A DNA stretch of 64,000 bases, taken from contig NZ_QUNO01000007.1 of assembly GCF_003387475.1 (NCBI RefSeq), positions 124,001 to 188,000 on the forward strand, read 5' to 3'. The number at the start of each line of letters is the position of its first letter. Position 1 is the stretch's first letter. This DNA comes from Kutzneria buriramensis. GTDB lineage: Bacteria > Actinomycetota > Actinomycetes > Mycobacteriales > Pseudonocardiaceae. The position numbers and the translations under genes were made by a program. Below the pieces are notes generated by a model that saw only the letters and a list, made by a program, of their open reading frames with translations, did no database searches and was not told the DNA's origin. This document shows positions 1-64,000 of the stretch, in pieces.

Positions 1-3000
1 GACGGCCGGGCCGAGCCACTGATCGAGTTGTTCGAGCGGCACGCCGCTCGGCGGCCGGACGACCCCGCGGTGAGCGGGCCGGAACAGCTGACGTACGGCG
101 AGCTGAACGGGCAGGCGAACCGCCTGGCGCACCACCTGGTGTCGCTGGGAGTCGGCCCGGAGCAGCTGGTTGCCGTGCTGCTGCCGCATTCCGCGCAGAC
201 CATCGTGGCGCTGCTGGCGGTTCTCAAGACCGGCGCCGCGTATCTGCCGATCGACCCGGGTTATCCGCCGGGTCGCACGGCGTTCATGCTGGAGGACGCG
301 GCCCCGGTCGCCGTGGTGACCGAGTCCGTTGTGGCGCAACGGCTCGGCGTCACCGGGCGGCTGATCCTGGTGGACCAGCAGGAAATGGTCGGCTATGGGG
401 CGACGGATCTGGCCGTTCCGGTGTCGCCACGCCATCCCGCGCACGTCATCTACACCTCGGGGTCGACCGGCCGGCCGAAGGGCGTGGTCATCGAGCGCGG
501 GGCGCTGGACGACCATCTGCGCACCGCCCGTGAGCGCCACCCCGGCCTGGGCGGCACCGCGCTGTGGCACACGTCGGTGGCCTACTCGCTGTCGGTGACG
601 GCGCTGTTCGGCCCGCTGACCGCGGGCGGCTGCGTCCGGGTCGCGGCGGATCTGGCCGGCGCCACCGAGGCCGTGGACTGCACGTTCGTCAAGGCCACCC
701 CGAGCCACCTGCCGCTGCTGAGCTCCCTGCCGGCCGGCTCCGGGCCCAGTGACGAACTGCTGCTGGGCGGCGAGGCGCTGCTCGGTGACGCGTTGTCGCG
801 CTGGCGGCAGGCGCACCCGACGGCCACCGTCACCAATGGGTACGGGCCGACCGAGGTGACCATCCACTGCGCCGAGTACCGGCTGGAGCCGGGCGCGCCG
901 GATCCGTCCGGGGTGGTGCCGCTCGGCCGCCTGCTGCCGAATTCGCGGGCGTACGTGCTGGACGAGCGGCTGCGGCCCGTCGCGCCGGGGGTGGCCGGCG
1001 AGCTGTACCTGGCCGGCAGCGGCCTGGCCCGGGGCTACCTCCGGCGGCCGGGTCTCACGTCGGCGCGATTCGTCGCGGACCCGTTCGGGGAGCCGGGCAG
1101 CCGGATGTACCGGACGGGCGATGTGGCGCGGTGGACCGAGGGCGGCGTGCTGGAATTCGCCGGCCGGGTCGACGACCAGGTGCAGATCCGCGGTCACCGG
1201 GTCGAGCTCGGCGAGATCGCCGCCGCCGTGCTGGCCCAGGACACCGTGGCCGAGGCCGTGGTGGTGGTCCGCGAGGACCGCCCCGGTGATCAGCGCGTCG
1301 TGTGCTACGTGGTGCCCACCGAACCGGGCCGCGAGGACCCGGTCGCGGTGCCGCCGCTGCGTGATCGACTGCCGGAGTTCATGGTGCCGGCGGCATTTGT
1401 GGTGCTCGACGCGCTGCCGCTGACCCGGCACGGCAAGGTCGACCGCGCCGCTCTGCCGGCGCCCCATGCGCACCTCACCGGTGGCCGTGCACCGCGTACG
1501 GTGCGGGAAACCCTGCTGTGCGAGCTGTTCGCGGACGTGCTCGGCGTGCCGGCGGTCGGCATCGATGACGACTTCTTCGCGCTGGGCGGACATTCGCTGC
1601 TCGCGGTGCAGCTGGCCAGCCGGATCCGCGCGTCCTTGGGCGGGAACCTGACGCCCCGTACGGTGTTCGACGCGCCGACCGTCGCCGCGCTGGCCGACCG
1701 CGTCGACCCCACGGCGACCAGCCGGCCGCCGCTGGCCCCGGCCCAGCGCCCCGAGCTGATCCCGCTCGCGCCGGCGCAGCGGCGGTTGTGGTTCCTCCAG
1801 CAGGTCGACGGCGTCAGCTCGACGTACAACGTCGTGTGGGCGGCGCGGATCACCGGTGGGCTGAACGGTGACGCGCTCGCCGACGCCATCGGCGACGTGA
1901 TCGCCCGGCACGAGTCGCTGCGCACCGTGTTCCCCGAGCGGGACGGCGAGCCGTACCAGCTGGTGCTGGCGGCGGACCGAACCCGGCCAGATATGTCCAT
2001 TGTGGACGTCACCGAGGACGAGCTGGACGACGCGGTGGCGACCGCCGCTCGGCACGCCTTCGCCCTGGCCACGGACATCCCGTTGCGGCCCACGCTGTTC
2101 CGGTTGGCCGACGACGAGCACGTGCTGCTGATCGTGACGCACCACATCGTCGCCGACGGCGGCTCGACCGTGCCGCTGGCGCGGGACCTGTCGGCGGCCT
2201 ACCAGGCACGATGCGACAGCCACGCGCCGGATTGGGCACCGCTTCCCGTCCAGTACGCGGACTTCGCGCTGTGGCAGCAACAGACGCGTGACGGGGACCG
2301 GCTCGATGCGCAGGTGGAGCACTGGCGCGAGCGGCTGGCGGGGGCACCGGAGTTGCTGGAGCTGCCGATCGACCGGCCGCGGCCGGTGGCGGCGAGCTAT
2401 CGCGGCGACCGTGTTCGCTTCCGAGTCGACCCGGCCACCCACCGCCGGCTGGTCGAGTTGGTCCGGGGCACCGGCACGACCGTGTTCATGGTGCTGCACG
2501 CCGCGCTGGCGGTGCTGCTGACCAGGATGGGCGCGGGCACCGACGTCCCGGTGGGGGCGGTCACGGCCGGCCGCGACGAGGAGGCGCTGGAACACCTGGT
2601 CGGCCTGTTCGTGAACACGCTCGTGCTGCGCACCGACACGTCCGGCGACCCCAGCTTCCGGGAGCTGCTGTCCCGGGTGCGCGAGGTCGACCTGGACGCC
2701 TACGACCACCAGGACGTGCCGTTCGAGCGGCTGGTGGAGGCGCTGAACCCGACCCGGTCGCTGGCCCACAACCCGCTGTTCCAGGTGGTGCTGACCTACG
2801 AGAACGGCGTGGACGCGCAGCTCACCGCGCCGGGGCTGGCCAGCGAGACCTACTTCGTCAGCGCCGGCTCGGCCAAGTTCGACCTGTCCTTCTTCGTCTG
2901 GGAGACCCGCGCCGACGGGGGCGAGCCGACCGGCATCGAGGGCTACCTCGACTACGCGACCGATCTGTTCGACCGGCCCACCGCCGAGTCGCTGGCCACC

Positions 3001-4941
3001 GGCCTGGTCCGGCTGCTGGACGGCGCGGCGGCCGAGCCGGACCTGCCGATCGGCCGCCTCGAACTGCTCTCCGCCGAGGAACGCCAGCACCTTCTGGTGC
3101 TGGGCAACGACACCGTCGTCCCGGTGGCCGACGCGATGGTGCCCGACCTGTTCGCCGAGCACGTGCGGCGGGCGCCGACCGCGCCCGCGGTGGTGTTCGG
3201 GCAGGACCGGCTCACCTACGCCGAGCTCGACGCCCGGGCGAACCGGCTGGCCCGCGCGCTGGTGCGGTGCGGCGTCGGCCCGGAGCGGTTCGTGTGCGTG
3301 GCCCTGCCGAAGTCGGTCGAGCTCGTGGTGACCATGCTCGCGGTGCTCAAGGCGGGCGCGGCCTACCTCGGCATCGACCTGACCTACCCGGCCGAGCGCA
3401 TCGCGTACATGATCGAGGATGCCGACCCGGTGCTGGTGCTGACCGACACCGAGTCCCGGTCGCTGCTGCCGGCCAGCGGCAACCACTTCGTGCTGGACGA
3501 CCCGAACACTCGCGCCGGCCTCGACAAGTTGCCGGCCCACGACGTGACCGACGAGGAGCGGACGCACCCGCTGCGCCCGCACAACCCGGCGTTCGTGATC
3601 TACACGTCGGGGTCGACCGGCCGGCCGAAGGGCGTCGTGGTGGAGCACCACGGGCTCAACCACTACCTGGCCTGGTCCCGGCACGTGTACCCGGGCGTGT
3701 CCGGGCGCGCGCTCGTGCACTCCTCGGTCTCGTTCGACCTGACCGTCACGGGGCTGTACGCGCCGCTGACCGCGGGCGGCGCGGTGCACCTGATCGAGCT
3801 CGACGCCGCGGCCAGGACGGAACCCGCGCGACCCACCTTCGTGAAGGCCACGCCCAGCCACCTGCCGCTGCTGACCAACCTGCCCGCCCAGTTCTCGCCG
3901 ACCAAGCAGCTCGTGCTCGGCGGCGAGGCGCTGCTCGGCGAGGTCCTCGACGAATGGCGGGCCAAGCATCCGGGCGTGACCGTGTACAACGAATACGGTC
4001 CGACCGAGACGACCGTCGGCTGCATGGAACGGCGTATCGAGCCGGGGCAGCGGATCCCGGCCGGCGTGATCACCCTGGGCAAGCCGAGCTGGAACACCCA
4101 GATGTACGTGCTGGACGACGCCCTGCGGCCGGTGCCGTTCGGCGTGGCCGGCGAGATCTACATCGCGGGCGACCTGGTGACCCGCGGCTACCACGGCCGG
4201 CCGGGGCTGACGGCCTCGCGGTTCGTGGCCAACCCGTTCGGGCCGCCGGGATCGCGGATGTACCGCTCCGGCGACATCGGCCGGCGCCGCCGCGACGGCG
4301 AGTACGAGTTCGTGGCCCGGGTGGACGACCAGGTCAAGGTCCGCGGCTTCCGCGTGGAGCTGGGCGAGATCGAGGCGGTCGTCGGCCAGCAGCCGGGGAT
4401 CGACCGGGTCGCGGTGATCGTGCGCGAGGACCAGCCGGGGGACAAGCGCCTGGTGGCCTACTTCGTGCCGGTCGCCCGGGGTGCGCTGGATTCGACCGTG
4501 CCGGACGCCGAGAAGCTGCGTTCCCGGTGCGCCGAGACCCTGCCCGAGTACATGGTGCCGTCGGCGTTCGTGGCGCTGGACACCCTGCCGCTCACGCCGA
4601 ACCGCAAGCTGGACAAGAAGGCCCTGCCCGCGCCCGTCTACGCGGCGGACCCGGCCGGCCGGACGCCCCGGACCGCCCGCGAGGAGATCCTCTGCGAGCT
4701 GTTCGCGCAGACGCTGGGCGTGCCGCAGGTCTCCATCGACGACAACTTCTTCGCACTGGGCGGCCACTCGCTGCTCGCGGTCCGGCTGATCAGCCGGATC
4801 CGCGCCACCTTCGGCGTCGAACTGGCGCTGCGGTCCCTGTTCGAATCGGCAACCGTCGCCGCCCTCGTAGGCCAGCTGGCCGGCGCCGGGGCAGCTCGAC
4901 CGGCACTGCGCCGGATGCCAAGGCCCGAGGAGGTCTCATGA
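1..4941 (+). CDS. NRPS A (5' partial): A-T-C-A-T, Asp/Asn-like then Asn
   Basis: The reading frame is open at base 1, inside the start of an adenylation domain, so the true start lies upstream. Domains by codon: A1 about 1-490, carrier 505-575 (LGGHS), condensation 585-1020 (HHIVADG active site), A2 1045-1545, carrier 1565-1635 (LGGHS). Reading the ten pocket positions by alignment to GrsA gives SLTKLGGIHK for A1 and DLTKVGEVGK for A2. The A2 code is a near match to known Asn codes (DLTKLGEVGK). A1 looks like the Asp/Asn group, but position 235 is Ser rather than the Asp that binds the alpha-amino group, so its substrate is uncertain. Both A domains carry the unusual [12 protein letters not shown] stretch. 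The stop overlaps the start of the next NRPS (ATGA), so the two are translationally coupled. Function as a peptide synthetase is certain; substrates are inferred. Confidence 0.95.
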
Positions 4942-7900
4942 TCCCGCTGTCCTTCGCCCAGCAGCGGCTGTGGTTCCTGAGCCGGCTGGAGGGGCCGAGC
5001 TCCACCTACAACGTGCCGCTGGCGGTGCGGATGTCCGGCCCGCTGGACCGGGCCGCGCTGCTGGCCGCGCTTGGCGACCTGGTCGCGCGGCACGAGTCCT
5101 TACGCACGATGTTCCCCGATCGCGACGGTGAGCCGTACCAGAGAGTGCTGGCCGTCGCGGACGCGCCGGTGGCGCTGCCGGTGCTCGACGTCGCGCCGGA
5201 CGGCCTGGACGCGGCAATCGCCGAGGCCGTCGCGCCGCCTTTCCACCTCGACGCCGGGGTTCCGCTGCGGGCCCAGTTGATGGTGCTCGGCGCGGACGAG
5301 CACGTGCTGCTGATCGTGACGCACCACATCATCGCCGACGGCTGGTCCACCCAGCCGCTGCTGCGGGACCTGTCCACCGCGTACGCGGCCCGTTGCCGGC
5401 AGGAAAGTCCACAGTGGATCGAGCTGCCGGTGCAGTACACGGACTACGCGCTGTGGCAGCGCGAAGTGCTGGGTGCCGAGGCCGACCCCGACAGCCTCGT
5501 CAGCCAGCAGCTGGCGCACTGGCGCGAGGCGCTGAACGGCGCGCCGGAGCTGCTGGAACTTCCGGCGGACCGGCCGCGTCCCGGCGTCGCGTCCTATCGC
5601 GGCGACAAGGTCCAGCTCCGACTGGACGGGGCGGCGCACCGCGCGGTGGTCCGGCTGGCCAAGGACACCGGCACCACGGTGTTCATGGTCGTGCAGGCCG
5701 CGCTGGCGGTCCTGCTGACCCGGCTCGGGGCCGGCACGGACATCCCGATCGGCACCGCGGTCGCCGGCCGCTCTGACGAGGCGACCGAGGACCTGATCGG
5801 GTTCTTCGTGAACACGCTGGTGCTGCGCACCGACACGTCCGCCGACCCCACCTTCCGCGAGCTGCTGGCCCGGATCCGCACCGTCGACCTGGACGCGTAC
5901 GCCAACCAGGACGTGCCCTTCGAGCGGGTCGTCGAGGTGCTGAACCCGACCCGCACGCTGGCCAGCCACCCGCTGTTCCAGGTGATGCTGGTCCTCCAGA
6001 ACGCCGGCGCCGACCGGGTCGACCTGCACGGGCTGCGCGCCGAGGTGCTGCCGACCCCGGTGTCCGGCATCGCCAAGTTCGACCTGTCCTTCTCCGTCGA
6101 GGAAACCGTTGCGGACGACGGGGAAGCGGCCGGCATCGAGGGCACGCTGGAGTACGCCGAGGACCTGTTCGACCGGACCACCGCGCAGGGCCTGGCCGAC
6201 CGGCTGACCCGCGTGCTGGCCTCGGCCGTCGCCGAGCCGGACCGGGTCATCGGCGAACTGGAGCTGCTGGACGCGGCCGAACGCGAGCGGATCCTCGTCG
6301 ACTGGAACGGCCCCGCGAACCCGGTGCCCGCCGGCGACCTGGCGTCCCTGTTCGAGCAGCAGGTTCGCAGCACCCCGGACGCGCCCGCGTTGGCGCACCG
6401 GGACATCACGGTGTCCTACGCCGAGCTCAACGCCCGCGCGAACCGCCTCGCTCACCGGCTGGTCGAGCTCGGCGTCGGGCCCGAGGTGCAGGTGGCGCTG
6501 CTGATGGACCGGTCCGTCGACCTGCTGGCCGCCATGATCGCGGTGATCAAGGCCGGCGGCGCGTACGTGCCGATGCACGCCAGCTACCCGCAGGCCCGGA
6601 TCAACTGGATGCTGCGGGAGACCGGCGCGCCCGTGCTGGTCACCGACAGCGGGCTCAACGGTCGCGGGTACGACCTCGACGCCACCGTGCTGGTGGTGGA
6701 CGAGGAACGGCTCGACGACCGGCCCGACACGGACCTGGGCCTGCGGCTCAGCGGCGCGCACCTCGCGTACATCATGCACACCTCGGGGTCGACCGGTAAC
6801 CCCAAGGGCGTCGCCATCACCCATGACGACGTGATCGCGCTGGCGTCGGACCGCGACCTGTCCAGCGAGGCCCATCACCGGGTGCTTTTCCACTCCTCGC
6901 ACGCCTTCGACGCCGCCACGTACGAGATCTGGGCGCCGCTCCTGGCCGGCTACCAGGTGATCGTGGCGCCGGAGGCGGACATCGACGTCCGCGCGATGGC
7001 GGCCGTGTTCGTGGAGCACCAGGTCACAGCGGTGTTCCTGACCACCCCGCTGTTCACGCTGCTGGCCGAGGAATCGCCGGAGTGCTTCGCGTCGCTCACC
7101 GAGGTCTGGTGCGGCGGAGAGGTCGTCTCCTCGTCGGCGATGCTGCGGGTGCTGGAGCACTGCCCGAACACGCGAGTCCTGAACGTCTACGGCCCGACCG
7201 AGACCACCACCTTCGCCACCCGGTTCGAGCTGGATCCGTCGGTGCAGGACGAAAGTGCCGTGCCGATCGGCCGCGCGATGGACAACGTGCGCGCGTACGT
7301 GCTGGACGACAGGCTGCGGCTGGCGGCGCCCGGTGTGCCCGGCGAGCTGTACCTCGCCGGCATGGGTGTGGCCCGCGGCTACGTCAACCGGCAGGCCCTG
7401 ACCTCGGAGCGCTTCGTCGCCGCCCCCTACGGCCGCCCCGGCGAGCGGATGTACCGGACCGGCGACGTGGTGCGCTGGAACAGCGCCGGCCAGATCGAGT
7501 ACCTGGGCCGCGCCGACCAGCAGGTCAAGATGCGGGGATTCCGCATCGAGCCGGGGGAGATCGAGGTGGCGCTGGTCGCGCACCCCGACATCGCGCAGGC
7601 GACCGTGATCGCCCGGGAGGACCGGCCCGGCGACCGGATGCTGGTGGCCTATCTGGTGGCCGCCGGCGACCGGATCCCGGAGGTGGCCGAGCTCCGCCGG
7701 TTCATCGGGCAGAGCCTGCCCGAGTACATGGTCCCCACGGCGATGGTGTTCTTGCCGGCGCTGCCGTTGAACCGCAACGGAAAGCTGGACCGTGCGGCGC
7801 TACCGGCGCCGACGCTCGGCACCGGATCGGCCGGCCGCACGGACCGCAGCGCGCGGGAGGAGATCCTGTGTGGACTGTTCGCCGAGGTGCTGGGGCTGGA

Positions 7901-10900
7901 CTCGGTGGGCGTCGATGACGGCTTCTTCGACCTGGGCGGGCATTCGCTGCTGGTGACCCGCCTGATCAGCCGCGTGCGGTCGGTGCTGGGCGTGGAACTC
8001 ACGGTGCGGGAGGTGTTCGAGACCCCGACGGTGGCCGGCCTGGCCGCGCGGATCGACGCTGCCGCAGCGCCGGCGCAGCCCGCGCTGCGGCCCGTCCCGC
8101 GCACCGACGTGGTGCCGCTTTCCTTCGCGCAGCGGCGGTTGTGGTTCCTGCACCGGCTTGAGGGGCCGAGCGCCACGTACAACATCTGCTTCGGTCTGCG
8201 GCTGCGTGGCGTGCTGGATCGCGCCGCGCTGGCGGACGCGTTGCGGGATGTCGTTGCACGGCACGAAACCCTGCGGACGATCTACCCCGAGGTCGACGGC
8301 ATCGCCCGCCAGCACGTGCTGGACGAGGCGGCGATCGAGCTGGTGACTTCCGAGGTCGACGCGGCCGACCTCACCGAAGCGGTCGAGCGCGCGGCCCGCT
8401 ATCCGTTCGAGCTGGCGACCGAGATCCCGCTGCGGGCCGAGCTGCTCGTCGCGGGGCCGGAGGATGCCGCGTTGGTGTTGGTGCTGCACCACATCGCCGC
8501 CGACGGCTCCTCGCTCCGGCCCCTGGTGCGCGACCTGTCGTCGGCGTACGAGGCGCGGTGCGCCGGAAAGGCGCCGGCGTGGGGGCCGCTGCCCGTGCAG
8601 TACGCGGATTACACGTTGTGGCAGCGGGAACTGCTCGGCGACGAGTCCGACGAGTCGAGCACCGCCAGCGCCCAGGTGGACTTCTGGCGCAAGGAGCTGC
8701 GGGGCATCCCGGAGCAGCTGGACCTGCCGTACGACCGGCCGCGGCCGAGCGTGGCGTCCTACCGCGGCGACCACGTGGCCGTCGAACTGCCGACGGAGGT
8801 CCACCGCGCCGCCATGACCTTGGCGCGGTCGAGCAACGTCACCGTCTTCATGGTCCTCCAGGCCGCCTTGGCGTCCCTGCTGACGAGGCTCGGCGCCGGC
8901 ACGGACGTCCCGCTGGGCACCCCCGTCGCCGGCCGCACCGACGACGCGCTGAACGACCTGATCGGGTTCTTCGTGAACAGCCTGGTGCTGCGCACGGACA
9001 CCTCCGGCGAGCCGACCTTCCGGGAGCTGCTCGACCGGGTGCGCGGCAGCGACCTCGCCGCCTACGACCGCCAGGACCTGCCGTTCGAGCGGCTGGTGGA
9101 GATCCTCAACCCTACCCGGTCCGCAGCCCACCACCCGCTGTTCCAGGTCATGCTCGGGCTCTTCCCGTACTCGGACACGCATTTCGAGCTGCCCGGCCTG
9201 GACGTCACCACCACCGACGTCAACACCCACACCGCCAAGTTCGACCTGTTCTTCCTGCTCAACGAGCAGCGGGACGAGGGTGTGCCGGCCGGCATCACCG
9301 GCGTGATCGAGTACAGCACCGACGTGTTCGACCGGGCGACGGTGGAATGGCTCGGGATTCGCTGGACCCGGTGGCTGACCGCGCTGCTGGCCGACCCCGA
9401 CCGGCCGATCGGCGCGCACGACGTGCTGCTGCCGGCCGAGCGCGACGAGCTGCTGGCGTGGAACGACACGGACGCCGAGATCCCGGCCGCGACCATGCCG
9501 GCGATGTTCGAGGCCCAGGTCCGCCGCGACCCCGCCGCTATCGCGCTCGCCTGCGACGATGTCGAGCTGTCGTACGAGGAACTGAACTCCCGGGCGAACC
9601 GGCTGGCCCGGGTGCTGATCGGGCACGGTGTCGGTCCGGAGTCGATCGTGGCCGTCCTGCTGCCGCGGGCGCCCGAGCTGCTGATCACCCTGCTGGCAGT
9701 GCTGAAGACCGGCGGCACGTACCTGCCGCTGGACCCCGACTACCCGGCCGAGCGTCTGGGCCACATCCTCGGCGACGCCGGCTCCGTCCTGACGGTCACC
9801 ACTACGGCCACTTCCGTTGTGCTGCCGGCACTTCCAGGGGCCCGGCTGGTACTGGACGACCCGGACACCATCGCCCGGGTCGCGGGACAGGCGGCCACGG
9901 ACATCGGCGACGGCGACCGCGTCCATGCGTTGAGCGTCCACCACCCGGCGTACGTGATCTACACGTCCGGATCGACCGGCGTGCCCAAGGGCGTCGTGAT
10001 CACGCACGAGAACCTGACGAACTTCCTCACCGGCATGCGGGAGCAGTGTGCGCTGACGCCGGCGGACCGCTGGCTGGCCGTCACCACGATCTCCTTCGAC
10101 ATCGCGGGCCTCGAGCTCTACATGCCGTTGGTCCACGGGGCCAGGGTGGTCCTCGCGCCGGAGAAGACCGTCCACGATCCGTCGGCGCTGGCCGAGCTCG
10201 CCGTCACCAGCGGCTGCACGATCATGCAGGCCACGCCGACGTTGTGGCAGGTGCTGCTGAGCACGGACGCCGACGTCTTCCGCGGCGTGCGGATGCTGGT
10301 CGGCGGCGAGGCCCTGCCCGCCGGCCTGGCCACTCGTATGCGCGAGCGGTCGACGGTCGTGGTCAACCAGTTCGGCCCGACGGAAACCACGATCTGGTCC
10401 ACGACCGCCTCGGTGCCCGGAGACGACCGCGTGCCGCCGATCGGCCGGCCGATCGCCAACACCCAGATCCACATCCTCGACGGCGAACTGCGCCCGACGC
10501 CGATCGGCGTCGCCGGCGAGCTGTACATCGCCGGCGCCGGCCTGGCTCGGGGCTATCACGGCCAGCCGCGCCGCAGCGCCGAGCGGTTCGTCGCGAACCC
10601 GCACGGCGAGCCGGGGACGCGGATGTACCGCACCGGCGACGTGGCGCGCTGGAACCGCAACGGCGAGCTGGAGTTCCTCGGCCGCGTCGACCACCAGATC
10701 AAGCTGCGCGGGTTCCGGGTCGAACTCGGCGAGATCGAGAGCGTGCTGTCCCGGCACCCCGACGTCGCGCAGTCCGCCGTCATCGCCGGCGACAACGAGC
10801 AGCTCATCGCCTACGTCGCCCCGCACGGCCAGCCGCAGTCCGTCGACGACGGCGTCGAGCGGCAGCAGGTCGACGACTGGCAGCAGGTGTACGACTCCGC

Positions 10901-13900
10901 GTACGAGGACGACGCCAAGTCCGGCGAGTTCAGCGAGAGCTTCTCGATCTGGCGGAGCAGCTACGACGACGCCCCCATTCCGCTGCCCGAGATGCGGGTG
11001 TGGCGGGACACGACGGTGGCGCGGATCCGGGAGCTGCGGCCCCGGCGCGTGCTGGAGATCGGCGTCGGTTCGGGTCTGCTCATGGCCCAGCTGGCGCCGG
11101 ACAGCGAGGCCTACTGGGCAACGGACTTCTCCGACATCGCCGTGACGGCGTTGCAGAAGGTCGTTGCCGCACAGCAGGACCTGGCCGATCGGGTCGTGCT
11201 GCGCACGCAGGCCGCCGACTGCTTCGACGGTCTGCCGGCGGGGTTCTTCGACACCGTCGTCATCAACTCGGTGGTGCAGTACTTCCCGAACGTCGACTAC
11301 CTCGTGTCCGTGCTGCGGCAGGCGCTGGAGCTGGTCGTCCCGGGCGGTGCGGTGTTCGTCGGCGACGTGCGAAACCACCGTCTGCTGCGGTGCTTCCGGT
11401 CGGCCATCGAGGTGGCCCGGCACCCCGACGACGAGCCGGCGCAGTGGCGTCGGTCCGTGTCGCAGGCCGTCCGGCGGGAGAAGGAACTTCTGATCGACCC
11501 GGAGTTCTTCCCGGCCCTGGGTTCGGTGCTCGACGACGTGCCCGCGGTGGAGATAGGCGTCAAGCGCGGCGTGGCCCAGAACGAGCTGAGCCGCTACCGG
11601 TACGACGTCGTGCTGCGGCGAACCGCCGAGCCTGTTGTCGAGCCCCGGGAACTGCGGTGGGGCAAGGATGTCACCGATCTCGCGGGGCTGGAGGCCGTGC
11701 TGGCCGACGCGACGGCGGTTCGGGTGACCGGCGTGCCGAACGCCCGCCTGGTGCCCGAGTTGGCGGCGGTGGCGGCAATCGAGGAGAAGCCGGCTCCGGC
11801 GACGGATGCGGTGGAGCCGGAGGCGCTCTACGACCTGGGCGACAGGAACGGCTTCCGTACCGGCGTGGCCTGGTCGTTCGACGCCGACGATGGCAGCGTG
11901 GACGCCGTCTTCACCCGTGACGCGGGCGTCGGTGCCGTCGGCATTGTGTATCCCGTTGCGGCGCAAGGACGACCGCTCGCCGCGTACGGGAACGACCCGA
12001 CCAGGCCGTACGAGGCCGACGCGCTGGGTCGGTCGCTGCGGACCTACCTGCGGCGTTGGCTGCCGGACTACATGGTGCCGGCCGTCGTGACCGTGCTGGA
12101 CGAGCTGCCGCTGACGAACAACGGGAAGATCGACCGCAAGGCGCTGCCCAAGCCCGCGGTGGCCGCCTCGGCCGCCTTCCGCGGCCCGCGGGACGCCCGC
12201 GAGGAGATCCTGTGCGGGCTGTTCGCCGAGGTGCTGGGCCTGGACTCGGTCGGCATCGACGACGGCTTCTTCGACCTCGGCGGGCACTCCCTGCTGGCGA
12301 TCAAGCTGGCCAGCCGGATCCGGGCGGTGTTCGAGCGCGAGATGCCGGTGTGGACGGTGTTCGAGGCCGGCACGGTGGCCCGGCTGGCGGCCGCGCTGGA
12401 CGGCGCCGACGCCGGCCGCTCCGCGCTGGTGCCGGTGGAACGGCCTCAGTACGCGCCGCTGTCGTTCGGCCAGCGTCGCCTGTGGTTCCTCTACAAGCTG
12501 GAGGGACCGAGCGCGACGTACAACATGCCGATCGCGTTGCGACTGAACGGGAACCTCGACCGGCCGGCGCTCGAAGCGGCGCTGACCGACGTCGTGCGCC
12601 GGCACGAAGCCCTGCGCACGGTGTTCCCCGAACACGACAGCGTTGCGTACCAACACGTTCTCGACGGGGCACGTCCGGAGCTGTCGGTCGTCGACGTCGA
12701 CGCCGCCGGACTGTCGGCCGCCGTGCACGAGGCGATGGACCACGGCTTCGATCTGGCCGTCGAAATCCCCCTCAAGGCAACACTGTTCGCGCTCGGCGAG
12801 AACGAATACGTGATGCTGCTGCTGATCCACCACATCGCCGCGGACGGTCTGTCGCTGGGACCGCTGCGCCGCGACCTCGCCGCCGCCTACGCGGCTCGGC
12901 GAGCCGGCGAGGCTCCACAGTGGACCGAACTGCCCGTGCAGTACATCGACTACACCCTGTGGCAGCGAGAAATTCTCGGTGCGGACGACGACCCGGACAG
13001 CACGATCGGCCGGCAGCTGGAGTTCTGGCGGCGCACGCTGGCCGACGCTCCGCTGCTGCTCAAGCTGCCGGTGGACCGGCCGCACCCGGCGAAGCCGACC
13101 CACCGCGGCGGTGACGTGCGCTTCACGCTCGACGCCGCGACCCACGCCGCCATGCTGGACCTGGCGCGTGGCCATGAGGTCACGATGTTCATGGTCGTGC
13201 AGGCCGCGATCGCGACCCTGCTGACGAAGCTGGGCGCGGGCACCGACATCCTGATCGGCACCTCGACCGCCGGCCGCGGCGACCCCGCGCTGGACGACCT
13301 GGTCGGCTTCTTCGCCAACAACCTGGTGCTGCGCAACGACACCTCGGGCGATCCGGCCTTCGCCGAGTTGCTGACCCGGGTGCGGGAGGCCAGCGTGGCC
13401 GCCTACGCCCACCAGGAGGTGCCGTTCGACCGGCTGGTCGGTGCGCTCCAGCCGGACCACGTGCTGGCCCACCACCCGCTGTTCCAGGTGACCATGTCCT
13501 ACTCCAGCAGCACGGACGGACGATGGGAGCTGGACGGCATGCGGGTCGACGCCGCCGACTTCGGCGCCGGCGGGGCCAAGCTGGACCTGCACTTCGGCAT
13601 GGCCGAGACCTTCACCGAGAAGGGTCGGCCGGCCGGGATCGACGGTGTCGTGGAGTTCGCGGTCGACGTGTTCGACCGCGGCTCGGTGGAAGTGATCGCC
13701 GCGAAGTTGACGCGGCTGTTGTCGGATGTCGTCGCGGGCCCCGAGCGCCGGTTGAGCGCGCTGGAGGTGCTGCCCGACCAGGAACGTCAGAGGGTGCTGG
13801 TGGACTACAACGCGACGACGGACCGGGCAGTGCCGGTGACCACGATTCCGGCCCTGTTCGCCGAGCGGGTCGAGCGCGGCGCGAACCGGCCCGCGGTGGT

Positions 13901-16900
13901 GTTCAGGGACGAGACCGTGTCGTACCGGGAGCTCGACGCCCGGGCGAACCGGCTGGCGCGGTACCTGGTGGAGTGCGGGGTCGGGCCGGAGCGGCTGGTG
14001 GCGGTGTCGCTGCCGCGGTCGGTGGACCTGATCGCGGCGCTGCTGGCCGTGCACAAGGCCGGCGGCGCGTACGTGCCGCTGGACCCGGGCTACCCGATCG
14101 ACCGGCTCGAGTTCATGCTGACGGACTCCGCGCCGGTGTGCGTGGTGACGACGCGGGACATGGCCGAGCGGCTGGCGGAGATCGGCGAGGGCTCGCCGCG
14201 GGTGGTGCTCGACGACCCGGCCGTGGCCGCGGCGGTGGCCGAGCTCTCCGACGCGCCCGTCCAGGACGACGAGCGATTGTCGCCGCTGACGGTGGACTCG
14301 CCGGCGTGGGTCATCTACACCTCGGGGTCGACCGGCCGGCCCAAGGGCGTGGTGGTCACGCACCGCGGCATCAACAACTTCGTGGTCGGGCAGGCCGAGC
14401 GGTGCGGCATCGACCGCAGCTCCCGGATGCTCCAGTTCGCCTCGCTCAGCTTCGACGTGGCGGCCGGCGAGATCTACGGGACCCTGCTGTGCGGCGGGTG
14501 CCTGGTGCTGCCGGAGGGAGGCCTGACGGAGGGAGGCATCGCCAACCTGCCCGACGTGGCGGCCAAGTACGGCGTCACGCACGTGATGCTGCCGCCGGTG
14601 GCCCTCAACGTGGTGCCGGCGGGGGCTTTGCCGGACCGGTTGACGCTGATCATGGGTGGCGACGCCTGCACGCCGGAGCTCGTCGACCGGTGGGGCGGCG
14701 ACCGCCGCATGGTCAACGCGTACGGCCCGACCGAGGCGACGGTCTGCGCGACCATCAGCGAGCCGCTGTCGCCGGGCGACACCGTGGTGCCGATCGGCGC
14801 GCCGATCGTGGGGACGATGGCGTACGTGCTGGACGAGCAGCTGCGCCCGGTGCCGCCGGGCGTGCTCGGCGAGCTGTACGTGGCGGGCGCGGGCCTGGCC
14901 CGTGGCTACCTGGGCCGCCCGGGGCTGACCGCGGACCGGTTCGTCGCCAGCCCGTTCGGCCCGGCCGGCGGGCGGATGTACCGGACCGGAGACCTGGTGC
15001 GTTGGAACCAGCTGGGCGAGCTGGTGTTCGCCGGGCGGGCCGACGACCAGGTGAAGGTGCGCGGCTACCGCATCGAGCTCGGCGAGATCGAGGCCGTGCT
15101 GCGGCGGCACACCGCGGTGACCGAGGTCGTGGTGATCGTGCGGGAGGACCGGCCGGGCGACCGTCGGATCGTGGCCTACATCGTGCCGCGCGGCGAGGCG
15201 GCCCCGGCCGACGACCTGCGCCAGCACGTTGCGGCCAAGCTCCCGGACTACATGGTGCCGTCGGCGTTCGTGGTGCTGGACGCGATGCCGCTGACCCCCA
15301 ACGGCAAGGTGAACCGGGCCGGGATGCCCGCGCCGGTCAACGAGGTGGAGGCCGTCGTCGCCCCGCGCGACGCCCGCGAGGAGATCCTCTGCGGCCTGTA
15401 CGCCCAGGTGCTCGGCCTGTCGCACGTCAATCCCGACCAGGACTTCTTCACCCTCGGCGGCGACAGCATCATCTCCATCGAGCTCGTCGCCGCAGCCCGC
15501 CGCGCCGGCCTCGCTCTGACCGTGCGGGACGTCTTCGAGCAGCGCACCGTCGCCGCGCTGGCCTCGGTCGCCACCTGGGCCGAGGCGCCGCAGGCCGCGC
15601 CGGACGAGGACGTCGACGGAGAGTTCGGCCCGATGCCGATCATGGCCTGGCTGCGGGAGCTCACCGACAACTACGACGGCTTCAACCAGTCCGTGGCGGT
15701 GCGCCTGCCGCGCGGCATCCGCCGGGACCACCTGGAAACGGCGCTGCGCGCGGTGATCGACCACCACGACTCGCTGCGTCAGCGGCTGAACGTGGCGGCG
15801 GACGGCCAGTGGACGTTCACCATCCAGCCGGCCGGCGAGCCGGCACTGGCCGACGTGCTGAGCCGGGTCGACCTGGAAGGGGCGACCGACACGGAGATCG
15901 CCGCGGCGACCTCCGCCGCGGCCGACACCGCCCGTGACCGGCTGGCCCCGCGAGAAGGCCTTCCGCTGCAAGCGGTCTGGTTCGACTTCGGCACGGACCG
16001 GCCGGGGCGGCTGCTGCTGGTCGCACACCACCTGTCGGTCGACGTCGTCTCCTGGCGGATCCTGTTGCCGGACCTGGCTTCGGCCTGGCGGCAGGCGGCG
16101 GCCGGCACCACGCCGGTGCTGGACCCCGTGCAGACGTCGGCGCGGGCCTGGGCCCGCGGGCTGGCCGAGGAGTCCCGCCGGCCGGAGCGGGTGGACGAGT
16201 TCGACGCCTGGCAGCGGGTGCTGGCCGGGAACGAGCCGCCGCTGGGCAAGCGGCCCCTCGACCCGGCCGTGGACGTCGCCGGCGCCATGCGCTACCTGTC
16301 CACCACGCTGCCGGCCGAGCACACCGAGCCGCTGCTGACCACGGTGCCGGCCGCCTTCAACGCCGGCGTCAACGACGTGCTGCTCACCGGGCTGGCGCTG
16401 GCGGTCAACCAGTGGCGGGACCGGCCGGACAGCGCGGTCCTGCTCGACCTGGAGGGCCACGGCCGGTCGGACCTGGTGCCCGGCGCCGACCTGTCCCGGA
16501 CGGTGGGCTGGTTCACCAGCCAGTACCCGGTGCGGCTGGATCCCGGTCCGGCGGACTGGGAGGAGGCCCGCGCGGGTGGGCCCGCGATCGGCCGTGCGCT
16601 CAAGGCCGTCAAGGAGCAGCTGCGCGCGATACCCGACCAGGGTGTGGGCTTCGCGCTGCTGCGGTACCTGAACCCGGAGACCGCGCCGGTGCTCGCCGGG
16701 CTGCCCACCCCGCAGTTGGGCTTCAACTACATCGGCCGGTTCGGGGTCGGCGCCGGCTCCGGCGCCGAGAGCGACTGGGACCAGGTCGACGACATCGCCA
16801 AGCCGCTGGCGCTGGACGCCCGGCAGGCCGTGCCGCACGTCCTGGAGATCAACGCGGCGGCGGTGGACGGGCCGGACGGTCCCGCGCTGTCGGTGACCTG

Positions 16901-17102
16901 GGCCTGGCCGGACGCGCTGCTGGCCGAGCCGGACGTCGCCGAGCTGGCGCAGGCGTGGTTCGACGCGCTGCGGGCGCTGGCCCGGCACGCGGTCGACCCG
17001 GCGGCCGGCGGCCTCACGCCGTCGGACCTGTCGATCGACCTCGCGCAGGCCGAGATCGACGAGCTCGAGGCCGAGCTGGAAGCCGAATTGGGGGATCTGT
17101 AG
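4938..17102 (+). CDS. NRPS B: C-A-T-C-A(N-MT)-T-C-A-T-E, three modules
   Basis: A 4054-residue synthetase. The ATG at 4938 overlaps the preceding stop and starts directly at the C-domain motif ([13 protein letters not shown]). Domains by residue: C 1-445, A 467-954, T 967-1039, C 1057-1510, A 1517-about 2400 with an embedded methyltransferase at 1974-2234 (SAM motif VLEIGVGSG), T 2417-2484, C 2502-2950, A 2967-3464, T 3477-3544 (LGGDS), epimerase 3564-4030 ([10 protein letters not shown]). All C domains keep HHxxxDG. Pocket codes: DAYFWGVTFK (Val/Ile-like, tentative), DILQLGQIWK (Gly group; with the N-methyltransferase, sarcosine) and DVGMIGAVCK (unassigned). The acidic helical tail ending ELEAELGDL resembles a donor docking segment. 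A rare TTA Leu codon lies at 5100-5102 (residue 55). The stop shares one base with the next GTG start. Confidence 0.96.
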
Positions 17103-20100
17103 TGAGCAAGCTCGAGGACGTGCTGCCGCTCACGCCGTTGCAGGAGGGCATGTTCTTCCACGCCAGCTATGACGACGACGGCGTCGACGTCTACCAGGCG
17201 CAGGGCGTGCTCGCGCTGGCCGGCCGGCTGGACGCCGCGGTGCTCCGGACGGCCGCGGCGAGCCTGGTGCGGCGGTATCCCGTGCTGCGGTCGGGTTTCC
17301 GGCTGCGCAAGACCGGCGAGCCGATCCAGGTGGTCTACCGCGAGGTCCCGCTGGCCTGGTCCGAGGTGGACCTGTCCACGCTCGACACCGAGCAGCGGGA
17401 CAAGGAACTCGCCGAGCTGGTCGCCGCCGACTGGGTGGCCCGGTTCGACCTGGGCCGGCCGCCGCTGCTGCGGTTCACCCTGGTCACGCTGGCCGCCGAC
17501 GAGTACCGGCTGGTGATGACCAACCACCACATCCTCATCGACGGCTGGTCGATGGCGGTGTTGATCGAGGACCTGTTCGCGCTCTACGCCAGCGGCGGCG
17601 ACGCGGCCGGGCTGCCGAGGGTCGCCCCCTACCGCGACTTCGTCACGTGGATGTCCAAACAGGACAGTGCGGCGTCGCTGCGGGTGTGGCAGGTGGCGCT
17701 GGCCGGCGTCGACCGGCCGACGCTGGTGGCGGGGGACGTCGAGCTGGGCTCCGAGCTGCCGGCGACGATCGACCTCCGGCCGGACCCGGCTTTGGGCGCT
17801 GACCTGAAGCGGCTCGTCCAGGCCACCGGCCTGACCGCGAACGTCCTGGTGCAGGCGGCCTGGGCGAGCGTGCTCACGGCCATCACCGGCCGTGAGGACG
17901 TCGTGTTCGGCACGCTGGTGTCCGGCCGGCCGCCGGAGATCGACGGCGTGCGCAGGATGGTCGGGATGTTCATCAACACGGTGCCGGTGCGGGTCCGGCT
18001 GCGGCCCGAGGCGAGCGCCGCGGAGAACCTGTCCCGGCTCGCCGACGAGCAGTCCAGGCTGATGGCGCACCAGCACCTCCGGCTGACCGACGTCACCCGG
18101 CTGACGGGGTTGTCGACCCTGTTCGACACGTTCGTGGTGTTCGAGAACTACCCGGTCGACCTGTCGGCGCGGGAGATCGCGCCGGGCGTGCGGCTGACCG
18201 AGATCACCGGCGACGACGCCGCGCACTACCCGTTCCGGCTGGTGGTCCGGCTGACCGGCGAGCGCCTCCAGGTCGTGCTGGAGTACCGGCGGGACCTGTT
18301 CGACGCGAAGACGGCGCAGTGGGTCGCGGACGCCTTCGCGGGCGCGCTGCACCACCTGATCCATGCGGCCGACAACCCGCTGGGGCAGCCGGTCACCCTG
18401 TCCGAGGCCGACCGGGTCGCGCTGTTCGGCGACGTGATTGCGGGGGCCGCCCCCGAGACCGTCGCCGACAACGCGCCCGCGCGGCGGATTCGGGACCCGC
18501 GCGAGGAGATCCTCTGCGGCCTGGTCGCCGACGTGCTGCACCGGGACCGGGTCGAGCCGGACGAGGACTTCTTCGCCATCGGCGGACATTCGCTGAGCGC
18601 CGTCAAGCTGCTGTCCCGGCTGCGTGCCGTGTTCGGCGTCGAGCTGCCGGTCCGGGCGGTGTTCGAGACGCCGACCGTCGCCGGCCTGGTGGCGCGGCTG
18701 GACGGGGCCGGTCTGGCCCGGCCGGCGCTGCGGAGGGGACCGCGGCCGGCCCGGATCCCGTTGTCCCCGGCCCAGCAGCGGTTGTGGTTCACGCAGCAGT
18801 TCGAGGGCGCCAGCGCCACGTACAACCTGCCGATGTCGACGCGGCTGAGCGGCGAGCTCGACCGGGCGGCGCTGGCGGCCGCGTTCGGCGACGTGGTGGC
18901 CCGGCACGAGAGCCTGCGCACCGTGTTCGCCGAGGTGGACGGCATGCCGTACCAGCGAGTGCTGCCGCCCGCCCAGGCGCGTCCGGTGTTCGAGGTCGTC
19001 GAGGTGGCGCCCGACGACCTGGCCGACGCCATGCTGCGGGCCGCGACCACCCCGTTCGACCTGGCCATCGAGTTGCCCATCCGGGCCTGGCTGTTCGCCA
19101 CCGGCCCGCGCGAGCACACGCTGCTGATGTCGACCCACCACATCGCCAGCGACGGCTGGTCGGCCGGGCCGCTGGGCCGCGACCTCGTCGCCGCGTACAC
19201 CGCGCGGCGCGCCGGACGGCGGCCGGACTGGCCGGAACTGCCGGTGCAGTACGCGGATTACACGCTGTGGCAACGGGAACTGCTGGGCTCGGAGTCGGAT
19301 CCGGCCAGCCTGGTCAGCACCCAGCTGGAGTTCTGGCGCAAGACCCTGGCCGACATGCCCAGCATGCTCGACCTGCCGACCGACCGGCCGCGCCCGGCCA
19401 CCCCGAGCCACCGCGGCGGCGTGGTGGGCTTCGAGGTGGACGCCGCCGTGCACCGCGGGCTGGCGGACCTCGCGCGGGCCAGCCAGTCCAGCATGTTCAT
19501 GGTGGTGCACGCGGCCGTCGCCGCCCTGCTCACGCGGCTGGGCGCGGGCACCGATCTCCGGCTCGGCACGGTCGTCGCCGGGCGCAACGACCAGATGCTG
19601 GAGGACGTGGTCGGGTTCTTCGTGAACACCCTGGTGCTGCGCACGGACACCTCCGGCGAGCCCGGCTTCCGGGACCTGATCGACCGGGTTCGACAGGCCG
19701 ACCTGGCGGCGTTCGCGCACCAGGACGTGCCGTTCCAGCGCGTCGTGGCTAACACCGGCCCCGCGCGGTCGGCCACCCGGCCCTCGCCGTTCCAGGTCTA
19801 CCTGGACTTCCAGAACAACGAGGGTCCGACGCTGGACATGCCCGGTCTGCGCGTGGTCGCCGAGGACTTCGGCACCGGCACCGCCCGGACCGACCTGTCG
19901 TTCAGCGTGGCCGAGCGGTTCGTGGACGGGGCGCCGAACGGGATCCACGGCCGGCTGGAGTACGCGACCGACCTGTTCGACCCCGAGACGGCGGAGGCCA
20001 TCGTGGACCGGCTGGCGCGGCTGCTGGCGCAGGTCGCCGAGAACCCTGACGTCCAGCTGGGCGGGCTGGATCTGTTGTCCGCCAACGAGCGTCGCGAACT

Positions 20101-22267
20101 GGTGGCCGTTGGCGAAGCTGCCGAGGCCCTCACCCTGCCCGAGCTGTTCGCCGCCGAGGTCGCGCGGAACCCGGACAGCCCGGCGGTCGATGGTGTCAGC
20201 TACGCCGAGTTGGACGTGCGCGCGAATCGGCTGGCGCATCACCTGATCGGACTCGGTGTCGGGCCGGAGCAGGTGGTCGCGCTGGCCCTGCCGCGGTCCG
20301 TTGACTTCGTGGTGGCGGCGCTGGCGGTCAGCAAGGCCGGGGCCGCGTACGCGCCGATCGACCAGGACGCCGCGCGGCTCGCCGACCTCGCGCCGACGGT
20401 CGTGCTGACCATCCGGGCGGTCGGGTTGCCGGCTGGTGGTGCCAAGGTCGTCGAATTGGACGGCCTGGACCTGACGGGATTGCCCGCCACTGCGCCGACC
20501 GACGCGGATCGCATCGCGCCGCTGCGGCCGGCCCATCCCGCGTACGTGATCCGCACCGGCGGCCGGACGCGCGGGATCGTCGTCCCCCATGCCGGACTCG
20601 GCGTTGCCGAGCTGCTCTCCGACGCCGAGCCGCGCCTGGAGAAGCTGATCGACGAGGACAGCGGCCGGCCGGTCGACGGCGCACGGGCGTACGTGCTGGA
20701 CGCCGCGCTGCGGCCGGTGCCGCCGGGAGTGACCGGCGAGCTGTACGTCGCCGGCCCCGGCCTGGCCCGCGGCTACCTCGGGTGGCCCGCGCTGACGGCC
20801 CAACGCTTCGTGGCCAACCCGTTCGGCCCGGCCGGAACACGGCTCTACCGCACCGGCGACCTCGCCCGTTGGCGGCGTGACGACGAGGGTTGGCGGCTGG
20901 ACCTCGTCGGTCGCGCCGACAACCAGGCCAGGATCCGCGGTCTCCGGGTGGACCTCGGCGAGGTCGAAACGGTGCTGCGCGGGCACTTCCGGGTCGCCGC
21001 GGCGGCAGCGGTGGTGCGCGAGGACCGGCTTGTCGCCTACGTCGTGCCGGCCGGCGAGGCCGTCCCGACGGACGAGCTGCGCACCCACGTCGCCGGCCGG
21101 CTCCCCGAGCACATGGTGCCCGCGGTCGTCGTGACGGTGGCCGACCTTCCGTTGACCCCCAACGGAAAGCTGGACGTGAAGCGGCTGCCGGCCCCGTCGT
21201 CCGAGACGCTGGTGCGGCGTCAGGCGCCGAGGAGCCTGCGGGAATACGTGCTGTGCCGGCTGTTCGCCGAGACGCTCGGCGTGCCCGCGACCACGCCGGA
21301 GGACGACTTCTTCGAGCTGGGCGGCAATCCCGAGCTGTGCGCCCAGTTGGCCGCACGGGTGCGGTCGGCGCTGGGCGTCGACCTGACCGTACGGGAGCTG
21401 TCGGATGCGCCGACCCCGGCCGGCGTCGACGCGCTGCTGACCGCCGCGGGCCGTGAACTGGACAGCTTCGCGCGGGTGATTCCGCTGCGCGCGCAGGGCG
21501 ACCTGCCGCCGGTGTTCTGCCTGCCGCAGAACACCGGGATGAGCTGGCGGTACGTCAACCTGCTGAGCGCCCTCGACCCGCGGGTGCCGGTGTACGCGAT
21601 CCAGTCCAAGGGCCTCACCGGCGACGAGCCGCTGTCGACCGACCTCGCCGAGATCGCCGCCGAGCTCGCCGACGTCATCCGCTCCGTTCGGCCGGAAGGC
21701 CCGTACCACCTGCTCGGCTGGTCGTTCGGGGGCAACCTCGTGCAGCCGGTCGCCGTGCAGCTGCACAAGGCCGGCCACCGCGTGGGCCTGGTCGGGATCA
21801 TGGACTCGTACCCGTCGGACGACCCCGAGTACCGGGTGCCGCCGCACGTCGAGCCCATGATGTCGGCGATGGTGGCCGGCTACGCCAAGTTCTACGACGG
21901 CATCGACGACGTGCGACTGGCCACCGACCCGGCCGCGCTGCGCGAGCAGTGCCTGAGCTACCTCGGCCGCGGCACCAGCGAGCTGCGCTTCCTGACCGTC
22001 GAGGAGCGCTCGCGGATCCTGGACGTGATGATCAGCAACGTGCAGGCCCTGCTGCTCGACGAGGAGCCGGCGAGCTTCGACGGCGACGTGCAGCTGATCC
22101 GCTGCCTGCGGGACAGCCAGTCCTGGATGACACCGGAGAGCTGGAAGTCGCGGGTGAACGGTTCGATCCAGGTGACCGAGGTGGACTGCCGGCATCACGA
22201 GCTGATGGATCCGGGCCCGGTCACCGAGGTCTGCGCGGCGCTGACCCCGTACCTCATGCGGGAGTGA
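17102..22267 (+). CDS. Terminal NRPS C: C-T-C-A(degenerate)-T(dead)-TE
   Basis: 1721 residues from a GTG overlapping the previous stop (TAGTG); the N-terminus SKLEDVLPLTPLQEGM fits a C domain with an acceptor docking segment after an epimerase. Domains: C 1-435 (HHILIDG), carrier 463-530 (IGGHS, Ser497), C 552-996 (HHIASDG), A-like 1008-1366, carrier-like 1375-1447, thioesterase 1458-1721 (GWSFGG, Ser1541; a His-rich segment near residue 1700 suits the catalytic His). The first carrier has no A domain, so it must be loaded in trans. The second A domain has a ruined P-loop (RTGGRTRG where STGRPKG is usual) and lacks about 150 residues covering core motifs A4-A5, although A6-A10 remain. The last carrier reads LGGNPEL, with Pro1410 in place of the phosphopantetheine Ser. 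Release by the thioesterase appears intact. How the last step works is unknown. Confidence 0.95.
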   Translation: MSKLEDVLPLTPLQEGMFFHASYDDDGVDVYQAQGVLALAGRLDAAVLRTAAASLVRRYPVLRSGFRLRKTGEPIQVVYREVPLAWSEVDLSTLDTEQRDKELAELVAADWVARFDLGRPPLLRFTLVTLAADEYRLVMTNHHILIDGWSMAVLIEDLFALYASGGDAAGLPRVAPYRDFVTWMSKQDSAASLRVWQVALAGVDRPTLVAGDVELGSELPATIDLRPDPALGADLKRLVQATGLTANVLVQAAWASVLTAITGREDVVFGTLVSGRPPEIDGVRRMVGMFINTVPVRVRLRPEASAAENLSRLADEQSRLMAHQHLRLTDVTRLTGLSTLFDTFVVFENYPVDLSAREIAPGVRLTEITGDDAAHYPFRLVVRLTGERLQVVLEYRRDLFDAKTAQWVADAFAGALHHLIHAADNPLGQPVTLSEADRVALFGDVIAGAAPETVADNAPARRIRDPREEILCGLVADVLHRDRVEPDEDFFAIGGHSLSAVKLLSRLRAVFGVELPVRAVFETPTVAGLVARLDGAGLARPALRRGPRPARIPLSPAQQRLWFTQQFEGASATYNLPMSTRLSGELDRAALAAAFGDVVARHESLRTVFAEVDGMPYQRVLPPAQARPVFEVVEVAPDDLADAMLRAATTPFDLAIELPIRAWLFATGPREHTLLMSTHHIASDGWSAGPLGRDLVAAYTARRAGRRPDWPELPVQYADYTLWQRELLGSESDPASLVSTQLEFWRKTLADMPSMLDLPTDRPRPATPSHRGGVVGFEVDAAVHRGLADLARASQSSMFMVVHAAVAALLTRLGAGTDLRLGTVVAGRNDQMLEDVVGFFVNTLVLRTDTSGEPGFRDLIDRVRQADLAAFAHQDVPFQRVVANTGPARSATRPSPFQVYLDFQNNEGPTLDMPGLRVVAEDFGTGTARTDLSFSVAERFVDGAPNGIHGRLEYATDLFDPETAEAIVDRLARLLAQVAENPDVQLGGLDLLSANERRELVAVGEAAEALTLPELFAAEVARNPDSPAVDGVSYAELDVRANRLAHHLIGLGVGPEQVVALALPRSVDFVVAALAVSKAGAAYAPIDQDAARLADLAPTVVLTIRAVGLPAGGAKVVELDGLDLTGLPATAPTDADRIAPLRPAHPAYVIRTGGRTRGIVVPHAGLGVAELLSDAEPRLEKLIDEDSGRPVDGARAYVLDAALRPVPPGVTGELYVAGPGLARGYLGWPALTAQRFVANPFGPAGTRLYRTGDLARWRRDDEGWRLDLVGRADNQARIRGLRVDLGEVETVLRGHFRVAAAAAVVREDRLVAYVVPAGEAVPTDELRTHVAGRLPEHMVPAVVVTVADLPLTPNGKLDVKRLPAPSSETLVRRQAPRSLREYVLCRLFAETLGVPATTPEDDFFELGGNPELCAQLAARVRSALGVDLTVRELSDAPTPAGVDALLTAAGRELDSFARVIPLRAQGDLPPVFCLPQNTGMSWRYVNLLSALDPRVPVYAIQSKGLTGDEPLSTDLAEIAAELADVIRSVRPEGPYHLLGWSFGGNLVQPVAVQLHKAGHRVGLVGIMDSYPSDDPEYRVPPHVEPMMSAMVAGYAKFYDGIDDVRLATDPAALREQCLSYLGRGTSELRFLTVEERSRILDVMISNVQALLLDEEPASFDGDVQLIRCLRDSQSWMTPESWKSRVNGSIQVTEVDCRHHELMDPGPVTEVCAALTPYLMRE

Positions 22268-22287
22268 GCCCGGGCGCGGGGCACATC

Positions 22288-22325
22288 GGCCCGGTGTCGG
22301 CGATCCGCCGGCGCCGGGCCTTTTC
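22288..22325 (+). terminator. Intrinsic terminator after the NRPS genes
   Basis: A 15-base stem (arms GGCCCGGTGTCGGCG and CGCCGGCGCCGGGCC, two G-U pairs) with a 3-base loop is followed at once by TTTTCC. It lies 20 bases after the NRPS C stop and probably ends the NRPS transcript before the hydroxylase gene. Confidence 0.85.
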
Positions 22326-22425
22326 CGTCGGTTCACCGGGCGCGTTATCGTCTCGATTTCATCGGGCAGGTTCGGCTTCGGGAGCATCCGGCGCCCGAAT
22401 TCCTGGGGCGGCGTCTGAGCAAAAT

Positions 22426-22452
22426 GGCGATGAAATCGCCCGCGCCTAGGCT
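22426..22452 (+). promoter_or_regulatory. Candidate promoter/operator for the asparagine hydroxylase
   Basis: A perfect 15-base palindrome (GGCGAT, GAA, ATCGCC) at 22426-22440 is followed by TAGGCT at 22447-22452, a plausible -10 box. It sits about 50 bases before the GTG of the hydroxylase gene. The palindrome overlaps the expected -35 position, which is where a repressor or activator would bind. The -35 box itself is poor. The rest of the 22326-22425 gap shows nothing recognisable. Confidence 0.4.
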
Positions 22453-22502
22453 CGGCTCCACGGTTCGAGTTCCCATCGCTGTCAGCAGACCTGGAGGTCG
22501 TC

Positions 22503-23501
22503 GTGATATCGACCGGTACCGACATTCTCAGCTACTCGCTGAGCGGCGCCGAGCGGCGGTCGTTCCACGCGCTCGGGGCCGACGTGGCGCGACGTTTCGA
22601 CGCCGTCACCGGAAACGGCCGCGCGCCGGTCGACGCCGTTCCGGCCGGCCTGCGCGCGTTTCTCCGCGAGTTCTCGCTCACCCCTCCGCGCGCCGGTTTC
22701 GCGCTGATTCGCGGCATCGAGATCGACGCGCTGCCGCCGACCCCCGAGGCCCGGGGCTACCAGCTGCCGCTGGAGCACAACACCACCGGCAACCTGCTGC
22801 TGGTCGCCGACGTGCTCGGCTCGATGACCGGCTACGCCGACGAGAAGGACGGCGCGCTCGCCCACGAGGTGCACCCGGTGCGCGGCGAGGAGGCGCGGAT
22901 CGAGAACACCGGTTCGGTCAACTTCGGCTTCCACACCGAGAACGCGCACCACCCGATGCGGCCGGACTTTCTGGGCCTGCTGTGCCTGCGCCAGGACCAC
23001 GACCGGGTCGCCGTCACCCGGATGTCGTCCATCCGGGACGCGGTGGCCGATCTGTCCGCCCACACGATCTCGGTGCTGCGCGGCGCTCGGTTCCGCGCGC
23101 TCTACCCGACCTCGTTCATCCGGGGCGAATCGGGCGAGCGGCCCTCCTCCCGGCCCCATCCGGTCGTCTTCGGCGAGGATCCCGAATACTTCATGCGTTT
23201 CGACCTCGACAACACATATGCGCTCGACGACGACGGAAAGATCGCGCTGGAGGAATTGACCACGGCGCTGGACCGCAATCGTCGGGAGATTCTGCTCGAA
23301 CCGGGCGACCTGGCGGTCATCAACAACAACATCGCCGCGCACGGCCGCTCCGCGTTCACCCCTAGGTACGACGGCGACGACCGCTGGCTGCGCCGTTTCT
23401 ATTCGCTCCAGTCCACGCCGGAATGGGTGCGGGACATCATGCCGATGCCGCGCGTGCTGCCGTCGCTGGCCGAGATCGACGCCGCCGACCCGGATGCGTG
23501 A
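22503..23501 (+). CDS. AsnO-type Fe(II)/2-oxoglutarate asparagine 3-hydroxylase
   Basis: 332 residues, close to the length of AsnO from the CDA cluster, in the TauD/clavaminate synthase-like fold. The iron triad is visible: H144-T-E146 (FHTENAHH) and distal His280 (AAHGRSAF), with downstream Arg residues suited to 2-oxoglutarate binding. Enzymes of this family hydroxylate free L-Asn or L-Arg at carbon 3 before NRPS loading. The Asn code in the second A domain of NRPS A makes Asn the likely substrate, giving 3-hydroxyasparagine in the peptide. The GTG start has GGAGG five bases upstream. The next gene may be coupled: an in-frame GTG at 23498 overlaps this stop. Substrate is inferred; the dioxygenase family is certain. 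Confidence 0.88.
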   Translation: MISTGTDILSYSLSGAERRSFHALGADVARRFDAVTGNGRAPVDAVPAGLRAFLREFSLTPPRAGFALIRGIEIDALPPTPEARGYQLPLEHNTTGNLLLVADVLGSMTGYADEKDGALAHEVHPVRGEEARIENTGSVNFGFHTENAHHPMRPDFLGLLCLRQDHDRVAVTRMSSIRDAVADLSAHTISVLRGARFRALYPTSFIRGESGERPSSRPHPVVFGEDPEYFMRFDLDNTYALDDDGKIALEELTTALDRNRREILLEPGDLAVINNNIAAHGRSAFTPRYDGDDRWLRRFYSLQSTPEWVRDIMPMPRVLPSLAEIDAADPDA

Positions 23502-23554
23502 CCGGTGAACTGACCGATGAACTGACCAGGGGGCGTGTCTGGGAAGCTGGCGGG

Positions 23555-26500
23555 GTGCAGGTCCTGGTGCTGGGCCCGGTGCGGGTCCGGGCGGACGACG
23601 GCACGCCGATCGAGGTCGGCGGCGCCCGTCTCCGCATGCTGCTGGCCCGGCTCGCGCTCGACGCCGGCCGGCCGGTGGCCGCCGACCTGCTCACGGCCGG
23701 GCTGTGGGGCGACACACCGCCGGCCGACACGGCGAACGCCTTGCAGTCCCTGGTGTCGCGGCTGCGCAAGGTGCTCGGTGGCCCGGCCCGGCTGACCTCG
23801 TCGGACGCTGGTTACGTGCTGAAGGTCGAGTACGTCGACGCCGACCGCTTCGAGGAGACGGCCGCTCGCGGCCGTCGCGAGCTGGCCGCCGGACGGCACG
23901 ACGAGGCCGCGAGGCTGCTGGGCGAGGCACTCGGGCTGTGGCAAGGCGATGCGTTGTCCGACGTGCTCGACGCCCCGTTCGCCCGGCCGCCCGCGACGCG
24001 CCTCGAGGAGCTGCGGCTCGCGGCCGTCGAGGACAGGTTCGAGGCGGAACTGGAGTTGGGGCGGCACGCCGACGTGCTCGCCGACCTGGAGACGGCCGGC
24101 CGCGCGCACCCGTTGCGGGAACGCCTGGTCGGCCTGCGCATGCGCGCGCTGTACGCGGCGGGGCGGCAGTCCGACGCGCTGGCCGTGTTCGAACGGACCC
24201 GAGTGATCCTCGCTGAGGAACTCGGTGTCGACCCGTCCACCGAGCTGCGCGACGTCCATCTCGCGGTGCTGCGCGGCGAGATCGCGTCGGCCCGTCCCGA
24301 AACCGACCACCTGCCGGTGCGGCTGACCAGTTTCGTCGGCCGGCGGGACGAACTGGACCACGTGGCGCGCGCGCTCGACGCCGGCCGGCTGGTCACCGTG
24401 ATCGGGCCTGGCGGCGCGGGGAAGACCCGGCTGGCCACCGAGGCCGCCGCGCGGCATCCAGCGCACCGGCGCGGCCGGGTGTGGTTCGTCGCGCTGGCCG
24501 GCGTGCGCGACCCCGGCGACGTCACCGGCGCGGTGGTCAGCGCGCTGGACATGCTGCCGATCCGCCGGTCGCACGCGATCGAACCGGTCGACGCCGTCGG
24601 CCACATCGCGGAACTGGTCGGCGGCGGCGATGCAGTGCTGGTGCTGGACAACTGCGAGCACCTGCTGGACGCCGCGGCCGAGTTGGCGCACGAACTGCTG
24701 GCTCGCGTTCCCGGCCTGCGCGTGCTGGCCACCAGCCGGGAACCGCTCGCCATCACCGGCGAGGCGCTGTGCCAGCTCGGTCCGCTCGACGCGCCGGAAG
24801 CGATGCGGCTGTTCACCGAGCGCGCGGCCACCGTCCGGCCCGGCTGCACGCTGGAGGACGACGCCGTCGCCGAGATCTGCCGCCGCCTCGACGGCCTGCC
24901 GCTGGCGCTGGAACTCGCCGCGGCGCGCCTGCGCTCGATGACCGTCGAACAGATCGTGGAGCGGCTGAACGACCGGTTCCGGCTGCTCACCTCGGGCAGC
25001 CGGGTGGCGCTGCCGCGCCAGCGGACGCTGCGCGCGGTGGTCGAGTGGAGCTGGGACCTGCTGGCGGAGCCCGAACGGGCGCTGGCCCGGCGGCTGGCCG
25101 TTTTTCCCGGCGCTGTCACGGTTCCCGCGGCCGAAGCGGTGTGCGCGGACGAGTCGCTGCCGGCGGACGACGTCTTCCCCGTGCTCTGCTCGCTCGTCGA
25201 GAAGTCCATTGTGGACATCCGCGACGGTCGGTACCGGATGTTGGAGACCATCCGCGCCTACGCCGAGGAGAGACTGGACGAGGCGGGGGAGCGGGACGCC
25301 GTCGCCGGCCGGTTCGCCGAGCACTACCTGCGCATCGCCGAAGCCGACGAGGCGGCGCTGCGGTCGGCCGACCAGCTGCGGGCGATCGCGACGTTCGAGG
25401 CCGAGCACCCGAACATGATCGCCGCGCTGCGCCGGGCCATCGACGCCGACGACGCCGTGACCGCCTGCCGGTTCGCGCTCGTGCTCAACTGGTACTGGCT
25501 GGTTCGCGGCTGGCACGAACAGCTCGGCGAGTTCATGCCGGGCGTGCTGCGATTCGAGGGCCGTGTTCCCGCCGACACGGCCGCCGCGCTGCGTGCCGTG
25601 TACGCGCTGATCGACGGCGTGCCTGCCGCCGGCCTGGCGCGGGCGATCATCGACGACTGCGTGCGCAGCGGCGCGATCGAGCGGTTTCCGGCGCTCTCGC
25701 TCGTGGTGCCGCTGCTCGCGTTCGTGGTCGGCGAGCACGAGTTGGCCGAGCGGGAGACCCGCCGGGTGCTCGCGCGTTCCGATCCCTGGGCGCGGGCCTG
25801 CGCGCACTCGGTGCAGGCGTCGATGTTCGACAACGCGGGCGATCTCGTTGCGGGAGAACGGGTCCGTGCGGAAGCGCTGGCCGGCTTCCAGGCGGTCGGC
25901 GACCGCTGGGGCATCGCGATGACGCTCGGCATGCAGGCCGCCGGCAACTCGCTGCGCGGCGACCACGAGCGGGCCATCGCCCAGTACCAGCACGGGCTCG
26001 CGATGGCCCGCGAACTGTCGTCGGTCCAGGACATGGTGCAGCACCTGTACCGGCTGGCGTTGGAACGCATGCGGGCCGGGGACGTCGAAGGGGCGATGCG
26101 CGAGCTGGACCAGGCCGGTCAGCTGGCCGACCAGCCGGAAACCCACGCCATGGTGCGGTTGGCGACGGCCGAGCTGGCCCGCCGCAGCGGCGACCTCACC
26201 CTCGCGCACGTGGCGCTCGACAAGCTGCGGCCCGAGCTGGATGACCTGCCGCCCCACGCCGGGGTGGCGGCGGAGATGCTGACGATGACCACCGCGGCGT
26301 TGCTGATCACCGAAGGCAGGTCGGAGCCGGCGCGGGAGTTGCTGGCCGGGGCCCTGCGGAAGGCGACCCCGCCCGACGGCGCACGGGCGGCGGAGCTGGC
26401 CGGCCGGCTGTTCGCGCTGGAGGGCAAGCCGGAACTGGCGGCGTCGACGCTGGGCCTGAGCGAGGCCATCCGCGGCGCTTTCGACGCCGGCGACCCGGAA

Positions 26501-26626
26501 CTGGCGACGTTGGTGGCGAGCCTGTGCGGAGAACTCACCACCAACGCCTATCGGGCCGCCTACGACCGGGGCGCCGCCCTGTCGAAACCCGAGGCCATCG
26601 AACGCCTGCTGGCCGAGTTCAGCTGA
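23555..26626 (+). CDS. SARP/AfsR-like regulator with STAND ATPase and TPR
   Basis: About 1023 residues. Order: OmpR-like winged helix (from VQVLVLGPVRV), BTAD domain to about residue 250, an NB-ARC-type ATPase with P-loop GPGGAGKT near residue 285 and Walker B VLVLDNCEHLLD, then TPR-like helices to the C-terminus. Large SARP-STAND proteins of this layout activate antibiotic clusters by binding direct repeats near promoters. Its place between the NRPS genes and the exporter suggests a pathway-specific activator. The GTG at 23555 puts the canonical first beta strand at the N-terminus. An alternative GTG at 23498 overlaps the hydroxylase stop and would add 19 residues. Its end overlaps the convergent permease gene by eight bases. 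Confidence 0.9.
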   Translation: MQVLVLGPVRVRADDGTPIEVGGARLRMLLARLALDAGRPVAADLLTAGLWGDTPPADTANALQSLVSRLRKVLGGPARLTSSDAGYVLKVEYVDADRFEETAARGRRELAAGRHDEAARLLGEALGLWQGDALSDVLDAPFARPPATRLEELRLAAVEDRFEAELELGRHADVLADLETAGRAHPLRERLVGLRMRALYAAGRQSDALAVFERTRVILAEELGVDPSTELRDVHLAVLRGEIASARPETDHLPVRLTSFVGRRDELDHVARALDAGRLVTVIGPGGAGKTRLATEAAARHPAHRRGRVWFVALAGVRDPGDVTGAVVSALDMLPIRRSHAIEPVDAVGHIAELVGGGDAVLVLDNCEHLLDAAAELAHELLARVPGLRVLATSREPLAITGEALCQLGPLDAPEAMRLFTERAATVRPGCTLEDDAVAEICRRLDGLPLALELAAARLRSMTVEQIVERLNDRFRLLTSGSRVALPRQRTLRAVVEWSWDLLAEPERALARRLAVFPGAVTVPAAEAVCADESLPADDVFPVLCSLVEKSIVDIRDGRYRMLETIRAYAEERLDEAGERDAVAGRFAEHYLRIAEADEAALRSADQLRAIATFEAEHPNMIAALRRAIDADDAVTACRFALVLNWYWLVRGWHEQLGEFMPGVLRFEGRVPADTAAALRAVYALIDGVPAAGLARAIIDDCVRSGAIERFPALSLVVPLLAFVVGEHELAERETRRVLARSDPWARACAHSVQASMFDNAGDLVAGERVRAEALAGFQAVGDRWGIAMTLGMQAAGNSLRGDHERAIAQYQHGLAMARELSSVQDMVQHLYRLALERMRAGDVEGAMRELDQAGQLADQPETHAMVRLATAELARRSGDLTLAHVALDKLRPELDDLPPHAGVAAEMLTMTTAALLITEGRSEPARELLAGALRKATPPDGARAAELAGRLFALEGKPELAASTLGLSEAIRGAFDAGDPELATLVASLCGELTTNAYRAAYDRGAALSKPEAIERLLAEFS

Positions 26627-27419
26627 CGCGCCTGCGGTAGGCGCGCATCGCCAGCGGGAAGAACACCAGCACCACCGCCGCCAGCCACGCCAGCCCGCCG
26701 AGCAGCGGACCGGCCACCGGACCGCCGGTGAGCAGGCCGCGCATCGCGTCGGCGAGCCGGCTCACCGGGCTGATGTCCGACCACGCCCGCAGGAAGCTCG
26801 GCATCGTGGCGCTGGGCACGAACACGTTGCTGCCGAACGTCAGCGGGAACACGATCGCCATCATGATGTTCTGCACGGCGGCCGGCGTCGGCACGAGCAT
26901 GCCGATGAACACGGCGATCCAGCAGAAGCACAGCCCAGCCAGCACCAGCGTCGCGATCGCGACGAGCACCGACAGCGGATCGGTGTGCACCCGGAAGCCC
27001 ATGATCATCGCCATCCCCAGCAGCACGCCGATCGCCACCAGGTAGCGCACGACGTCGGCGAGCACGGCCCCGACCAGCGGCGCGGAGCGGGCGATCGGCA
27101 TGGCCCGGAACCGGTCGAACACGCCCTTGTTCACGTCGGTGTTCAGCGCCACGCCGGCGGACAGGCTGGCCATCAGCGTGTTCTGCACGAGCAGGCCCGG
27201 CGTCAGCGTCTGGAGGTACTCGCCGGTGCCGCCGGCGATGGCGCCGCCGAACAGGTAGACGAAGACCACCAGCAGGATGATCGGCTGGATCGTCACGTCG
27301 ACCAGCTGCTCCGGGTTCTTCCTGATCTTCACCAGGCCCCGCCACGCCAGCGAGAACCCGTGCCGCAACGCCTTGGCCGGGCTGACGAAGCGGGTCGGCG
27401 GCACTGCGATCGTCGTCAT
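26619..27419 (-). CDS. ABC-2 type permease, DrrB-like
   Basis: 266 residues with about six hydrophobic segments of the ABC-2 membrane family (FDRFRAMPIARSAPLVG and LTFGSNVFVPSATMP are typical of daunorubicin-resistance DrrB relatives). It would form the membrane part of an exporter with the ATPase encoded just upstream. Its ATG overlaps the ATPase stop (ATGA), so the two are made together. The location beside the NRPS genes and SARP regulator suggests export of, or self-resistance to, the peptide. The transported molecule is not shown by the sequence. Confidence 0.9.
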   Translation of the reverse strand: MTTIAVPPTRFVSPAKALRHGFSLAWRGLVKIRKNPEQLVDVTIQPIILLVVFVYLFGGAIAGGTGEYLQTLTPGLLVQNTLMASLSAGVALNTDVNKGVFDRFRAMPIARSAPLVGAVLADVVRYLVAIGVLLGMAMIMGFRVHTDPLSVLVAIATLVLAGLCFCWIAVFIGMLVPTPAAVQNIMMAIVFPLTFGSNVFVPSATMPSFLRAWSDISPVSRLADAMRGLLTGGPVAGPLLGGLAWLAAVVLVFFPLAMRAYRRRVS

Positions 27420-28366
27420 TCCGCCACCTCCGCGACGGGTTTTCCGGTCAGCGCCAGGAACACGTCGTCCAGGCTGGGCAGGCGCAGCGCCAGCTCGTCC
27501 ACCACGATGCCGGCGGTGTCCATCCGGCGGACCACCGCGGACAGCAGGACCGGATCGGACACCGGCGCGGTGATCAGGCCGACGTCGTCGTCGCGGGCCG
27601 GGATCATGCCGGTCAGGTCCGCGACGATGCGCGCCACCGCGTCCATGTCGGCGGCGGAGTTCGGGCGCACCTGGATGGTCTGGCCGCCGATGCGCCGCTT
27701 GAGCTCGTCGGCCCGCCCCTCGGCCACCACGCGTCCGTGATCGATGACGACGATGCTGTCCGCGAGGTTGTCGGCCTCGTCGAGGTACTGCGTGGTGAGC
27801 AGCACGGTGACACCGTCGGCGACGAGCCGCCGGACCATCTGCCACACCTCGTTGCGCGCGTGCGGGTCGAGGCCGGTCGTCGGCTCGTCCAGAAACAGCA
27901 CCTGCGGCCGGCTGACCAGGCTCGCGGCGAGGTCCAGCCGCCGCCGCATGCCGCCCGAGTACGTCTTCACGGCGCGGCCGGCGGCCTCGGTCAGCTCGAA
28001 CTGCTCCAGCAGTCGCACCGCCCGGGCCTTCGCGCCGGCCCGTGACAGGTCGAGCAACCGCCCCAGCAGCATCAGGTTCTCGGTGCCGGACAGGTCCTCG
28101 TCCACCGACGCGTACTGCCCGGTCAGTCCGATCAGCGAACGCACCCGATGCGGATCGCCCGTCACGTCGTACCCGCCGACCATCGCGCGCCCGGCGTCCG
28201 GCCGCAGCAGCGTCGCCAGGATCCGCACCGTCGTCGTCTTGCCCGCCCCGTTCGGGCCGAGCACCCCGACCACCTTGCCGGCGGGCGCGGCGAGATCGAC
28301 CCCGTTCAGCGCCGCGGTCTCCCCGAATCTCTTGACCAGGCCCTCCGCCTCGATCGCGAGCGACAT
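27416..28366 (-). CDS. ABC transporter ATPase, DrrA-like
   Basis: 316 residues with every ABC motif: Walker A GPNGAGKTTT, signature YSGGMRRRLDLA, Walker B VLFLDEPTTGLD, and the DrrA-type C-terminal region (LPSLDDVFLALTGKP). The ATG at 28366 is preceded by an excellent AAGGAGGA ribosome site, which favours it over a start 24 bases further upstream. It forms a two-gene operon with the permease. The operon is divergent from the MmcQ-like gene and shares with it a control region holding a large palindrome. Likely role: energising export of the peptide made by the adjacent NRPS. Confidence 0.93.
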   Translation of the reverse strand: MSLAIEAEGLVKRFGETAALNGVDLAAPAGKVVGVLGPNGAGKTTTVRILATLLRPDAGRAMVGGYDVTGDPHRVRSLIGLTGQYASVDEDLSGTENLMLLGRLLDLSRAGAKARAVRLLEQFELTEAAGRAVKTYSGGMRRRLDLAASLVSRPQVLFLDEPTTGLDPHARNEVWQMVRRLVADGVTVLLTTQYLDEADNLADSIVVIDHGRVVAEGRADELKRRIGGQTIQVRPNSAADMDAVARIVADLTGMIPARDDDVGLITAPVSDPVLLSAVVRRMDTAGIVVDELALRLPSLDDVFLALTGKPVAEVAE

Positions 28367-28406
28367 CCTTCCTCCTTCACGGTCGCTCACGACACCATGA
28401 CGGGCA

Positions 28407-28451
28407 GCGCTGGCATGCCGCGCACAGCGCGCTGGCAGCGGCTGCCAGCGC
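28407..28451. promoter_or_regulatory. Palindromic operator between exporter and MmcQ-like gene
   Basis: A perfect inverted repeat with 10-base arms (GCGCTGGCAG and CTGCCAGCGC, 3-base centre) occupies 28429-28451. The half-site GCGCTGGCA recurs at 28407, exactly 22 bases (two helical turns) from its copy at 28429. Position between two divergent starts and the spacing suggest a TetR- or MarR-like operator rather than a terminator. No such regulator gene lies next to it. Confidence 0.5.
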
Positions 28452-28488
28452 CCGGAATTGTCAGGGGGTCGGGGTACTTTCCGACGCC

Positions 28489-28839
28489 ATGGTCACTGTC
28501 GAGGACATCCGCGCGCTGACGGACTCGCTGCCGCGCAGCTCGGAAGGCGTCGTCCGGGACCGGGTGAAGTTCCGGGTGGGACGGCTGGTCTACCTCGCGC
28601 TGTCGCCGGACGAGACGATCATGGGGTTCGCGTACCCGAAGGAGCACCGCGAGGCGCTCGTCGCGGCGGAGCCCCACAAGTTCCAGCTGCCGAGGCCGTC
28701 GGACATGCGCTACAACTGGGTGCGCGCGACGCTGGCGGAACTCGACGCGGACGAGCTGGCCGAGCTGGTGATCAACGCCTGGACGATGTGCGTGCCCAAG
28801 CGGGTCGCGGCGGCGTACCTCGAGGCCGGCATTTCCTGA
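28489..28839 (+). CDS. MmcQ/YjbR family protein
   Basis: 116 residues of the small MmcQ/YjbR family (formerly DUF419): VKFRVGRLVYLALSPDE, then MGFAYPKEHREAL, and a C-terminal WTMCVPKRVAAAY. These are cytoplasmic proteins with a double-wing DNA-binding-like fold and no settled biochemical role. A TACTTT box at 28475-28480 ends eight bases before the ATG, which would give a leaderless or nearly leaderless message. The gene is divergent from the exporter operon and followed after eight bases by a broken glycosyltransferase. Confidence 0.75.
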   Translation: MVTVEDIRALTDSLPRSSEGVVRDRVKFRVGRLVYLALSPDETIMGFAYPKEHREALVAAEPHKFQLPRPSDMRYNWVRATLAELDADELAELVINAWTMCVPKRVAAAYLEAGIS

Positions 28840-28847
28840 CAGAATGC

Positions 28848-29351
28848 CGCAGGCTGGCGTACGTGACGCTGGGAACCATCCACGGCGCGGCGGATCTGCT
28901 CCGCGAGGTGATCGGCGGAGTGGCGAAACTCGGGATGCGGACGCTCGTGGCGATCGGCCCGAGCGCGGACCCGGCCGAACTCGGCGCGCTGCCGGCTTCG
29001 GCGTCGATCGGGCGCTGGGTGCCACAGGCGCGGCTGTGGCCGTACGTCGACGTCGCCATTCACCACGGCGGCAGCGGAACTGTGCTCGGTGCGCTGGCCC
29101 ACGGCGTCCGGCAACTGATCATTCCGCAGGCGGCCGACCAGCCGGCCAACGCACGGGCGATCACGCGGGCGGGCGCCGGCCGGTACCTGGCGCCGGCGCA
29201 GGTCACCGCCGATGCCGTGGCCGAAAGCGTGCAGAACATCGTGTCGAACGGGTCGTTCGCAGACGCCGCGCAGCGGTTGCGGCGGGAGATCGAACAGATG
29301 CCGTCACCGGCCGACTTCGCGGCTCAGCTGCCGGACCTGCTCGCCCGGTGA
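28848..29351 (+). pseudogene. C-terminal half of a GT1-family glycosyltransferase
   Basis: About 165 codons match only the nucleotide-sugar-binding half of UGT/macrolide-type glycosyltransferases: YVTLGTIHG (the usual start of that half), then the donor-site motif HHGGSGTVLGALAHGVRQLIIP and ADQPANA. The acceptor-binding N-terminal half, normally about 200 residues, is absent; the MmcQ-like gene occupies that position. An in-frame GTG at 28863 could start a truncated protein, but no clear ribosome site is seen. It is probably a remnant. The start given is where homology begins, not a proven boundary. Confidence 0.7.
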
Positions 29352-29359
29352 CGAAACGG

Positions 29360-29394
29360 CCCGAGGGCCGGCATCGGTGATGCCGGCCCTCGGG
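29360..29394. terminator. Bidirectional terminator hairpin
   Basis: A perfect 16-base inverted repeat (arms CCCGAGGGCCGGCATC and GATGCCGGCCCTCGGG) with a 3-base loop lies between the convergent glycosyltransferase remnant and the protease gene. It can serve both directions; there is no strong T tract. Confidence 0.8.
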
Positions 29395-29409
29395 AGCGGA
29401 TCGACCGGA

Positions 29410-30795
29410 TCAGATGTTCGGCGCGAACGCGAGCGCCGGCACGAACCGCGCCGCGTCCACCGTGCCGTTGCCGCTGGCCAGGTCGTAGCCCGGACCGGCG
29501 TTGTAACCGACGACGGTGTGCGTGGTGCCGTCGCTGTTGGTGAACGGACCGAAGGTGTTGTTGCCCTGGGTCACGTCCACCTCGCCGGTCAGGTTGCGGA
29601 AGTGGGACAGCGCGTACAGCCGGCCGTTGATGTTGCCCAGGTCGTGGCCGGCCAGCTGGTCGGCCATGGCGACCACGCCCGCGAACTCCGGGCTCGCCTC
29701 ACTCGTGCCGCCGACCAGGTGGTAGCCGACGCGGGTGGGGTCGAACGAGAAGTACAGCACGACCGCGCCGTCGACCGCCGCGCTCAGCGAGATGTCCGGC
29801 GTGCCGCGGTGGTTGCCGGTCACGCTGCGGACGCCCTCCTGGAAGCCCGGACGCGGGAAGACGGTGGACAGGCCGCCACCGCCGGCGCCGCCGCCGACCG
29901 TGTTCAGGTCGTTCCACACGACGTCGGGCTGGAGGCGGTTGCCGTTGTCGTCGAGCGTCAGCATGGTGCCGCCGATGGACGTCACCAGCGGGTCGGCCGA
30001 CGGCCAGCTGTTGACCGGCATCGTGTACAGGTCGCTGCCGTTGAGCTGGGCGTCGGTCGCGCCGTCGTCGCCGGAGCTGGCCAGCACGGTGACGTGGTGG
30101 TCCTGCGCGTTCTGGAACGCCGACCGCAGGTTCAGGATCGACTGCTTGTTCGGGAACGTCTGCTCCGTAGCGCCGAAGCTCTGCGTGATGACGTCACCGA
30201 GGTGGTGGTCGATCACGTAGTTCTCGGCCTTGACGATCTCCGGGAAGCCCTGCACGCCCTCGGTCTCCGACACCGGCGTCTCTTCGAGCAGGATCTTCGC
30301 GCCCGGCGCGAAGACGTGCGTCCACTCGACGTCGAGCGTGGTCTCGTCCGCCCAGCCGAGCATGTCGCTGTTGGTCGGGTCGAACGGCGGCACCGGGCCG
30401 GCGTCCTGGCGGACCGTGAGCGACGGCGGGTCGGGCAGGCCGAAGGTCTGGTCGAACACGTGCAGGTCGTTGGCGATCGTCGGGGAGCCGAACGAGTCGA
30501 CGATGACGATCGTCTTGCCGCGGCCGTCGATGCCGTGGTCGTGCAGCGCCGCCAGGTCGTACGCCTTGGTCAGCTGCGACGGCTGGTAGCAGTGCAGGCC
30601 GAAGTTCTGCAGGCAGAACGACGTGGTCGGCGGCGTGGCCAGGGTCTTGCCGTTGATCGGGAGGCTGATGTACGGGTGCGGTGCGACCGAGTGGGCCGCC
30701 GACGCGGTGGTGGCGGTGGTTCCCGCCAGCAGGCTCAAGGCCCCGGTGGCGACCGCAGTCGCCGCCGCGAGCCATCGAACCGAACGCAATGCCAT
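29410..30795 (-). CDS. Secreted S53 (sedolisin/kumamolisin) serine-carboxyl peptidase
   Basis: 461 residues with a signal peptide (hydrophobic stretch AATAVATGALSLLAG, cleavage near TASA). The S53 catalytic set is visible: Glu and Asp in DETTLDVEW near residues 150-154, an oxyanion Asp in SSGDDG near 242, and the nucleophile in GGTSEASPEFAG near 365. Enzymes of this family cut proteins in acidic surroundings. Unusually, the mature domain (YQPSQLTKAYDL) starts around residue 65, so the long activation propeptide typical of kumamolisins is missing. The ATG has AGGAGG seven bases upstream. Exoprotease function is well supported; its link to the gene clusters is not. Confidence 0.9.
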   Translation of the reverse strand: MALRSVRWLAAATAVATGALSLLAGTTATTASAAHSVAPHPYISLPINGKTLATPPTTSFCLQNFGLHCYQPSQLTKAYDLAALHDHGIDGRGKTIVIVDSFGSPTIANDLHVFDQTFGLPDPPSLTVRQDAGPVPPFDPTNSDMLGWADETTLDVEWTHVFAPGAKILLEETPVSETEGVQGFPEIVKAENYVIDHHLGDVITQSFGATEQTFPNKQSILNLRSAFQNAQDHHVTVLASSGDDGATDAQLNGSDLYTMPVNSWPSADPLVTSIGGTMLTLDDNGNRLQPDVVWNDLNTVGGGAGGGGLSTVFPRPGFQEGVRSVTGNHRGTPDISLSAAVDGAVVLYFSFDPTRVGYHLVGGTSEASPEFAGVVAMADQLAGHDLGNINGRLYALSHFRNLTGEVDVTQGNNTFGPFTNSDGTTHTVVGYNAGPGYDLASGNGTVDAARFVPALAFAPNI

Positions 30796-30951
30796 GGCTT
30801 TCCTCCTCAGCTGGGGAGCGCACACGCAGGGGTGGTGTGCGAGGGCGGTAGCCCGCCGCCCGGGTGGGTAATCGCCGGTGGGGAGCTCGGTGTTGCATCC
30901 GTAAAGGCCAGCTGACCAGGAACTCCGGAATGTCCGAATGCGACAGCGCCC

Positions 30952-30957
30952 TACTAT
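30952..30957 (+). promoter_or_regulatory. -10 box of a leaderless promoter
   Basis: TACTAT matches the TAnnnT consensus and ends six bases before the GTG at 30964, placing the transcript start on the start codon. It decides between three nearby in-frame starts. No good -35 box is visible. Confidence 0.55.
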
Positions 30958-30963
30958 GTGGCG

Positions 30964-33186
30964 GTGCAGATGGCGCTCGCCGAGACGTTGGCCGGACTGC
31001 GCAGCGGCCGCGGCCTGTCCCAGGAGCAGTTGGCGGCGCGGAGCGGGATCAGCGTCCGGGCGATCGGCGAGATCGAGCGCGGCGCCACGCGGCGCCCGCA
31101 CCGTGAGACGCTCCGTGCCCTCGCGGGCGCGCTGGACCTGACGCCGGAGGAGCAGGACGCGTTCGTGCGAAGCGCCCGGTCGGCGCCGCCGCCGGACACC
31201 CGACGCCGGCGTCCGGCGGCCCGCCCGGCGCTGCCGGCGCCGGTCACCTCGATCGTCGGCCGCTCCGACGACCTCGCCGCCGTGCTGCGGCTCGTCCAGG
31301 ATTCCCGGCTGGTGACGATCACCGGCACCGGCGGGGTCGGCAAGACCCGCCTGGCGGTGGAGGTCGGCTGGCGGGCGGCGGGCCGGTTCGACGCCGTGCA
31401 CGGCCTCGACCTGAGCCCGTTGCAGCACCCCGACGACGTCCCGCAGGCGCTGGCCGAGTCCCTGCGGACGCCCGACCCGGGCACGCTGATCGGCGGTGGG
31501 CGTTGGCTGCTGGTGCTCGACAGCTTCGAGCACGTCGCCGCTGCTGCCACCACCGTCGCCGCGCTGCTGGCCGAGTGCCCGCGGCTGACCGTGCTGGCGA
31601 CCAGCCGCTCGCCGCTGCGGCTGCGTGGGGAACACCTGTGGCCGCTGGCTCCGCTGTCCATTCCGGACGGAGACGATCCGGCAGGCCTGGCCGACAATGC
31701 GGCGGTCCGGCTCCTGGTCGAACGCGCTGCCGCGGTTCGGCCGGGGTTCACGCTCACCGCCGACAACGCCGCCGCGATCGCCGCGCTGTGCCGGCGGTTG
31801 GACGGCTTGCCGCTGGCCCTGGAACTCGCCGCGGCCCGACTGCGTACGCAGGCGCCGGCGCAGGTCCTCGCCCAGGTCCGCGACCTGCACGGCGACGCCG
31901 TCGACCTGGCGGACCGGCACCTGAGCCTGCGCCGCACCGTCGAGTGGAGCACGCGCGGGCTCACCGATTCCGACCGGCGGTTGTTCGGCCTGCTCGGTGC
32001 GTTCGCGGGCGGGGCCGATCCGGTCGACGTCGAGGCCGTGCTCGGCGCGCCGCCGTTGGCGCTGGCCACGCTCGCCGCGCACAGCCTGGTCACCGTCGCG
32101 GACCGGGCCGGCGATCCCCGTATCGGCATGCTCGACACCATCCGGGAGGTCGTGGAGGACCAGCTCACCAGCGGCGCCGACCGGGACGCGCACGCCGGCC
32201 ACTTCCTGGGCCTGGTCCGGGACGCCGATCCCCGGCTGGCCGGCGAGCAGGACAACGTGCGGACAGCCGTCCAGCATGCGGTGAGCGCCGCGCGGGGTCT
32301 GTTGGACGTGCCGACCGTGCGCGCCTTGACGCACCACTATGTGGCCCGGGGCCGGTTGGCGGAGGGACGCCGGATGCTGACCGGCGTCGCCAGTGCCGCG
32401 CCGACCGAGCCGGCTCGGGCCTGGGCCCTGCACGGCGCCGCGGTCACCGCCAACGAGAGCGGCGATCCGGAGGCCGCGCTGGCGCTGGCCACGGCTGCCG
32501 TCGACACCTTCGGCGACGACCCGGACGGTCGGGCCGCGACCCTGACGCTGATCGGCAACGCCCACAAGTTCGCCGGCCGGTACGACGAGGCCGCCGCCGC
32601 GTACACCGGTGTGCTGGAGCAGGCCCGGATCATCGGCGACGCGCGTCGGGAGACGATCGCCTTGAACAACCTCGGGGCACTCGCGCACGACCGCGGCGCG
32701 TACGAGGAGGCGCTCGGCTACCACTCCGCCGCGTTGAGCCGTAAGCGCGAGATCGGCGACCGGCGCGGCGTCGCCGTGGCCCGGCTGAACCTCGGGGCCG
32801 TGCGGAACGACACGGGTGATCACGCCGTCGCCGGTGCCCTGCTGACCGAGTCCGCCGCCGCGTTCGCAGCCCTTGGCGAGCCCGGCTCCGAGGCGTTCGC
32901 GCTGGCCCTGCTGGCCCAGTCCCAGGCCGGCCTCTCCCGGTGGGACGAGGCAACGGCCACCGGCCGCCGAGCGCTGGATCTGGCCCGGCAGGTCGAGCAC
33001 GCCCAGGCCACCGGCCTCGCGCTGCTCGCCCTCGGCCAGACCGCCGCCGCCACCGGCGACCCGACCGGTGCCGCCGACCTGTTCCGGGAGGCGCTGACCT
33101 TCCCGCTCGGCCTGCCGGACCAGGCTCGGATCCGCGAGCACCTGGACGCCCTTCCCGGCGCGACACAGGCCGTGCCACAGGCGTGA
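30964..33186 (+). CDS. XRE-type HTH, NB-ARC ATPase, TPR regulator
   Basis: 740 residues. An XRE/Cro helix-turn-helix covers residues about 5-60 (LSQEQLAARSGISVRAIGEIERG). An NB-ARC/STAND ATPase follows, with P-loop GTGGVGKTRLA near 120 and LLVLDSFEHVAAA as Walker B, then tetratricopeptide-like repeats from about 450. Such proteins are ATP-switched transcription regulators, common in actinomycetes and often near secondary-metabolite genes. Alternative starts exist at GTG 30958 and ATG 30970; the -10 box argues for 30964. The gene is divergent from the protease gene; its targets are unknown. Confidence 0.85.
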   Translation: MQMALAETLAGLRSGRGLSQEQLAARSGISVRAIGEIERGATRRPHRETLRALAGALDLTPEEQDAFVRSARSAPPPDTRRRRPAARPALPAPVTSIVGRSDDLAAVLRLVQDSRLVTITGTGGVGKTRLAVEVGWRAAGRFDAVHGLDLSPLQHPDDVPQALAESLRTPDPGTLIGGGRWLLVLDSFEHVAAAATTVAALLAECPRLTVLATSRSPLRLRGEHLWPLAPLSIPDGDDPAGLADNAAVRLLVERAAAVRPGFTLTADNAAAIAALCRRLDGLPLALELAAARLRTQAPAQVLAQVRDLHGDAVDLADRHLSLRRTVEWSTRGLTDSDRRLFGLLGAFAGGADPVDVEAVLGAPPLALATLAAHSLVTVADRAGDPRIGMLDTIREVVEDQLTSGADRDAHAGHFLGLVRDADPRLAGEQDNVRTAVQHAVSAARGLLDVPTVRALTHHYVARGRLAEGRRMLTGVASAAPTEPARAWALHGAAVTANESGDPEAALALATAAVDTFGDDPDGRAATLTLIGNAHKFAGRYDEAAAAYTGVLEQARIIGDARRETIALNNLGALAHDRGAYEEALGYHSAALSRKREIGDRRGVAVARLNLGAVRNDTGDHAVAGALLTESAAAFAALGEPGSEAFALALLAQSQAGLSRWDEATATGRRALDLARQVEHAQATGLALLALGQTAAATGDPTGAADLFREALTFPLGLPDQARIREHLDALPGATQAVPQA

Positions 33187-33189
33187 TGC

Positions 33190-33224
33190 CCCCATGGTGC
33201 GGCCGGCCGTGCCCCATGGTGCGG
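33190..33224. repeat. Direct repeat CCCCATGGTGCGG, two copies
   Basis: Identical 13-base copies at 33190-33202 and 33212-33224 are spaced 22 bases start to start, two helical turns, just after the STAND regulator stop and upstream of a secreted-protein gene. The spacing suits a dimer-binding operator. No other function is evident in this 164-base gap. Confidence 0.4.
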
Positions 33225-33350
33225 ACCTGCGGCAGCAGCCCGATTCTGCCGGCTTTTCCGCCGGTTCGGCCTGGAGTCGACGCGCGGTGATCTCTAGCGT
33301 TCCCGGCGTTTGTGGCGGGTCACCGCCGTGTCTCATTCCCGAGGAGTCGC

Positions 33351-33914
33351 ATGCTGCATCTACCCCGCGTGATCCGCGCGGCCGCGCTGGTTCCGCTGGC
33401 GGTCGCCGCCCTGGCCCTGACCGGCGTCACCCCCGCCAGTGCGGACCGGGTCATTCCACCGCCGGTCAGCGGCGACGTGGTGTTCTGGCAGACCAACACC
33501 GGCGGCAGCGGCAGCCACTGCATGCAGATCGACCAGTGGCGCGCCGACGACTTCGCCCCCGTCGACCAGTTCGGCTGCGACTACGCCGCCAACCAGGGCT
33601 GGACGCTGGGCCAGGTCAACGGCGATCCGAACGTGTTCTGGATGAAGAACGCCAGCTCGGGCAAGTGTCTGGACGACTACGCGTTCGGCATGGGCCAGGG
33701 CAACCCGATCATCCAGTACAAGTGCCTGATCGGCACGAACCAGCAGTGGCGGATGATCTGGAGCTACAACGACGGCAACGCGCAGTTCCAGAACGTGAAC
33801 AGCGGCCTGTGCCTGTCGGTGGACGGCATCAACTCCAGCGACTACCGCCGCTTCGTGCAGAACCCGTGCTACGGCTTCAGCAACGAGCGGTTCGATCCGG
33901 TCTATCTGCGCTAG
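33351..33914 (+). CDS. Secreted beta-trefoil (ricin-like) protein
   Basis: 187 residues. A signal peptide (LVPLAVAALALTG, cleavage after PASA) precedes one domain with ricin-type features: SGKCLDDYAFGMGQGNPI, CLIGTNQQWRM (a QxW-type motif) and SGLCLSVDG. Six or so cysteines suggest disulfides. No catalytic domain is attached, so it would be a stand-alone carbohydrate-binding or similar extracellular protein. The ATG at 33351 follows a GAGGAG ribosome site. A related but different protein lies at 38388, so there are two in 5 kb. Confidence 0.7.
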   Translation: MLHLPRVIRAAALVPLAVAALALTGVTPASADRVIPPPVSGDVVFWQTNTGGSGSHCMQIDQWRADDFAPVDQFGCDYAANQGWTLGQVNGDPNVFWMKNASSGKCLDDYAFGMGQGNPIIQYKCLIGTNQQWRMIWSYNDGNAQFQNVNSGLCLSVDGINSSDYRRFVQNPCYGFSNERFDPVYLR

Positions 33915-33923
33915 CAGGGGTTT

Positions 33924-33956
33924 CGTCGCGGCCTGCGCGTCCGGCAGGCCGCGACG
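33924..33956 (+). terminator. Terminator after the secreted trefoil gene
   Basis: A 13-base stem (arms CGTCGCGGCCTGC and GCAGGCCGCGACG) with a 7-base loop begins nine bases after the stop codon. There is no T run, as is common in GC-rich actinomycetes. Confidence 0.75.
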
Positions 33957-33964
33957 TTCGCGGG

Positions 33965-34002
33965 TTGACCCTGACCGTGCGTCAGGGTTGAAGCCTTGTC
34001 AC
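33965..34002 (+). promoter_or_regulatory. MerR-type promoter/operator, leaderless
   Basis: TTGACC (-35) at 33965-33970 and AAGCCT (-10) at 33991-33996 are 20 bases apart, the overlong spacing typical of MerR-controlled promoters. The spacer holds a palindrome with perfect 8-base arms (ACCCTGAC and GTCAGGGT, 33968-33988). The predicted transcript start is the A of the ATG at 34003. The MerR gene at 34934 is the obvious regulator. Confidence 0.65.
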
Positions 34003-34911
34003 ATGACCGACAACCGTGTTTCCCCGCCTCCGATCGGCGGGCTCCAGGAGATCGACGGCCGGCACGTTTTCGTGCATCGGACGGGAAGCGGCGGCCCGGC
34101 CGTCGTCTTCCTGCCGGGGGCCAGCATGGTCGGCCTGGACTACTTCCTTGTCCAGCACCAGGTATCGCCGTTCGCCACCGCCGTCGTGTACGACCGCGGC
34201 GGCACCGGATACAGCGACCCGCTCCCACTGCCGCGCACCGCCGCTGCGGTCGCCGACGAACTGCACGAGCTGCTGCGCGCCGGAAACATCGCCGGCCCGT
34301 ACGTTCTGGTGGCGCACTCCCTCGGCGGCGCGTACGCGCACCGGTTCTCCCAGCTGTATCCGCAGGATGTCGCCGGATTGGTCTGGGTGGACGCGTTCCA
34401 CCGCGACTGGGACGACTTCATGCCGTCCGAGGCGGGCCTGGCCGCCGGCCAGCAGATGGCACCCGATCCGGCGCAGCTCCGGCAGATGCGTCCGGCCCTG
34501 CGCGAGATGTACGCCGAGCTGTTGGCGGACTACCCCGAGCACCTGCGCCGGACGCTGATCGACGCCCACGTGCGTGAGGACTGGCTGCTCGCCGGTGCCG
34601 CCGAGCGCGGCAACCTGGTCGAACTCGCCGCCGAACTCCGGACCGGGCCGGACCTTCCCGACGTCCCGCTGATCGCGCTCACCGTGGCCGGCGTCGACCC
34701 CGCGCAGCGTGCGCTGACGACGGCACGCACGCGGCAGGGGGTATCGGAACAGGCGATAGCCGAGGGAAAGAGCAAGATGGTGGCGGCGCTGGTGAGCTCG
34801 GTGTCGGACGGCGAACTGCGCGTGGTCGCGGACGTCGGCCACAGCCAGCTCTGCTTCCGGCGCGCCGACGTCGTGGCCCAGGCGATCCGCGACGTCATCG
34901 ACCGCGCCTAG
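34003..34911 (+). CDS. Alpha/beta hydrolase
   Basis: 302 residues with the alpha/beta hydrolase fold: oxyanion region VVFLPGASM, nucleophile elbow AHSLGGAYA, an acid in the DAFH/VDP region and a C-terminal His in ADVGHSQLCF. Related proteins are esterases, lactonases or haloperoxidase-like enzymes; the substrate cannot be told. It appears to be the target of the MerR regulator encoded 22 bases downstream, which suggests an inducible detoxification pair. The message looks leaderless, so no ribosome site is expected. Confidence 0.85.
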   Translation: MTDNRVSPPPIGGLQEIDGRHVFVHRTGSGGPAVVFLPGASMVGLDYFLVQHQVSPFATAVVYDRGGTGYSDPLPLPRTAAAVADELHELLRAGNIAGPYVLVAHSLGGAYAHRFSQLYPQDVAGLVWVDAFHRDWDDFMPSEAGLAAGQQMAPDPAQLRQMRPALREMYAELLADYPEHLRRTLIDAHVREDWLLAGAAERGNLVELAAELRTGPDLPDVPLIALTVAGVDPAQRALTTARTRQGVSEQAIAEGKSKMVAALVSSVSDGELRVVADVGHSQLCFRRADVVAQAIRDVIDRA

Positions 34912-34933
34912 ACTCGGCGGGCGGAGGGGGACG

Positions 34934-35701
34934 ATGCTCACGATCAGCCAGCTCGCGGCGACCGCCGGCGTGACCGTGCGTACCGTGCGCCACTACCACC
35001 AGGTCGGCCTGTTGCCCGAGCCGGAACGCGATGCCTCCGGGTATCGGCGGTACGGCGCGCAGGCGGCGGTGGACCTGATCCGCATCCGAACGCTCGCCGA
35101 CGCCGGCGTGCCGCTGGCCCGTATCGACGCGGTGATGCACGCCGAGCCGGCCGAGTTCGCCGCGGCCATGGCCGACATCGACGGCGAGCTGCGGCGCAGG
35201 ATCGACCAGTTGACCGAGCACCGCCGCCGGATCGCCGCCCTGTCCGGCGGCGAGCGGCTCGTCCTGCCGGCCGAGGTGGTCGCCGTCCTGGACCGGATGC
35301 GCGGACTGGGCGTCAGCGAGCGGACGGTGCGACTCGAGCGGGACGCGCGGATCCTGATGCAGATACTGGACCCCGGCAGCGCGCCGCGGTGGATACGGGA
35401 CAAGAACGCGCGGTTCGACGACCCGGCGAAGACGCGGCTGTACCTCGCCTGCGACGAGGTGATCGACTGTGCCCCGGACGATCCCCGCGTCGGCCGGCTC
35501 ATCGACGAACTGGACGCCTGGCAGATCGAGCACGAAGGCGACATCAGCCAGCCGGAACTGAAGGTGCTCGACTCGCTGATCGCCGAGTCGTCACCGGCGT
35601 GGCAACGGTTGATCGAGGTGCTCAACCACCGCGCCGAGCGGCGCCGAACCGCCGTTTCCGGCACGGCGGCGCGGCGACGGGTGGCAAGCTTCGATCCGTG
35701 A
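34934..35701 (+). CDS. MerR-family transcription regulator
   Basis: 255 residues: an N-terminal MerR winged helix (TISQLAATAGVTVRTVRHYHQVGLLPEP) and ARIDAVMHAEP-type dimer helix, followed by a longer helical C-terminal region of no recognised ligand-binding family. GGAGGGGG precedes the ATG. It follows the hydrolase gene in the same direction and overlaps the next gene (GTGA), so the three probably form one transcript that includes its own regulator. Its operator is most likely the palindrome at 33968-33988. Confidence 0.85.
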   Translation: MLTISQLAATAGVTVRTVRHYHQVGLLPEPERDASGYRRYGAQAAVDLIRIRTLADAGVPLARIDAVMHAEPAEFAAAMADIDGELRRRIDQLTEHRRRIAALSGGERLVLPAEVVAVLDRMRGLGVSERTVRLERDARILMQILDPGSAPRWIRDKNARFDDPAKTRLYLACDEVIDCAPDDPRVGRLIDELDAWQIEHEGDISQPELKVLDSLIAESSPAWQRLIEVLNHRAERRRTAVSGTAARRRVASFDP

Positions 35702-36243
35702 ACACCGTCGTCACCCAGATCCTGACCATCGCGGGTGTCCTGCTCGGCTCCGCCGCGACGTTCGTCGTCACCACCTCCGCCGAGCGATTACGGTGGCGGC
35801 GCACGCAGTCCGCGCGGTGGGACGACAAACGGCTGGCGGCCTACACCGAGTACTCGAACGCCGTGAAACGCATGGTCCGCCTGTGTCGGCGGATCGCCGA
35901 GACCAGGAACCTGCTCCCCACCGGCCGGCCCGTCGACGTCGACGCCGCGTTCGCCGAGCTGGGCGAGGCGGAGACCGCGCGCACCCTGACCTGGGAAACC
36001 GTGTTGCTGCTGGGTGATCCCGCCACGGTCGCCTCCGCCCGGGCCTGGCACGAGCAGGTGTGGCGGCTCGAACGCATCCTGCGCGAGGGCGGCCCCGACG
36101 AGGCGACGTTCGTCGAGGCGTACAAGACCACCATGCTGCGCCGCAACGAGTTCTACGCCAGCGCCCGGGCCGACCTCGGCGTCGGCAGCGGCGCGTTGCC
36201 CGAACTCACGTGGAGCTCGCTGCAACCGCCGACCGACCAGTGA
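35698..36243 (+). CDS. Hypothetical protein with one N-terminal membrane segment
   Basis: 181 residues from a GTG overlapping the MerR stop. An N-terminal hydrophobic stretch (VTQILTIAGVLLGSAATFVVTT) would anchor it in the membrane. The rest is charged and helical (ERLRWRRTQSARWDDKRLAAYTEYSNAVKRM), facing the cytoplasm by the positive-inside rule. Proteins of this pattern are frequent in actinomycetes without known role. It contains a rare TTA codon at 35788-35790. Its end overlaps the convergent oxidoreductase gene by 38 bases. I do not recognise a function. Confidence 0.65.
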   Translation: MNTVVTQILTIAGVLLGSAATFVVTTSAERLRWRRTQSARWDDKRLAAYTEYSNAVKRMVRLCRRIAETRNLLPTGRPVDVDAAFAELGEAETARTLTWETVLLLGDPATVASARAWHEQVWRLERILREGGPDEATFVEAYKTTMLRRNEFYASARADLGVGSGALPELTWSSLQPPTDQ

Positions 36244-37084
36244 AGATCCGGCCGGCGAGGGCTCGCAGTGCGGGCATCGGCCCGTCGCCCGGTCGGGGCA
36301 GGACCTGGATGGCGACGTGGTCGGCGCCGGCGTCGAGATGGCGGTCCAACGCCGCGGCGACAGCCTCGGGTGTGCCGTGCGGGACGAGGTCGTCGATCAG
36401 CCGATCGCTCCCGTCACCTGTCACGTCGGCCTCCGCATAGCCGTGGCGCAGCAGGTTGTTGACGTAATTGGAGAGCCGCAGGTACGGCTCGGCGACGAAG
36501 TCGCGGCCACGCCGGCGGCCCTCGGGCGGGTCCGCGTCGACGACCACCGTCTGCTCGGGGGCGAGCAGCGGGCCCGGACCGAGCAGGCGGCGGGCCGCCC
36601 GGGTGTGGGCGGGCACGGTCAGGTAGGGGTGGCTTCCCGCGGCGCGGCCGGCGGCGAGCCGCAGCGTTCGCGGCCCGAGGGCGGCGAGGATCCGATGGGC
36701 GGCGGGAAGTCCTTCGGCGTCAAGGGTGTCGAGGAACGATTCCATCCGCCGCCGAGGGGAGCGGTAGCCGGTGGTCGACTCCGGGTGGCCGAGGCCGATG
36801 CCCAGCAGCAGACGGTCGCGATGGGCGGGCGACAGGCGGTGGTAGGACGCGGCGAGCGCGACCGGGTCGTTGGTCCACATGTTGACGATCGCGGTCGCCA
36901 CAGTCACGTGGCTGGTCGCGTCCAGGACCCGCTCGACCAGTCGCAGGTCGCTCACGTCGCGCTGACCGAGGCCGAGCCACACGGCGCCGTACCCCAGCGC
37001 CTCGGCCTCGACGGCCTGCTCGATGCGGCTCGAATCGTCGTACACGGGGTGGAGCCAGGCCCCGTACCGACCGAGTGCGATCAC
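36206..37084 (-). CDS. LLM-class (F420-type) oxidoreductase
   Basis: 292 residues of the luciferase-like monooxygenase superfamily, of the shorter F420-dependent kind: IALGRYGAWLHP at the start, EALGYGAVWLG, RDRLLLGIGLGHPES and the C-terminal HLDAGADHVAIQVLP. Such enzymes reduce or oxidise small molecules with coenzyme F420 or FMN. The GTG start overlaps the stop of the SnoaL-like gene (GTGA), so the pair is co-translated and presumably controlled by the same MerR-type promoter. Substrate unknown. Confidence 0.82.
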   Translation of the reverse strand: MIALGRYGAWLHPVYDDSSRIEQAVEAEALGYGAVWLGLGQRDVSDLRLVERVLDATSHVTVATAIVNMWTNDPVALAASYHRLSPAHRDRLLLGIGLGHPESTTGYRSPRRRMESFLDTLDAEGLPAAHRILAALGPRTLRLAAGRAAGSHPYLTVPAHTRAARRLLGPGPLLAPEQTVVVDADPPEGRRRGRDFVAEPYLRLSNYVNNLLRHGYAEADVTGDGSDRLIDDLVPHGTPEAVAAALDRHLDAGADHVAIQVLPRPGDGPMPALRALAGRIFTGRSAVAASST

Positions 37085-37422
37085 GGCTCGATGACCAGCT
37101 CGGCGATGCGGCCGTCGCGCAGGGTGAACCGGAAGCGCAGGTCGACGACGCCGCCGGGGAAGTTCCCCTCGAGGTGGTGCACGGCGACGTAGTGCTCGTC
37201 GTCGACGCGCTGGGTGGCGATGAGCTCGGTGGTGTACGTGTACTCGCCGCCGGCGCGGCCCAGCCAGTCGCGGATCTCCTGCTTGCCGCGGTAGGTCTTG
37301 CCCTCGTCGACGACGACGGCGTCCTCGGTGTAGCCGGCGACGGCCGGGTCCAGGTCACGGGCCTGGTGGGCGGCCAGGTATTCGGTGATCACCTGCGGGA
37401 GGGTGTCGATCGGTGTGCTCAT
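37081..37422 (-). CDS. SnoaL/NTF2-like protein
   Basis: 113 residues with the NTF2-like cone fold pattern: VITEYLAAHQARDLDPAVAGYTEDAVVVDEGKTYRGKQEIRDW split over the first helices, then alternating strands ending LRDGRIAELVIEP. Members are small cyclases, isomerases or binding proteins. It is the first gene of an operon with the LLM oxidoreductase and is divergent from a MerR regulator gene, whose probable operator lies in the 70-base gap between them. Confidence 0.8.
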   Translation of the reverse strand: MSTPIDTLPQVITEYLAAHQARDLDPAVAGYTEDAVVVDEGKTYRGKQEIRDWLGRAGGEYTYTTELIATQRVDDEHYVAVHHLEGNFPGGVVDLRFRFTLRDGRIAELVIEP

Positions 37423-37459
37423 GCCTTCACGCTGCGGTCTCCCGCGGGGAGAGGGTCAA
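37423..37459 (-). promoter_or_regulatory. MerR-type promoter/operator of the SnoaL-LLM operon
   Basis: On the minus strand TTGACC (37459-37454) and CAGCGT (37434-37429) are separated by 19 bases, with a TCTCCC/GGGAGA palindrome at 37438-37452 in the spacer. The predicted transcript start is at the A of the ATG (37422), giving a leaderless message. The layout copies the one at 33965. Confidence 0.6.
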
Positions 37460-37492
37460 GCGCCTGGCACGCGGAGGGTGCACAGTGGGGGC

Positions 37493-38305
37493 ATGTCCCG
37501 TGGACTGACGATCGGCGAGTTCGCACAGCTGACGCATCTGAGCGTGCGGACGCTGCGCCGCTACCACGAGTCCGGGCTGATCGAGCCCGCGGCGGTCGAC
37601 CCGTTCAGCGGGTACCGCTACTACACCGCCGAGCAGATCCCCACCGCGCAGGTCGTCCACCGGCTGCGTCAGCTGGACGTGCCCCTGGCCGACGTGGCGA
37701 AGATCCTCGCCACCGAGGACACCTCGGAACGCGCCGGCCTGGTCGGCGAGCACCTGCGGCGGCTGGAGGCCGAACTGGACCGCACGCGCGCCGCCGTGAC
37801 CTCTCTGCGCCAGCTGCTCCAGGCTGACGACCGCCCGCCACACGTCGAACTGCGCTCGGTTCCCGCCAGAACGGTCGCCGCGGTCGAGGGAGTCGTCGAC
37901 CACGACGAGGTGCTGTCCTGGTACGCCGACGCCATGGCCGAACTCGACGCCGCCGTCGCCGGCAAGTCGTCGCTCGGGCCGCCGGGCGGCCGCTACGCCA
38001 ACGACCTGTTCACCGGCGGCCGGGGAGCGGTGCTCGTCTACCGTCCGGTCGCCGATCCGCCGACCCGGGGGCGGGTGACGCCGGTCGTCCTCCCGGCGGC
38101 CGAGCTCGCGGTCGCCGTCCACTTCGGACCGCACGACGACATCGACGTCACGTACGGCCGCCTCGGCGCCTGGGTGGTCGACCACGCGCTCGCCGTGGAC
38201 GGTCCCGTCCACGAGACCTACCTCGTCGGACCTCGTGACGACCCGGAGCCCGGCTCATGGCGGACCGAGATCGGCTGGCCCGTCTTCCGGCTGGCCGCGA
38301 AGTGA
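37493..38305 (+). CDS. MerR regulator with GyrI-like effector domain (BmrR type)
   Basis: 270 residues: a MerR winged helix (LTIGEFAQLTHLSVRTLRRYHESGLIEPA), a coiled dimer helix to about residue 120, then a GyrI-like/AraC effector-binding domain (VELRSVPARTVAAVEG to WRTEIGWPVF) as in BmrR and TipA-related multidrug sensors. It probably senses a small hydrophobic compound and switches the divergent SnoaL-LLM operon. The ATG at 37493 follows purine-rich GTGGGGGC. Confidence 0.87.
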   Translation: MSRGLTIGEFAQLTHLSVRTLRRYHESGLIEPAAVDPFSGYRYYTAEQIPTAQVVHRLRQLDVPLADVAKILATEDTSERAGLVGEHLRRLEAELDRTRAAVTSLRQLLQADDRPPHVELRSVPARTVAAVEGVVDHDEVLSWYADAMAELDAAVAGKSSLGPPGGRYANDLFTGGRGAVLVYRPVADPPTRGRVTPVVLPAAELAVAVHFGPHDDIDVTYGRLGAWVVDHALAVDGPVHETYLVGPRDDPEPGSWRTEIGWPVFRLAAK

Positions 38306-38387
38306 CCCTGACCTGGCACTAGGACGGATCTAGGACACGGTTTCGTAGCGTCGGCCGAGGAAAGCCGGTGTTACGAAGGGAACCGCA

Positions 38388-38963
38388 GTGAAACGTTCGG
38401 TCAAGGCAGCAGTGGTGGCGGCCGCGATTGCGGCCGCCGCTCTCACCTCAACCGGAGCGGCCCAGGCCCACATCGTGTGGACCGCCGGCGCGGAGCTGGT
38501 CAACCACCACACCGGCGGCTGCCTGTACGGGAACCGCAACACCGAGGTGGCCAAGATGGTCCAATGCGGGCTCGACGCCGCCGACGGCTCGCAGGACTGG
38601 GAGCTCGTCAGCGCCCGGCCGGACACGGGCTACGCCAACGTCCAGATCAGGCTGTACTTCTCCAACCTGTGCCTGGTGGCCTACGGGCACGGCACCGGGC
38701 CGGGGCAGATCGGCGGCTCCAGCGACGTGGAACTGGCCACGTGCGACAGCAACGACCCGTCGCAGATCTGGGCGATGACCTCGGCCGCCCCGCGCACCGG
38801 AAACTACGCGCACCTCAACTTCTTCACCTTCGGCCAGCGCACCTGCCTGGACGGCGGCATCGGGGTCTACGGATTCCCCGAGGAGGGGTGCAACGCGGGC
38901 AACAACTACCAGGAGTGGGACTACCACCACGGTCAGTTCAACGACGACGGCTCGCGAATCTGA
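38388..38963 (+). CDS. Secreted cysteine-containing beta-trefoil-like protein
   Basis: 191 residues from a GTG with GAAGGGA upstream. The signal peptide (AAVVAAAIAAAALTSTG, cleavage after AQA) is clear. The mature part has ricin-like segments (LVNHHTGGCLYGNRN, SNLCLVAYGHG, QIWAMTS, GQRTCLDGGIG). Paired cysteines suggest an oxidised extracellular protein. It shows the same general plan as the protein at 33351, but the sequences are diverged. Carbohydrate binding is inferred from the fold only. Confidence 0.65.
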   Translation: MKRSVKAAVVAAAIAAAALTSTGAAQAHIVWTAGAELVNHHTGGCLYGNRNTEVAKMVQCGLDAADGSQDWELVSARPDTGYANVQIRLYFSNLCLVAYGHGTGPGQIGGSSDVELATCDSNDPSQIWAMTSAAPRTGNYAHLNFFTFGQRTCLDGGIGVYGFPEEGCNAGNNYQEWDYHHGQFNDDGSRI

Positions 38964-38974
38964 CCCCTCGCACT

Positions 38975-39020
38975 CTCGCCGGCCCCGAGCTCGCCCACCC
39001 CGAGCCTCGGGGCCGGCGAG
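38975..39020 (+). terminator. Terminator after the second trefoil gene
   Basis: A perfect 15-base stem (arms CTCGCCGGCCCCGAG and CTCGGGGCCGGCGAG) with a 16-base loop begins 12 bases after the stop codon. Confidence 0.75.
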
Positions 39021-39119
39021 GCCGATTCGCCGAATCCACAGTGGCGTGATCAGCGACCGCTTACAGTGCCTCCAACAGGCCTCCGCACGTCGTGCGACGG
39101 CTCGGGGAAGGAGGGACAC

Positions 39120-40340
39120 ATGCTGCGGAGAATCGTGCCCCCCGCCGGTCCGTCCAGGGCTCTGGCGCTGGCCCAGCTGACCAATTCGGTCGGTGACGGG
39201 GCGTACTACGTCTGCTCGGTCCTCTACTTCACCCGGATCGTGGGGCTGTCCGCGACCGAGGTCGGTCTCGGGCTCACGCTGGGGTGGTCGCTGGGCACGC
39301 TGGCCGGGGCGCCGCTGGGGCATTTCGCCGACCGGCGGGGCCCGCGCGGGGTGGCCGTGCTGCTCGCGGTGGTGACCGCCGTCGCCGTTGCCGGGTTCGC
39401 GCTCGTGCGGAGCTTCCCGGCGTTCCTCGTGGTGGCGTGCGTCTACACGGTGTGCCAGTGCGGGCTCGTCGCCGCCCGCCAGGCGCTGCTCGCCGGCGTG
39501 GTCGACGCGGCCGGCCGCACCCAGGCCCGTGCCTACATGCAGTCGACGGCCAACGCCGGCATCGCCGTCGGTGCCGCGCTCGGCGGCATCGCGTTGCAGT
39601 TCGACACCGCGCCCGCGTACCTCGCCGCGTTCGGCCTCGACGCCCTGACCTTCGTCGCGGCGGCGTTGGTGCTGCGCAGGCTGCCCCGCGTGCCCGGCAC
39701 CGCTCGCGCCGCCGACGGTGAGCCGGCGCTGGTCGTGCTGCGGGACCGTCCCTACGTCCTGATCACCGTGCTCAACTCGATCATGATGCTGTACATGCCG
39801 CTGCTGAGCGTCGTGCTGCCGCTGTGGGTCGTCGAGCACACCTCGGCCCCGCGCTGGATGGTGTCCGCGCTGATGGTCGTCAACACCGGCTGCGTGGTGC
39901 TGTTCCAGGTGTCGGTGGCCAACCGGGTCACCGACCTGGGGATCGCCGTGCGGTACGTGCGGTGGGCCGGTGTGCTGCTGCTGGCGATGTCCGCTGTGTT
40001 CGCCTGCTCGGCCGGCACCATGGCCGTCTGGGTCGCGGCGGCGGTGCTCCTGGCCGGTGCCTTCCTCCAGGTGGCCGGCGAGATGATGCTGGCCTCCGGC
40101 TTCTGGGAGATCAGCTTCGGGCTCGCCGTCGACGGCCGGCAGGGCCAGTACCAGGGCTTCTTCGGCAGCGGCATCGCCGTGGCCCGGGCGGCCGGCCCGC
40201 TGCTGCTGACCACGCTCGTGATCGGCGGCGGCGCGGTGGGCTGGCTGGTGCTGGGGGCGCTGTTCCTGGTCGCCGCGGTCGCCACCGCACCGGCGGTGGC
40301 CTGGGCCAGGCGCACCCGAAGCGCCGCCACCACGGTCTGA
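39120..40340 (+). CDS. MFS permease, macrolide-efflux-like
   Basis: 406 residues with about twelve hydrophobic segments and the MFS loop motif GHFADRRGPRGVAV after the second one, in the subgroup of drug exporters without sugar-transport signatures. The ATG at 39120 follows a strong GGAAGGAGGG site; an upstream in-frame start at 39066 would add an unlikely polar leader. The stop abuts the stop of the convergent gas-vesicle gene with no base between (TGATCA). Substrate unknown. Confidence 0.85.
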   Translation: MLRRIVPPAGPSRALALAQLTNSVGDGAYYVCSVLYFTRIVGLSATEVGLGLTLGWSLGTLAGAPLGHFADRRGPRGVAVLLAVVTAVAVAGFALVRSFPAFLVVACVYTVCQCGLVAARQALLAGVVDAAGRTQARAYMQSTANAGIAVGAALGGIALQFDTAPAYLAAFGLDALTFVAAALVLRRLPRVPGTARAADGEPALVVLRDRPYVLITVLNSIMMLYMPLLSVVLPLWVVEHTSAPRWMVSALMVVNTGCVVLFQVSVANRVTDLGIAVRYVRWAGVLLLAMSAVFACSAGTMAVWVAAAVLLAGAFLQVAGEMMLASGFWEISFGLAVDGRQGQYQGFFGSGIAVARAAGPLLLTTLVIGGGAVGWLVLGALFLVAAVATAPAVAWARRTRSAATTV

Positions 40341-41021
40341 TCAGTCGAAACCCCATCGCGACGGCGTTCTGGTCGGCAGCGAGGCGAAGGCGTAGGGCGG
40401 CAGCGGACCCAACGCGGTCGCGGTGACGGTGCTGGGCATCGCGGCGATCGACTCGGCGACGCGGTGGATCTCGTCGTGGCGTACGAGTAGCGCCCAATGC
40501 TGTGTGCCGTCGTCGGGTTCGTCCAACCGCACCATCGCCGTGGACAGCCCGCCGAGCAGTTCGCCGGACCGTTGCCGCGACCATTCCTTGACGTGGTCAG
40601 CGATGCGCCGGCCCCGGGCGATGGCGGCGTCGAAACCGGTGATCGGCTGGGCCAGGTCGGGATCGGTGTCCGCCAACGCTTCCAACGCGGCGGTCTCGTC
40701 GAAGGCCAGCTGCACCCGGACCTCGACCATGCCGGTCAGGCGGTCCAGTTCGAGCCGGACCGCCGCGGCGTTCGGCAGCAGAGCGCTGTCGCGCACCGCC
40801 TGATCGTCCGGGGCCATGCTGCCGAACCGCAGCGGCAGTATCGGTCCGTCGACGACAAGTCCGCAGAGGACGTTCAAATGGGCCCTCGCGTCCTCGGCGG
40901 CGAGTTCGGCCGACGAGCCGATGTCCGACACGACGACCGCGAGATCGCCCGCGACGACGGCACGCAGGCCGGGCGGCAGCGGATGGTCGGCGCGGACGAT
41001 CCCGTACAGCAGCAGCGTCAC
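40341..41021 (-). CDS. gvpL: Gas vesicle protein GvpF/GvpL family
   Basis: 226 residues of the GvpF/GvpL family: [13 protein letters not shown], the conserved [17 protein letters not shown] region, and [13 protein letters not shown]. These accessory proteins help nucleate gas vesicle assembly and bind the shell protein. It is the last gene of a seven-gene operon in which each start overlaps the preceding stop; here GTGA. A second family member lies at 41687. Naming it L rather than F is by position only. Confidence 0.85.
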
Positions 41022-41311
41022 GTGGTCTCCACGGGCGGTACCACCGGCTGCGGATACACCGCCACCGGCGACGGCGCGGGCAGTGCCGGCGCGGTCCGCC
41101 GCGGCAGCGAGCCCAGTTGCTGCATCGCCTCGACATAGCGGATGTAGGTGTCGACGCTGGCGATGACGATGCGGGCCTCGATGGTCAGCAGCTCGATGCC
41201 GATCACCGACACGCGGACGAAGGCGTCGATGACGATGCCCTTGTCCAGCACGATGTTCAGCACGTCGGCGAGGCTGGTCGAGGCGCCGGGACTCTGGATC
41301 ACGCTGGTCAC
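41018..41311 (-). CDS. gvpA: Gas vesicle structural protein GvpA
   Basis: 97 residues. The core [19 protein letters not shown], then [18 protein letters not shown] and [10 protein letters not shown], is the hallmark of the main shell protein, whose two beta strands and amphipathic helices build the vesicle wall. The C-terminal tail is Pro-rich and longer than usual ([19 protein letters not shown]). GTG start overlapping the gvpK stop. Confidence 0.93.
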
Positions 41312-41538
41312 GCCGAACCTCCGTCGTCGAAGATCGTCCGCAGTTCGCGGAACTGCCGGTCCAGTTCGAGCAGCGCCCGGCCGAGTCGCTCGATCTCGTC
41401 CGGGGTGAGCGTGCCGGCGTCGACCCGGCGCAGCACCTGGCGTTCGATGAGCTCGCGCAGGATGTCCAGCACGGCGACGACCAGCCGGCCGAGGCCGCGG
41501 CCGGCGTCCACGTCGAAGCGTCGCGGCGGCGCGGTCAT
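41308..41538 (-). CDS. gvpK: Gas vesicle protein GvpK
   Basis: 76 residues: [24 protein letters not shown], broken by family variation, then [24 protein letters not shown], the usual GvpK helices. GvpK is an essential assembly accessory in several organisms. The ATG at 41538 overlaps the stop of the small upstream gvp gene, and the stop overlaps the gvpA GTG. Confidence 0.88.
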
Positions 41539-41690
41539 TCGAGCTCCAGGGTGTCCATGGCGACCAGCAGCGCCCGCAGGTCCAGGCGGATCAGGTCGAC
41601 GCCGGCCAGTGAGATGATCACGTCGCCGTGCACCACCGCGCCGGCGGTGATCACGCGGTCCAACATCTCGACCAGGTCGTCGGCGGTCAT
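41535..41690 (-). CDS. gvpS: Minimal GvpA/J/S-family gas vesicle protein
   Basis: Only 51 residues, but clearly of the GvpA/GvpJ fold: [27 protein letters not shown] split by the family hinge, then [19 protein letters not shown]. It fits the short GvpS seen between gvpF/L and gvpK in Streptomyces operons. ATGA overlaps at both ends show that it is translated with its neighbours. It is shorter than most homologues (70 or more residues). Confidence 0.75.
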
Positions 41691-42361
41691 CGGGCCGCCG
41701 TCCGCAGCTCGCTGAACGAGTAGGGCGGCCAGGGGCCGGTCGTCTCGACCTCGCCGCCGATGCTGTCGACCTCGGCGAGGAACTCGTCCTCGTCCTGATC
41801 GGGAACCAGGTAGACGGCGTCGAGCCGAAACCCAGGGCCGGGCTGTCGCACCGTGCTGCGACTGGTGTGCCGCGCGAGCCGTCGGTGCAGCTGATCGCCG
41901 TCACGTTCCCGGCGGCGCAGCGCGAGGTAGTCCGTGCCGCTGATCCCGGCGGCCGGTGCGGTCTGCGGCCGCGGGATGCGGACGCCCCATTCGCGGTGAC
42001 CCGCGATCGCGGCGAGAGTGGCGACGACCTCGTCGTGGCACTCCCGCAACAGCCGCCGCACCGCGTCGTCGTCGGCGAACATCGTCGCGAAGCGCAGCGG
42101 CAGCACGGTGCCGTGCTCGAAGGCCTCGCGAACGACGGTGTGGTGCCGGCGCACCAGCCCGATCATGGCCGGCTCGGTGAACTCCGCCGGATCGACGTCG
42201 GCGACGAGCATGGCGATGTCCCGGTGCGTCACCACGCGAACCGGCGCCGCCGGATCCGGCGGCGACCAGCGGGTGATCGTGTACGCGTAGACGGCGGTGT
42301 CAGGGCTGGGGCGGTCGTTCGGGGGCGAGCTCGCGCCGGCCGGGGGAGAAGAAGGGATCAT
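41687..42361 (-). CDS. gvpF: Gas vesicle protein GvpF/GvpL family
   Basis: 224 residues of the GvpF/L family: DTAVYAYTITRW, HRDIAMLVADVDPAEF and the conserved FEHGTVLPLRFATMFADD. The ATG at 42361 lies inside the end of the upstream GvpJ-like gene (62-base overlap). The first 20 residues are low-complexity Pro/Ser, so the overlap may simply reflect compaction. Assembly chaperone role is known for the family. Confidence 0.85.
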   Translation of the reverse strand: MIPSSPPAGASSPPNDRPSPDTAVYAYTITRWSPPDPAAPVRVVTHRDIAMLVADVDPAEFTEPAMIGLVRRHHTVVREAFEHGTVLPLRFATMFADDDAVRRLLRECHDEVVATLAAIAGHREWGVRIPRPQTAPAAGISGTDYLALRRRERDGDQLHRRLARHTSRSTVRQPGPGFRLDAVYLVPDQDEDEFLAEVDSIGGEVETTGPWPPYSFSELRTAAR

Positions 42362-42554
42362 CGGTCCACCAGTCCATCCCCATTTCCTGCGCGGTCTGCG
42401 CGGATGCCACGAACAGCCGCACCCGCAGGGTCAGCAGCTCCACGTCGACGACGTTCACCGAGATGTCGCCGACGATCACGATGCCCTTGTCCAGGACCCG
42501 TTCCAGCACGTCGGCCAGGGAGGCGCCCGATCTGGTCGCCAGCTCGTCGGTCAC
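42300..42554 (-). CDS. gvpJ: GvpJ/GvpA-family gas vesicle protein
   Basis: 84 residues with the GvpA-type core ([38 protein letters not shown]) and a tail EMGMDWWTDDPFF, which marks the J-type paralogue rather than the main shell subunit. GvpJ is thought to form vesicle tips. The GTG at 42554 overlaps the gvpO stop. Confidence 0.82.
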   Translation of the reverse strand: MTDELATRSGASLADVLERVLDKGIVIVGDISVNVVDVELLTLRVRLFVASAQTAQEMGMDWWTDDPFFSPGRRELAPERPPQP

Positions 42555-42826
42555 CCGTCCGTCGCTCCCTTCAAGTACCGCCGAAGCCGCTCGTACCCGG
42601 ACAGGCCGCCGACGCCGTCCACGTCGACCCGATAGGTCGCGATCACGCTGGTGGACGCGGGAATCCGGGCCAGTTCGACCACGTCCAGCAGCACCGACCA
42701 GCCACCCTCCTGGCGGGGGCGGACGCCGGTGACCGAACAGTCCTCGTAGCCGGTCAGCGCGCGGAAGTGCCCTTTGGCGGACTTCGCGGCCGCGGCCGCG
42801 TCGGTCGGTGGTGCGGGTTCCGGCAA
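42551..42826 (-). CDS. gvpO: Gas vesicle protein GvpO
   Basis: 91 residues: AKGHFRALTGYEDCSVTG, GWSVLLDVVELARIPAS and the Tyr-rich ATYRVDVDGVGGLSGYERLRRY end match GvpO. The only start in this frame is TTG at 42826, because an in-frame stop lies nine bases before it. First gene of the gas-vesicle operon. Confidence 0.8.
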   Translation of the reverse strand: MPEPAPPTDAAAAAKSAKGHFRALTGYEDCSVTGVRPRQEGGWSVLLDVVELARIPASTSVIATYRVDVDGVGGLSGYERLRRYLKGATDG

Positions 42827-43173
42827 CGGCGTTCACCTACCCGTTCGTCCACCCGACCGTATCGCCAACCGCGTTTCGCAGGCTCCGCAACTTCGTGGCG
42901 AACGAATGCAGCAGGCGGCGACTACCGTTCGGCGGCCCGAGGGAAACATGAGGGTCTCGATTATGCGGACCGCGGATGATCATCGTGACCAGGGATGACG
43001 GCGAGCGATCGAAGCGAGCGTGCGTCGGATACATCTGTATGGCCTGGAAATGTTGCGGCACAAGGAGGTTGATATCGCGCATCGTTCGAGGGCTGTTCGG
43101 GGGAACGGCTGCCTCCCGCGCCGGCCGGCGTCGACAGATTCGAAGAACTGCGCAAATGGTGGACATTCGTCGA
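42827..43173. other. Intergenic region upstream of the gas vesicle operon
   Basis: Bases up to 43281 hold no supported gene. The region is less GC-rich than its surroundings around 42950-43200. It must contain the gvpO promoter on the minus strand, which I could not pinpoint. Confidence 0.5.
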
Positions 43174-43201
43174 TTGACAGGCACCTCCGTGGCGGTAGCC
43201 T
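43174..43201 (+). promoter_or_regulatory. Orphan promoter of the SARP remnant
   Basis: TTGACA (43174-43179) and TAGCCT (43196-43201) are 16 bases apart, an almost consensus housekeeping promoter. It points at the truncated SARP reading frame starting 80 bases downstream. Confidence 0.5.
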
Positions 43202-43281
43202 TTCCGGCTGGAACAATGGTGTGCAGTGCCCACAAATTTTCTGGGCGCCGGCCGGCGCCGGACACCGCGCTCGCGGGGGCG

Positions 43282-43434
43282 GTGGAGTTCAGGCTGCTGG
43301 GTTCGATCGAGGTCGAGGCGTCGGGCAGGCCGATCCCGCTGGGACCGCCGCGGCAGCGAGCCATCCTCGCCGTGCTGGCCGCCGACGCCGGTCGGCTAGT
43401 GCCGATGGACACGCTCGTCGACCGGGTCTGGAGT
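43282..43434 (+). pseudogene. Truncated SARP/BTAD regulator, first 50 codons only
   Basis: From the GTG at 43282 the frame reads VEFRLLGSIEVEASG, PIPLGPPRQRAILAVL, then LVPMDTLVDRVW, an excellent match to the first strands and helices of SARP winged-helix domains. Homology stops abruptly at about 43434; the bases beyond encode the end of a convergent VOC gene on the other strand. The rest of the regulator (at least 200 codons) is gone, so a deletion or rearrangement beheaded the gene while its promoter survived. Confidence 0.7.
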
Positions 43435-43446
43435 GTAGCCGCGGAT

Positions 43447-44169
43447 CTACCCGACGCTCCACGTGAGGCAGAACGGCTTGCCGGCGGGATCCGTGTACAC
43501 ACGCCAGTTCTCGCCGCCGCCGGGCAGCCTGGTCGCGCCGATCGCGATCGCCGCCTGCTCCGCCGACTCCAGCTCGGCCTGCTCGACGCGCAGGTCGAGG
43601 TGGATCTGTTGGGGCGCGGTCGGATCGGGCCAGCGCGGGGCCCGGTAGTCGTCGATCTGCTGGAACAGCACGGGCATCTTGCCGTCCTCGCCGATCATGG
43701 CGACGCCGGGCGCCTCGTAGGTGATCGCTTTGCCCAGCAGCGCGGAGTAGAAGGTGCTCAGCGCCTTGGCGTCCGGGCAGTCGAGCATCACGCCCATCAC
43801 GGTCGTGTTCGGGTCGTCCGGGTTGAGGCAGAGGTCGAACGGGTGGCCGGCCGGGTCGGCGAGCGTGTGCCAGCGTTCGTTGCGCCGCAACAGGGTCGCG
43901 CCGAGCGAGACGGCCTTGTCGGCGGCGGCGTCGATGTCGGGCACCCGCAGATCGAGGTGCGCCTGCTGCGGCGCGGCCGGGTCGGGCCAGCGCGGCGGCA
44001 CGTGATCGGGCGCGAGCTGGAACGCGATCCGCCACCCGTCCGGCGTGGTCATCGTGATCCAGTCGCCGTCGGTGAAGCTCCGCGTCCACCCCGCCAGCGC
44101 GGCGTAGAAGTCGGCCTCCGCGGCGATGTCGGGCGCGTCCAGCGCCACCGTCCTGAGCTCGGCGATCAT
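43447..44169 (-). CDS. Two-domain VOC (glyoxalase/bleomycin-resistance fold) protein
   Basis: 240 residues made of two VOC modules (about 1-115 and 120-240), each with paired beta-alpha-beta units: LRTVALDAPDIAAEADFYAAL in the first, GVMLDCPDAKALSTFYSALLG in the second, and repeated PQQxHLDLRV. The family includes lyases, dioxygenases and antibiotic-binding proteins. This pattern is usually annotated only as VOC family. The ATG at 44169 starts the first strand; a longer Arg-rich start at 44235 is unlikely. Confidence 0.8.
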   Translation of the reverse strand: MIAELRTVALDAPDIAAEADFYAALAGWTRSFTDGDWITMTTPDGWRIAFQLAPDHVPPRWPDPAAPQQAHLDLRVPDIDAAADKAVSLGATLLRRNERWHTLADPAGHPFDLCLNPDDPNTTVMGVMLDCPDAKALSTFYSALLGKAITYEAPGVAMIGEDGKMPVLFQQIDDYRAPRWPDPTAPQQIHLDLRVEQAELESAEQAAIAIGATRLPGGGENWRVYTDPAGKPFCLTWSVG

Positions 44170-44179
44170 GCGGCTCAGC

Positions 44180-44662
44180 CTACGTCCGAACGGTGTCCGC
44201 CGCCGCCGAAACGTCCTCCGGCGTGTAGGTGTCACGGAAACCGAAGGCTCGGGGCGAGGGGCCCTGCGCGCGCAGCAGTTCCAGGCGCTCGACGGCTTCT
44301 TCGACGGTGGGGATGTGGCCGGCGGGGATCCACCACATCACCTGGAACGCCGCCTTCGGCAGCTCGAACCACTCCGCACGTCGGCGCAGCACGTCCAGGT
44401 GGCCGCTGCGGTAGACGTAGTCCCAGAGGGCGTCGCGGCTCTCCCAGACCGACATGTTCACCAGGACGTCGTCGCCCAGCGACGTCCGGATCGCGGTGGC
44501 GTCGCTGCCGCCGTCGTCGATCAGCCGCCAGACGAAGCCGGGCGCGCGGTCGGCCACCTCGTTGAGGGTGTCGAGCATGGACGTGAAGCCGTGGGTGCGG
44601 GGGTCGTCGAGGGGGAACTTCAAGGTGCCCACGTTGAGCTGGGCGAGCTGGTGTCCCGTCAT
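44180..44662 (-). CDS. DUF3291-type small protein
   Basis: 160 residues: HQLAQLNVGTLKFPLDDP at the start, GFVWRLIDDGGSDAT, VNMSVWESRDALWDYVYRSGH and AAFQVMWWIPAGHIPTVEEA match the DUF3291 family (a ferredoxin-like dimeric alpha-beta barrel related to antibiotic-biosynthesis monooxygenases). Function not established. It lies 31 bases downstream of an HTH regulator gene in the same direction and is probably controlled by it. Confidence 0.75.
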   Translation of the reverse strand: MTGHQLAQLNVGTLKFPLDDPRTHGFTSMLDTLNEVADRAPGFVWRLIDDGGSDATAIRTSLGDDVLVNMSVWESRDALWDYVYRSGHLDVLRRRAEWFELPKAAFQVMWWIPAGHIPTVEEAVERLELLRAQGPSPRAFGFRDTYTPEDVSAAADTVRT

Positions 44663-44693
44663 GCCCTCACCCCACCACCGCGCCGGTTCTATG

Positions 44694-45338
44694 TCAATCA
44701 GATTTGTTTTTAGAAATTTCGACCACGACGCAGCACAACCCGGGGCGTGGGTCCATGCGGGCCCGCAACCCGTCGGTGCCCTCCGTGAGCCCCTCCAGCA
44801 GCGCGAGATTCATGCCGCACACCAACGTCGGATGCCGCTCGGACAGGACGTGGAAGGGGCAGTTGGTCAGGCGCAGGACCTCGCCGTCCATGCGCGGCTC
44901 GTAGCCGCGAGCGGCCAACAGCGCCTCCGCCGCGGCGAAGCCGTCGATCGGACCGGCGGCGGCGCGCCCCTCCCGGCGGGCGGCGGCCTGCAACTCGGTG
45001 TCCAGGCGGGCGGCCTCCGCGACCTCGGCCAGCAGGTCGGCGGCGACGCGGTAGTCCCGCGCCGGCACCGAGAACTGGCGCTCGGCCTCGGACCGCCGGT
45101 AGAGCTTGGCCGGCCGCCCCGCGCCCGGCCCCGACCGCCCGGTCAGCCGCCTGCTCTCCGTCTCCAGCAGCCCCGCGTCCACGAGCTTGTCGAGGTGGAA
45201 GGCGGCGAGCGTGCGCTGGATCCCGGCGCCCTCGGCCGCCTCGTTCCGGCTCACCTCGTGGTCCTGGGCGGCGACGTAGTCGTACAGCCGCCGCCGGACG
45301 GGATCCTGCAGCACGGCGATCGCCTCGATGTCCTCCAC
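44694..45338 (-). CDS. HTH regulator with cysteine-bearing sensor domain
   Basis: 214 residues: a winged helix (LQDPVRRRLYDYVAAQ, HEVSRNEAAEGAGIQRTLAAFHLDKL) followed by a domain ending with NCPFHVLSERHPTLVCGM and LCCVVVE. The Cys/His set is like that of SufR-type regulators holding an iron-sulfur cluster, so metal or redox sensing is plausible but unproven. The GTG start is fixed by a TAGAAT box six bases upstream (leaderless). Divergent from the STAND gene at 45448. Confidence 0.75.
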   Translation of the reverse strand: MEDIEAIAVLQDPVRRRLYDYVAAQDHEVSRNEAAEGAGIQRTLAAFHLDKLVDAGLLETESRRLTGRSGPGAGRPAKLYRRSEAERQFSVPARDYRVAADLLAEVAEAARLDTELQAAARREGRAAAGPIDGFAAAEALLAARGYEPRMDGEVLRLTNCPFHVLSERHPTLVCGMNLALLEGLTEGTDGLRARMDPRPGLCCVVVEISKNKSD

Positions 45339-45344
45339 CCGTCC

Positions 45345-45350
45345 ATTCTA
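45345..45350 (-). promoter_or_regulatory. -10 box of the leaderless HTH regulator gene
   Basis: TAGAAT on the minus strand, six bases before the GTG at 45338. Short matching arms TCTAA (45347-45351) and TTAGA (45370-45374) flank the promoter and could be an autoregulatory site. Confidence 0.5.
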
Positions 45351-45447
45351 AGAACAACGGAGATGCTCGTTAGAGCGGTCGTTACGTTTTCCCGCCGCGC
45401 GCGATCTATTGCTCCGGGACGCATGTTGACCTTGGGGCGGGGAGCCG

Positions 45448-47664
45448 GTGGACGAGACGCGCAACGTCATCAGCGGCCACGTCGAGGGCAACGTGGTGCA
45501 GGCCGGCCACATCGACGTGGTGAACTTCGCGACGCCGGTGCCGGTGGCGCTGGCGGGCCTGCCGGCCGAGGCGGACTTCGCGGACCGCCTCGACGAACAG
45601 GCCGGGCTGGCCGCGGTGCTCGATCCGGCGGCGGCGGGGCAGCCCAGCGTCGCGACCATCACGGGTCTGCCCGGCATCGGCAAGTCCGCGCTGGCGCTGC
45701 GGGCGGCGCACGGGGCGGTGGACGCCGGCTGGTTCCCGGGCGGCGTGCTGTTCATCGACCTGCACGGTTACGACCCGGCCGGCGGCGTCTCGGTGAAGGC
45801 CGCGCTCGCGGCGATGTTGCGCGCGCTGGGCATCGAGCGTGCCCCGGCCACGCAGGGGGAGCGGGAGAACCTCTACCGCTCGCGGCTGGCCGAGATGGCC
45901 GGCCGGGGCCGACGCGTGCTGGTGCTGGCCGACAACGTCTCGGATGTGGCGCACGCCAACGCGTTGCGGCCGGGCAGCCCGCTGCATCGGATGCTGATCA
46001 CCAGTCGGGACGACCTGGCGGTGGCCGGGGCACGCCACGTCGACCTGCGGCTGCTGCGGGACGAGGACGCGGTCGGGATGCTGGCGCAGGCCCTGGAGGC
46101 GGCGACGCCCGGCGACACGCGGGTCGCCGACGAACCGGGTGAGGCCGTCAGGCTCGCGCAGCTGTGCACGGGCCTGCCGTTGGCGTTGCGGGTCGTCACC
46201 CATCTGCTCACCGGCCGGCGCGGCCACCCGATCGGCCGGTTGGTGCGGACGGTCGGCGCGGCCGCGGATCGGATCGACGCGCTGTCCTACGACGAGTCGG
46301 TCGCGGTCCGGCTCGCCTTCGACACGTCCTACCGGCGGCTGCCGCCGCCGCTGCGGCGACTGTTCCGGCTGCTGTCCCAGCATCCCGGCCCGCACCTCGG
46401 CGTCGGCACCGTCGCGGCGCTCGCCGACGTGCCGGACAACGACGCGAGCCGGCTCGCGGAGGGCTTGCGCCGGGCCAGCCTGATCGAGCCGTCGGTCGTG
46501 CCCGACTGCTACCGGTTCCACGACCTGCTCCGCCTCTACGCCGGGAAGCGCTGCGAAGCCGACGAACAGCCGGCCGACCGGGCCGCGGCGGTGAACCGGC
46601 TGCTGGCTTACTACCGAACCACGGCACAGGCCGCGCACACGCACATCGACTCCCGCATCCCCGCCGAGCGCAGATCCTGGCTGTTCGCCGGACGAGGCGA
46701 CGCGGTGGCGTGGCTGGAGGCCGAACGCCCGAACCTGATCCCGGTGGTGAGCCTGTCCGCGCGCTGTGGCTTCGACGCCCTGACCAACGAGGTCGCGCTG
46801 GCGCTGCACCCGTTCTTCGAGCTGCGCAACCACCCGGACGAATGGATCACCATCGCCAAGCTCGGCCTCGCGGCGGCGCTGCGCCTCGCCGACCCCGACG
46901 CCGAGGCCCAGCACCTCACCGCCCTCGGCATAGCCCACCAGGAACTCCAGTGGTACGCGGAGGGACGCGAATTCCACGAGCGGGCGCTGGCCGTGAGCCG
47001 GCGGGCCGACGACCCCGTCGGACAGTCCAGGGCCCTGATCAACCTCGGCGCGGTCAGTCACCAGTTCGGGGAGTTCGAGGACGCCGAGTCCCTGACGGAG
47101 CAGGCCCTGGCCATCGCGTCGGAGCGGGTGGACCACTACCAGATGACCAGGATCCTGAACAACCTCGGCTACCTCGCGGCGCTGCAACACCATTGCGACA
47201 TCGCGGAGTCCCGCTACCGTGACGCCCTTGTCAGCGCCCGGGAACTGGGCGATCCACAGGCCGAAGGCGGGGTGCTGACCAATCTCGGCGAGGTGTTGCA
47301 GCAGACCGGCCGGCACGCCGATGCCATCGAGTGCCTCCGGCAGGCGCACGACTTGTCGGCGCAGAGCGGGGATCGGCTGCGTGCCGGCCGGGCCCTGCAC
47401 AACATCGCGTTGGTGTACCAGGATCTCGGGCAGTGGGAGGACGCGTCGGCCTGCCACCGGCGGGCGCTGGCGCTGCGCCGGGAGATCGCGGACCGCAACG
47501 GCGAGGGCAAGACCCTGACCCAGCTCGGCCGAATCCACGCCAGGCAGGGGCGGCGGGCGGAAGCCCTTGCGTGCCAACGGCAAGCGCTCGCCGCCTTCGT
47601 GCAGACCGGGGCCACCGCCGACGCCGACGAGGTGCGGGGCCTGATCGCCGAGCTGACGGCGTGA
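45448..47664 (+). CDS. STAND (NB-ARC) ATPase with TPR repeats, first of a pair
   Basis: 738 residues. After a short N-terminal peptide (NVISGHVEGNVVQAGHIDVV) comes an NB-ARC ATPase: P-loop GLPGIGKSAL near 73, Walker B RVLVLADNV near 155, MLITSRD sensor. TPR repeats run from about 470 to the end (paired helices such as ALINLGAVSHQFGEFEDAESL). No DNA-binding domain is present. STAND proteins are ATP-driven switches used in signalling, transcription control or defence. The GTG follows GGGGCGGGGAG. The next gene encodes a protein with a matching N-terminal motif, so the two probably work together. Confidence 0.85.
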   Translation: MDETRNVISGHVEGNVVQAGHIDVVNFATPVPVALAGLPAEADFADRLDEQAGLAAVLDPAAAGQPSVATITGLPGIGKSALALRAAHGAVDAGWFPGGVLFIDLHGYDPAGGVSVKAALAAMLRALGIERAPATQGERENLYRSRLAEMAGRGRRVLVLADNVSDVAHANALRPGSPLHRMLITSRDDLAVAGARHVDLRLLRDEDAVGMLAQALEAATPGDTRVADEPGEAVRLAQLCTGLPLALRVVTHLLTGRRGHPIGRLVRTVGAAADRIDALSYDESVAVRLAFDTSYRRLPPPLRRLFRLLSQHPGPHLGVGTVAALADVPDNDASRLAEGLRRASLIEPSVVPDCYRFHDLLRLYAGKRCEADEQPADRAAAVNRLLAYYRTTAQAAHTHIDSRIPAERRSWLFAGRGDAVAWLEAERPNLIPVVSLSARCGFDALTNEVALALHPFFELRNHPDEWITIAKLGLAAALRLADPDAEAQHLTALGIAHQELQWYAEGREFHERALAVSRRADDPVGQSRALINLGAVSHQFGEFEDAESLTEQALAIASERVDHYQMTRILNNLGYLAALQHHCDIAESRYRDALVSARELGDPQAEGGVLTNLGEVLQQTGRHADAIECLRQAHDLSAQSGDRLRAGRALHNIALVYQDLGQWEDASACHRRALALRREIADRNGEGKTLTQLGRIHARQGRRAEALACQRQALAAFVQTGATADADEVRGLIAELTA

Positions 47665-47718
47665 GTGCTGTCCCTGCACGATCTCCACACACGCCTGCGG
47701 TGGCCGGCGTCGGTCGTC

Positions 47719-47724
47719 GATAAT
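47719..47724 (+). promoter_or_regulatory. -10 box of a leaderless promoter
   Basis: GATAAT ends six bases before the GTG at 47731. It supports that start over the GTG at 47665 and gives the second STAND gene its own promoter. Confidence 0.5.
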
Positions 47725-47730
47725 CGGCGC

Positions 47731-49845
47731 GTGACGCAGCAGCCCGACGACCCGGTCGACAACGGTGTGTCCGGCACCGTGTCGGGCAACGTCGTGCAGG
47801 CGCACACCATCAACGGCGGGGTGCACATGCACGCGCCGGCGGGGCGAGTGGTCACGCTGCCGCACCGCGCCGGGATCATGCCGCCGCGGGCCGCGTACTT
47901 CCAGCGGCGGACGGTCGTGGAGCCTGGTCTGAGCGGCGACGGTCAGGCCCGGACCAGCGTGGTGTCGGGGATGGGCGGGGTCGGCAAGACGCAGCTGGCG
48001 CTGGACTACGCCGACGCGCTGTGGGCGGCGGGCGAGGTCGATCTGCTGGCGTGGATCACGGCCGTGACCCGAGAGGCCATCATGTCCGGCTACGCCCGCC
48101 TGGCCGCCGACCTCACCGGGGCGGAGGACGACGACCCCGAGTACGGCTCGCAGCGGCTGCTGGAGTGGCTCGCCGGCACCCCGACCCGGTGGCTGATCGT
48201 GCTCGACGGCCTGCAGTCGCCCCGTGATCTGCACGGACTGTGGCCGCCGGTGACACCGACCGGACGGGCGCTGGTGACCACCCGACGCCGGGACGCCGCC
48301 CTGCACGGTCATCGGCGGCGGGTGGTGGAGATCGGGGTGTTCGCGCCGGACGAGGCCCACTGCTACCTGCGAGCCGCGCTCGCGGCCCGGCCGCAGCTGC
48401 TGGACGGCGTCGAGGGCTTGGCGGCGCGCCTGGGCTACCTGCCGCTGGCGCTGGCCCAGGCCGGGGCGTACATGCTCGATCGGGACCTCGCCTGCGCCGC
48501 GTACCAGGCCCGGCTGAGCGACCGGCGCCGCAGCCTGGCCGCGCTGTTGCCGGACGCCGACGGCCTCCCCGACGAGCATCAGGCGACGGTGACCGCGACC
48601 TGGTCGCTGTCCATCGAGCAGGCCGATCGGTTGCAGCCGTTCGGTTTGGCCGGGCCGCTGTTGGCGGTGGCCAGCCTGATGGACCCCAACGGAATTCCCG
48701 TCGAGGTGTTCACCACGCGCGCGGTGCTGGAGCTGCTCGGCGCCATGGTGAGCCGGCCGATCACCGAGGACGACGCCCGGGACGGCCTGGCGTGCCTCCA
48801 GCGGCTGAGCCTGCTCACCGTGGGCAAGTCCTCCTCCCCCCGGGCGGTGCGGACGCATGCGTTGGTGCAGCGCGCCACCCGGGAGAGCCAGCCCGCCGAT
48901 CAGCTGTCCGTGCTGGTCCTCGCCGTGGCTGACGCGCTCGTCCAAGTGTGGCCGGACGTCGAGCGGGATGCCGTTCTGGGGCAGGTGCTGCGCGCCAATG
49001 TCGATGTGCTCTATGACGTCGGCGGCGAACACCTGTGGGAGCCCGGCGTGCACGAGGTGTTGTGGCGTGCCGGCCGCAGCCTCGGCGACAGCGGATGGAT
49101 CGTCCAGGCCGACGAGTACTTCGACCGGCTGCACGGCGCCGCGGTCGAGCGCCTCGGGCCCGATCATCCCGATACCCTGAGCATCCGCAGCAACGTCGCC
49201 TACTGGCGTGGCGAGGCCGGCGATCCCGTCGCCACCTTGGCCGCCTTCGAGGCGTTGCTCGCCGACGAGCTGCGCGTGCTCGGCCCCGATCATCGCGAGA
49301 CGCTCGCGACTCGCGGCAACATCGCCCGGTGGTTGGGTGAACTCGGCGATCCGCACGCCGCCCGCGCGGCGCTGGAAGACCTGCTGGCCGCTGAGATCGA
49401 GGCGTTCGGGCCGCATGACGTGTTCTGCCTGACCACCCGCGGCGACATCGCGTACTGGCAGGGCGAGGCCGGCGATCCCGTCGCCGCGCTGGACGTCTTC
49501 GAGGCGCTGCTCGCCGACCAGTTGCGGCTGCTCGGTCCCGACCATCGCGACACTCTCACGACTCAGGGCAACGTCGCCTACTGGCGGGGTGCGGCCGGTG
49601 ATCCGGTCGCCGCCGTGGAGACGTTCGAGGCGCTGCTGGTGGACCAGTCACGGGTGTTGGGCCCCGGCCACCGCGCCGCCCTCACCACTCGCAGCCACAT
49701 CGCCTTCTGGCTGGGGGAGGCCGGCGAGCCCGCTCGCGCCCTGGACGCGTTCGAGGCGCTGCTCGCCGACCTGCTCCGGGTGCTCGGGCCCGACCACCCC
49801 GACACGCTCAACGTCCACCGCGAGGTCGCGCGCCGCCGTCCCTGA
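47731..49845 (+). CDS. STAND (NB-ARC) ATPase with kinesin-light-chain-type TPRs
   Basis: 704 residues. The N-terminal peptide VSGTVSGNVVQAHTIN mirrors that of the preceding protein. The NB-ARC part has P-loop GMGGVGKTQLAL near 80, WLIVLDGLQSP (Walker B) and ALVTTRR. The C-terminus carries five complete 42-residue TPR units plus a partial sixth, highly alike at DNA level. Such FxxLLG/LGPDH repeats bind peptides or partner proteins. Separate leaderless promoter. Role unknown; a sensor or defence switch is an inference from the family. Confidence 0.85.
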   Translation: MTQQPDDPVDNGVSGTVSGNVVQAHTINGGVHMHAPAGRVVTLPHRAGIMPPRAAYFQRRTVVEPGLSGDGQARTSVVSGMGGVGKTQLALDYADALWAAGEVDLLAWITAVTREAIMSGYARLAADLTGAEDDDPEYGSQRLLEWLAGTPTRWLIVLDGLQSPRDLHGLWPPVTPTGRALVTTRRRDAALHGHRRRVVEIGVFAPDEAHCYLRAALAARPQLLDGVEGLAARLGYLPLALAQAGAYMLDRDLACAAYQARLSDRRRSLAALLPDADGLPDEHQATVTATWSLSIEQADRLQPFGLAGPLLAVASLMDPNGIPVEVFTTRAVLELLGAMVSRPITEDDARDGLACLQRLSLLTVGKSSSPRAVRTHALVQRATRESQPADQLSVLVLAVADALVQVWPDVERDAVLGQVLRANVDVLYDVGGEHLWEPGVHEVLWRAGRSLGDSGWIVQADEYFDRLHGAAVERLGPDHPDTLSIRSNVAYWRGEAGDPVATLAAFEALLADELRVLGPDHRETLATRGNIARWLGELGDPHAARAALEDLLAAEIEAFGPHDVFCLTTRGDIAYWQGEAGDPVAALDVFEALLADQLRLLGPDHRDTLTTQGNVAYWRGAAGDPVAAVETFEALLVDQSRVLGPGHRAALTTRSHIAFWLGEAGEPARALDAFEALLADLLRVLGPDHPDTLNVHREVARRRP
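49153..49839 (+). repeat. Tandem 126-base repeats encoding TPR units
   Basis: Units begin at 49153, 49279, 49405, 49531, 49657 and (partial) 49783, each encoding a 42-residue unit that starts with an LGPDH-like motif. The constant 126-base period and strong DNA similarity indicate recent duplication, and copy number may vary between strains. Confidence 0.85.
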
Positions 49846-49847
49846 CA

Positions 49848-49877
49848 CCGAGGCGCCCGACCGCGCTCACGCCTCGG
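49848..49877. terminator. Weak hairpin between convergent genes
   Basis: Arms CCGAGGCG and CGCCTCGG with a 14-base loop, starting three bases after the STAND stop and running into the end of the convergent SRPBCC gene. Confidence 0.45.
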
Positions 49878-50361
49878 CGGACAGCGATTCGTAGTAGGCC
49901 TTCATCGCCGGGTAGTAGTCGTCGAAACTCGGCGTCGGCAGGTCGTCGCGGGACGCGACCAGCATGTCCAGGTAGTACTCCCAGCCGGGACCCATCGCGC
50001 CGGTCTCGTCGGCGGGATCGAGGTGGTGGACGAGCTGGAGCTCGGTCAGCCCGTCGGCGTGCGACAGCAGCAGCTCGATCCGCTTGCCGCCGGAGCCGTC
50101 GGACAGCGCGAGCCGGTGCGGCGGGTCGCAGGCGTCGATCCGCTTGTCGATCCACGGCCCCTGGTCCTCCTGGGACATCTGGATCTGGATCATGCGGCCG
50201 GGCGCGGCGTCGCCCTTCCACGGTCCGAACCAGCGGGCGGTGCGGTCGGACTCGGTCACGCTGGCCCAGACGTCCTCGATGGGGGCCCGGAACGTCCGGG
50301 TGAGGACGAGTCTGCGGCCGTCGGCGGTCGGGACGAGCCGGCCGGTGGGCGGAGTGGTCAT
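49867..50361 (-). CDS. SRPBCC/AHSA1-like protein
   Basis: 164 residues of the START/AHSA1 fold: LVLTRTFRAPIEDVWASVTE, DRTARWFGPW, and the C-terminal GWEYYLDMLVASRDD. These proteins bind hydrophobic ligands in a deep pocket. In this common gene pair an ArsR repressor is encoded just upstream and the stop and start overlap (ATGA). The ligand is unknown. Confidence 0.85.
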   Translation of the reverse strand: MTTPPTGRLVPTADGRRLVLTRTFRAPIEDVWASVTESDRTARWFGPWKGDAAPGRMIQIQMSQEDQGPWIDKRIDACDPPHRLALSDGSGGKRIELLLSHADGLTELQLVHHLDPADETGAMGPGWEYYLDMLVASRDDLPTPSFDDYYPAMKAYYESLSAEA

Positions 50362-50720
50362 GCCGTGTTCTCCTGTTGTCGATCCGTCGCGTTCTGCCGG
50401 CTGCGCTCGCGGCGGGTGCGGTAGACCTCGGTCTCCAGCGCGTCCAGCCGGCGTTCCCAGTCGTCGGCCGGGGCGAACTGGTCCAGCCACTCGATCAGCC
50501 CGGCGAGCCGGGACGCGTCGAGTTCGTACAGTCGTCGCCGGCCCACGAGCGTGTCGCGGACGAGCCCGCTCTCCCGGAGCACCCGCAGGTGCCGGCTGAC
50601 GGCGGGCCGGCTGATCGTGAACCGGTCGGCGATCTGCCCGGCGGCCAGCGGCCGCTCGCGCAGCATCACCAGGATCTGCCGCCGCACCGGGTCGGCGATC
50701 GCCGCCGCCACGTCGTCCAC
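50358..50720 (-). CDS. ArsR-family repressor
   Basis: 120 residues: IADPVRRQILVMLRERPLAAGQIADRF and ISRPAVSRHLRVLRESGLV form the ArsR winged helix. No metal-binding Cys motif is seen, as in the subgroup paired with SRPBCC proteins. The GTG start is supported by a complete promoter ending six bases upstream. It probably represses its own operon through the palindrome in that promoter. Confidence 0.87.
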   Translation of the reverse strand: MDDVAAAIADPVRRQILVMLRERPLAAGQIADRFTISRPAVSRHLRVLRESGLVRDTLVGRRRLYELDASRLAGLIEWLDQFAPADDWERRLDALETEVYRTRRERSRQNATDRQQENTA

Positions 50721-50756
50721 GGCAAAAGCGTAACCACTGTGTTACGCGTTTGGCAA
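50721..50756 (-). promoter_or_regulatory. Autoregulated leaderless promoter of the ArsR operon
   Basis: On the minus strand TTGCCA (50756-50751), an 18-base spacer and TACGCT (50732-50727) precede the GTG by six bases. A palindrome with arms GCGTAAC and GTTACGC (50728-50747) covers the spacer and -10 box, the expected place for ArsR binding. Confidence 0.65.
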
Positions 50757-50766
50757 GGCCGGCGAA

Positions 50767-50806
50767 TTCCCCGCCGCACGGGAACGCTTCCCCTAGAGCC
50801 GGGGAA
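50767..50806 (+). promoter_or_regulatory. Tandem TTCCC/GGGAA operator array of the hydrazine operon
   Basis: Two inverted repeats stand in tandem: TTCCC (50767) with GGGAA (50780-50784), and TTCCCC (50788) with GGGGAA (50801-50806), 21 bases apart. The inner pair also reads as GGGAA, CGC, TTCCC. A TACTCT box at 50818-50823 could be the -10. The same array is found in front of the cupin gene at 63744-63783. Confidence 0.6.
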
Positions 50807-50885
50807 ACCCGCCTTCCTACTCTCGTTGTGGATCCGGACCGGCGTTGCCCGCGGACTTCCGATGACGACAAATCGAGGGGGAAGT

Positions 50886-52166
50886 GTGCCCGACCAAGAC
50901 GTTGGTGTGCTGGCGATCGGGGCTGGACCGGCCAACCTGGCGCTCGCCGTGGCCATCGAGGAATCCGGCTCCCGCGAGCTGGCCGACAGCACCCTGTTGC
51001 TGGAACAGAGCCCGGACATCAAGTGGCAGCGCAACCTGCTCATGCCGTGGGCCCGCAGCCAGGTCTCGTTCCTCAAGGATCTGGTGACGCTGCGCAATCC
51101 GCGCAGCAAGTACTCGTTCCTCAACTTCCTGCACGACCAGGACCGGCTGGACGAGTTCGTCAACCTCGGCACGTTCCACCCGTTCCGCTGGGAGCTGTCC
51201 GACTACCTGCAGTGGGTGGCGAACTCGCTGGAGCGGGTGCGGATCCGTTTCGGCGCCCGCACCGAGCGGGTGGAGCCGCGCCTGAGTCCGGAAGGGACGG
51301 TCGTCGGCTGGACGGTCACCCTCGCCGGCGGCGACACGATCCGCTGCCGCGACCTGGTGATCGGCGGCGGCCGGGCGCCGAAGGTGCCCGCGGTCTTCGC
51401 CGACCTGCCGCCCGATCGCGTGATCCACAGCGCCCAGTACTTCACCCGCATCGCGGACATCCCCAAGGACCGGCCGATCCGGCCGGTCGTGGTCGGCGGC
51501 GCGCAGAGCGCGGCGGAGATGTTCATGGCGCTGCACGAGAACCTGCCGCTGAGCGAGCCGACGATCGTGGTCCGCTCGATCGGGTTGCAGAACTACCAGA
51601 CGAGCAAGTTCGTCAACGAGCTGTTCTTCCCGTCCTTCGTGGACGACTTCTACGACAGCCCGGCGGAGGTCCGGGCGCAGATCCTCGACGAGATGCGGTT
51701 CACCAACTACGCGGGCCTCGCGCCGCCGTTCCTGGACGAGCTCTACACGATGCTGTACCGGCAGAAGCGGTTGGGGCCGCGGCGTTCCACCGTGCGGGCG
51801 ATGACCGAGGTGGTCGGCGCGCGGGTCGACGGCGACGAGGTGGTGCTCGACCTGCGCGACCGCAGGAGCGGCAAGGTCGAGCCGCTGCGCTGCGACGTGG
51901 TCCTGCTCGGCACCGGCTACGACTCCCGGATGCCGCCGATCGTGCGGGACCTGGCCGACCAGATCGGCATCGACGACATCACGGTCAGCCGGTGCTACCG
52001 GGTGGACATCGGCGACTCGGCGTGGGGCGCGGTGTACCTCCAGGGCGTCAACGAGAAGACCCACGGCATCGCCGACTCGCTGATCAGCGTGCTGGCCCAC
52101 CGGTCCCAGGACATCCTCGCCGATCTGGTGGCCCGCCGGGCCACCGCGGAGCTGAGGAGCGCCTGA
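50886..52166 (+). CDS. L-lysine/L-ornithine N-hydroxylase (FAD, NADPH)
   Basis: 426 residues of the SidA/IucD/PvdA family of flavin N-monooxygenases: FAD site AIGAGPANLALAVA at the N-terminus, WQRNLLMPWARSQVSFLKDLVT with the usual substrate-side residues, NADPH site VVGGAQSAAEMF near 205, and the C-terminal DVVLLGTGY. The family hydroxylates the side-chain amine of Lys or Orn. In hydrazine-forming clusters this gene supplies N6-hydroxylysine to a MetRS-like enzyme, exactly the next gene here (TGATG overlap). The GTG at 50886 has GAGGGGGA upstream; an in-frame ATG at 50862 would add eight residues. Lys versus Orn cannot be settled by eye. Confidence 0.9.
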   Translation: MPDQDVGVLAIGAGPANLALAVAIEESGSRELADSTLLLEQSPDIKWQRNLLMPWARSQVSFLKDLVTLRNPRSKYSFLNFLHDQDRLDEFVNLGTFHPFRWELSDYLQWVANSLERVRIRFGARTERVEPRLSPEGTVVGWTVTLAGGDTIRCRDLVIGGGRAPKVPAVFADLPPDRVIHSAQYFTRIADIPKDRPIRPVVVGGAQSAAEMFMALHENLPLSEPTIVVRSIGLQNYQTSKFVNELFFPSFVDDFYDSPAEVRAQILDEMRFTNYAGLAPPFLDELYTMLYRQKRLGPRRSTVRAMTEVVGARVDGDEVVLDLRDRRSGKVEPLRCDVVLLGTGYDSRMPPIVRDLADQIGIDDITVSRCYRVDIGDSAWGAVYLQGVNEKTHGIADSLISVLAHRSQDILADLVARRATAELRSA

Positions 52167-53707
52167 TGGCCCGCGAACGGCTGATGGTCATGTCGCCGGC
52201 GCCGACGGCCAACGGCGACCTGCACCTGGGGCACGTGGCCGGCCCGTTCCTGGCCGCCGACGTCTGCACCCGGTACGCGCGGGCGACCGGCCACGACGCC
52301 ATGTTCGGCACCGGCATGCACTTCACCCAGAACTACATCGTCACCGCCGCCCGCCGGCTGGGCACGAGCCCGGAGGAGCTGCGGCTCCGCTCGGCCGACG
52401 AGGTGGCGGCGACGCTCGCCGCCCTGGGCATCGGGGTGGACGCGTTCGGCTGCGTCGACGACCGGTTCGTCAAGATGGTGCTGAACTTCTACGATCGCCT
52501 GCACCGCGACGGAAAGCTCCGGCTCAAGGCGGTGCCCTTCCCGTACCTGCCGAGCACGGGGGAGTACCTCACCGACTCCTACGTGCGGGGCGGCTGCCCG
52601 TACTGCCTCGCCGACGGATGCGCCGGGCTGTGCGAGAACTGCGCCCACCCGGTGCTGCCGGGGGAGCTGATCGACCCGAGGTCCACGGCGGATCCGGCGG
52701 CGCCGGTGGAACTGCGGGACGTGGACGTGCTGGTGCTCCCGCTCGAGGAGTACCGGGAGGAGCTGGTCGCGTACTTCGACCGGATCCGGCCGACCATGCG
52801 GCCGCGGCTCGCCCGGCTGATCGATGACATGCTGTCCCGCCCGCTGGCGGACTTCCCCGTCACACAGCCGATCTCGTGGGGAATTCCGGCGCCGTTCGCG
52901 GAGACCCCGGGCCAGGTGATCTACGCGGACCTGGAGGGCATGCCGTGGAGCATGTACTGCACGGCGACCGCCGCGGAGAGCCGCGGCGCCGTGCTGGGCG
53001 ACGACGACGAGCTGTGGCACGCCGACAGTGGCACCAGGGTCGTCTACTTCCTCGGCCTCGACGCCAGCTTCCCATTCGCGGTGGTCGGCGTGGCGATGCT
53101 GCTGGCGCACGGCGGCTACCTGCTGCCGGAGCAGTGGATCACCAACGAGTTCTACGAGCTGGACAACGAGAAGTTCTCCACCAGTCGCGGGCACGTGGTG
53201 TCGGGCCGGGAACTCGCGGCCGAGGTGCCGCGCGACCTGATCCGGTTCTACCTGTCGGCGACCGGGCCGGAGTTCCAGCGCACCAACTTCACCCGTGCCG
53301 CGTTGACCAAGGTGGCCGGAACCCGCTTGGTGGAGCCGTGGAACCGGGTCGTGTCCAAAGTGGATGAGATTGTGGGGCTCGGCGCGCTGCCGGTGTCCGA
53401 GCGGTCCCGCTCGGCGGCCGGCCGGATGGTCGCGCAGTTCACGGCCGCGTTCGAACTCCCGGGGTTCAGCCTGGCGGCGGCCGCGTTCGCGCTCGTCGAA
53501 CAGTTGGCGCGGCTCGACCGCTGGCCGGTCGGGTCGGACGACGCCGGCGACTTCTGCCACGAGGTCGAGGTCTTCCTGCGGTGCGCGGCGCCGATCCTGA
53601 TCGACCTCGCGGCGAAGGCCCTGCCGGACACCGCGATCCCGCTCCGACCGGACGCCGTCGAGGTGGTGCCGGCCCGCCTGCCGCGGCTGACCGGCGCCGG
53701 TTCCTGA
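52166..53707 (+). CDS. Methionyl-tRNA-synthetase-like hydrazine synthetase subunit
   Basis: 513 residues of class I MetRS ancestry. It keeps the HIGH-type motif (NGDLHLGH, residues about 15-22), a zinc-knuckle-like CPYCLADGCAGLCENC, and a KMSKS-type KFSTSR. Catalytic-core features such as ISWGIPAPF and YFLGLDASFPF are present, with a short anticodon-domain-like helical end. In Spb40, ForJ/PyrN and related proteins such a domain, fused to a cupin, joins N6-hydroxylysine and glycine through an N-N bond with ATP. Here there is no cupin fusion; a stand-alone cupin lies at 63348. Flanked without gaps by the N-hydroxylase and an FAD oxidase, as in those clusters. The alternative, a resistant duplicate MetRS, is less likely in this context. 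Confidence 0.85.
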   Translation: MARERLMVMSPAPTANGDLHLGHVAGPFLAADVCTRYARATGHDAMFGTGMHFTQNYIVTAARRLGTSPEELRLRSADEVAATLAALGIGVDAFGCVDDRFVKMVLNFYDRLHRDGKLRLKAVPFPYLPSTGEYLTDSYVRGGCPYCLADGCAGLCENCAHPVLPGELIDPRSTADPAAPVELRDVDVLVLPLEEYREELVAYFDRIRPTMRPRLARLIDDMLSRPLADFPVTQPISWGIPAPFAETPGQVIYADLEGMPWSMYCTATAAESRGAVLGDDDELWHADSGTRVVYFLGLDASFPFAVVGVAMLLAHGGYLLPEQWITNEFYELDNEKFSTSRGHVVSGRELAAEVPRDLIRFYLSATGPEFQRTNFTRAALTKVAGTRLVEPWNRVVSKVDEIVGLGALPVSERSRSAAGRMVAQFTAAFELPGFSLAAAAFALVEQLARLDRWPVGSDDAGDFCHEVEVFLRCAAPILIDLAAKALPDTAIPLRPDAVEVVPARLPRLTGAGS

Positions 53708-54696
53708 TGGCCGGCGTGCTGATCGTCGGCGCCGGCGTCGTCGGCCTGGTCACGGCGATCGAGTGCGTGCTGGCCGGCCATCGGGTCACGGTGCTGGAAC
53801 GCGGCGACATCCCGAACCCGGAGTCCACCTCGTTCGATCAGCACCGGGGGATCCGGATGCTCGATGTGAACGACCCGGTGGCGACCTGGCGGATGCTCGG
53901 GGCGAGTCGCCGGTGGCGCGAGTTGGAATCGCTGCTGGACACGAGGTTCTACCGGCGGGTCGGCATGGTCACCGCATGGCCGCTGGTGGATGTCGCTTCG
54001 GTGACCAAGGCCGCGAGCAGCGCGGGCGTGTCGCTGGAACCGGTCGATGTGCCGCATATGACGATTCCGCAGGGCACCGTTGCCCTGTCCGAGACCGACG
54101 GCGGCGTCCTGTTGGCCGAGCGATTCCTCCGTGCGGCAACGGACTGGTTGTCCAGGCAGCCCGCGGTGACGCTGAAGCGCCGGAGCCCGGTGCGGAGTGT
54201 CCACAGCGGACTGGGCGCGGACATCGTGCTGGTGGCGGCGGGACCGTGGTCGAGGAACCTGGTCGACTATCCCGTCCGGCTGTATCGCCAGGCCATGGTG
54301 TACCTCCGTCCGCCGGCGAACTTGGCGCGGTGGTGGGAAAACGCCCCGGCGGCCGGCCGGATCGGCCCGGACGGACGGGCCTGGCTGCTGCCGCCCGGCG
54401 ACGGCACCCTGCTCAAGATCAGTACGGACGCCGCGTGCCAAGAGGTGGACGAGATCGAGGCCACGACTTCGCAGGCCTTGGTGGACAAGGTACTCGGCGC
54501 CGGGATGGTGCCCGATGTGGACAGATACACCGTGGTGGCGGCCGGCCAGTGCCACTACGCCGATGCGAACGGGCCCGTGCTGGCCGAGGTGGCGCCACGG
54601 GTGTGGGCACGGGTGGCATGCGGCGGCACCGGCTTCGCCACCGCACCACTGGTCGCGAACCAGATCGTCGAACTGCTGCGGGAGGAGGCGGCATGA
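53707..54696 (+). CDS. FAD-dependent amine/D-amino-acid oxidase-like enzyme
   Basis: 329 residues of the DAO fold: dinucleotide site VLIVGAGVVGLVTAIECVLAG at the very start, VLERGDIPNPESTSFDQHRGIR, and the C-terminal ARVACGGTGFATAPLVANQIVE. In hydrazine-forming pathways the equivalent enzyme (Spb39 type) oxidises the N-N adduct of lysine and glycine and frees hydrazinoacetate plus a semialdehyde. Its position right after the MetRS-like gene (TGATG overlap) supports that role. It is shorter than typical D-amino-acid oxidases by little. Start: ATG 53707. Confidence 0.85.
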   Translation: MAGVLIVGAGVVGLVTAIECVLAGHRVTVLERGDIPNPESTSFDQHRGIRMLDVNDPVATWRMLGASRRWRELESLLDTRFYRRVGMVTAWPLVDVASVTKAASSAGVSLEPVDVPHMTIPQGTVALSETDGGVLLAERFLRAATDWLSRQPAVTLKRRSPVRSVHSGLGADIVLVAAGPWSRNLVDYPVRLYRQAMVYLRPPANLARWWENAPAAGRIGPDGRAWLLPPGDGTLLKISTDAACQEVDEIEATTSQALVDKVLGAGMVPDVDRYTVVAAGQCHYADANGPVLAEVAPRVWARVACGGTGFATAPLVANQIVELLREEAA

Positions 54697-55940
54697 GTGA
54701 CAGCGGCGTGCTCGCCGTGCTGAAGGCGACGCCGAACCCGGTGCGCTACCTGTTCGCAGGCATGATCATCAACCAGCTGGGCGCGTTCGTCCAGACGTTC
54801 CTGGTGCTGTACCTGACGTTCCGGGGTGTGCCGGTCGCGGTGGCCGGCATCTGTGTGGCCGCGTACAGCGTCGGGTCGATCTTCGGCAGCATGGCCGGCG
54901 GCGAGCTGGCCCACCGGTTCGGCTCCCGCGCCACGATCGCGGCGGCCATGACCTGCTCGGGGCCGCTCGTCGCGACGATCCCGTTCGTCAGCGGGCAGGG
55001 CACGCCGTGGGCGTTGTTCGGGGTGGTCGCGCTCGCCGGTCTGGTGACTCAGGCGTACCGGCCGGCGGCGGCGTTGCTGCTCGCCGACCTGATGCCGGAG
55101 CAGCACCGGGTCATGGGTTTCTCGATGATGCGGATCGCGTTGAACATCGGCGCCGCGGTGGCGCCGATGCTGGCCGCACTGCTCATCCTGCTGGACTGGG
55201 ACCTGCTGTTCTGGGCGGACGGCGCGACCGCCCTCGTGTGGGCGCTGCTGGCGTTCGTCCTGCTGCCGAAGGGAACCACGGCCCGGCGCGAGGCGGAACC
55301 CGCCGTGCCGGCCACGAGTGGCCGCGCGGTGTATGCGGTGTTGCTCCGGGACAGACGCTTCCTGTGCTACCTGCTGGCCGCGATGTTCGGCATGATCGTC
55401 TACGCCGGGTCGATGGCCGCGCTGCCGCTGGAGATCGTCGCCGACGGCTATCCGACCGGCCTGTACAGCGCGGTGCTGATGATCTCCTCGATCGTGCTGA
55501 TCACCTGCGAACTGAAGATCACCACGTACATCGTGCGGATCCCGAAGCGGCTCGCGGGGTTCTCCGGGAACGTGGTCACCGGGCTCGGGTTCGCACTCTA
55601 CGGACTGATGGCCGTGCACCCGGTGTTCGTGGTCGTCGGGGCGCTCCTGGTGGTGGCGGGCCTGATGATCCACGGCCCGAGCACGTCGTCCCACCCGGCG
55701 ACCTTCCCCGCCCACCTGAGAAGCCGCTACATCGGGACGAGGGAGTCCGTCATCGGGTTCGCCGCGGCGACCGGCCCGATCGTGGGCCTGTCCATCCGCG
55801 GCTGGCTCGGCGGGCCCGTGTTCTGGGCATTCTGCGCCCTGTTGTCCGTCGCGGCCGGCTCGCTGCACCTGTACGGCCTCAAGCAGGTCGCCGTGCCGAA
55901 TCCCCGGCCCGAGCCGGAAGTCGTGGGAGAGCGATCATGA
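54693..55940 (+). CDS. MFS transporter, probable product exporter
   Basis: 415 residues with about twelve hydrophobic segments. The MFS loop motif GGELAHRFGSRATIA follows the second segment. It is embedded in the operon with ATGA overlaps on both sides, so it is made with the biosynthetic enzymes and most likely exports the final hydrazine compound or an intermediate, giving self-protection. No sequence feature reveals the substrate. Confidence 0.88.
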   Translation: MSDSGVLAVLKATPNPVRYLFAGMIINQLGAFVQTFLVLYLTFRGVPVAVAGICVAAYSVGSIFGSMAGGELAHRFGSRATIAAAMTCSGPLVATIPFVSGQGTPWALFGVVALAGLVTQAYRPAAALLLADLMPEQHRVMGFSMMRIALNIGAAVAPMLAALLILLDWDLLFWADGATALVWALLAFVLLPKGTTARREAEPAVPATSGRAVYAVLLRDRRFLCYLLAAMFGMIVYAGSMAALPLEIVADGYPTGLYSAVLMISSIVLITCELKITTYIVRIPKRLAGFSGNVVTGLGFALYGLMAVHPVFVVVGALLVVAGLMIHGPSTSSHPATFPAHLRSRYIGTRESVIGFAAATGPIVGLSIRGWLGGPVFWAFCALLSVAAGSLHLYGLKQVAVPNPRPEPEVVGERS

Positions 55941-57253
55941 GTGAATCCAGTGGTGTGCTGCTGGTCGTCGGCAGCGGGCTGAAGGTGTACCGCGAGTACC
56001 TGGTCAGGTCCGTGCACCGGCGGGCCAAGGCCGCCGGCCTCGGGCTGGTGCTGCTGAACAACCTCAAACCGACCTGGCAGCGCCAGTACTTCGACGAGAT
56101 CATCGTCAGCAACGTGTTCGACCCGGACGAGATGACCGCGACCGCGCGGGCGGTCGCCGACCGGCATCACATCGTCGGCCTGATGTGCTGGGACGAACCG
56201 GTCGTGCTGGCCGCCGGGGAGCTCGCCGCCGAGCTCGGCGTGCCGGGGCTGAGCGTGGACGGTGTCCGGGGCTGCCGGGACAAGAACCGCACCCGGACCG
56301 TCCTCACCGCCGAGGGGCTGCTGCAGCCCGGGTACGCGCTGACCACCAGCCTCGCGCAGGCCCGTGCGGAGGCGCGACGGATCGGCTACCCGGTGGTTCT
56401 CAAGCCACGGGCGATGGGGGCCAGCATCGGCGTGGTCTTCGCCGCGGACGAGTCCGAACTGGACGCGGCCTTCGGCGTCGCGATGGGCGCCGCCACCATC
56501 GATCCCGGCCGCTACCGCGCGGGCGCGATCGTCGAGGGGTACGCGGCCGGGCCGGAGATCAGCGTCGACGCCGCCCTGCACAAGGGCGAGTACCTGCCGA
56601 TGTTCGTGGCCCGCAAGCAGACCAGTGACCAGCCGTACTTCGAGGAGGTCGGCCACGTCGTCGACGCGGCCGACCCGCTGCTGCACGACACCGAGCTGAT
56701 GGGCGCTCTGGCGCGGGCGCACCGCGCCCTGGGCGTGGAGGACGGCATCACCCACTCCGAGGTCCGGCTCACCGACCGCGGGCCGTTGATCATCGAGGTG
56801 AACGGCCGGCTCGGCGGCGACCTGATCCCGTTCCTCGGCAGGACCGCCACCGGCATCGACCCCGGCGAGGTGCTGTTCGACGTCACCGTCGGGCACCGGC
56901 CGGACACCACCCCGACCCGGCGGGCGGTGGCCGGCATCCGGTTCGGATACCCCGAGCTGGACTGCCTGGTCCACTCGGTCACGGTCCCGACCGAGGCCCC
57001 CGGCCTGGTCACGGCGTCGCCGATGATCGACGCCGGGACCACGCTGCGACTGCCGCCGGGCGGCTACCTGGCCAGGCACTCGTTCGTGGTGTGTCAGGCC
57101 GAGGATCGCCAGACCTGTTCCCACCGGCTGGACGCGGCCGCCGCCCTGGTGCGGGTCGACGCCGACCCGGTCGCCCCGCCGCCGCCCGGCGCCGCCTTCG
57201 AGATGCCTGCCGGCCTGCTCGACGTGGACGAAGAAGAGGGAGTTTCCGCATGA
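55937..57253 (+). CDS. ATP-grasp amide ligase 1
   Basis: 438 residues of the ATP-grasp superfamily: N-terminal pre-ATP domain (VLLVVGSGLKVYREYLV), ATP-binding YPVVLKPRAMGASIGVV, metal/phosphate residues in THSEVRLTDRGPLIIEVNGRLGGD, and an added C-terminal domain. The NGRLGGD end is typical of L-amino-acid ligases of the BacD/carboxylate-amine type. It would activate a carboxylate as acyl phosphate and couple it to an amine or hydrazine. Overlaps MFS and flavoenzyme genes by ATGA. The pair of ATP-grasp genes suggests two amide bonds made without an NRPS. Confidence 0.85.
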   Translation: MSESSGVLLVVGSGLKVYREYLVRSVHRRAKAAGLGLVLLNNLKPTWQRQYFDEIIVSNVFDPDEMTATARAVADRHHIVGLMCWDEPVVLAAGELAAELGVPGLSVDGVRGCRDKNRTRTVLTAEGLLQPGYALTTSLAQARAEARRIGYPVVLKPRAMGASIGVVFAADESELDAAFGVAMGAATIDPGRYRAGAIVEGYAAGPEISVDAALHKGEYLPMFVARKQTSDQPYFEEVGHVVDAADPLLHDTELMGALARAHRALGVEDGITHSEVRLTDRGPLIIEVNGRLGGDLIPFLGRTATGIDPGEVLFDVTVGHRPDTTPTRRAVAGIRFGYPELDCLVHSVTVPTEAPGLVTASPMIDAGTTLRLPPGGYLARHSFVVCQAEDRQTCSHRLDAAAALVRVDADPVAPPPPGAAFEMPAGLLDVDEEEGVSA

Positions 57254-58473
57254 CCGTGACCGAGCCCGCGCGCGTCGGCACGCCGATGACCGGTGCCGAG
57301 ATCATCGCCAATGCCAGGGCGCTCGCGCCGATCCTGCGCAAGCGGTCCGCCGAGATCGAGAAGAACCGGCGCCTGCCCGCGGACGTGGTGCAGATGCTGC
57401 GCGACGCCGGCGTGTTCCGGATGGGATTCAGCCGGGCCTGGGGCGGTCCCGAGATGACCTCGATGGAGCAGACCGAGGTCATCGAGGCGCTGTCCTACGG
57501 CGATCCGTCCGTGGGCTGGTGCGTGAAGCTCGGCTCGGACATCGGCCTGCACGCCAACTTCCTCGACCAGGACGAGGCGCGCCGCATGTTCCCGAGCATC
57601 GACATGCACACCGCCGGCGTGCTGCTGCCGGCCGGACGCGCGGACCGGGTGCCCGGCGGCTACCGGCTCAGCGGCCGGTGGGCCTTCGGCAGCGGCTCCA
57701 CCCACGTCGACTGGGTGGCCTCGGGCGCGTTCGTGTACGAGAACGGGGAGCCCTACGCCAGCCCGGACGGCAGCAACCCGCACGAGTCGCGCCTGTTCAT
57801 GGTGCCGCGCGAGCAGATCCAGAGCATCGACAACTGGCACACCATCGGGCTGTGCGGCAGCGGCAGCTGCGACTACACGATCACCGACGTGTTCGTCCCG
57901 GAGAACCACAGCCTCACCTTCGACAACCCGAAGGTGCCCAACGGACCGCTGGTGCAGCCGGACGTCATCCAGCGCAGCATGCCCGGCATCCCGCTCGGCG
58001 CCGCGCGGGCCGCGCTGGACCACGTCCGAGAGGTCGCCCGGACCCGCGTCGACCGGATGTCCGGCACACCCTGGCGGGACCTGGAGAAGGTCCAGATCAC
58101 GCTGGCCGAGTGCGAGGCGGACTACGTGACGGCCCGGGCCGGGGTGTACCAGGCGATGCAGCGCCAGTGGGACGTCACCGCCGACGGCGTCGGCACGCTG
58201 GACGACCTCACGCCCGACGAGCGGATCGCGCCGGCGCTGACCTGCTGGCAGGCGTTCCGGATGGCGCGGTCGGTGCTCCAGCGGCTCTGCGACCTGTTCG
58301 GCACCGCGACGATCTACTCGGACGACCAGCTGGGCCGGTGGCTGCGGGACGTGATGACCATGGGCCAGCACCTCACCGCGAAGGACCGGGCCACCCAGAC
58401 CGCCGGCGCGTACGTGCTCGGCGGCCGGCCCAGCGTGCGGTTCATGCTGGGCATCGTGGACAAGCCGAAGTAG
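57250..58473 (+). CDS. Acyl-CoA-dehydrogenase-fold flavoenzyme
   Basis: 407 residues of the acyl-CoA dehydrogenase fold, nearer to the group D flavin monooxygenases and N-oxygenases than to fatty-acid enzymes: VQMLRDAGVFRMGFSRAWGGPE, GDPSVGWCVKLGSD, YRLSGRWAFGSGSTHVDWVASGAF, WHTIGLCGSGSCDYTITDVFVPE. The usual catalytic Glu of CoA dehydrogenases is not evident. In this pathway it may dehydrogenate an N-N single bond to a hydrazone or azo group, or oxygenate nitrogen. In the published azaserine pathway a related enzyme oxidises a hydrazinoacetyl thioester; here no carrier protein is encoded, so the substrate would be free or amide-bound. Confidence 0.85.
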   Translation: MTVTEPARVGTPMTGAEIIANARALAPILRKRSAEIEKNRRLPADVVQMLRDAGVFRMGFSRAWGGPEMTSMEQTEVIEALSYGDPSVGWCVKLGSDIGLHANFLDQDEARRMFPSIDMHTAGVLLPAGRADRVPGGYRLSGRWAFGSGSTHVDWVASGAFVYENGEPYASPDGSNPHESRLFMVPREQIQSIDNWHTIGLCGSGSCDYTITDVFVPENHSLTFDNPKVPNGPLVQPDVIQRSMPGIPLGAARAALDHVREVARTRVDRMSGTPWRDLEKVQITLAECEADYVTARAGVYQAMQRQWDVTADGVGTLDDLTPDERIAPALTCWQAFRMARSVLQRLCDLFGTATIYSDDQLGRWLRDVMTMGQHLTAKDRATQTAGAYVLGGRPSVRFMLGIVDKPK

Positions 58474-58483
58474 AGGGACGCCG

Positions 58484-60208
58484 ATGAGCCGGGGACTGGT
58501 GGTTCTGGTCAACCCCAACAAGGTCCACCCGCCGATCGCGCCGTACGCGCTCGACGTGCTGACGACCTCGTTGGAGTCGGCGGACTTCGAGGTCGAGGTG
58601 CTGGACGTGACCTTCCACCGGGAGGACTGGAAGTCCCTGTTCGCCGAGTACTTCGCCGTCCGGGAGCCGCTGCTGGTCGGCGTGTCGGTGCGCAACCTCG
58701 ACACCGGCAGCGGGCTGGAGCAGCGGCCGTTCCTCGGCGAGCACAAGGAGATCGTCACCGAGATCATGCGGCTGACCGGCGCGCCGATCGTCGTCGGCGG
58801 CATCGGGTTCTCGGTGATGCCGTTCGCGCTCGTCGACTACTTCGGCATCGACTACGGCGTCAAGGGCCCCGGTGAGCACATCATCCGCGACCTGGCCGAC
58901 GCCCTGCTCACCGGCCGCGACACGGCGACGGTCGCCGGCCTGATCCGCAACACCGCCGACGGTGTCACCCGGGTGCCGCCCGCCGTGCTCGCCCGCACGG
59001 TGACGCTGTCGCCGGGCGGGCAGGACGAGGACCGGGTGTGGCAGGTCGAGACCGCCGGCCGGTACGTGCGGCGGTCCGGCCACAGGTACAAAGTGGACAA
59101 TCTGGAGTACTACCGGCGGGGTGGCATGGCGGGCATCCTCACCAAGAGCGGCTGCACGTTCCGGTGCGCCCACTGCGTCGAGCCCGACGCCAAGGGCACC
59201 CGGTTCGCGCGGCGCGACGTCGAAGCCGTCGTCGACGAGATGGAATCCCTGTGCGCGCAGGGAATCCTCGACCAGCACACCACCGACAGCGAGTTCAACC
59301 TGTCCATCGCGCACGCCAAGAACGTGCTGCGCGAGATCATCCGGCGCAAGCACGGCGACGGCGGCAATCCGTTGAACCGGCTCCGGTTGTGGATCTACTG
59401 CCAGCCGACGCCGTTCGACGAGGAGTTCGCGTCGCTGCTGGCGGCGGCCGGCTGTCGCGGTGTGAACGTCGGCGCGGACCACGTTCGGCCGGAGATGCTG
59501 CGGGACTGGAAGGTCACCGGCAAGGGCACCAACTACTACGCGTTCGAGGACGTGGCCGAGCTGGTGCGTCTGTGTGACGACCACGGCATCAAGACCATGG
59601 TGGAGGCGCTGTTCGGGATGCCGGGCGAGACCCGGGAGAGCATGGCCGACTGCGTCCGGGCGTTTCTGGCGCTGGACGCCACGGTGACCAGTTTCGGCTT
59701 CGGCCTGCGGCTGTTCCCGCATCACCCGCTGGGCAAGGAGATGGCGCGGCGGTGCGACGGCGTGCGCACGCTGCCCGGACTTCAGTCCAACGCCGCCAGC
59801 GGGCCGATCGTGCTCAAGCCGCTGGCCAAGTGTGCCAGCGTGGTGGAGTACGAACGGCAGTTCTTCTTCGACGAGCACGGCGAGTTCCGGCTCGTCTGCT
59901 ACTTCTCGCCGGACCTGGTCGAGGACGAGGGGACCGTGACCGATCCGGCCGGCCGCTGGCGCCGCTCGGTGGAACTGCTGTGGGAGCTGGTCGATCCGGC
60001 CGACCACCACCGCGTGATGCTGCCGACGATGTCCGGCGCCAGCGAGATCGACAGCAACTACGCCGACAATCCGCTGCTGACCAGCCTCACCGCGCTCGGG
60101 TACACCGGGGCGTTCTGGGCGCACTGGCGGGAGCGGGAGGACATTCTGCGGCGGGCCGCGGAGCGCGGCGATCGACAACCGAGAGACCTCCGAGGGGGAA
60201 GGCCATGA
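58484..60208 (+). CDS. Radical SAM enzyme with N-terminal cobalamin-binding-like domain
   Basis: 574 residues. A B12-binding Rossmann-like domain takes up about 1-190 (VVLVNPNKVHPPIAPYALDVL, PIVVGGIGFSVMP, YGVKGPGEHIIRDL). The radical SAM barrel follows, with CxxxCxxC at Cys224, Cys228 and Cys231 (SGCTFRCAHC) and MVEALFGMPGETRESM. Enzymes of this class methylate unreactive carbons or phosphorus, or rearrange rings. The strict DxHxxG cobalamin motif is not seen, so corrinoid use is not assured. It starts ten bases after the flavoenzyme gene and overlaps the second ATP-grasp gene. Its presence makes a carbon-methylated or ring-modified hydrazine product plausible. Confidence 0.85.
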   Translation: MSRGLVVLVNPNKVHPPIAPYALDVLTTSLESADFEVEVLDVTFHREDWKSLFAEYFAVREPLLVGVSVRNLDTGSGLEQRPFLGEHKEIVTEIMRLTGAPIVVGGIGFSVMPFALVDYFGIDYGVKGPGEHIIRDLADALLTGRDTATVAGLIRNTADGVTRVPPAVLARTVTLSPGGQDEDRVWQVETAGRYVRRSGHRYKVDNLEYYRRGGMAGILTKSGCTFRCAHCVEPDAKGTRFARRDVEAVVDEMESLCAQGILDQHTTDSEFNLSIAHAKNVLREIIRRKHGDGGNPLNRLRLWIYCQPTPFDEEFASLLAAAGCRGVNVGADHVRPEMLRDWKVTGKGTNYYAFEDVAELVRLCDDHGIKTMVEALFGMPGETRESMADCVRAFLALDATVTSFGFGLRLFPHHPLGKEMARRCDGVRTLPGLQSNAASGPIVLKPLAKCASVVEYERQFFFDEHGEFRLVCYFSPDLVEDEGTVTDPAGRWRRSVELLWELVDPADHHRVMLPTMSGASEIDSNYADNPLLTSLTALGYTGAFWAHWREREDILRRAAERGDRQPRDLRGGRP

Positions 60209-61482
60209 CGGACAAGCCCGTTGTCGTCGTCGGATTCGTGACGCCGGTGATGGCCGCGCTGGTCGAGTTCCAGCCGCCGGGTTCGGTGATCCTCGTCGAG
60301 GAGCCCGACGTGGTGCGCAAGCGGGACGTGCGCGGCAAGCTCGCCGGCTCGACGGTGCTACGTGAGCTGATCGAGTGGGAGTACTGCGTGGTCGGCCGGG
60401 CCGACGAGTTCTACAACGCCCACCCGGACCTGGACCCGGCCGCGGTCGTGCCGCTGCTGGAGTACGCCACGCCGTTCGCGGCCCGGCTGGCCGAGCGGTA
60501 CGGTCTGCCGGGCGCGAGCCTCGGCGCCGCGAACATCATGCGGGACAAGGCGTTGTTGCGTCAGGTCACCGCGGCCGCCGGCGTGCGCAATCCGGAGATG
60601 GCGCCCGCGCACAGCCCCGCGGACGTGCTGTCGTTCATGCGTCAGCACCCTGGCCCGGTCGTGTTGAAGCCGGCCAACCGGCAGGCTTCCGTCGGCACGC
60701 AGGTGATCTACGACCCGAACGACGTGCTCCGGGCGTGGCTGGCCTGCGTCGCCCAGGACGAGGGCATCCTCGTGCCGGATCGGGCCGTCGAGCTGCGGAT
60801 GCTCGTCGAGCGGTATGTCGCCGGCGACGAGTACAGCGTGGAGATGCTGGTGCAGCGCGGAAAGCCGGTGTTCGCCAACGTCACGGCCAAGCAGCTGTTC
60901 CCCGGATCGCGCCCTGTGGAGCTGGCGCACCTCGTGCCGGCGGACATCCCGCCCGCGCTGACCGCGACGCTGGGTGCGCAGACCGCCAGGGTCGTCGACG
61001 TCACCGGCTTCCGGGACGGGATCGTGCACTGCGAGTGGATCGTCGCCGACGGCGTGCCGCACCTGGTGGAATGCGCCGGGCGGTGCCCGGGAGACGGGAT
61101 CATGGAAATCATCGAGCGAGCCTATCCGGTGCCGCTGCTGCGTACGTACTTCGAGATCATGAAGGGCCGACAGCCGTCGGCGCCGATGCCGTCGAAGGCG
61201 CGAGGCGGCGCCGCCGTCCGGTTCGTGGCCGTCGAGCCCGGCACCGTCGATTCGATCAACGGAGTCGAGGCCGCGCGGGAGGCCCCCGGCGTCTTCCTCG
61301 CCGACGTGATGGTCGCCGCCGGCCACAAGGTCACCGGTCTGCGCAGCTCATGGGACCGCGCCGCCATTGTCATGGCCACCGGCGGCAGTGCGGCCGAGGC
61401 CCTCCGCCGGGCGGAAGTCGCCGCCGAGATGATCGATATCGACGTGCAGCCGCAGCGTTCCGTCGCCGACGCGGCGCGGTGA
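60205..61482 (+). CDS. ATP-grasp amide ligase 2
   Basis: 425 residues. ATP-grasp signatures: GPVVLKPANRQASVGTQVI (nucleotide loop), LVERYVAGDEYSVEMLV, and HCEWIVADGVPHLVECAGRCPGDGI (metal-binding end). It is only distantly similar to the first ATP-grasp protein, so the two should use different substrates. The ATG overlaps the radical SAM stop and has GAGGGGGA upstream. Last gene of the operon; a hairpin follows at once. Likely role: a second amide or hydrazide bond, or addition of an amino acid cap. Confidence 0.85.
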   Translation: MTDKPVVVVGFVTPVMAALVEFQPPGSVILVEEPDVVRKRDVRGKLAGSTVLRELIEWEYCVVGRADEFYNAHPDLDPAAVVPLLEYATPFAARLAERYGLPGASLGAANIMRDKALLRQVTAAAGVRNPEMAPAHSPADVLSFMRQHPGPVVLKPANRQASVGTQVIYDPNDVLRAWLACVAQDEGILVPDRAVELRMLVERYVAGDEYSVEMLVQRGKPVFANVTAKQLFPGSRPVELAHLVPADIPPALTATLGAQTARVVDVTGFRDGIVHCEWIVADGVPHLVECAGRCPGDGIMEIIERAYPVPLLRTYFEIMKGRQPSAPMPSKARGGAAVRFVAVEPGTVDSINGVEAAREAPGVFLADVMVAAGHKVTGLRSSWDRAAIVMATGGSAAEALRRAEVAAEMIDIDVQPQRSVADAAR

Positions 61483-61490
61483 TGCCACTC

Positions 61491-61527
61491 GAACGCCGTG
61501 CGGACCACCAGGGTTCGCACGGCGTTC
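61491..61527. terminator. Bidirectional terminator between the operon and the dioxygenase gene
   Basis: A 16-base stem beginning GAACGCCGTGCGG (one G-U pair, 5-base loop) ends with GCACGGCGTTC and is followed by AGTCTTGTC. It sits between two convergent stops. Confidence 0.85.
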
Positions 61528-61536
61528 AGTCTTGTC

Positions 61537-62781
61537 TCAACGTCGCCCGGCCGGACTTTCCTGCTCGTCGACGGCGACGGTCTCGAACACCGGTATCGTC
61601 CGCACGGCCTGCAGGTACGGCGTGCCCTCGGTGTAACCGGTGCCTGACGCCTCGCCGAGCATCCGGACCGCCAGCCGGTAGTGGGTGTTCCGCCACCGCA
61701 GCATGGCCCGCGCGAACTCCTTCATGGCACCGGTGAGCCGATCCCGGTCCGCGGAGGAAAGATCGCCCCGCACCGCCCGGTACCGCTCGTCGAGCGAGAC
61801 GAAGTGCCCGGCGAGCACCCGTTGGCGCACGTCGGGCACGGAGTGGAAGGCGGGGGAGTCGACGCGGAGCCGGTCCGGCTGCCGGCACAGGGCTTCCACG
61901 AGCTTGTAGTTGCGGGACTGGATGGCGCTCGCGCCGTCGGTGAACTGCCGGAACGTGCGGAACGACTCGACCTGCATGGTGGCCAGCATGGAGAACAGCG
62001 GCGCGGACTCGGCGAGCGCGGCGCGTGACGTGGTCAGGAAATGCACCGCGCGGTCGACGTCCAATTCGGACAGTGCGGCGACGACACCGCGCAGCTGCAC
62101 GGCAAGCAGGGCGAAGGTGGTCTCGAACGCCTGGAGCACGCGGAGGAACATGTACTCGTCGTGCGCGGTGTGGACGGGCAGCACGCTGAGGTCCAGGGCT
62201 TGCTGCTCGGCGAACGCGATGTCGGCCCGCACGACCGAGCACACCTGTCTGGCCAGGGCGACGGGTTCGGTGGCCGACAGGCCGCGGTCGAGGCTGAGCC
62301 GGCGCAGCGCGGGCTGAATCGCGCGCAGGCCGTGCTTGCACCGCTTGGTGACGAGTTCGGCACTCGGACGCATCTGGGGCAACAGCGTGGTGCGGCGGTC
62401 ACCGGCGGCGATCTCGAACGCCAGGGTGTCGGCGATGAGCTGCACGGTCAGCCGGTCACAGCGGGACCGCGCGAACGGCGCCTGGTCCATCGGATCGTCC
62501 ACAGCGGGCAGTGGAAGAAGCGAGAGCGCCAGGTAGGTCGGGTAGTCGTACTGCTTGTCCGGCTTGTCCAGCGCCGTGGACAGGAACGCCGAGAGCGTCC
62601 GGACATGCGTCCACGGCCCGCGCAGCGTCGGCAGCCGGTCGCGGGCCTCGGCCAGCAGGTCCAGCAGCTCCGTCGGCACGAAATGCTTGCCTACGCTGTG
62701 GAAGTGGCGCACGACGGCGTCGTAGGGAAATCTCTTCGGGTCCGGCGCGTGGAGCCAGGACTGTACCTCAGCTGTGAACAT
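61537..62781 (-). CDS. Tryptophan-2,3-dioxygenase-superfamily heme enzyme
   Basis: 414 residues with the TDO superfamily pattern: HDEYMFLRVLQAFETTFALLAV (compare HDEMLFI...HQAYE in TDO), SFRTFRQFTDGASAIQSRNYKLVEAL (compare FR..L..ASGFQS), and WRNTHYRLAVRMLGEASGTGYTEG split from PYLQA. The family includes tryptophan 2,3-dioxygenases and heme aromatic oxygenases of peptide-alkaloid pathways. It is longer than bacterial TDO (about 280), mainly at the N-terminus. It faces the hydrazine operon across a shared terminator. Substrate may be an aromatic amino acid joined to or feeding the product; this is inference. The ATG lacks a ribosome site, so it may be leaderless. Confidence 0.78.
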   Translation of the reverse strand: MFTAEVQSWLHAPDPKRFPYDAVVRHFHSVGKHFVPTELLDLLAEARDRLPTLRGPWTHVRTLSAFLSTALDKPDKQYDYPTYLALSLLPLPAVDDPMDQAPFARSRCDRLTVQLIADTLAFEIAAGDRRTTLLPQMRPSAELVTKRCKHGLRAIQPALRRLSLDRGLSATEPVALARQVCSVVRADIAFAEQQALDLSVLPVHTAHDEYMFLRVLQAFETTFALLAVQLRGVVAALSELDVDRAVHFLTTSRAALAESAPLFSMLATMQVESFRTFRQFTDGASAIQSRNYKLVEALCRQPDRLRVDSPAFHSVPDVRQRVLAGHFVSLDERYRAVRGDLSSADRDRLTGAMKEFARAMLRWRNTHYRLAVRMLGEASGTGYTEGTPYLQAVRTIPVFETVAVDEQESPAGRR

Positions 62782-63024
62782 GTGTCGTCACGATCCGATG
62801 CCTCGGGCGAAGGGGAGGACCGTGTCCGGGGCGAGCCGGCGCTGGATCTCCACCTGTCGCGGGGTGGTTGACGCCGTGGTACGGCAGGCAGGTCGGGGCC
62901 GGCGAGGTCCGCGCGCCGCCGGACACCGGCCGGCGGCGCGTGCGGCGGGAAGTGCTGGCACCGAGGTCGGCGCCGCTCGTGGTTCCGCGAACCGGGTGGG
63001 GAATGGCCTACCCGGTGGCCGTTC
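62782..63024. other. Gap upstream of the dioxygenase gene, with a hairpin
   Basis: No gene is supported in these 243 bases. Arms ACCGGGT and ACCCGGT at 62991-63016 (12-base loop) lie just after the end of the cupin operon and may terminate it. The promoter of the dioxygenase gene should lie near 62782-62850 on the minus strand but has no clear boxes. Confidence 0.4.
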
Positions 63025-63351
63025 TCACGGCTGGTCGGTCACCTCCACGATGTGGGAGATCCCGGTCGCCGCGTGTGGACCGTAACGCTCCCAAGCCTCG
63101 CGCAGCGTGATTCGGCCGTCCACGCCGATCTCCGGGGTGTTTACCGTGCGCCCGCAGATGACATCGCCGTCCGCGAGCACCATCGTGTATCCCATGTGGA
63201 GTGTCCCGTCCGGACGGCAGGACCCGGTGATCGACCCCCGCCGCACCGGCCCGCCGGCGAACTCCACCCACACGACGTCGTTCTCCTGGTGGTACAGGGC
63301 GATGGTGTCGCTGCCCGGCTTGCGGAACCGCCGGCCGTCGTAGTTGATCAC
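63025..63351 (-). CDS. Small conserved protein, often called N-acetylglutamate-synthase-like
   Basis: 108 residues: VINYDGRRFRKPG, YHQENDVVWVEFAGGPVRRG, and ADGDVICGRTVNTPE with a C-terminal LREAWERYG. The pattern (beta-rich repeats of about 25 residues) matches small proteins annotated as N-acetylglutamate synthase in databases, but no acetyltransferase motif is present, so I give no function. The GTG overlaps the cupin stop (GTGA), so the two are co-translated. Confidence 0.6.
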   Translation of the reverse strand: MINYDGRRFRKPGSDTIALYHQENDVVWVEFAGGPVRRGSITGSCRPDGTLHMGYTMVLADGDVICGRTVNTPEIGVDGRITLREAWERYGPHAATGISHIVEVTDQP

Positions 63352-63719
63352 GGCCGCCGCCCGAGGAACTCCTCGGACATGGCGTGGTCCCACCAGATCG
63401 CGTAGTAGGTGAAGTCCTGCTCGCCCTCGTTGACGAGCTGGTGCTCGACGCCGGCGGTCAGCCGCACGATGTCGCCGGCGCCGAACGGATCGCGCCGGCC
63501 GTTGCCGACGAGCTCGCCATGGCCGGCGATGCCGATCATGATCTCGTGCTCGTGGTGGCTGTGCGGATCGGACGCGTCACCCGGTCGCAGCAGGCACCAG
63601 GCGCCGCGGAACGGCGCGTCGAGGCCCGCCCACGGCTGGAGCAGCCTGAGATGCAGCCCGTACGCGCTGGTCAGGTTCTCGTGCTCGGCCCTGCGGAAGT
63701 CCACTTCGCCCATCACCAT
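63348..63719 (-). CDS. Stand-alone cupin, likely partner of the MetRS-like synthetase
   Basis: About 123 residues with both cupin motifs intact: GDASDPHSHHEHEIMIGIAG fits G(X)5HXH(X)3E(X)6G, and GDIVRLTAGVEHQLVN fits the second motif with its His. The end YYAIWWD recalls the cupin part of fused cupin-MetRS hydrazine synthetases, where a metal-binding cupin handles the N-hydroxy-amine adduct. It is the only cupin in the window and shares an operator array with the operon at 50886. The ATG at 63719 is chosen because TAGCCT ends seven bases upstream. A GTG at 63818 overlapping the LuxR stop would add 33 unconserved residues and remains possible. Confidence 0.72.
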   Translation of the reverse strand: MVMGEVDFRRAEHENLTSAYGLHLRLLQPWAGLDAPFRGAWCLLRPGDASDPHSHHEHEIMIGIAGHGELVGNGRRDPFGAGDIVRLTAGVEHQLVNEGEQDFTYYAIWWDHAMSEEFLGRRP

Positions 63720-63783
63720 ACCGTCGAGGCTATTCTCGACGGTTTCCCGGCCGATAGGGGATTCGTTCCCCATCGGCGGGGAA
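63720..63783 (-). promoter_or_regulatory. Cupin promoter with palindromes shared with the hydrazine operon
   Basis: TAGCCT (minus strand 63732-63727) is a -10 candidate for a leaderless message. It is overlapped by a perfect inverted repeat, arms CCGTCGAG and CTCGACGG (63721-63742). Upstream lie TTCCC (63744) with GGGAT (63758-63762), and TTCCCC (63766) with GGGGAA (63778-63783), 22 bases apart, the same array as at 50767-50806. Confidence 0.55.
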
Positions 63784-63814
63784 TCACGCTGCGCGCCAAC
63801 GCAAATCTCTCGAG

Positions 63815-64000
63815 TCACCGACGGCCGAGGCCGGCTTCCCTTGCCAGCACTATGGCCTGGGCCCGATCGGCGACGCCGAGCTTGCCGAACACGACCGACA
63901 CCCGGTTGCTGATCGTCTTGGTGGCCAGCGAGAGTTCGCGGGCGATCACCAGGTTGGACTTGCCGGCGGCGATTCCCTCGAGCACATCGCGTTCCCGTTC
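63815..64000 (-). CDS. LuxR/NarL-type regulator, C-terminal 61 residues (partial)
   Basis: The gene runs off the right edge; its start and sensor domain are not in the window. The visible end is a LuxR-type helix-turn-helix: EREVLxxIAxGxSN-like ERERDVLEGIAAGKSNLVIA, then LATKTISNRVSVVFGKLGVADRAQAI. The VFGKLGV and DRAQAI segments are typical of NarL-family response regulators. It reads toward the cupin gene, so it is the nearest candidate to control the shared TTCCC/GGGAA sites. Confidence 0.85.
   Translation of the reverse strand, partial: ERERDVLEGIAAGKSNLVIARELSLATKTISNRVSVVFGKLGVADRAQAIVLAREAGLGRR

Follow-up and report, generated by a model that had tools for sequence, protein, structure and literature searches.

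Does this locus encode a pathway to a new natural product with an N-N bond, and from which building blocks would such a product be made? The original prediction described eight coupled genes here, with a cupin gene and a TDO-superfamily gene nearby on the opposite strand, and all of these were recovered in the window (the whole 64,000-nucleotide stretch of DNA that was analysed). Gene coordinates are from our own codon-position gene calling combined with Pfam and NCBIfam searches, and the start positions are those chosen by that calling.

50886-52166, +, NMO, flavin-dependent amino-acid side-chain N-hydroxylase (lysine/ornithine type); PF13434, 284 bits
52166-53707, +, MetRS-like protein; PF09334, 212 bits
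53707-54696, +, DAO-family FAD oxidase; PF01266, 90 bits
54693-55940, +, MFS transporter; PF07690, 116 bits
55955-57253, +, ATP-grasp ligase 1; PF13535, PDB relatives BL00235 and BacD
57250-58473, +, acyl-CoA-dehydrogenase-fold (ACAD) flavoenzyme; PDB relatives Rv3094c, 3-HSA hydroxylase and XiaF
58484-60208, +, TsrM-type L-tryptophan C2-methyltransferase (B12-binding, radical-SAM fold); TIGR04428, 952 bits
60205-61482, +, ATP-grasp ligase 2 with L-amino acid ligase C-terminal domain; PF13535 and PF18603
61537-62781, -, TDO-superfamily heme enzyme; PF03301, 55 bits (cut-off 34.9)
63025-63351, -, 108-aa protein without a Pfam family; predicted 8-strand barrel
63348-63719, -, stand-alone cupin; PF07883, scored on a longer open frame
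63815-64000, -, continuing 438 bases past the window, LuxR-type response regulator; PF00072 and PF00196 on L002:3815-4438

The forward-strand genes from 50886 to 61482 form an eight-gene operon candidate. Because neighbouring genes overlap by 1 nt (as for the NMO and MetRS-like genes) or 4 nt, or are separated by gaps of only 14 and 10 nt in the two exceptions, a single operon is likely. The neighbourhood recurs in Amycolatopsis, Lentzea, Actinacidiphila, one further genus and other genomes of the window's own genus, and this conservation in many genomes argues that the grouping is beyond chance. A LuxR-type regulator adjoins the cupin/NMO genes in relatives. ARAGORN placed a tRNA-Gly(ccc) at 61236-61312 (-), which was rejected as false, as it lies inside the gene for ATP-grasp ligase 2 and has no Rfam tRNA match even at E 10. 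The NRPS at 17102-22267, in the left part of the window, was rejected as the assembly line because it ends 28 kb before the NMO gene. As the original prediction had supposed, no published cluster with the same gene set was found in the one open-licence library searched, and neither was a product identity.

A candidate split hydrazine synthase

Because the stand-alone cupin retains the metal site of PyrN, the NMO, MetRS-like protein and cupin together look like a split hydrazine synthase, as originally predicted for a hydrazine-forming trio. The cupin is presumed to be the N-N bond-forming half and the MetRS-like protein the amino-acid-activating half. Residues H, H, E and H of the cupin fall at offsets 0, 2, 6 and 40, a spacing equal to that of H50, H52, E56 and H90 in PyrN, the essential Glu included. 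This pattern is kept in 26/26 cupin gene calls of related loci (23 distinct sequences, window included), and the protein is related to RHS1 (5UQP, E 2e-5). There is precedent for functional split cupin/MetRS pairs (PMC8664883).

The MetRS-like protein carries the ATP-site motifs HLGH (at 20) and KFSTS (at 336). A housekeeping role was rejected because the same genome encodes a second, stronger MetRS (482 bits). In Pfam searches the MetRS-like protein had no match to the anticodon domain, unlike the stronger MetRS; however, this is a weak argument against a housekeeping role, since a fused azs-type, glycine-type reference (L158) does match the domain. NMO homologs (about 75-80%) occur in close related clusters, the DAO gene lies immediately 3' of the MetRS gene in close relatives, and NMO, cupin and MetRS genes directly adjoin each other in other genomes (L054-L063; L095-L098). 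The DAO-family oxidase would presumably cleave a hydrazine-linked dimer.

The original prediction went further, proposing a plain Spb38-40-type trio that turns lysine and glycine into hydrazinoacetate, a unit then coupled to other amino acids by ATP-grasp ligases. We regard this as a serious possibility, although not a probable one. Glycine is the named substrate of several characterised synthases, and the DAO-family oxidase gene follows the MetRS gene much as azs and tri clusters likewise pair an oxidase with the synthase. However, the lineage is remote from the azaserine/triacsin-type references, L158, which resembles azs in its gene order and domains, and L159: identities to their counterparts were 28% for the NMO, 35% for the MetRS-like protein and 27% for the DAO (E 0.006), and close kinship of these three to Spb38-40/AzsLMN-type enzymes was not seen against the two references. 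In the MetRS-like pocket the Asp52-equivalent position is occupied by His and the Trp253-equivalent by Asp, where L158 and L159 keep Asp and Trp (we presume the numbering and the amino-acid-pocket roles of these positions). In addition, the Pfam scan of ten cluster proteins revealed neither the acetyltransferase nor the AMP ligase used in the azs/tri route, and no carrier-protein domain in any of the ten.

A probable tryptophan branch

A tryptophan branch of the cluster was missed in the original prediction, which listed a radical SAM enzyme and expected radical modification. The gene and fold are present, and the protein is specifically of the TsrM type: it scores 952 bits against TIGR04428 (equivalog cut-off 500) and 915 bits against the tryptophan-C2-methyltransferase 6wte over residues 5-562, has a CX3CX2C motif at 224, and conserves the equivalents of Arg69 and Glu273. 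In PMC8992657, TsrM is described as a non-radical methylase of free tryptophan, with Glu273 an iron ligand and Arg69 under the cobalamin. Judged by these matches, the operon's enzyme should methylate free tryptophan at C2 without radicals, an assignment that would make it the supplier of a building block and that does not support the expected radical modification.

In 10 other clusters, too, TsrM is accompanied by the same genes. Ten further clusters of the family carry a kynurenine 3-monooxygenase relative (FMO) in place of TsrM, and thus a tryptophan-pathway unit may be common across the family. The best PDB match of one FMO copy was kynurenine 3-monooxygenase (228 bits); the best NCBIfam match, VioC, fell far below the cut-off. 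We do not treat the mutual exclusion of TsrM and FMO as strong evidence because only one or two switches, placed on the MetRS tree, are enough to account for the alternation. Two loci, L154 and L155, have both ligases and neither TsrM nor FMO within the 20 kb read.

The TDO-family protein appears from its scores to be a member of the superfamily only (PF03301) and not a canonical tryptophan 2,3-dioxygenase, reaching 56 bits against the TIGR03036 equivalog cut-off of 390.7. When aligned to bacterial TDO, its His207, Arg278, His367 and Thr381 fall in TDO motifs and are invariant across six aligned sequences, window included; we take them to be the distal His, the Arg, the heme-ligand His and the Thr of GTG. 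The gene had no match in 23 other clusters or in ten further loci compared, and for this reason it was rejected as a conserved core gene. TsrM together with a TDO-family gene was found in the window's cluster only, among 28 clusters compared. Because TDO homologs in two genomes of the same genus stand far from the hydrazine clusters of those genomes, the gene may be a neighbour and not a cluster member. Elsewhere, relatives of the gene stand next to another TDO gene and to genes for a formamidase-like cyclase-family protein and a class-V aminotransferase.

The MetRS-like protein might itself activate a tryptophan-derived amino acid, which would place the hydrazine on the alpha-nitrogen of 2-methyltryptophan and leave the ligases to add other amino acids. 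Tyrosine-using hydrazine synthases are known, the pocket differs from the glycine-type references, and the Trp253-equivalent is Asp in 11/11 TsrM clusters and His in 10/10 FMO clusters. However, 78 alignment columns, this one included, split the two groups without exception. The window agrees with the TsrM group at 38 of them, with the FMO group at 29 and with neither group at 11, so common descent is by itself a sufficient explanation of the difference; we rejected this covariation as proof of the MetRS substrate and consider such activation unlikely. A more elaborate form has the MetRS-like enzyme activate the TsrM product, so that the alpha-nitrogen entering the N-N bond would be that of 2-methyltryptophan or of a TDO-opened, N-acetyl-kynurenine-like derivative. 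The result would be an ATP-grasp-built hydrazino-tryptophan peptide; the avidin-like barrel protein would be an undescribed partner of split hydrazine synthases. We offer it as speculation. The 108-aa protein concerned has no Pfam match, is predicted to fold as an 8-strand barrel (pLDDT 94.9) with weak resemblance to avidin, and has strong homologs encoded near MetRS-like genes.

It is also doubtful that two neighbouring pathways, one for the hydrazine and a separate one for 2-methyltryptophan/kynurenine (TsrM, TDO), merely share the locus. Homologs of TsrM and of the TDO-family gene are indeed found without hydrazine genes nearby; however, the TsrM gene sits between the ACAD and ATP-grasp-2 genes, overlapping the latter by 4 nt, and the same genes accompany it in the 10 other clusters.

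Ligation and the proposed pathway

Both ligases of the predicted carrier-free assembly are present, and the scan for carrier-protein domains described above agrees with that prediction. ATP-grasp ligase 1 matches PF13535 above the cut-off and PF18603 (LAL C-terminal domain) below it, has L-amino acid ligase BL00235 and BacD as PDB relatives, and is the best conserved gene in four Amycolatopsis loci (82-84% identity); ATP-grasp ligase 2 matches both families above cut-off. Three large genes near Lentzea clusters were also scanned. One, in L025, has NRPS-type domains (adenylation, condensation and carrier) and comes next after the final gene of the cluster, on the opposite strand; those in L021 and L024 have none. 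Because only one of the three has such domains, NRPS genes do not appear to be a conserved part of the clusters, with L025 a possible exception, and because of that adjacent gene carrier-free assembly may not hold for every relative.

The best PDB relatives of the ACAD-fold protein were Rv3094c, 3-HSA hydroxylase and XiaF, with entries named acyl-CoA dehydrogenase weaker, and its best NCBIfam match was the HsaA family, below the cut-off. We regard the protein as a probable group D type (HsaA/XiaF-like) flavin monooxygenase.

We lean towards an orphan pathway in which ATP-grasp ligases, without carrier proteins, couple a hydrazino acid to a unit derived from 2-methyltryptophan. The analysis shows which genes are present, that they probably form an operon, that metal and cofactor motifs are kept and that the linkage is conserved; all substrates, the step order and the product are what we infer. 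The NMO would act on a diamino acid, by analogy lysine, and hydroxylate its side-chain amine, and the MetRS-like protein would adenylate a second amino acid and esterify it onto the N-OH. The cupin would rearrange this ester to an N-N-linked dimer, which the DAO oxidase would split to set free a hydrazino acid; with glycine as the second amino acid, this would be hydrazinoacetate. On the parallel branch, the TsrM-type enzyme would make 2-methyl-L-tryptophan, a possible substrate for oxidation by the TDO-family heme enzyme, the ACAD-fold flavoenzyme or both. Coupling of the hydrazino acid to the tryptophan-derived unit, perhaps along with one more amino acid as a third component, would fall to the two ligases, and the MFS pump would export the product. 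Although N-hydroxylases of the NMO's family also serve siderophores, a trio yielding only an ester or hydroxamate (siderophore-like) product without an N-N bond is very improbable, as the four residues of the PyrN metal site, with the essential Glu among them, are all retained in the cupin.

If the favoured pathway is correct, a cupin/MetRS hydrazine synthase is coupled with TsrM and carrier-free ligation, a combination not found in the open-licence papers searched, and the locus would suggest that Actinomycetes make a family of N-N natural products still to be discovered. The cluster is an uncharacterised candidate for a new kind of small natural product that combines an N-N building block with an altered tryptophan. 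It supplies split, moderately sized enzymes for testing the amino acid range of hydrazine synthases, an example of TsrM encoded alongside ligases in one operon, and a conserved small protein, without a Pfam family, tied to such clusters.

Comparison with known systems

Hydrazine synthases of the PyrN/RHS1 type share with the window the NMO, MetRS-like and cupin parts and the cupin motif HxHxxxE...H, and RHS1 with its MetRS-like partner is a precedent for the split form (PMC8664883). RHS1 has Asp where PyrN and the window's cupin have the first His, and clusters of this type carry a putative saccharopine dehydrogenase where the window has the DAO oxidase (PMC8664883). The azaserine azs cluster (PMC10445470) and the triacsin/s56-p1 hydrazinoacetate route share the NMO, FAD oxidase and MetRS/cupin, and azs also has an MFS gene and one ATP-grasp gene; the window has a second ATP-grasp gene. 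In azs and tri the cupin and MetRS are fused, whereas here they are split, and both have an extra acetyltransferase, AMP ligase and carrier proteins that were absent among the window proteins scanned. TsrM and the TDO-family gene set the window further apart, and identities are low.

The albofungin afn cluster (reviewed in PMC11705231) likewise has separate MetRS-like, cupin and lysine N-hydroxylase genes, but uses an aromatic polyketide acceptor and an asparagine-synthase-like transferase in place of ATP-grasp ligases. In negamycin and fosfazinomycin biosynthesis (PMC12154649) ATP-grasp enzymes also stand beside hydrazine chemistry; there, the N-N bond is made from nitrite by a KinJ-type heme enzyme and not by a cupin/MetRS pair. 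Finally, the window's TsrM-type protein has in common with thiostrepton TsrM and 6wte a full-length match, the cluster motif and the Arg69/Glu273 equivalents, but while thiostrepton TsrM belongs to a thiopeptide setting, the window's gene shares its likely operon with genes for ATP-grasp ligases and for a candidate hydrazine synthase.

Gene layout and cluster borders

Gene calling and profile searches of the window recovered every gene named in the original prediction, which had read this region as a hydrazinoacetate-forming trio of N-hydroxylase (NMO), MetRS-like protein and FAD oxidase (DAO) coupled to ATP-grasp assembly. The features, called in this way unless another source is given, are as follows.

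50886-61482, + strand: probable operon of NMO, MetRS-like, DAO, MFS, ATP-grasp-1, acyl-CoA-dehydrogenase-fold (ACAD), radical-SAM/B12 and ATP-grasp-2 genes
61537-62781, - strand: tryptophan 2,3-dioxygenase (TDO)-family gene
63025-63351, - strand: 108-aa gene (gene calling)
63348-63719, - strand: cupin
past the cupin and out of the window, - strand: LuxR response regulator (scan of L002, a stretch reaching past the right end of the window)
farther downstream, L002:5497-11080: oligopeptide-type ABC transporter (domain scan, three of five genes)

The eight + strand genes overlap by 1 or 4 nt at their junctions, except at two places where 14 and 10 nt lie between neighbours; all these lengths follow the gene caller's choice of starts. 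An ArsR/AHSA1 pair upstream of the operon was taken as the left border. A tRNA-Gly(ccc) reported by ARAGORN inside ATP-grasp-2 (61236-61312, - strand) was judged false, as Rfam gave no tRNA match. The window also holds an NRPS gene with condensation, AMP-binding, carrier and thioesterase domains (17102-22267), preceded by two very large open frames and followed, to 33186, by a TauD-family gene, a BTAD regulator, ABC exporter genes and others; this stretch (17102-33186) is a cluster of its own, separate from the hydrazine genes.

Assembly had been proposed to proceed without carrier proteins, and a domain scan of ten cluster proteins gave no phosphopantetheine-binding hit. In Lentzea aerocolonigenes NBRC 13195, a 1664-aa NRPS gene with adenylation, condensation and carrier domains (L025:8392-13386) directly follows the last gene of the hydrazine/tryptophan-methyltransferase cluster on the opposite strand, which counts against a strictly carrier-free cluster family. 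The large genes scanned at Lentzea loci L021 and L024 contained no adenylation, condensation or carrier domains.

A probable split hydrazine synthase and its amino acid

According to the accessible text of Zhao et al. (PMC8664883), a MetRS-like protein makes an aminoacyl ester with N-hydroxylysine in a tRNA-independent step, a zinc cupin rearranges this ester to a hydrazine, and the two activities can sit on separate proteins; the cupin ligands in PyrN are His50, His52, Glu56 and His90. The window cupin repeats this spacing, with H, H, E and H at offsets 0, 2, 6 and 40, as do all 26 cupin gene calls of the compared loci (23 distinct sequences, window included). Its top matches among PDB sequences are cupins of unstated function (4rd7 and 4mv2), and the hydrazine-synthase cupin RHS1 (5UQP) matches at E 2e-5. 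Although the cupin lies about 10 kb from the MetRS-like gene, we tie it to the trio because NMO, cupin and MetRS genes directly adjoin one another in other genomes (L054-L063; L095-L098). The MetRS-like protein carries HLGH and KFSTS motifs, and the genome encodes a second MetRS (482 bits), with a further match on contig C14. An anticodon-binding domain was found in the 482-bit MetRS and not in the MetRS-like protein; this is weak evidence, since a fused glycine-type reference also shows such a domain. By sequence, the trio resembles a hydrazine synthase.

For the amino acid used, we compared the trio with two reference loci. L158 encodes, in order, an ATP-grasp protein, MFS, NMO, a 349-aa protein and a cupin-MetRS-PP-binding protein, then a condensation/AMP/PP protein, an AMP ligase, a 97-aa protein and a GNAT/C45-like protein, the order and domains given for the azaserine azs cluster in the available part of PMC10445470. 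L159 carries a triacsin-like set (cupin-MetRS, AMP ligase, 87-aa, GNAT and C45-like proteins). By likeness to the azs and triacsin sets, we infer that both would use glycine. The window proteins share 28% (NMO), about 35% (MetRS) and 27% (DAO, E 0.006) identity with these references. At the columns that we take to be Asp52 and Trp253 of E. coli MetRS, with the roles we presume for them, the references have Asp and Trp and the window has His and Asp. Because of this low identity and the changed positions, membership of the trio in the hydrazinoacetate lineage is unproven, and glycine is a possible substrate of the MetRS-like protein. Known hydrazine synthases also accept Ala, Ser, Glu or Tyr, as far as the accessible text of PMC11705231 and PMC8664883 goes.

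The 108-aa protein matched neither Pfam nor NCBIfam. Its AlphaFold2 model is a confident eight-strand barrel (pLDDT 94.9) with weak top PDB matches to avidins (best E 1.8e-3, none below 0.001, TM about 0.7). Of 394 genomes from the class, counting the window's own, 30 carry a homolog at E <= 1e-6; besides the window's, four of these are strong (E <= 1e-20: G317, G054, G180 and G024) and the remaining 25 weak (31-37% identity). All four strong homologs have a MetRS-related match within 7 kb, which in G317, G054 and G180 belongs to an NMO-cupin-MetRS set. In G024 this match is only 31-33% identical, like ordinary MetRS genes, the short loci read there showed neither an NMO nor a cupin match, and an ATP-grasp gene (44% to ligase 1) adjoins the homolog. 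The protein is perhaps an unrecognised accessory component of split hydrazine synthases, conserved beside them.

The probable tryptophan branch and related clusters

The radical-SAM protein scored 952 bits against TIGR04428 (tryptophan 2-C-methyltransferase, TsrM; cut-off 500) and 915 bits against the solved enzyme 6wte. It keeps CX3CX2C, the Arg69 equivalent and the equivalent of the Glu that prevents SAM from reaching the cluster, features linked to non-radical Trp methylation in the accessible part of a JACS 2022 perspective (PMC8992657). These scores and features argue that the enzyme would most likely supply 2-methyl-L-tryptophan as a building block. A second homolog (67%) in the same genome (L072:10038-11738, equal to G000:C5:360031-361737) lies among a tryptophan halogenase, ketosynthases, an acyl-CoA dehydrogenase and a BTAD regulator. 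Fifteen genomes of a different family, f22, have homologs of about 60% (L029-L043, L073-L075), with no hydrazine genes within about 1.5 kb nor, for three of them, across the 20 kb read; TsrM relatives thus serve several pathways.

The TDO-family protein retains the four TDO active-site residues and scores far under the canonical cut-off. Homologs were matched in 10 of 200 relatives searched, window genome counted. Five of the nine other genomes were read (L089-L093; 62-72% identity over the alignment), and in all five the neighbours, with families assigned from the L092 copies only, are a cyclase-family gene (arylformamidase-like, under cut-off, in L092), an FAD hydroxylase, a class-V aminotransferase and a second TDO gene. 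This block is probably a natural product cluster of the kynurenine type. Three of the five also have an ATP-grasp gene related to ligase 1 nearby. In the same-genus genomes G411 and G412, the TDO homolog is distant from the hydrazine cluster.

We compared 28 clusters, window included (24 in one set, where overlapping loci double some counts, and four of ten further loci), within the DNA fetched around each. Both ligases are present in 22, of which 11 have TsrM only (the window, six Lentzea, Actinacidiphila, G437, L152 and L153), and nine have only an FAD_binding_3 monooxygenase (FMO); none of the 22 combines the two, and L154 and L155 lack both. A tenth FMO cluster, at a contig end, showed no ligase. 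The one FMO copy tested (L066) is closest to kynurenine 3-monooxygenase in the PDB (228 bits) and to VioC in NCBIfam (164 bits, cut-off 760). The TsrM/FMO alternation can be explained by one or two events on the tree and so only suggests, without statistical weight, that both enzymes act on a unit of the tryptophan pathway.

All ten other TsrM clusters have two ACAD genes and, within the fetched DNA, nine show a berberine-bridge-like oxidase, whereas the window cluster has a single ACAD, no such oxidase and a TDO-family gene seen in none of the 27 others. The ACAD tree puts its copy with those of FMO-type clusters from Amycolatopsis and from G497 (support 100/100); in the MetRS tree its protein comes out, with weak support (88/80), as sister to the FMO group. 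With this gene content, the placements suggest what looks like an FMO-type backbone carrying TsrM and TDO in place of FMO. N-hydroxylase and ACAD genes are each present twice in the TsrM clusters of Lentzea and genus g28 (L008-L010, L014, L020, L152, L153). A more distant type has NMO-cupin-MetRS followed, directly or one gene on, by an ATP-grasp gene (L016, L017, L019, L057-L060, L062, L063, L160, L161); several of these loci add a DDAH/arginine-deiminase-like gene and the 108-aa family, and this type showed no TsrM.

Comparison with known systems

The open-licence literature searched yielded no described cluster with this gene set, in agreement with the original prediction, and no combination of TsrM with a hydrazine synthase, the available text of PMC13061610 and PMC13274452 included. 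As far as seen, each enzyme family is already known and their combination apparently undescribed, as is the likely product of 2-methyltryptophan plus hydrazine. The closest known systems are the split PyrN/RHS1-type hydrazine synthases, the azs/tri hydrazinoacetate routes (accessible part of PMC10445470), albofungin, whose MetRS-like and cupin genes are separate according to the available text of a review (PMC11705231), and, for ATP-grasp use, negamycin/fosfazinomycin-type clusters (from the portion of PMC12154649 at hand).
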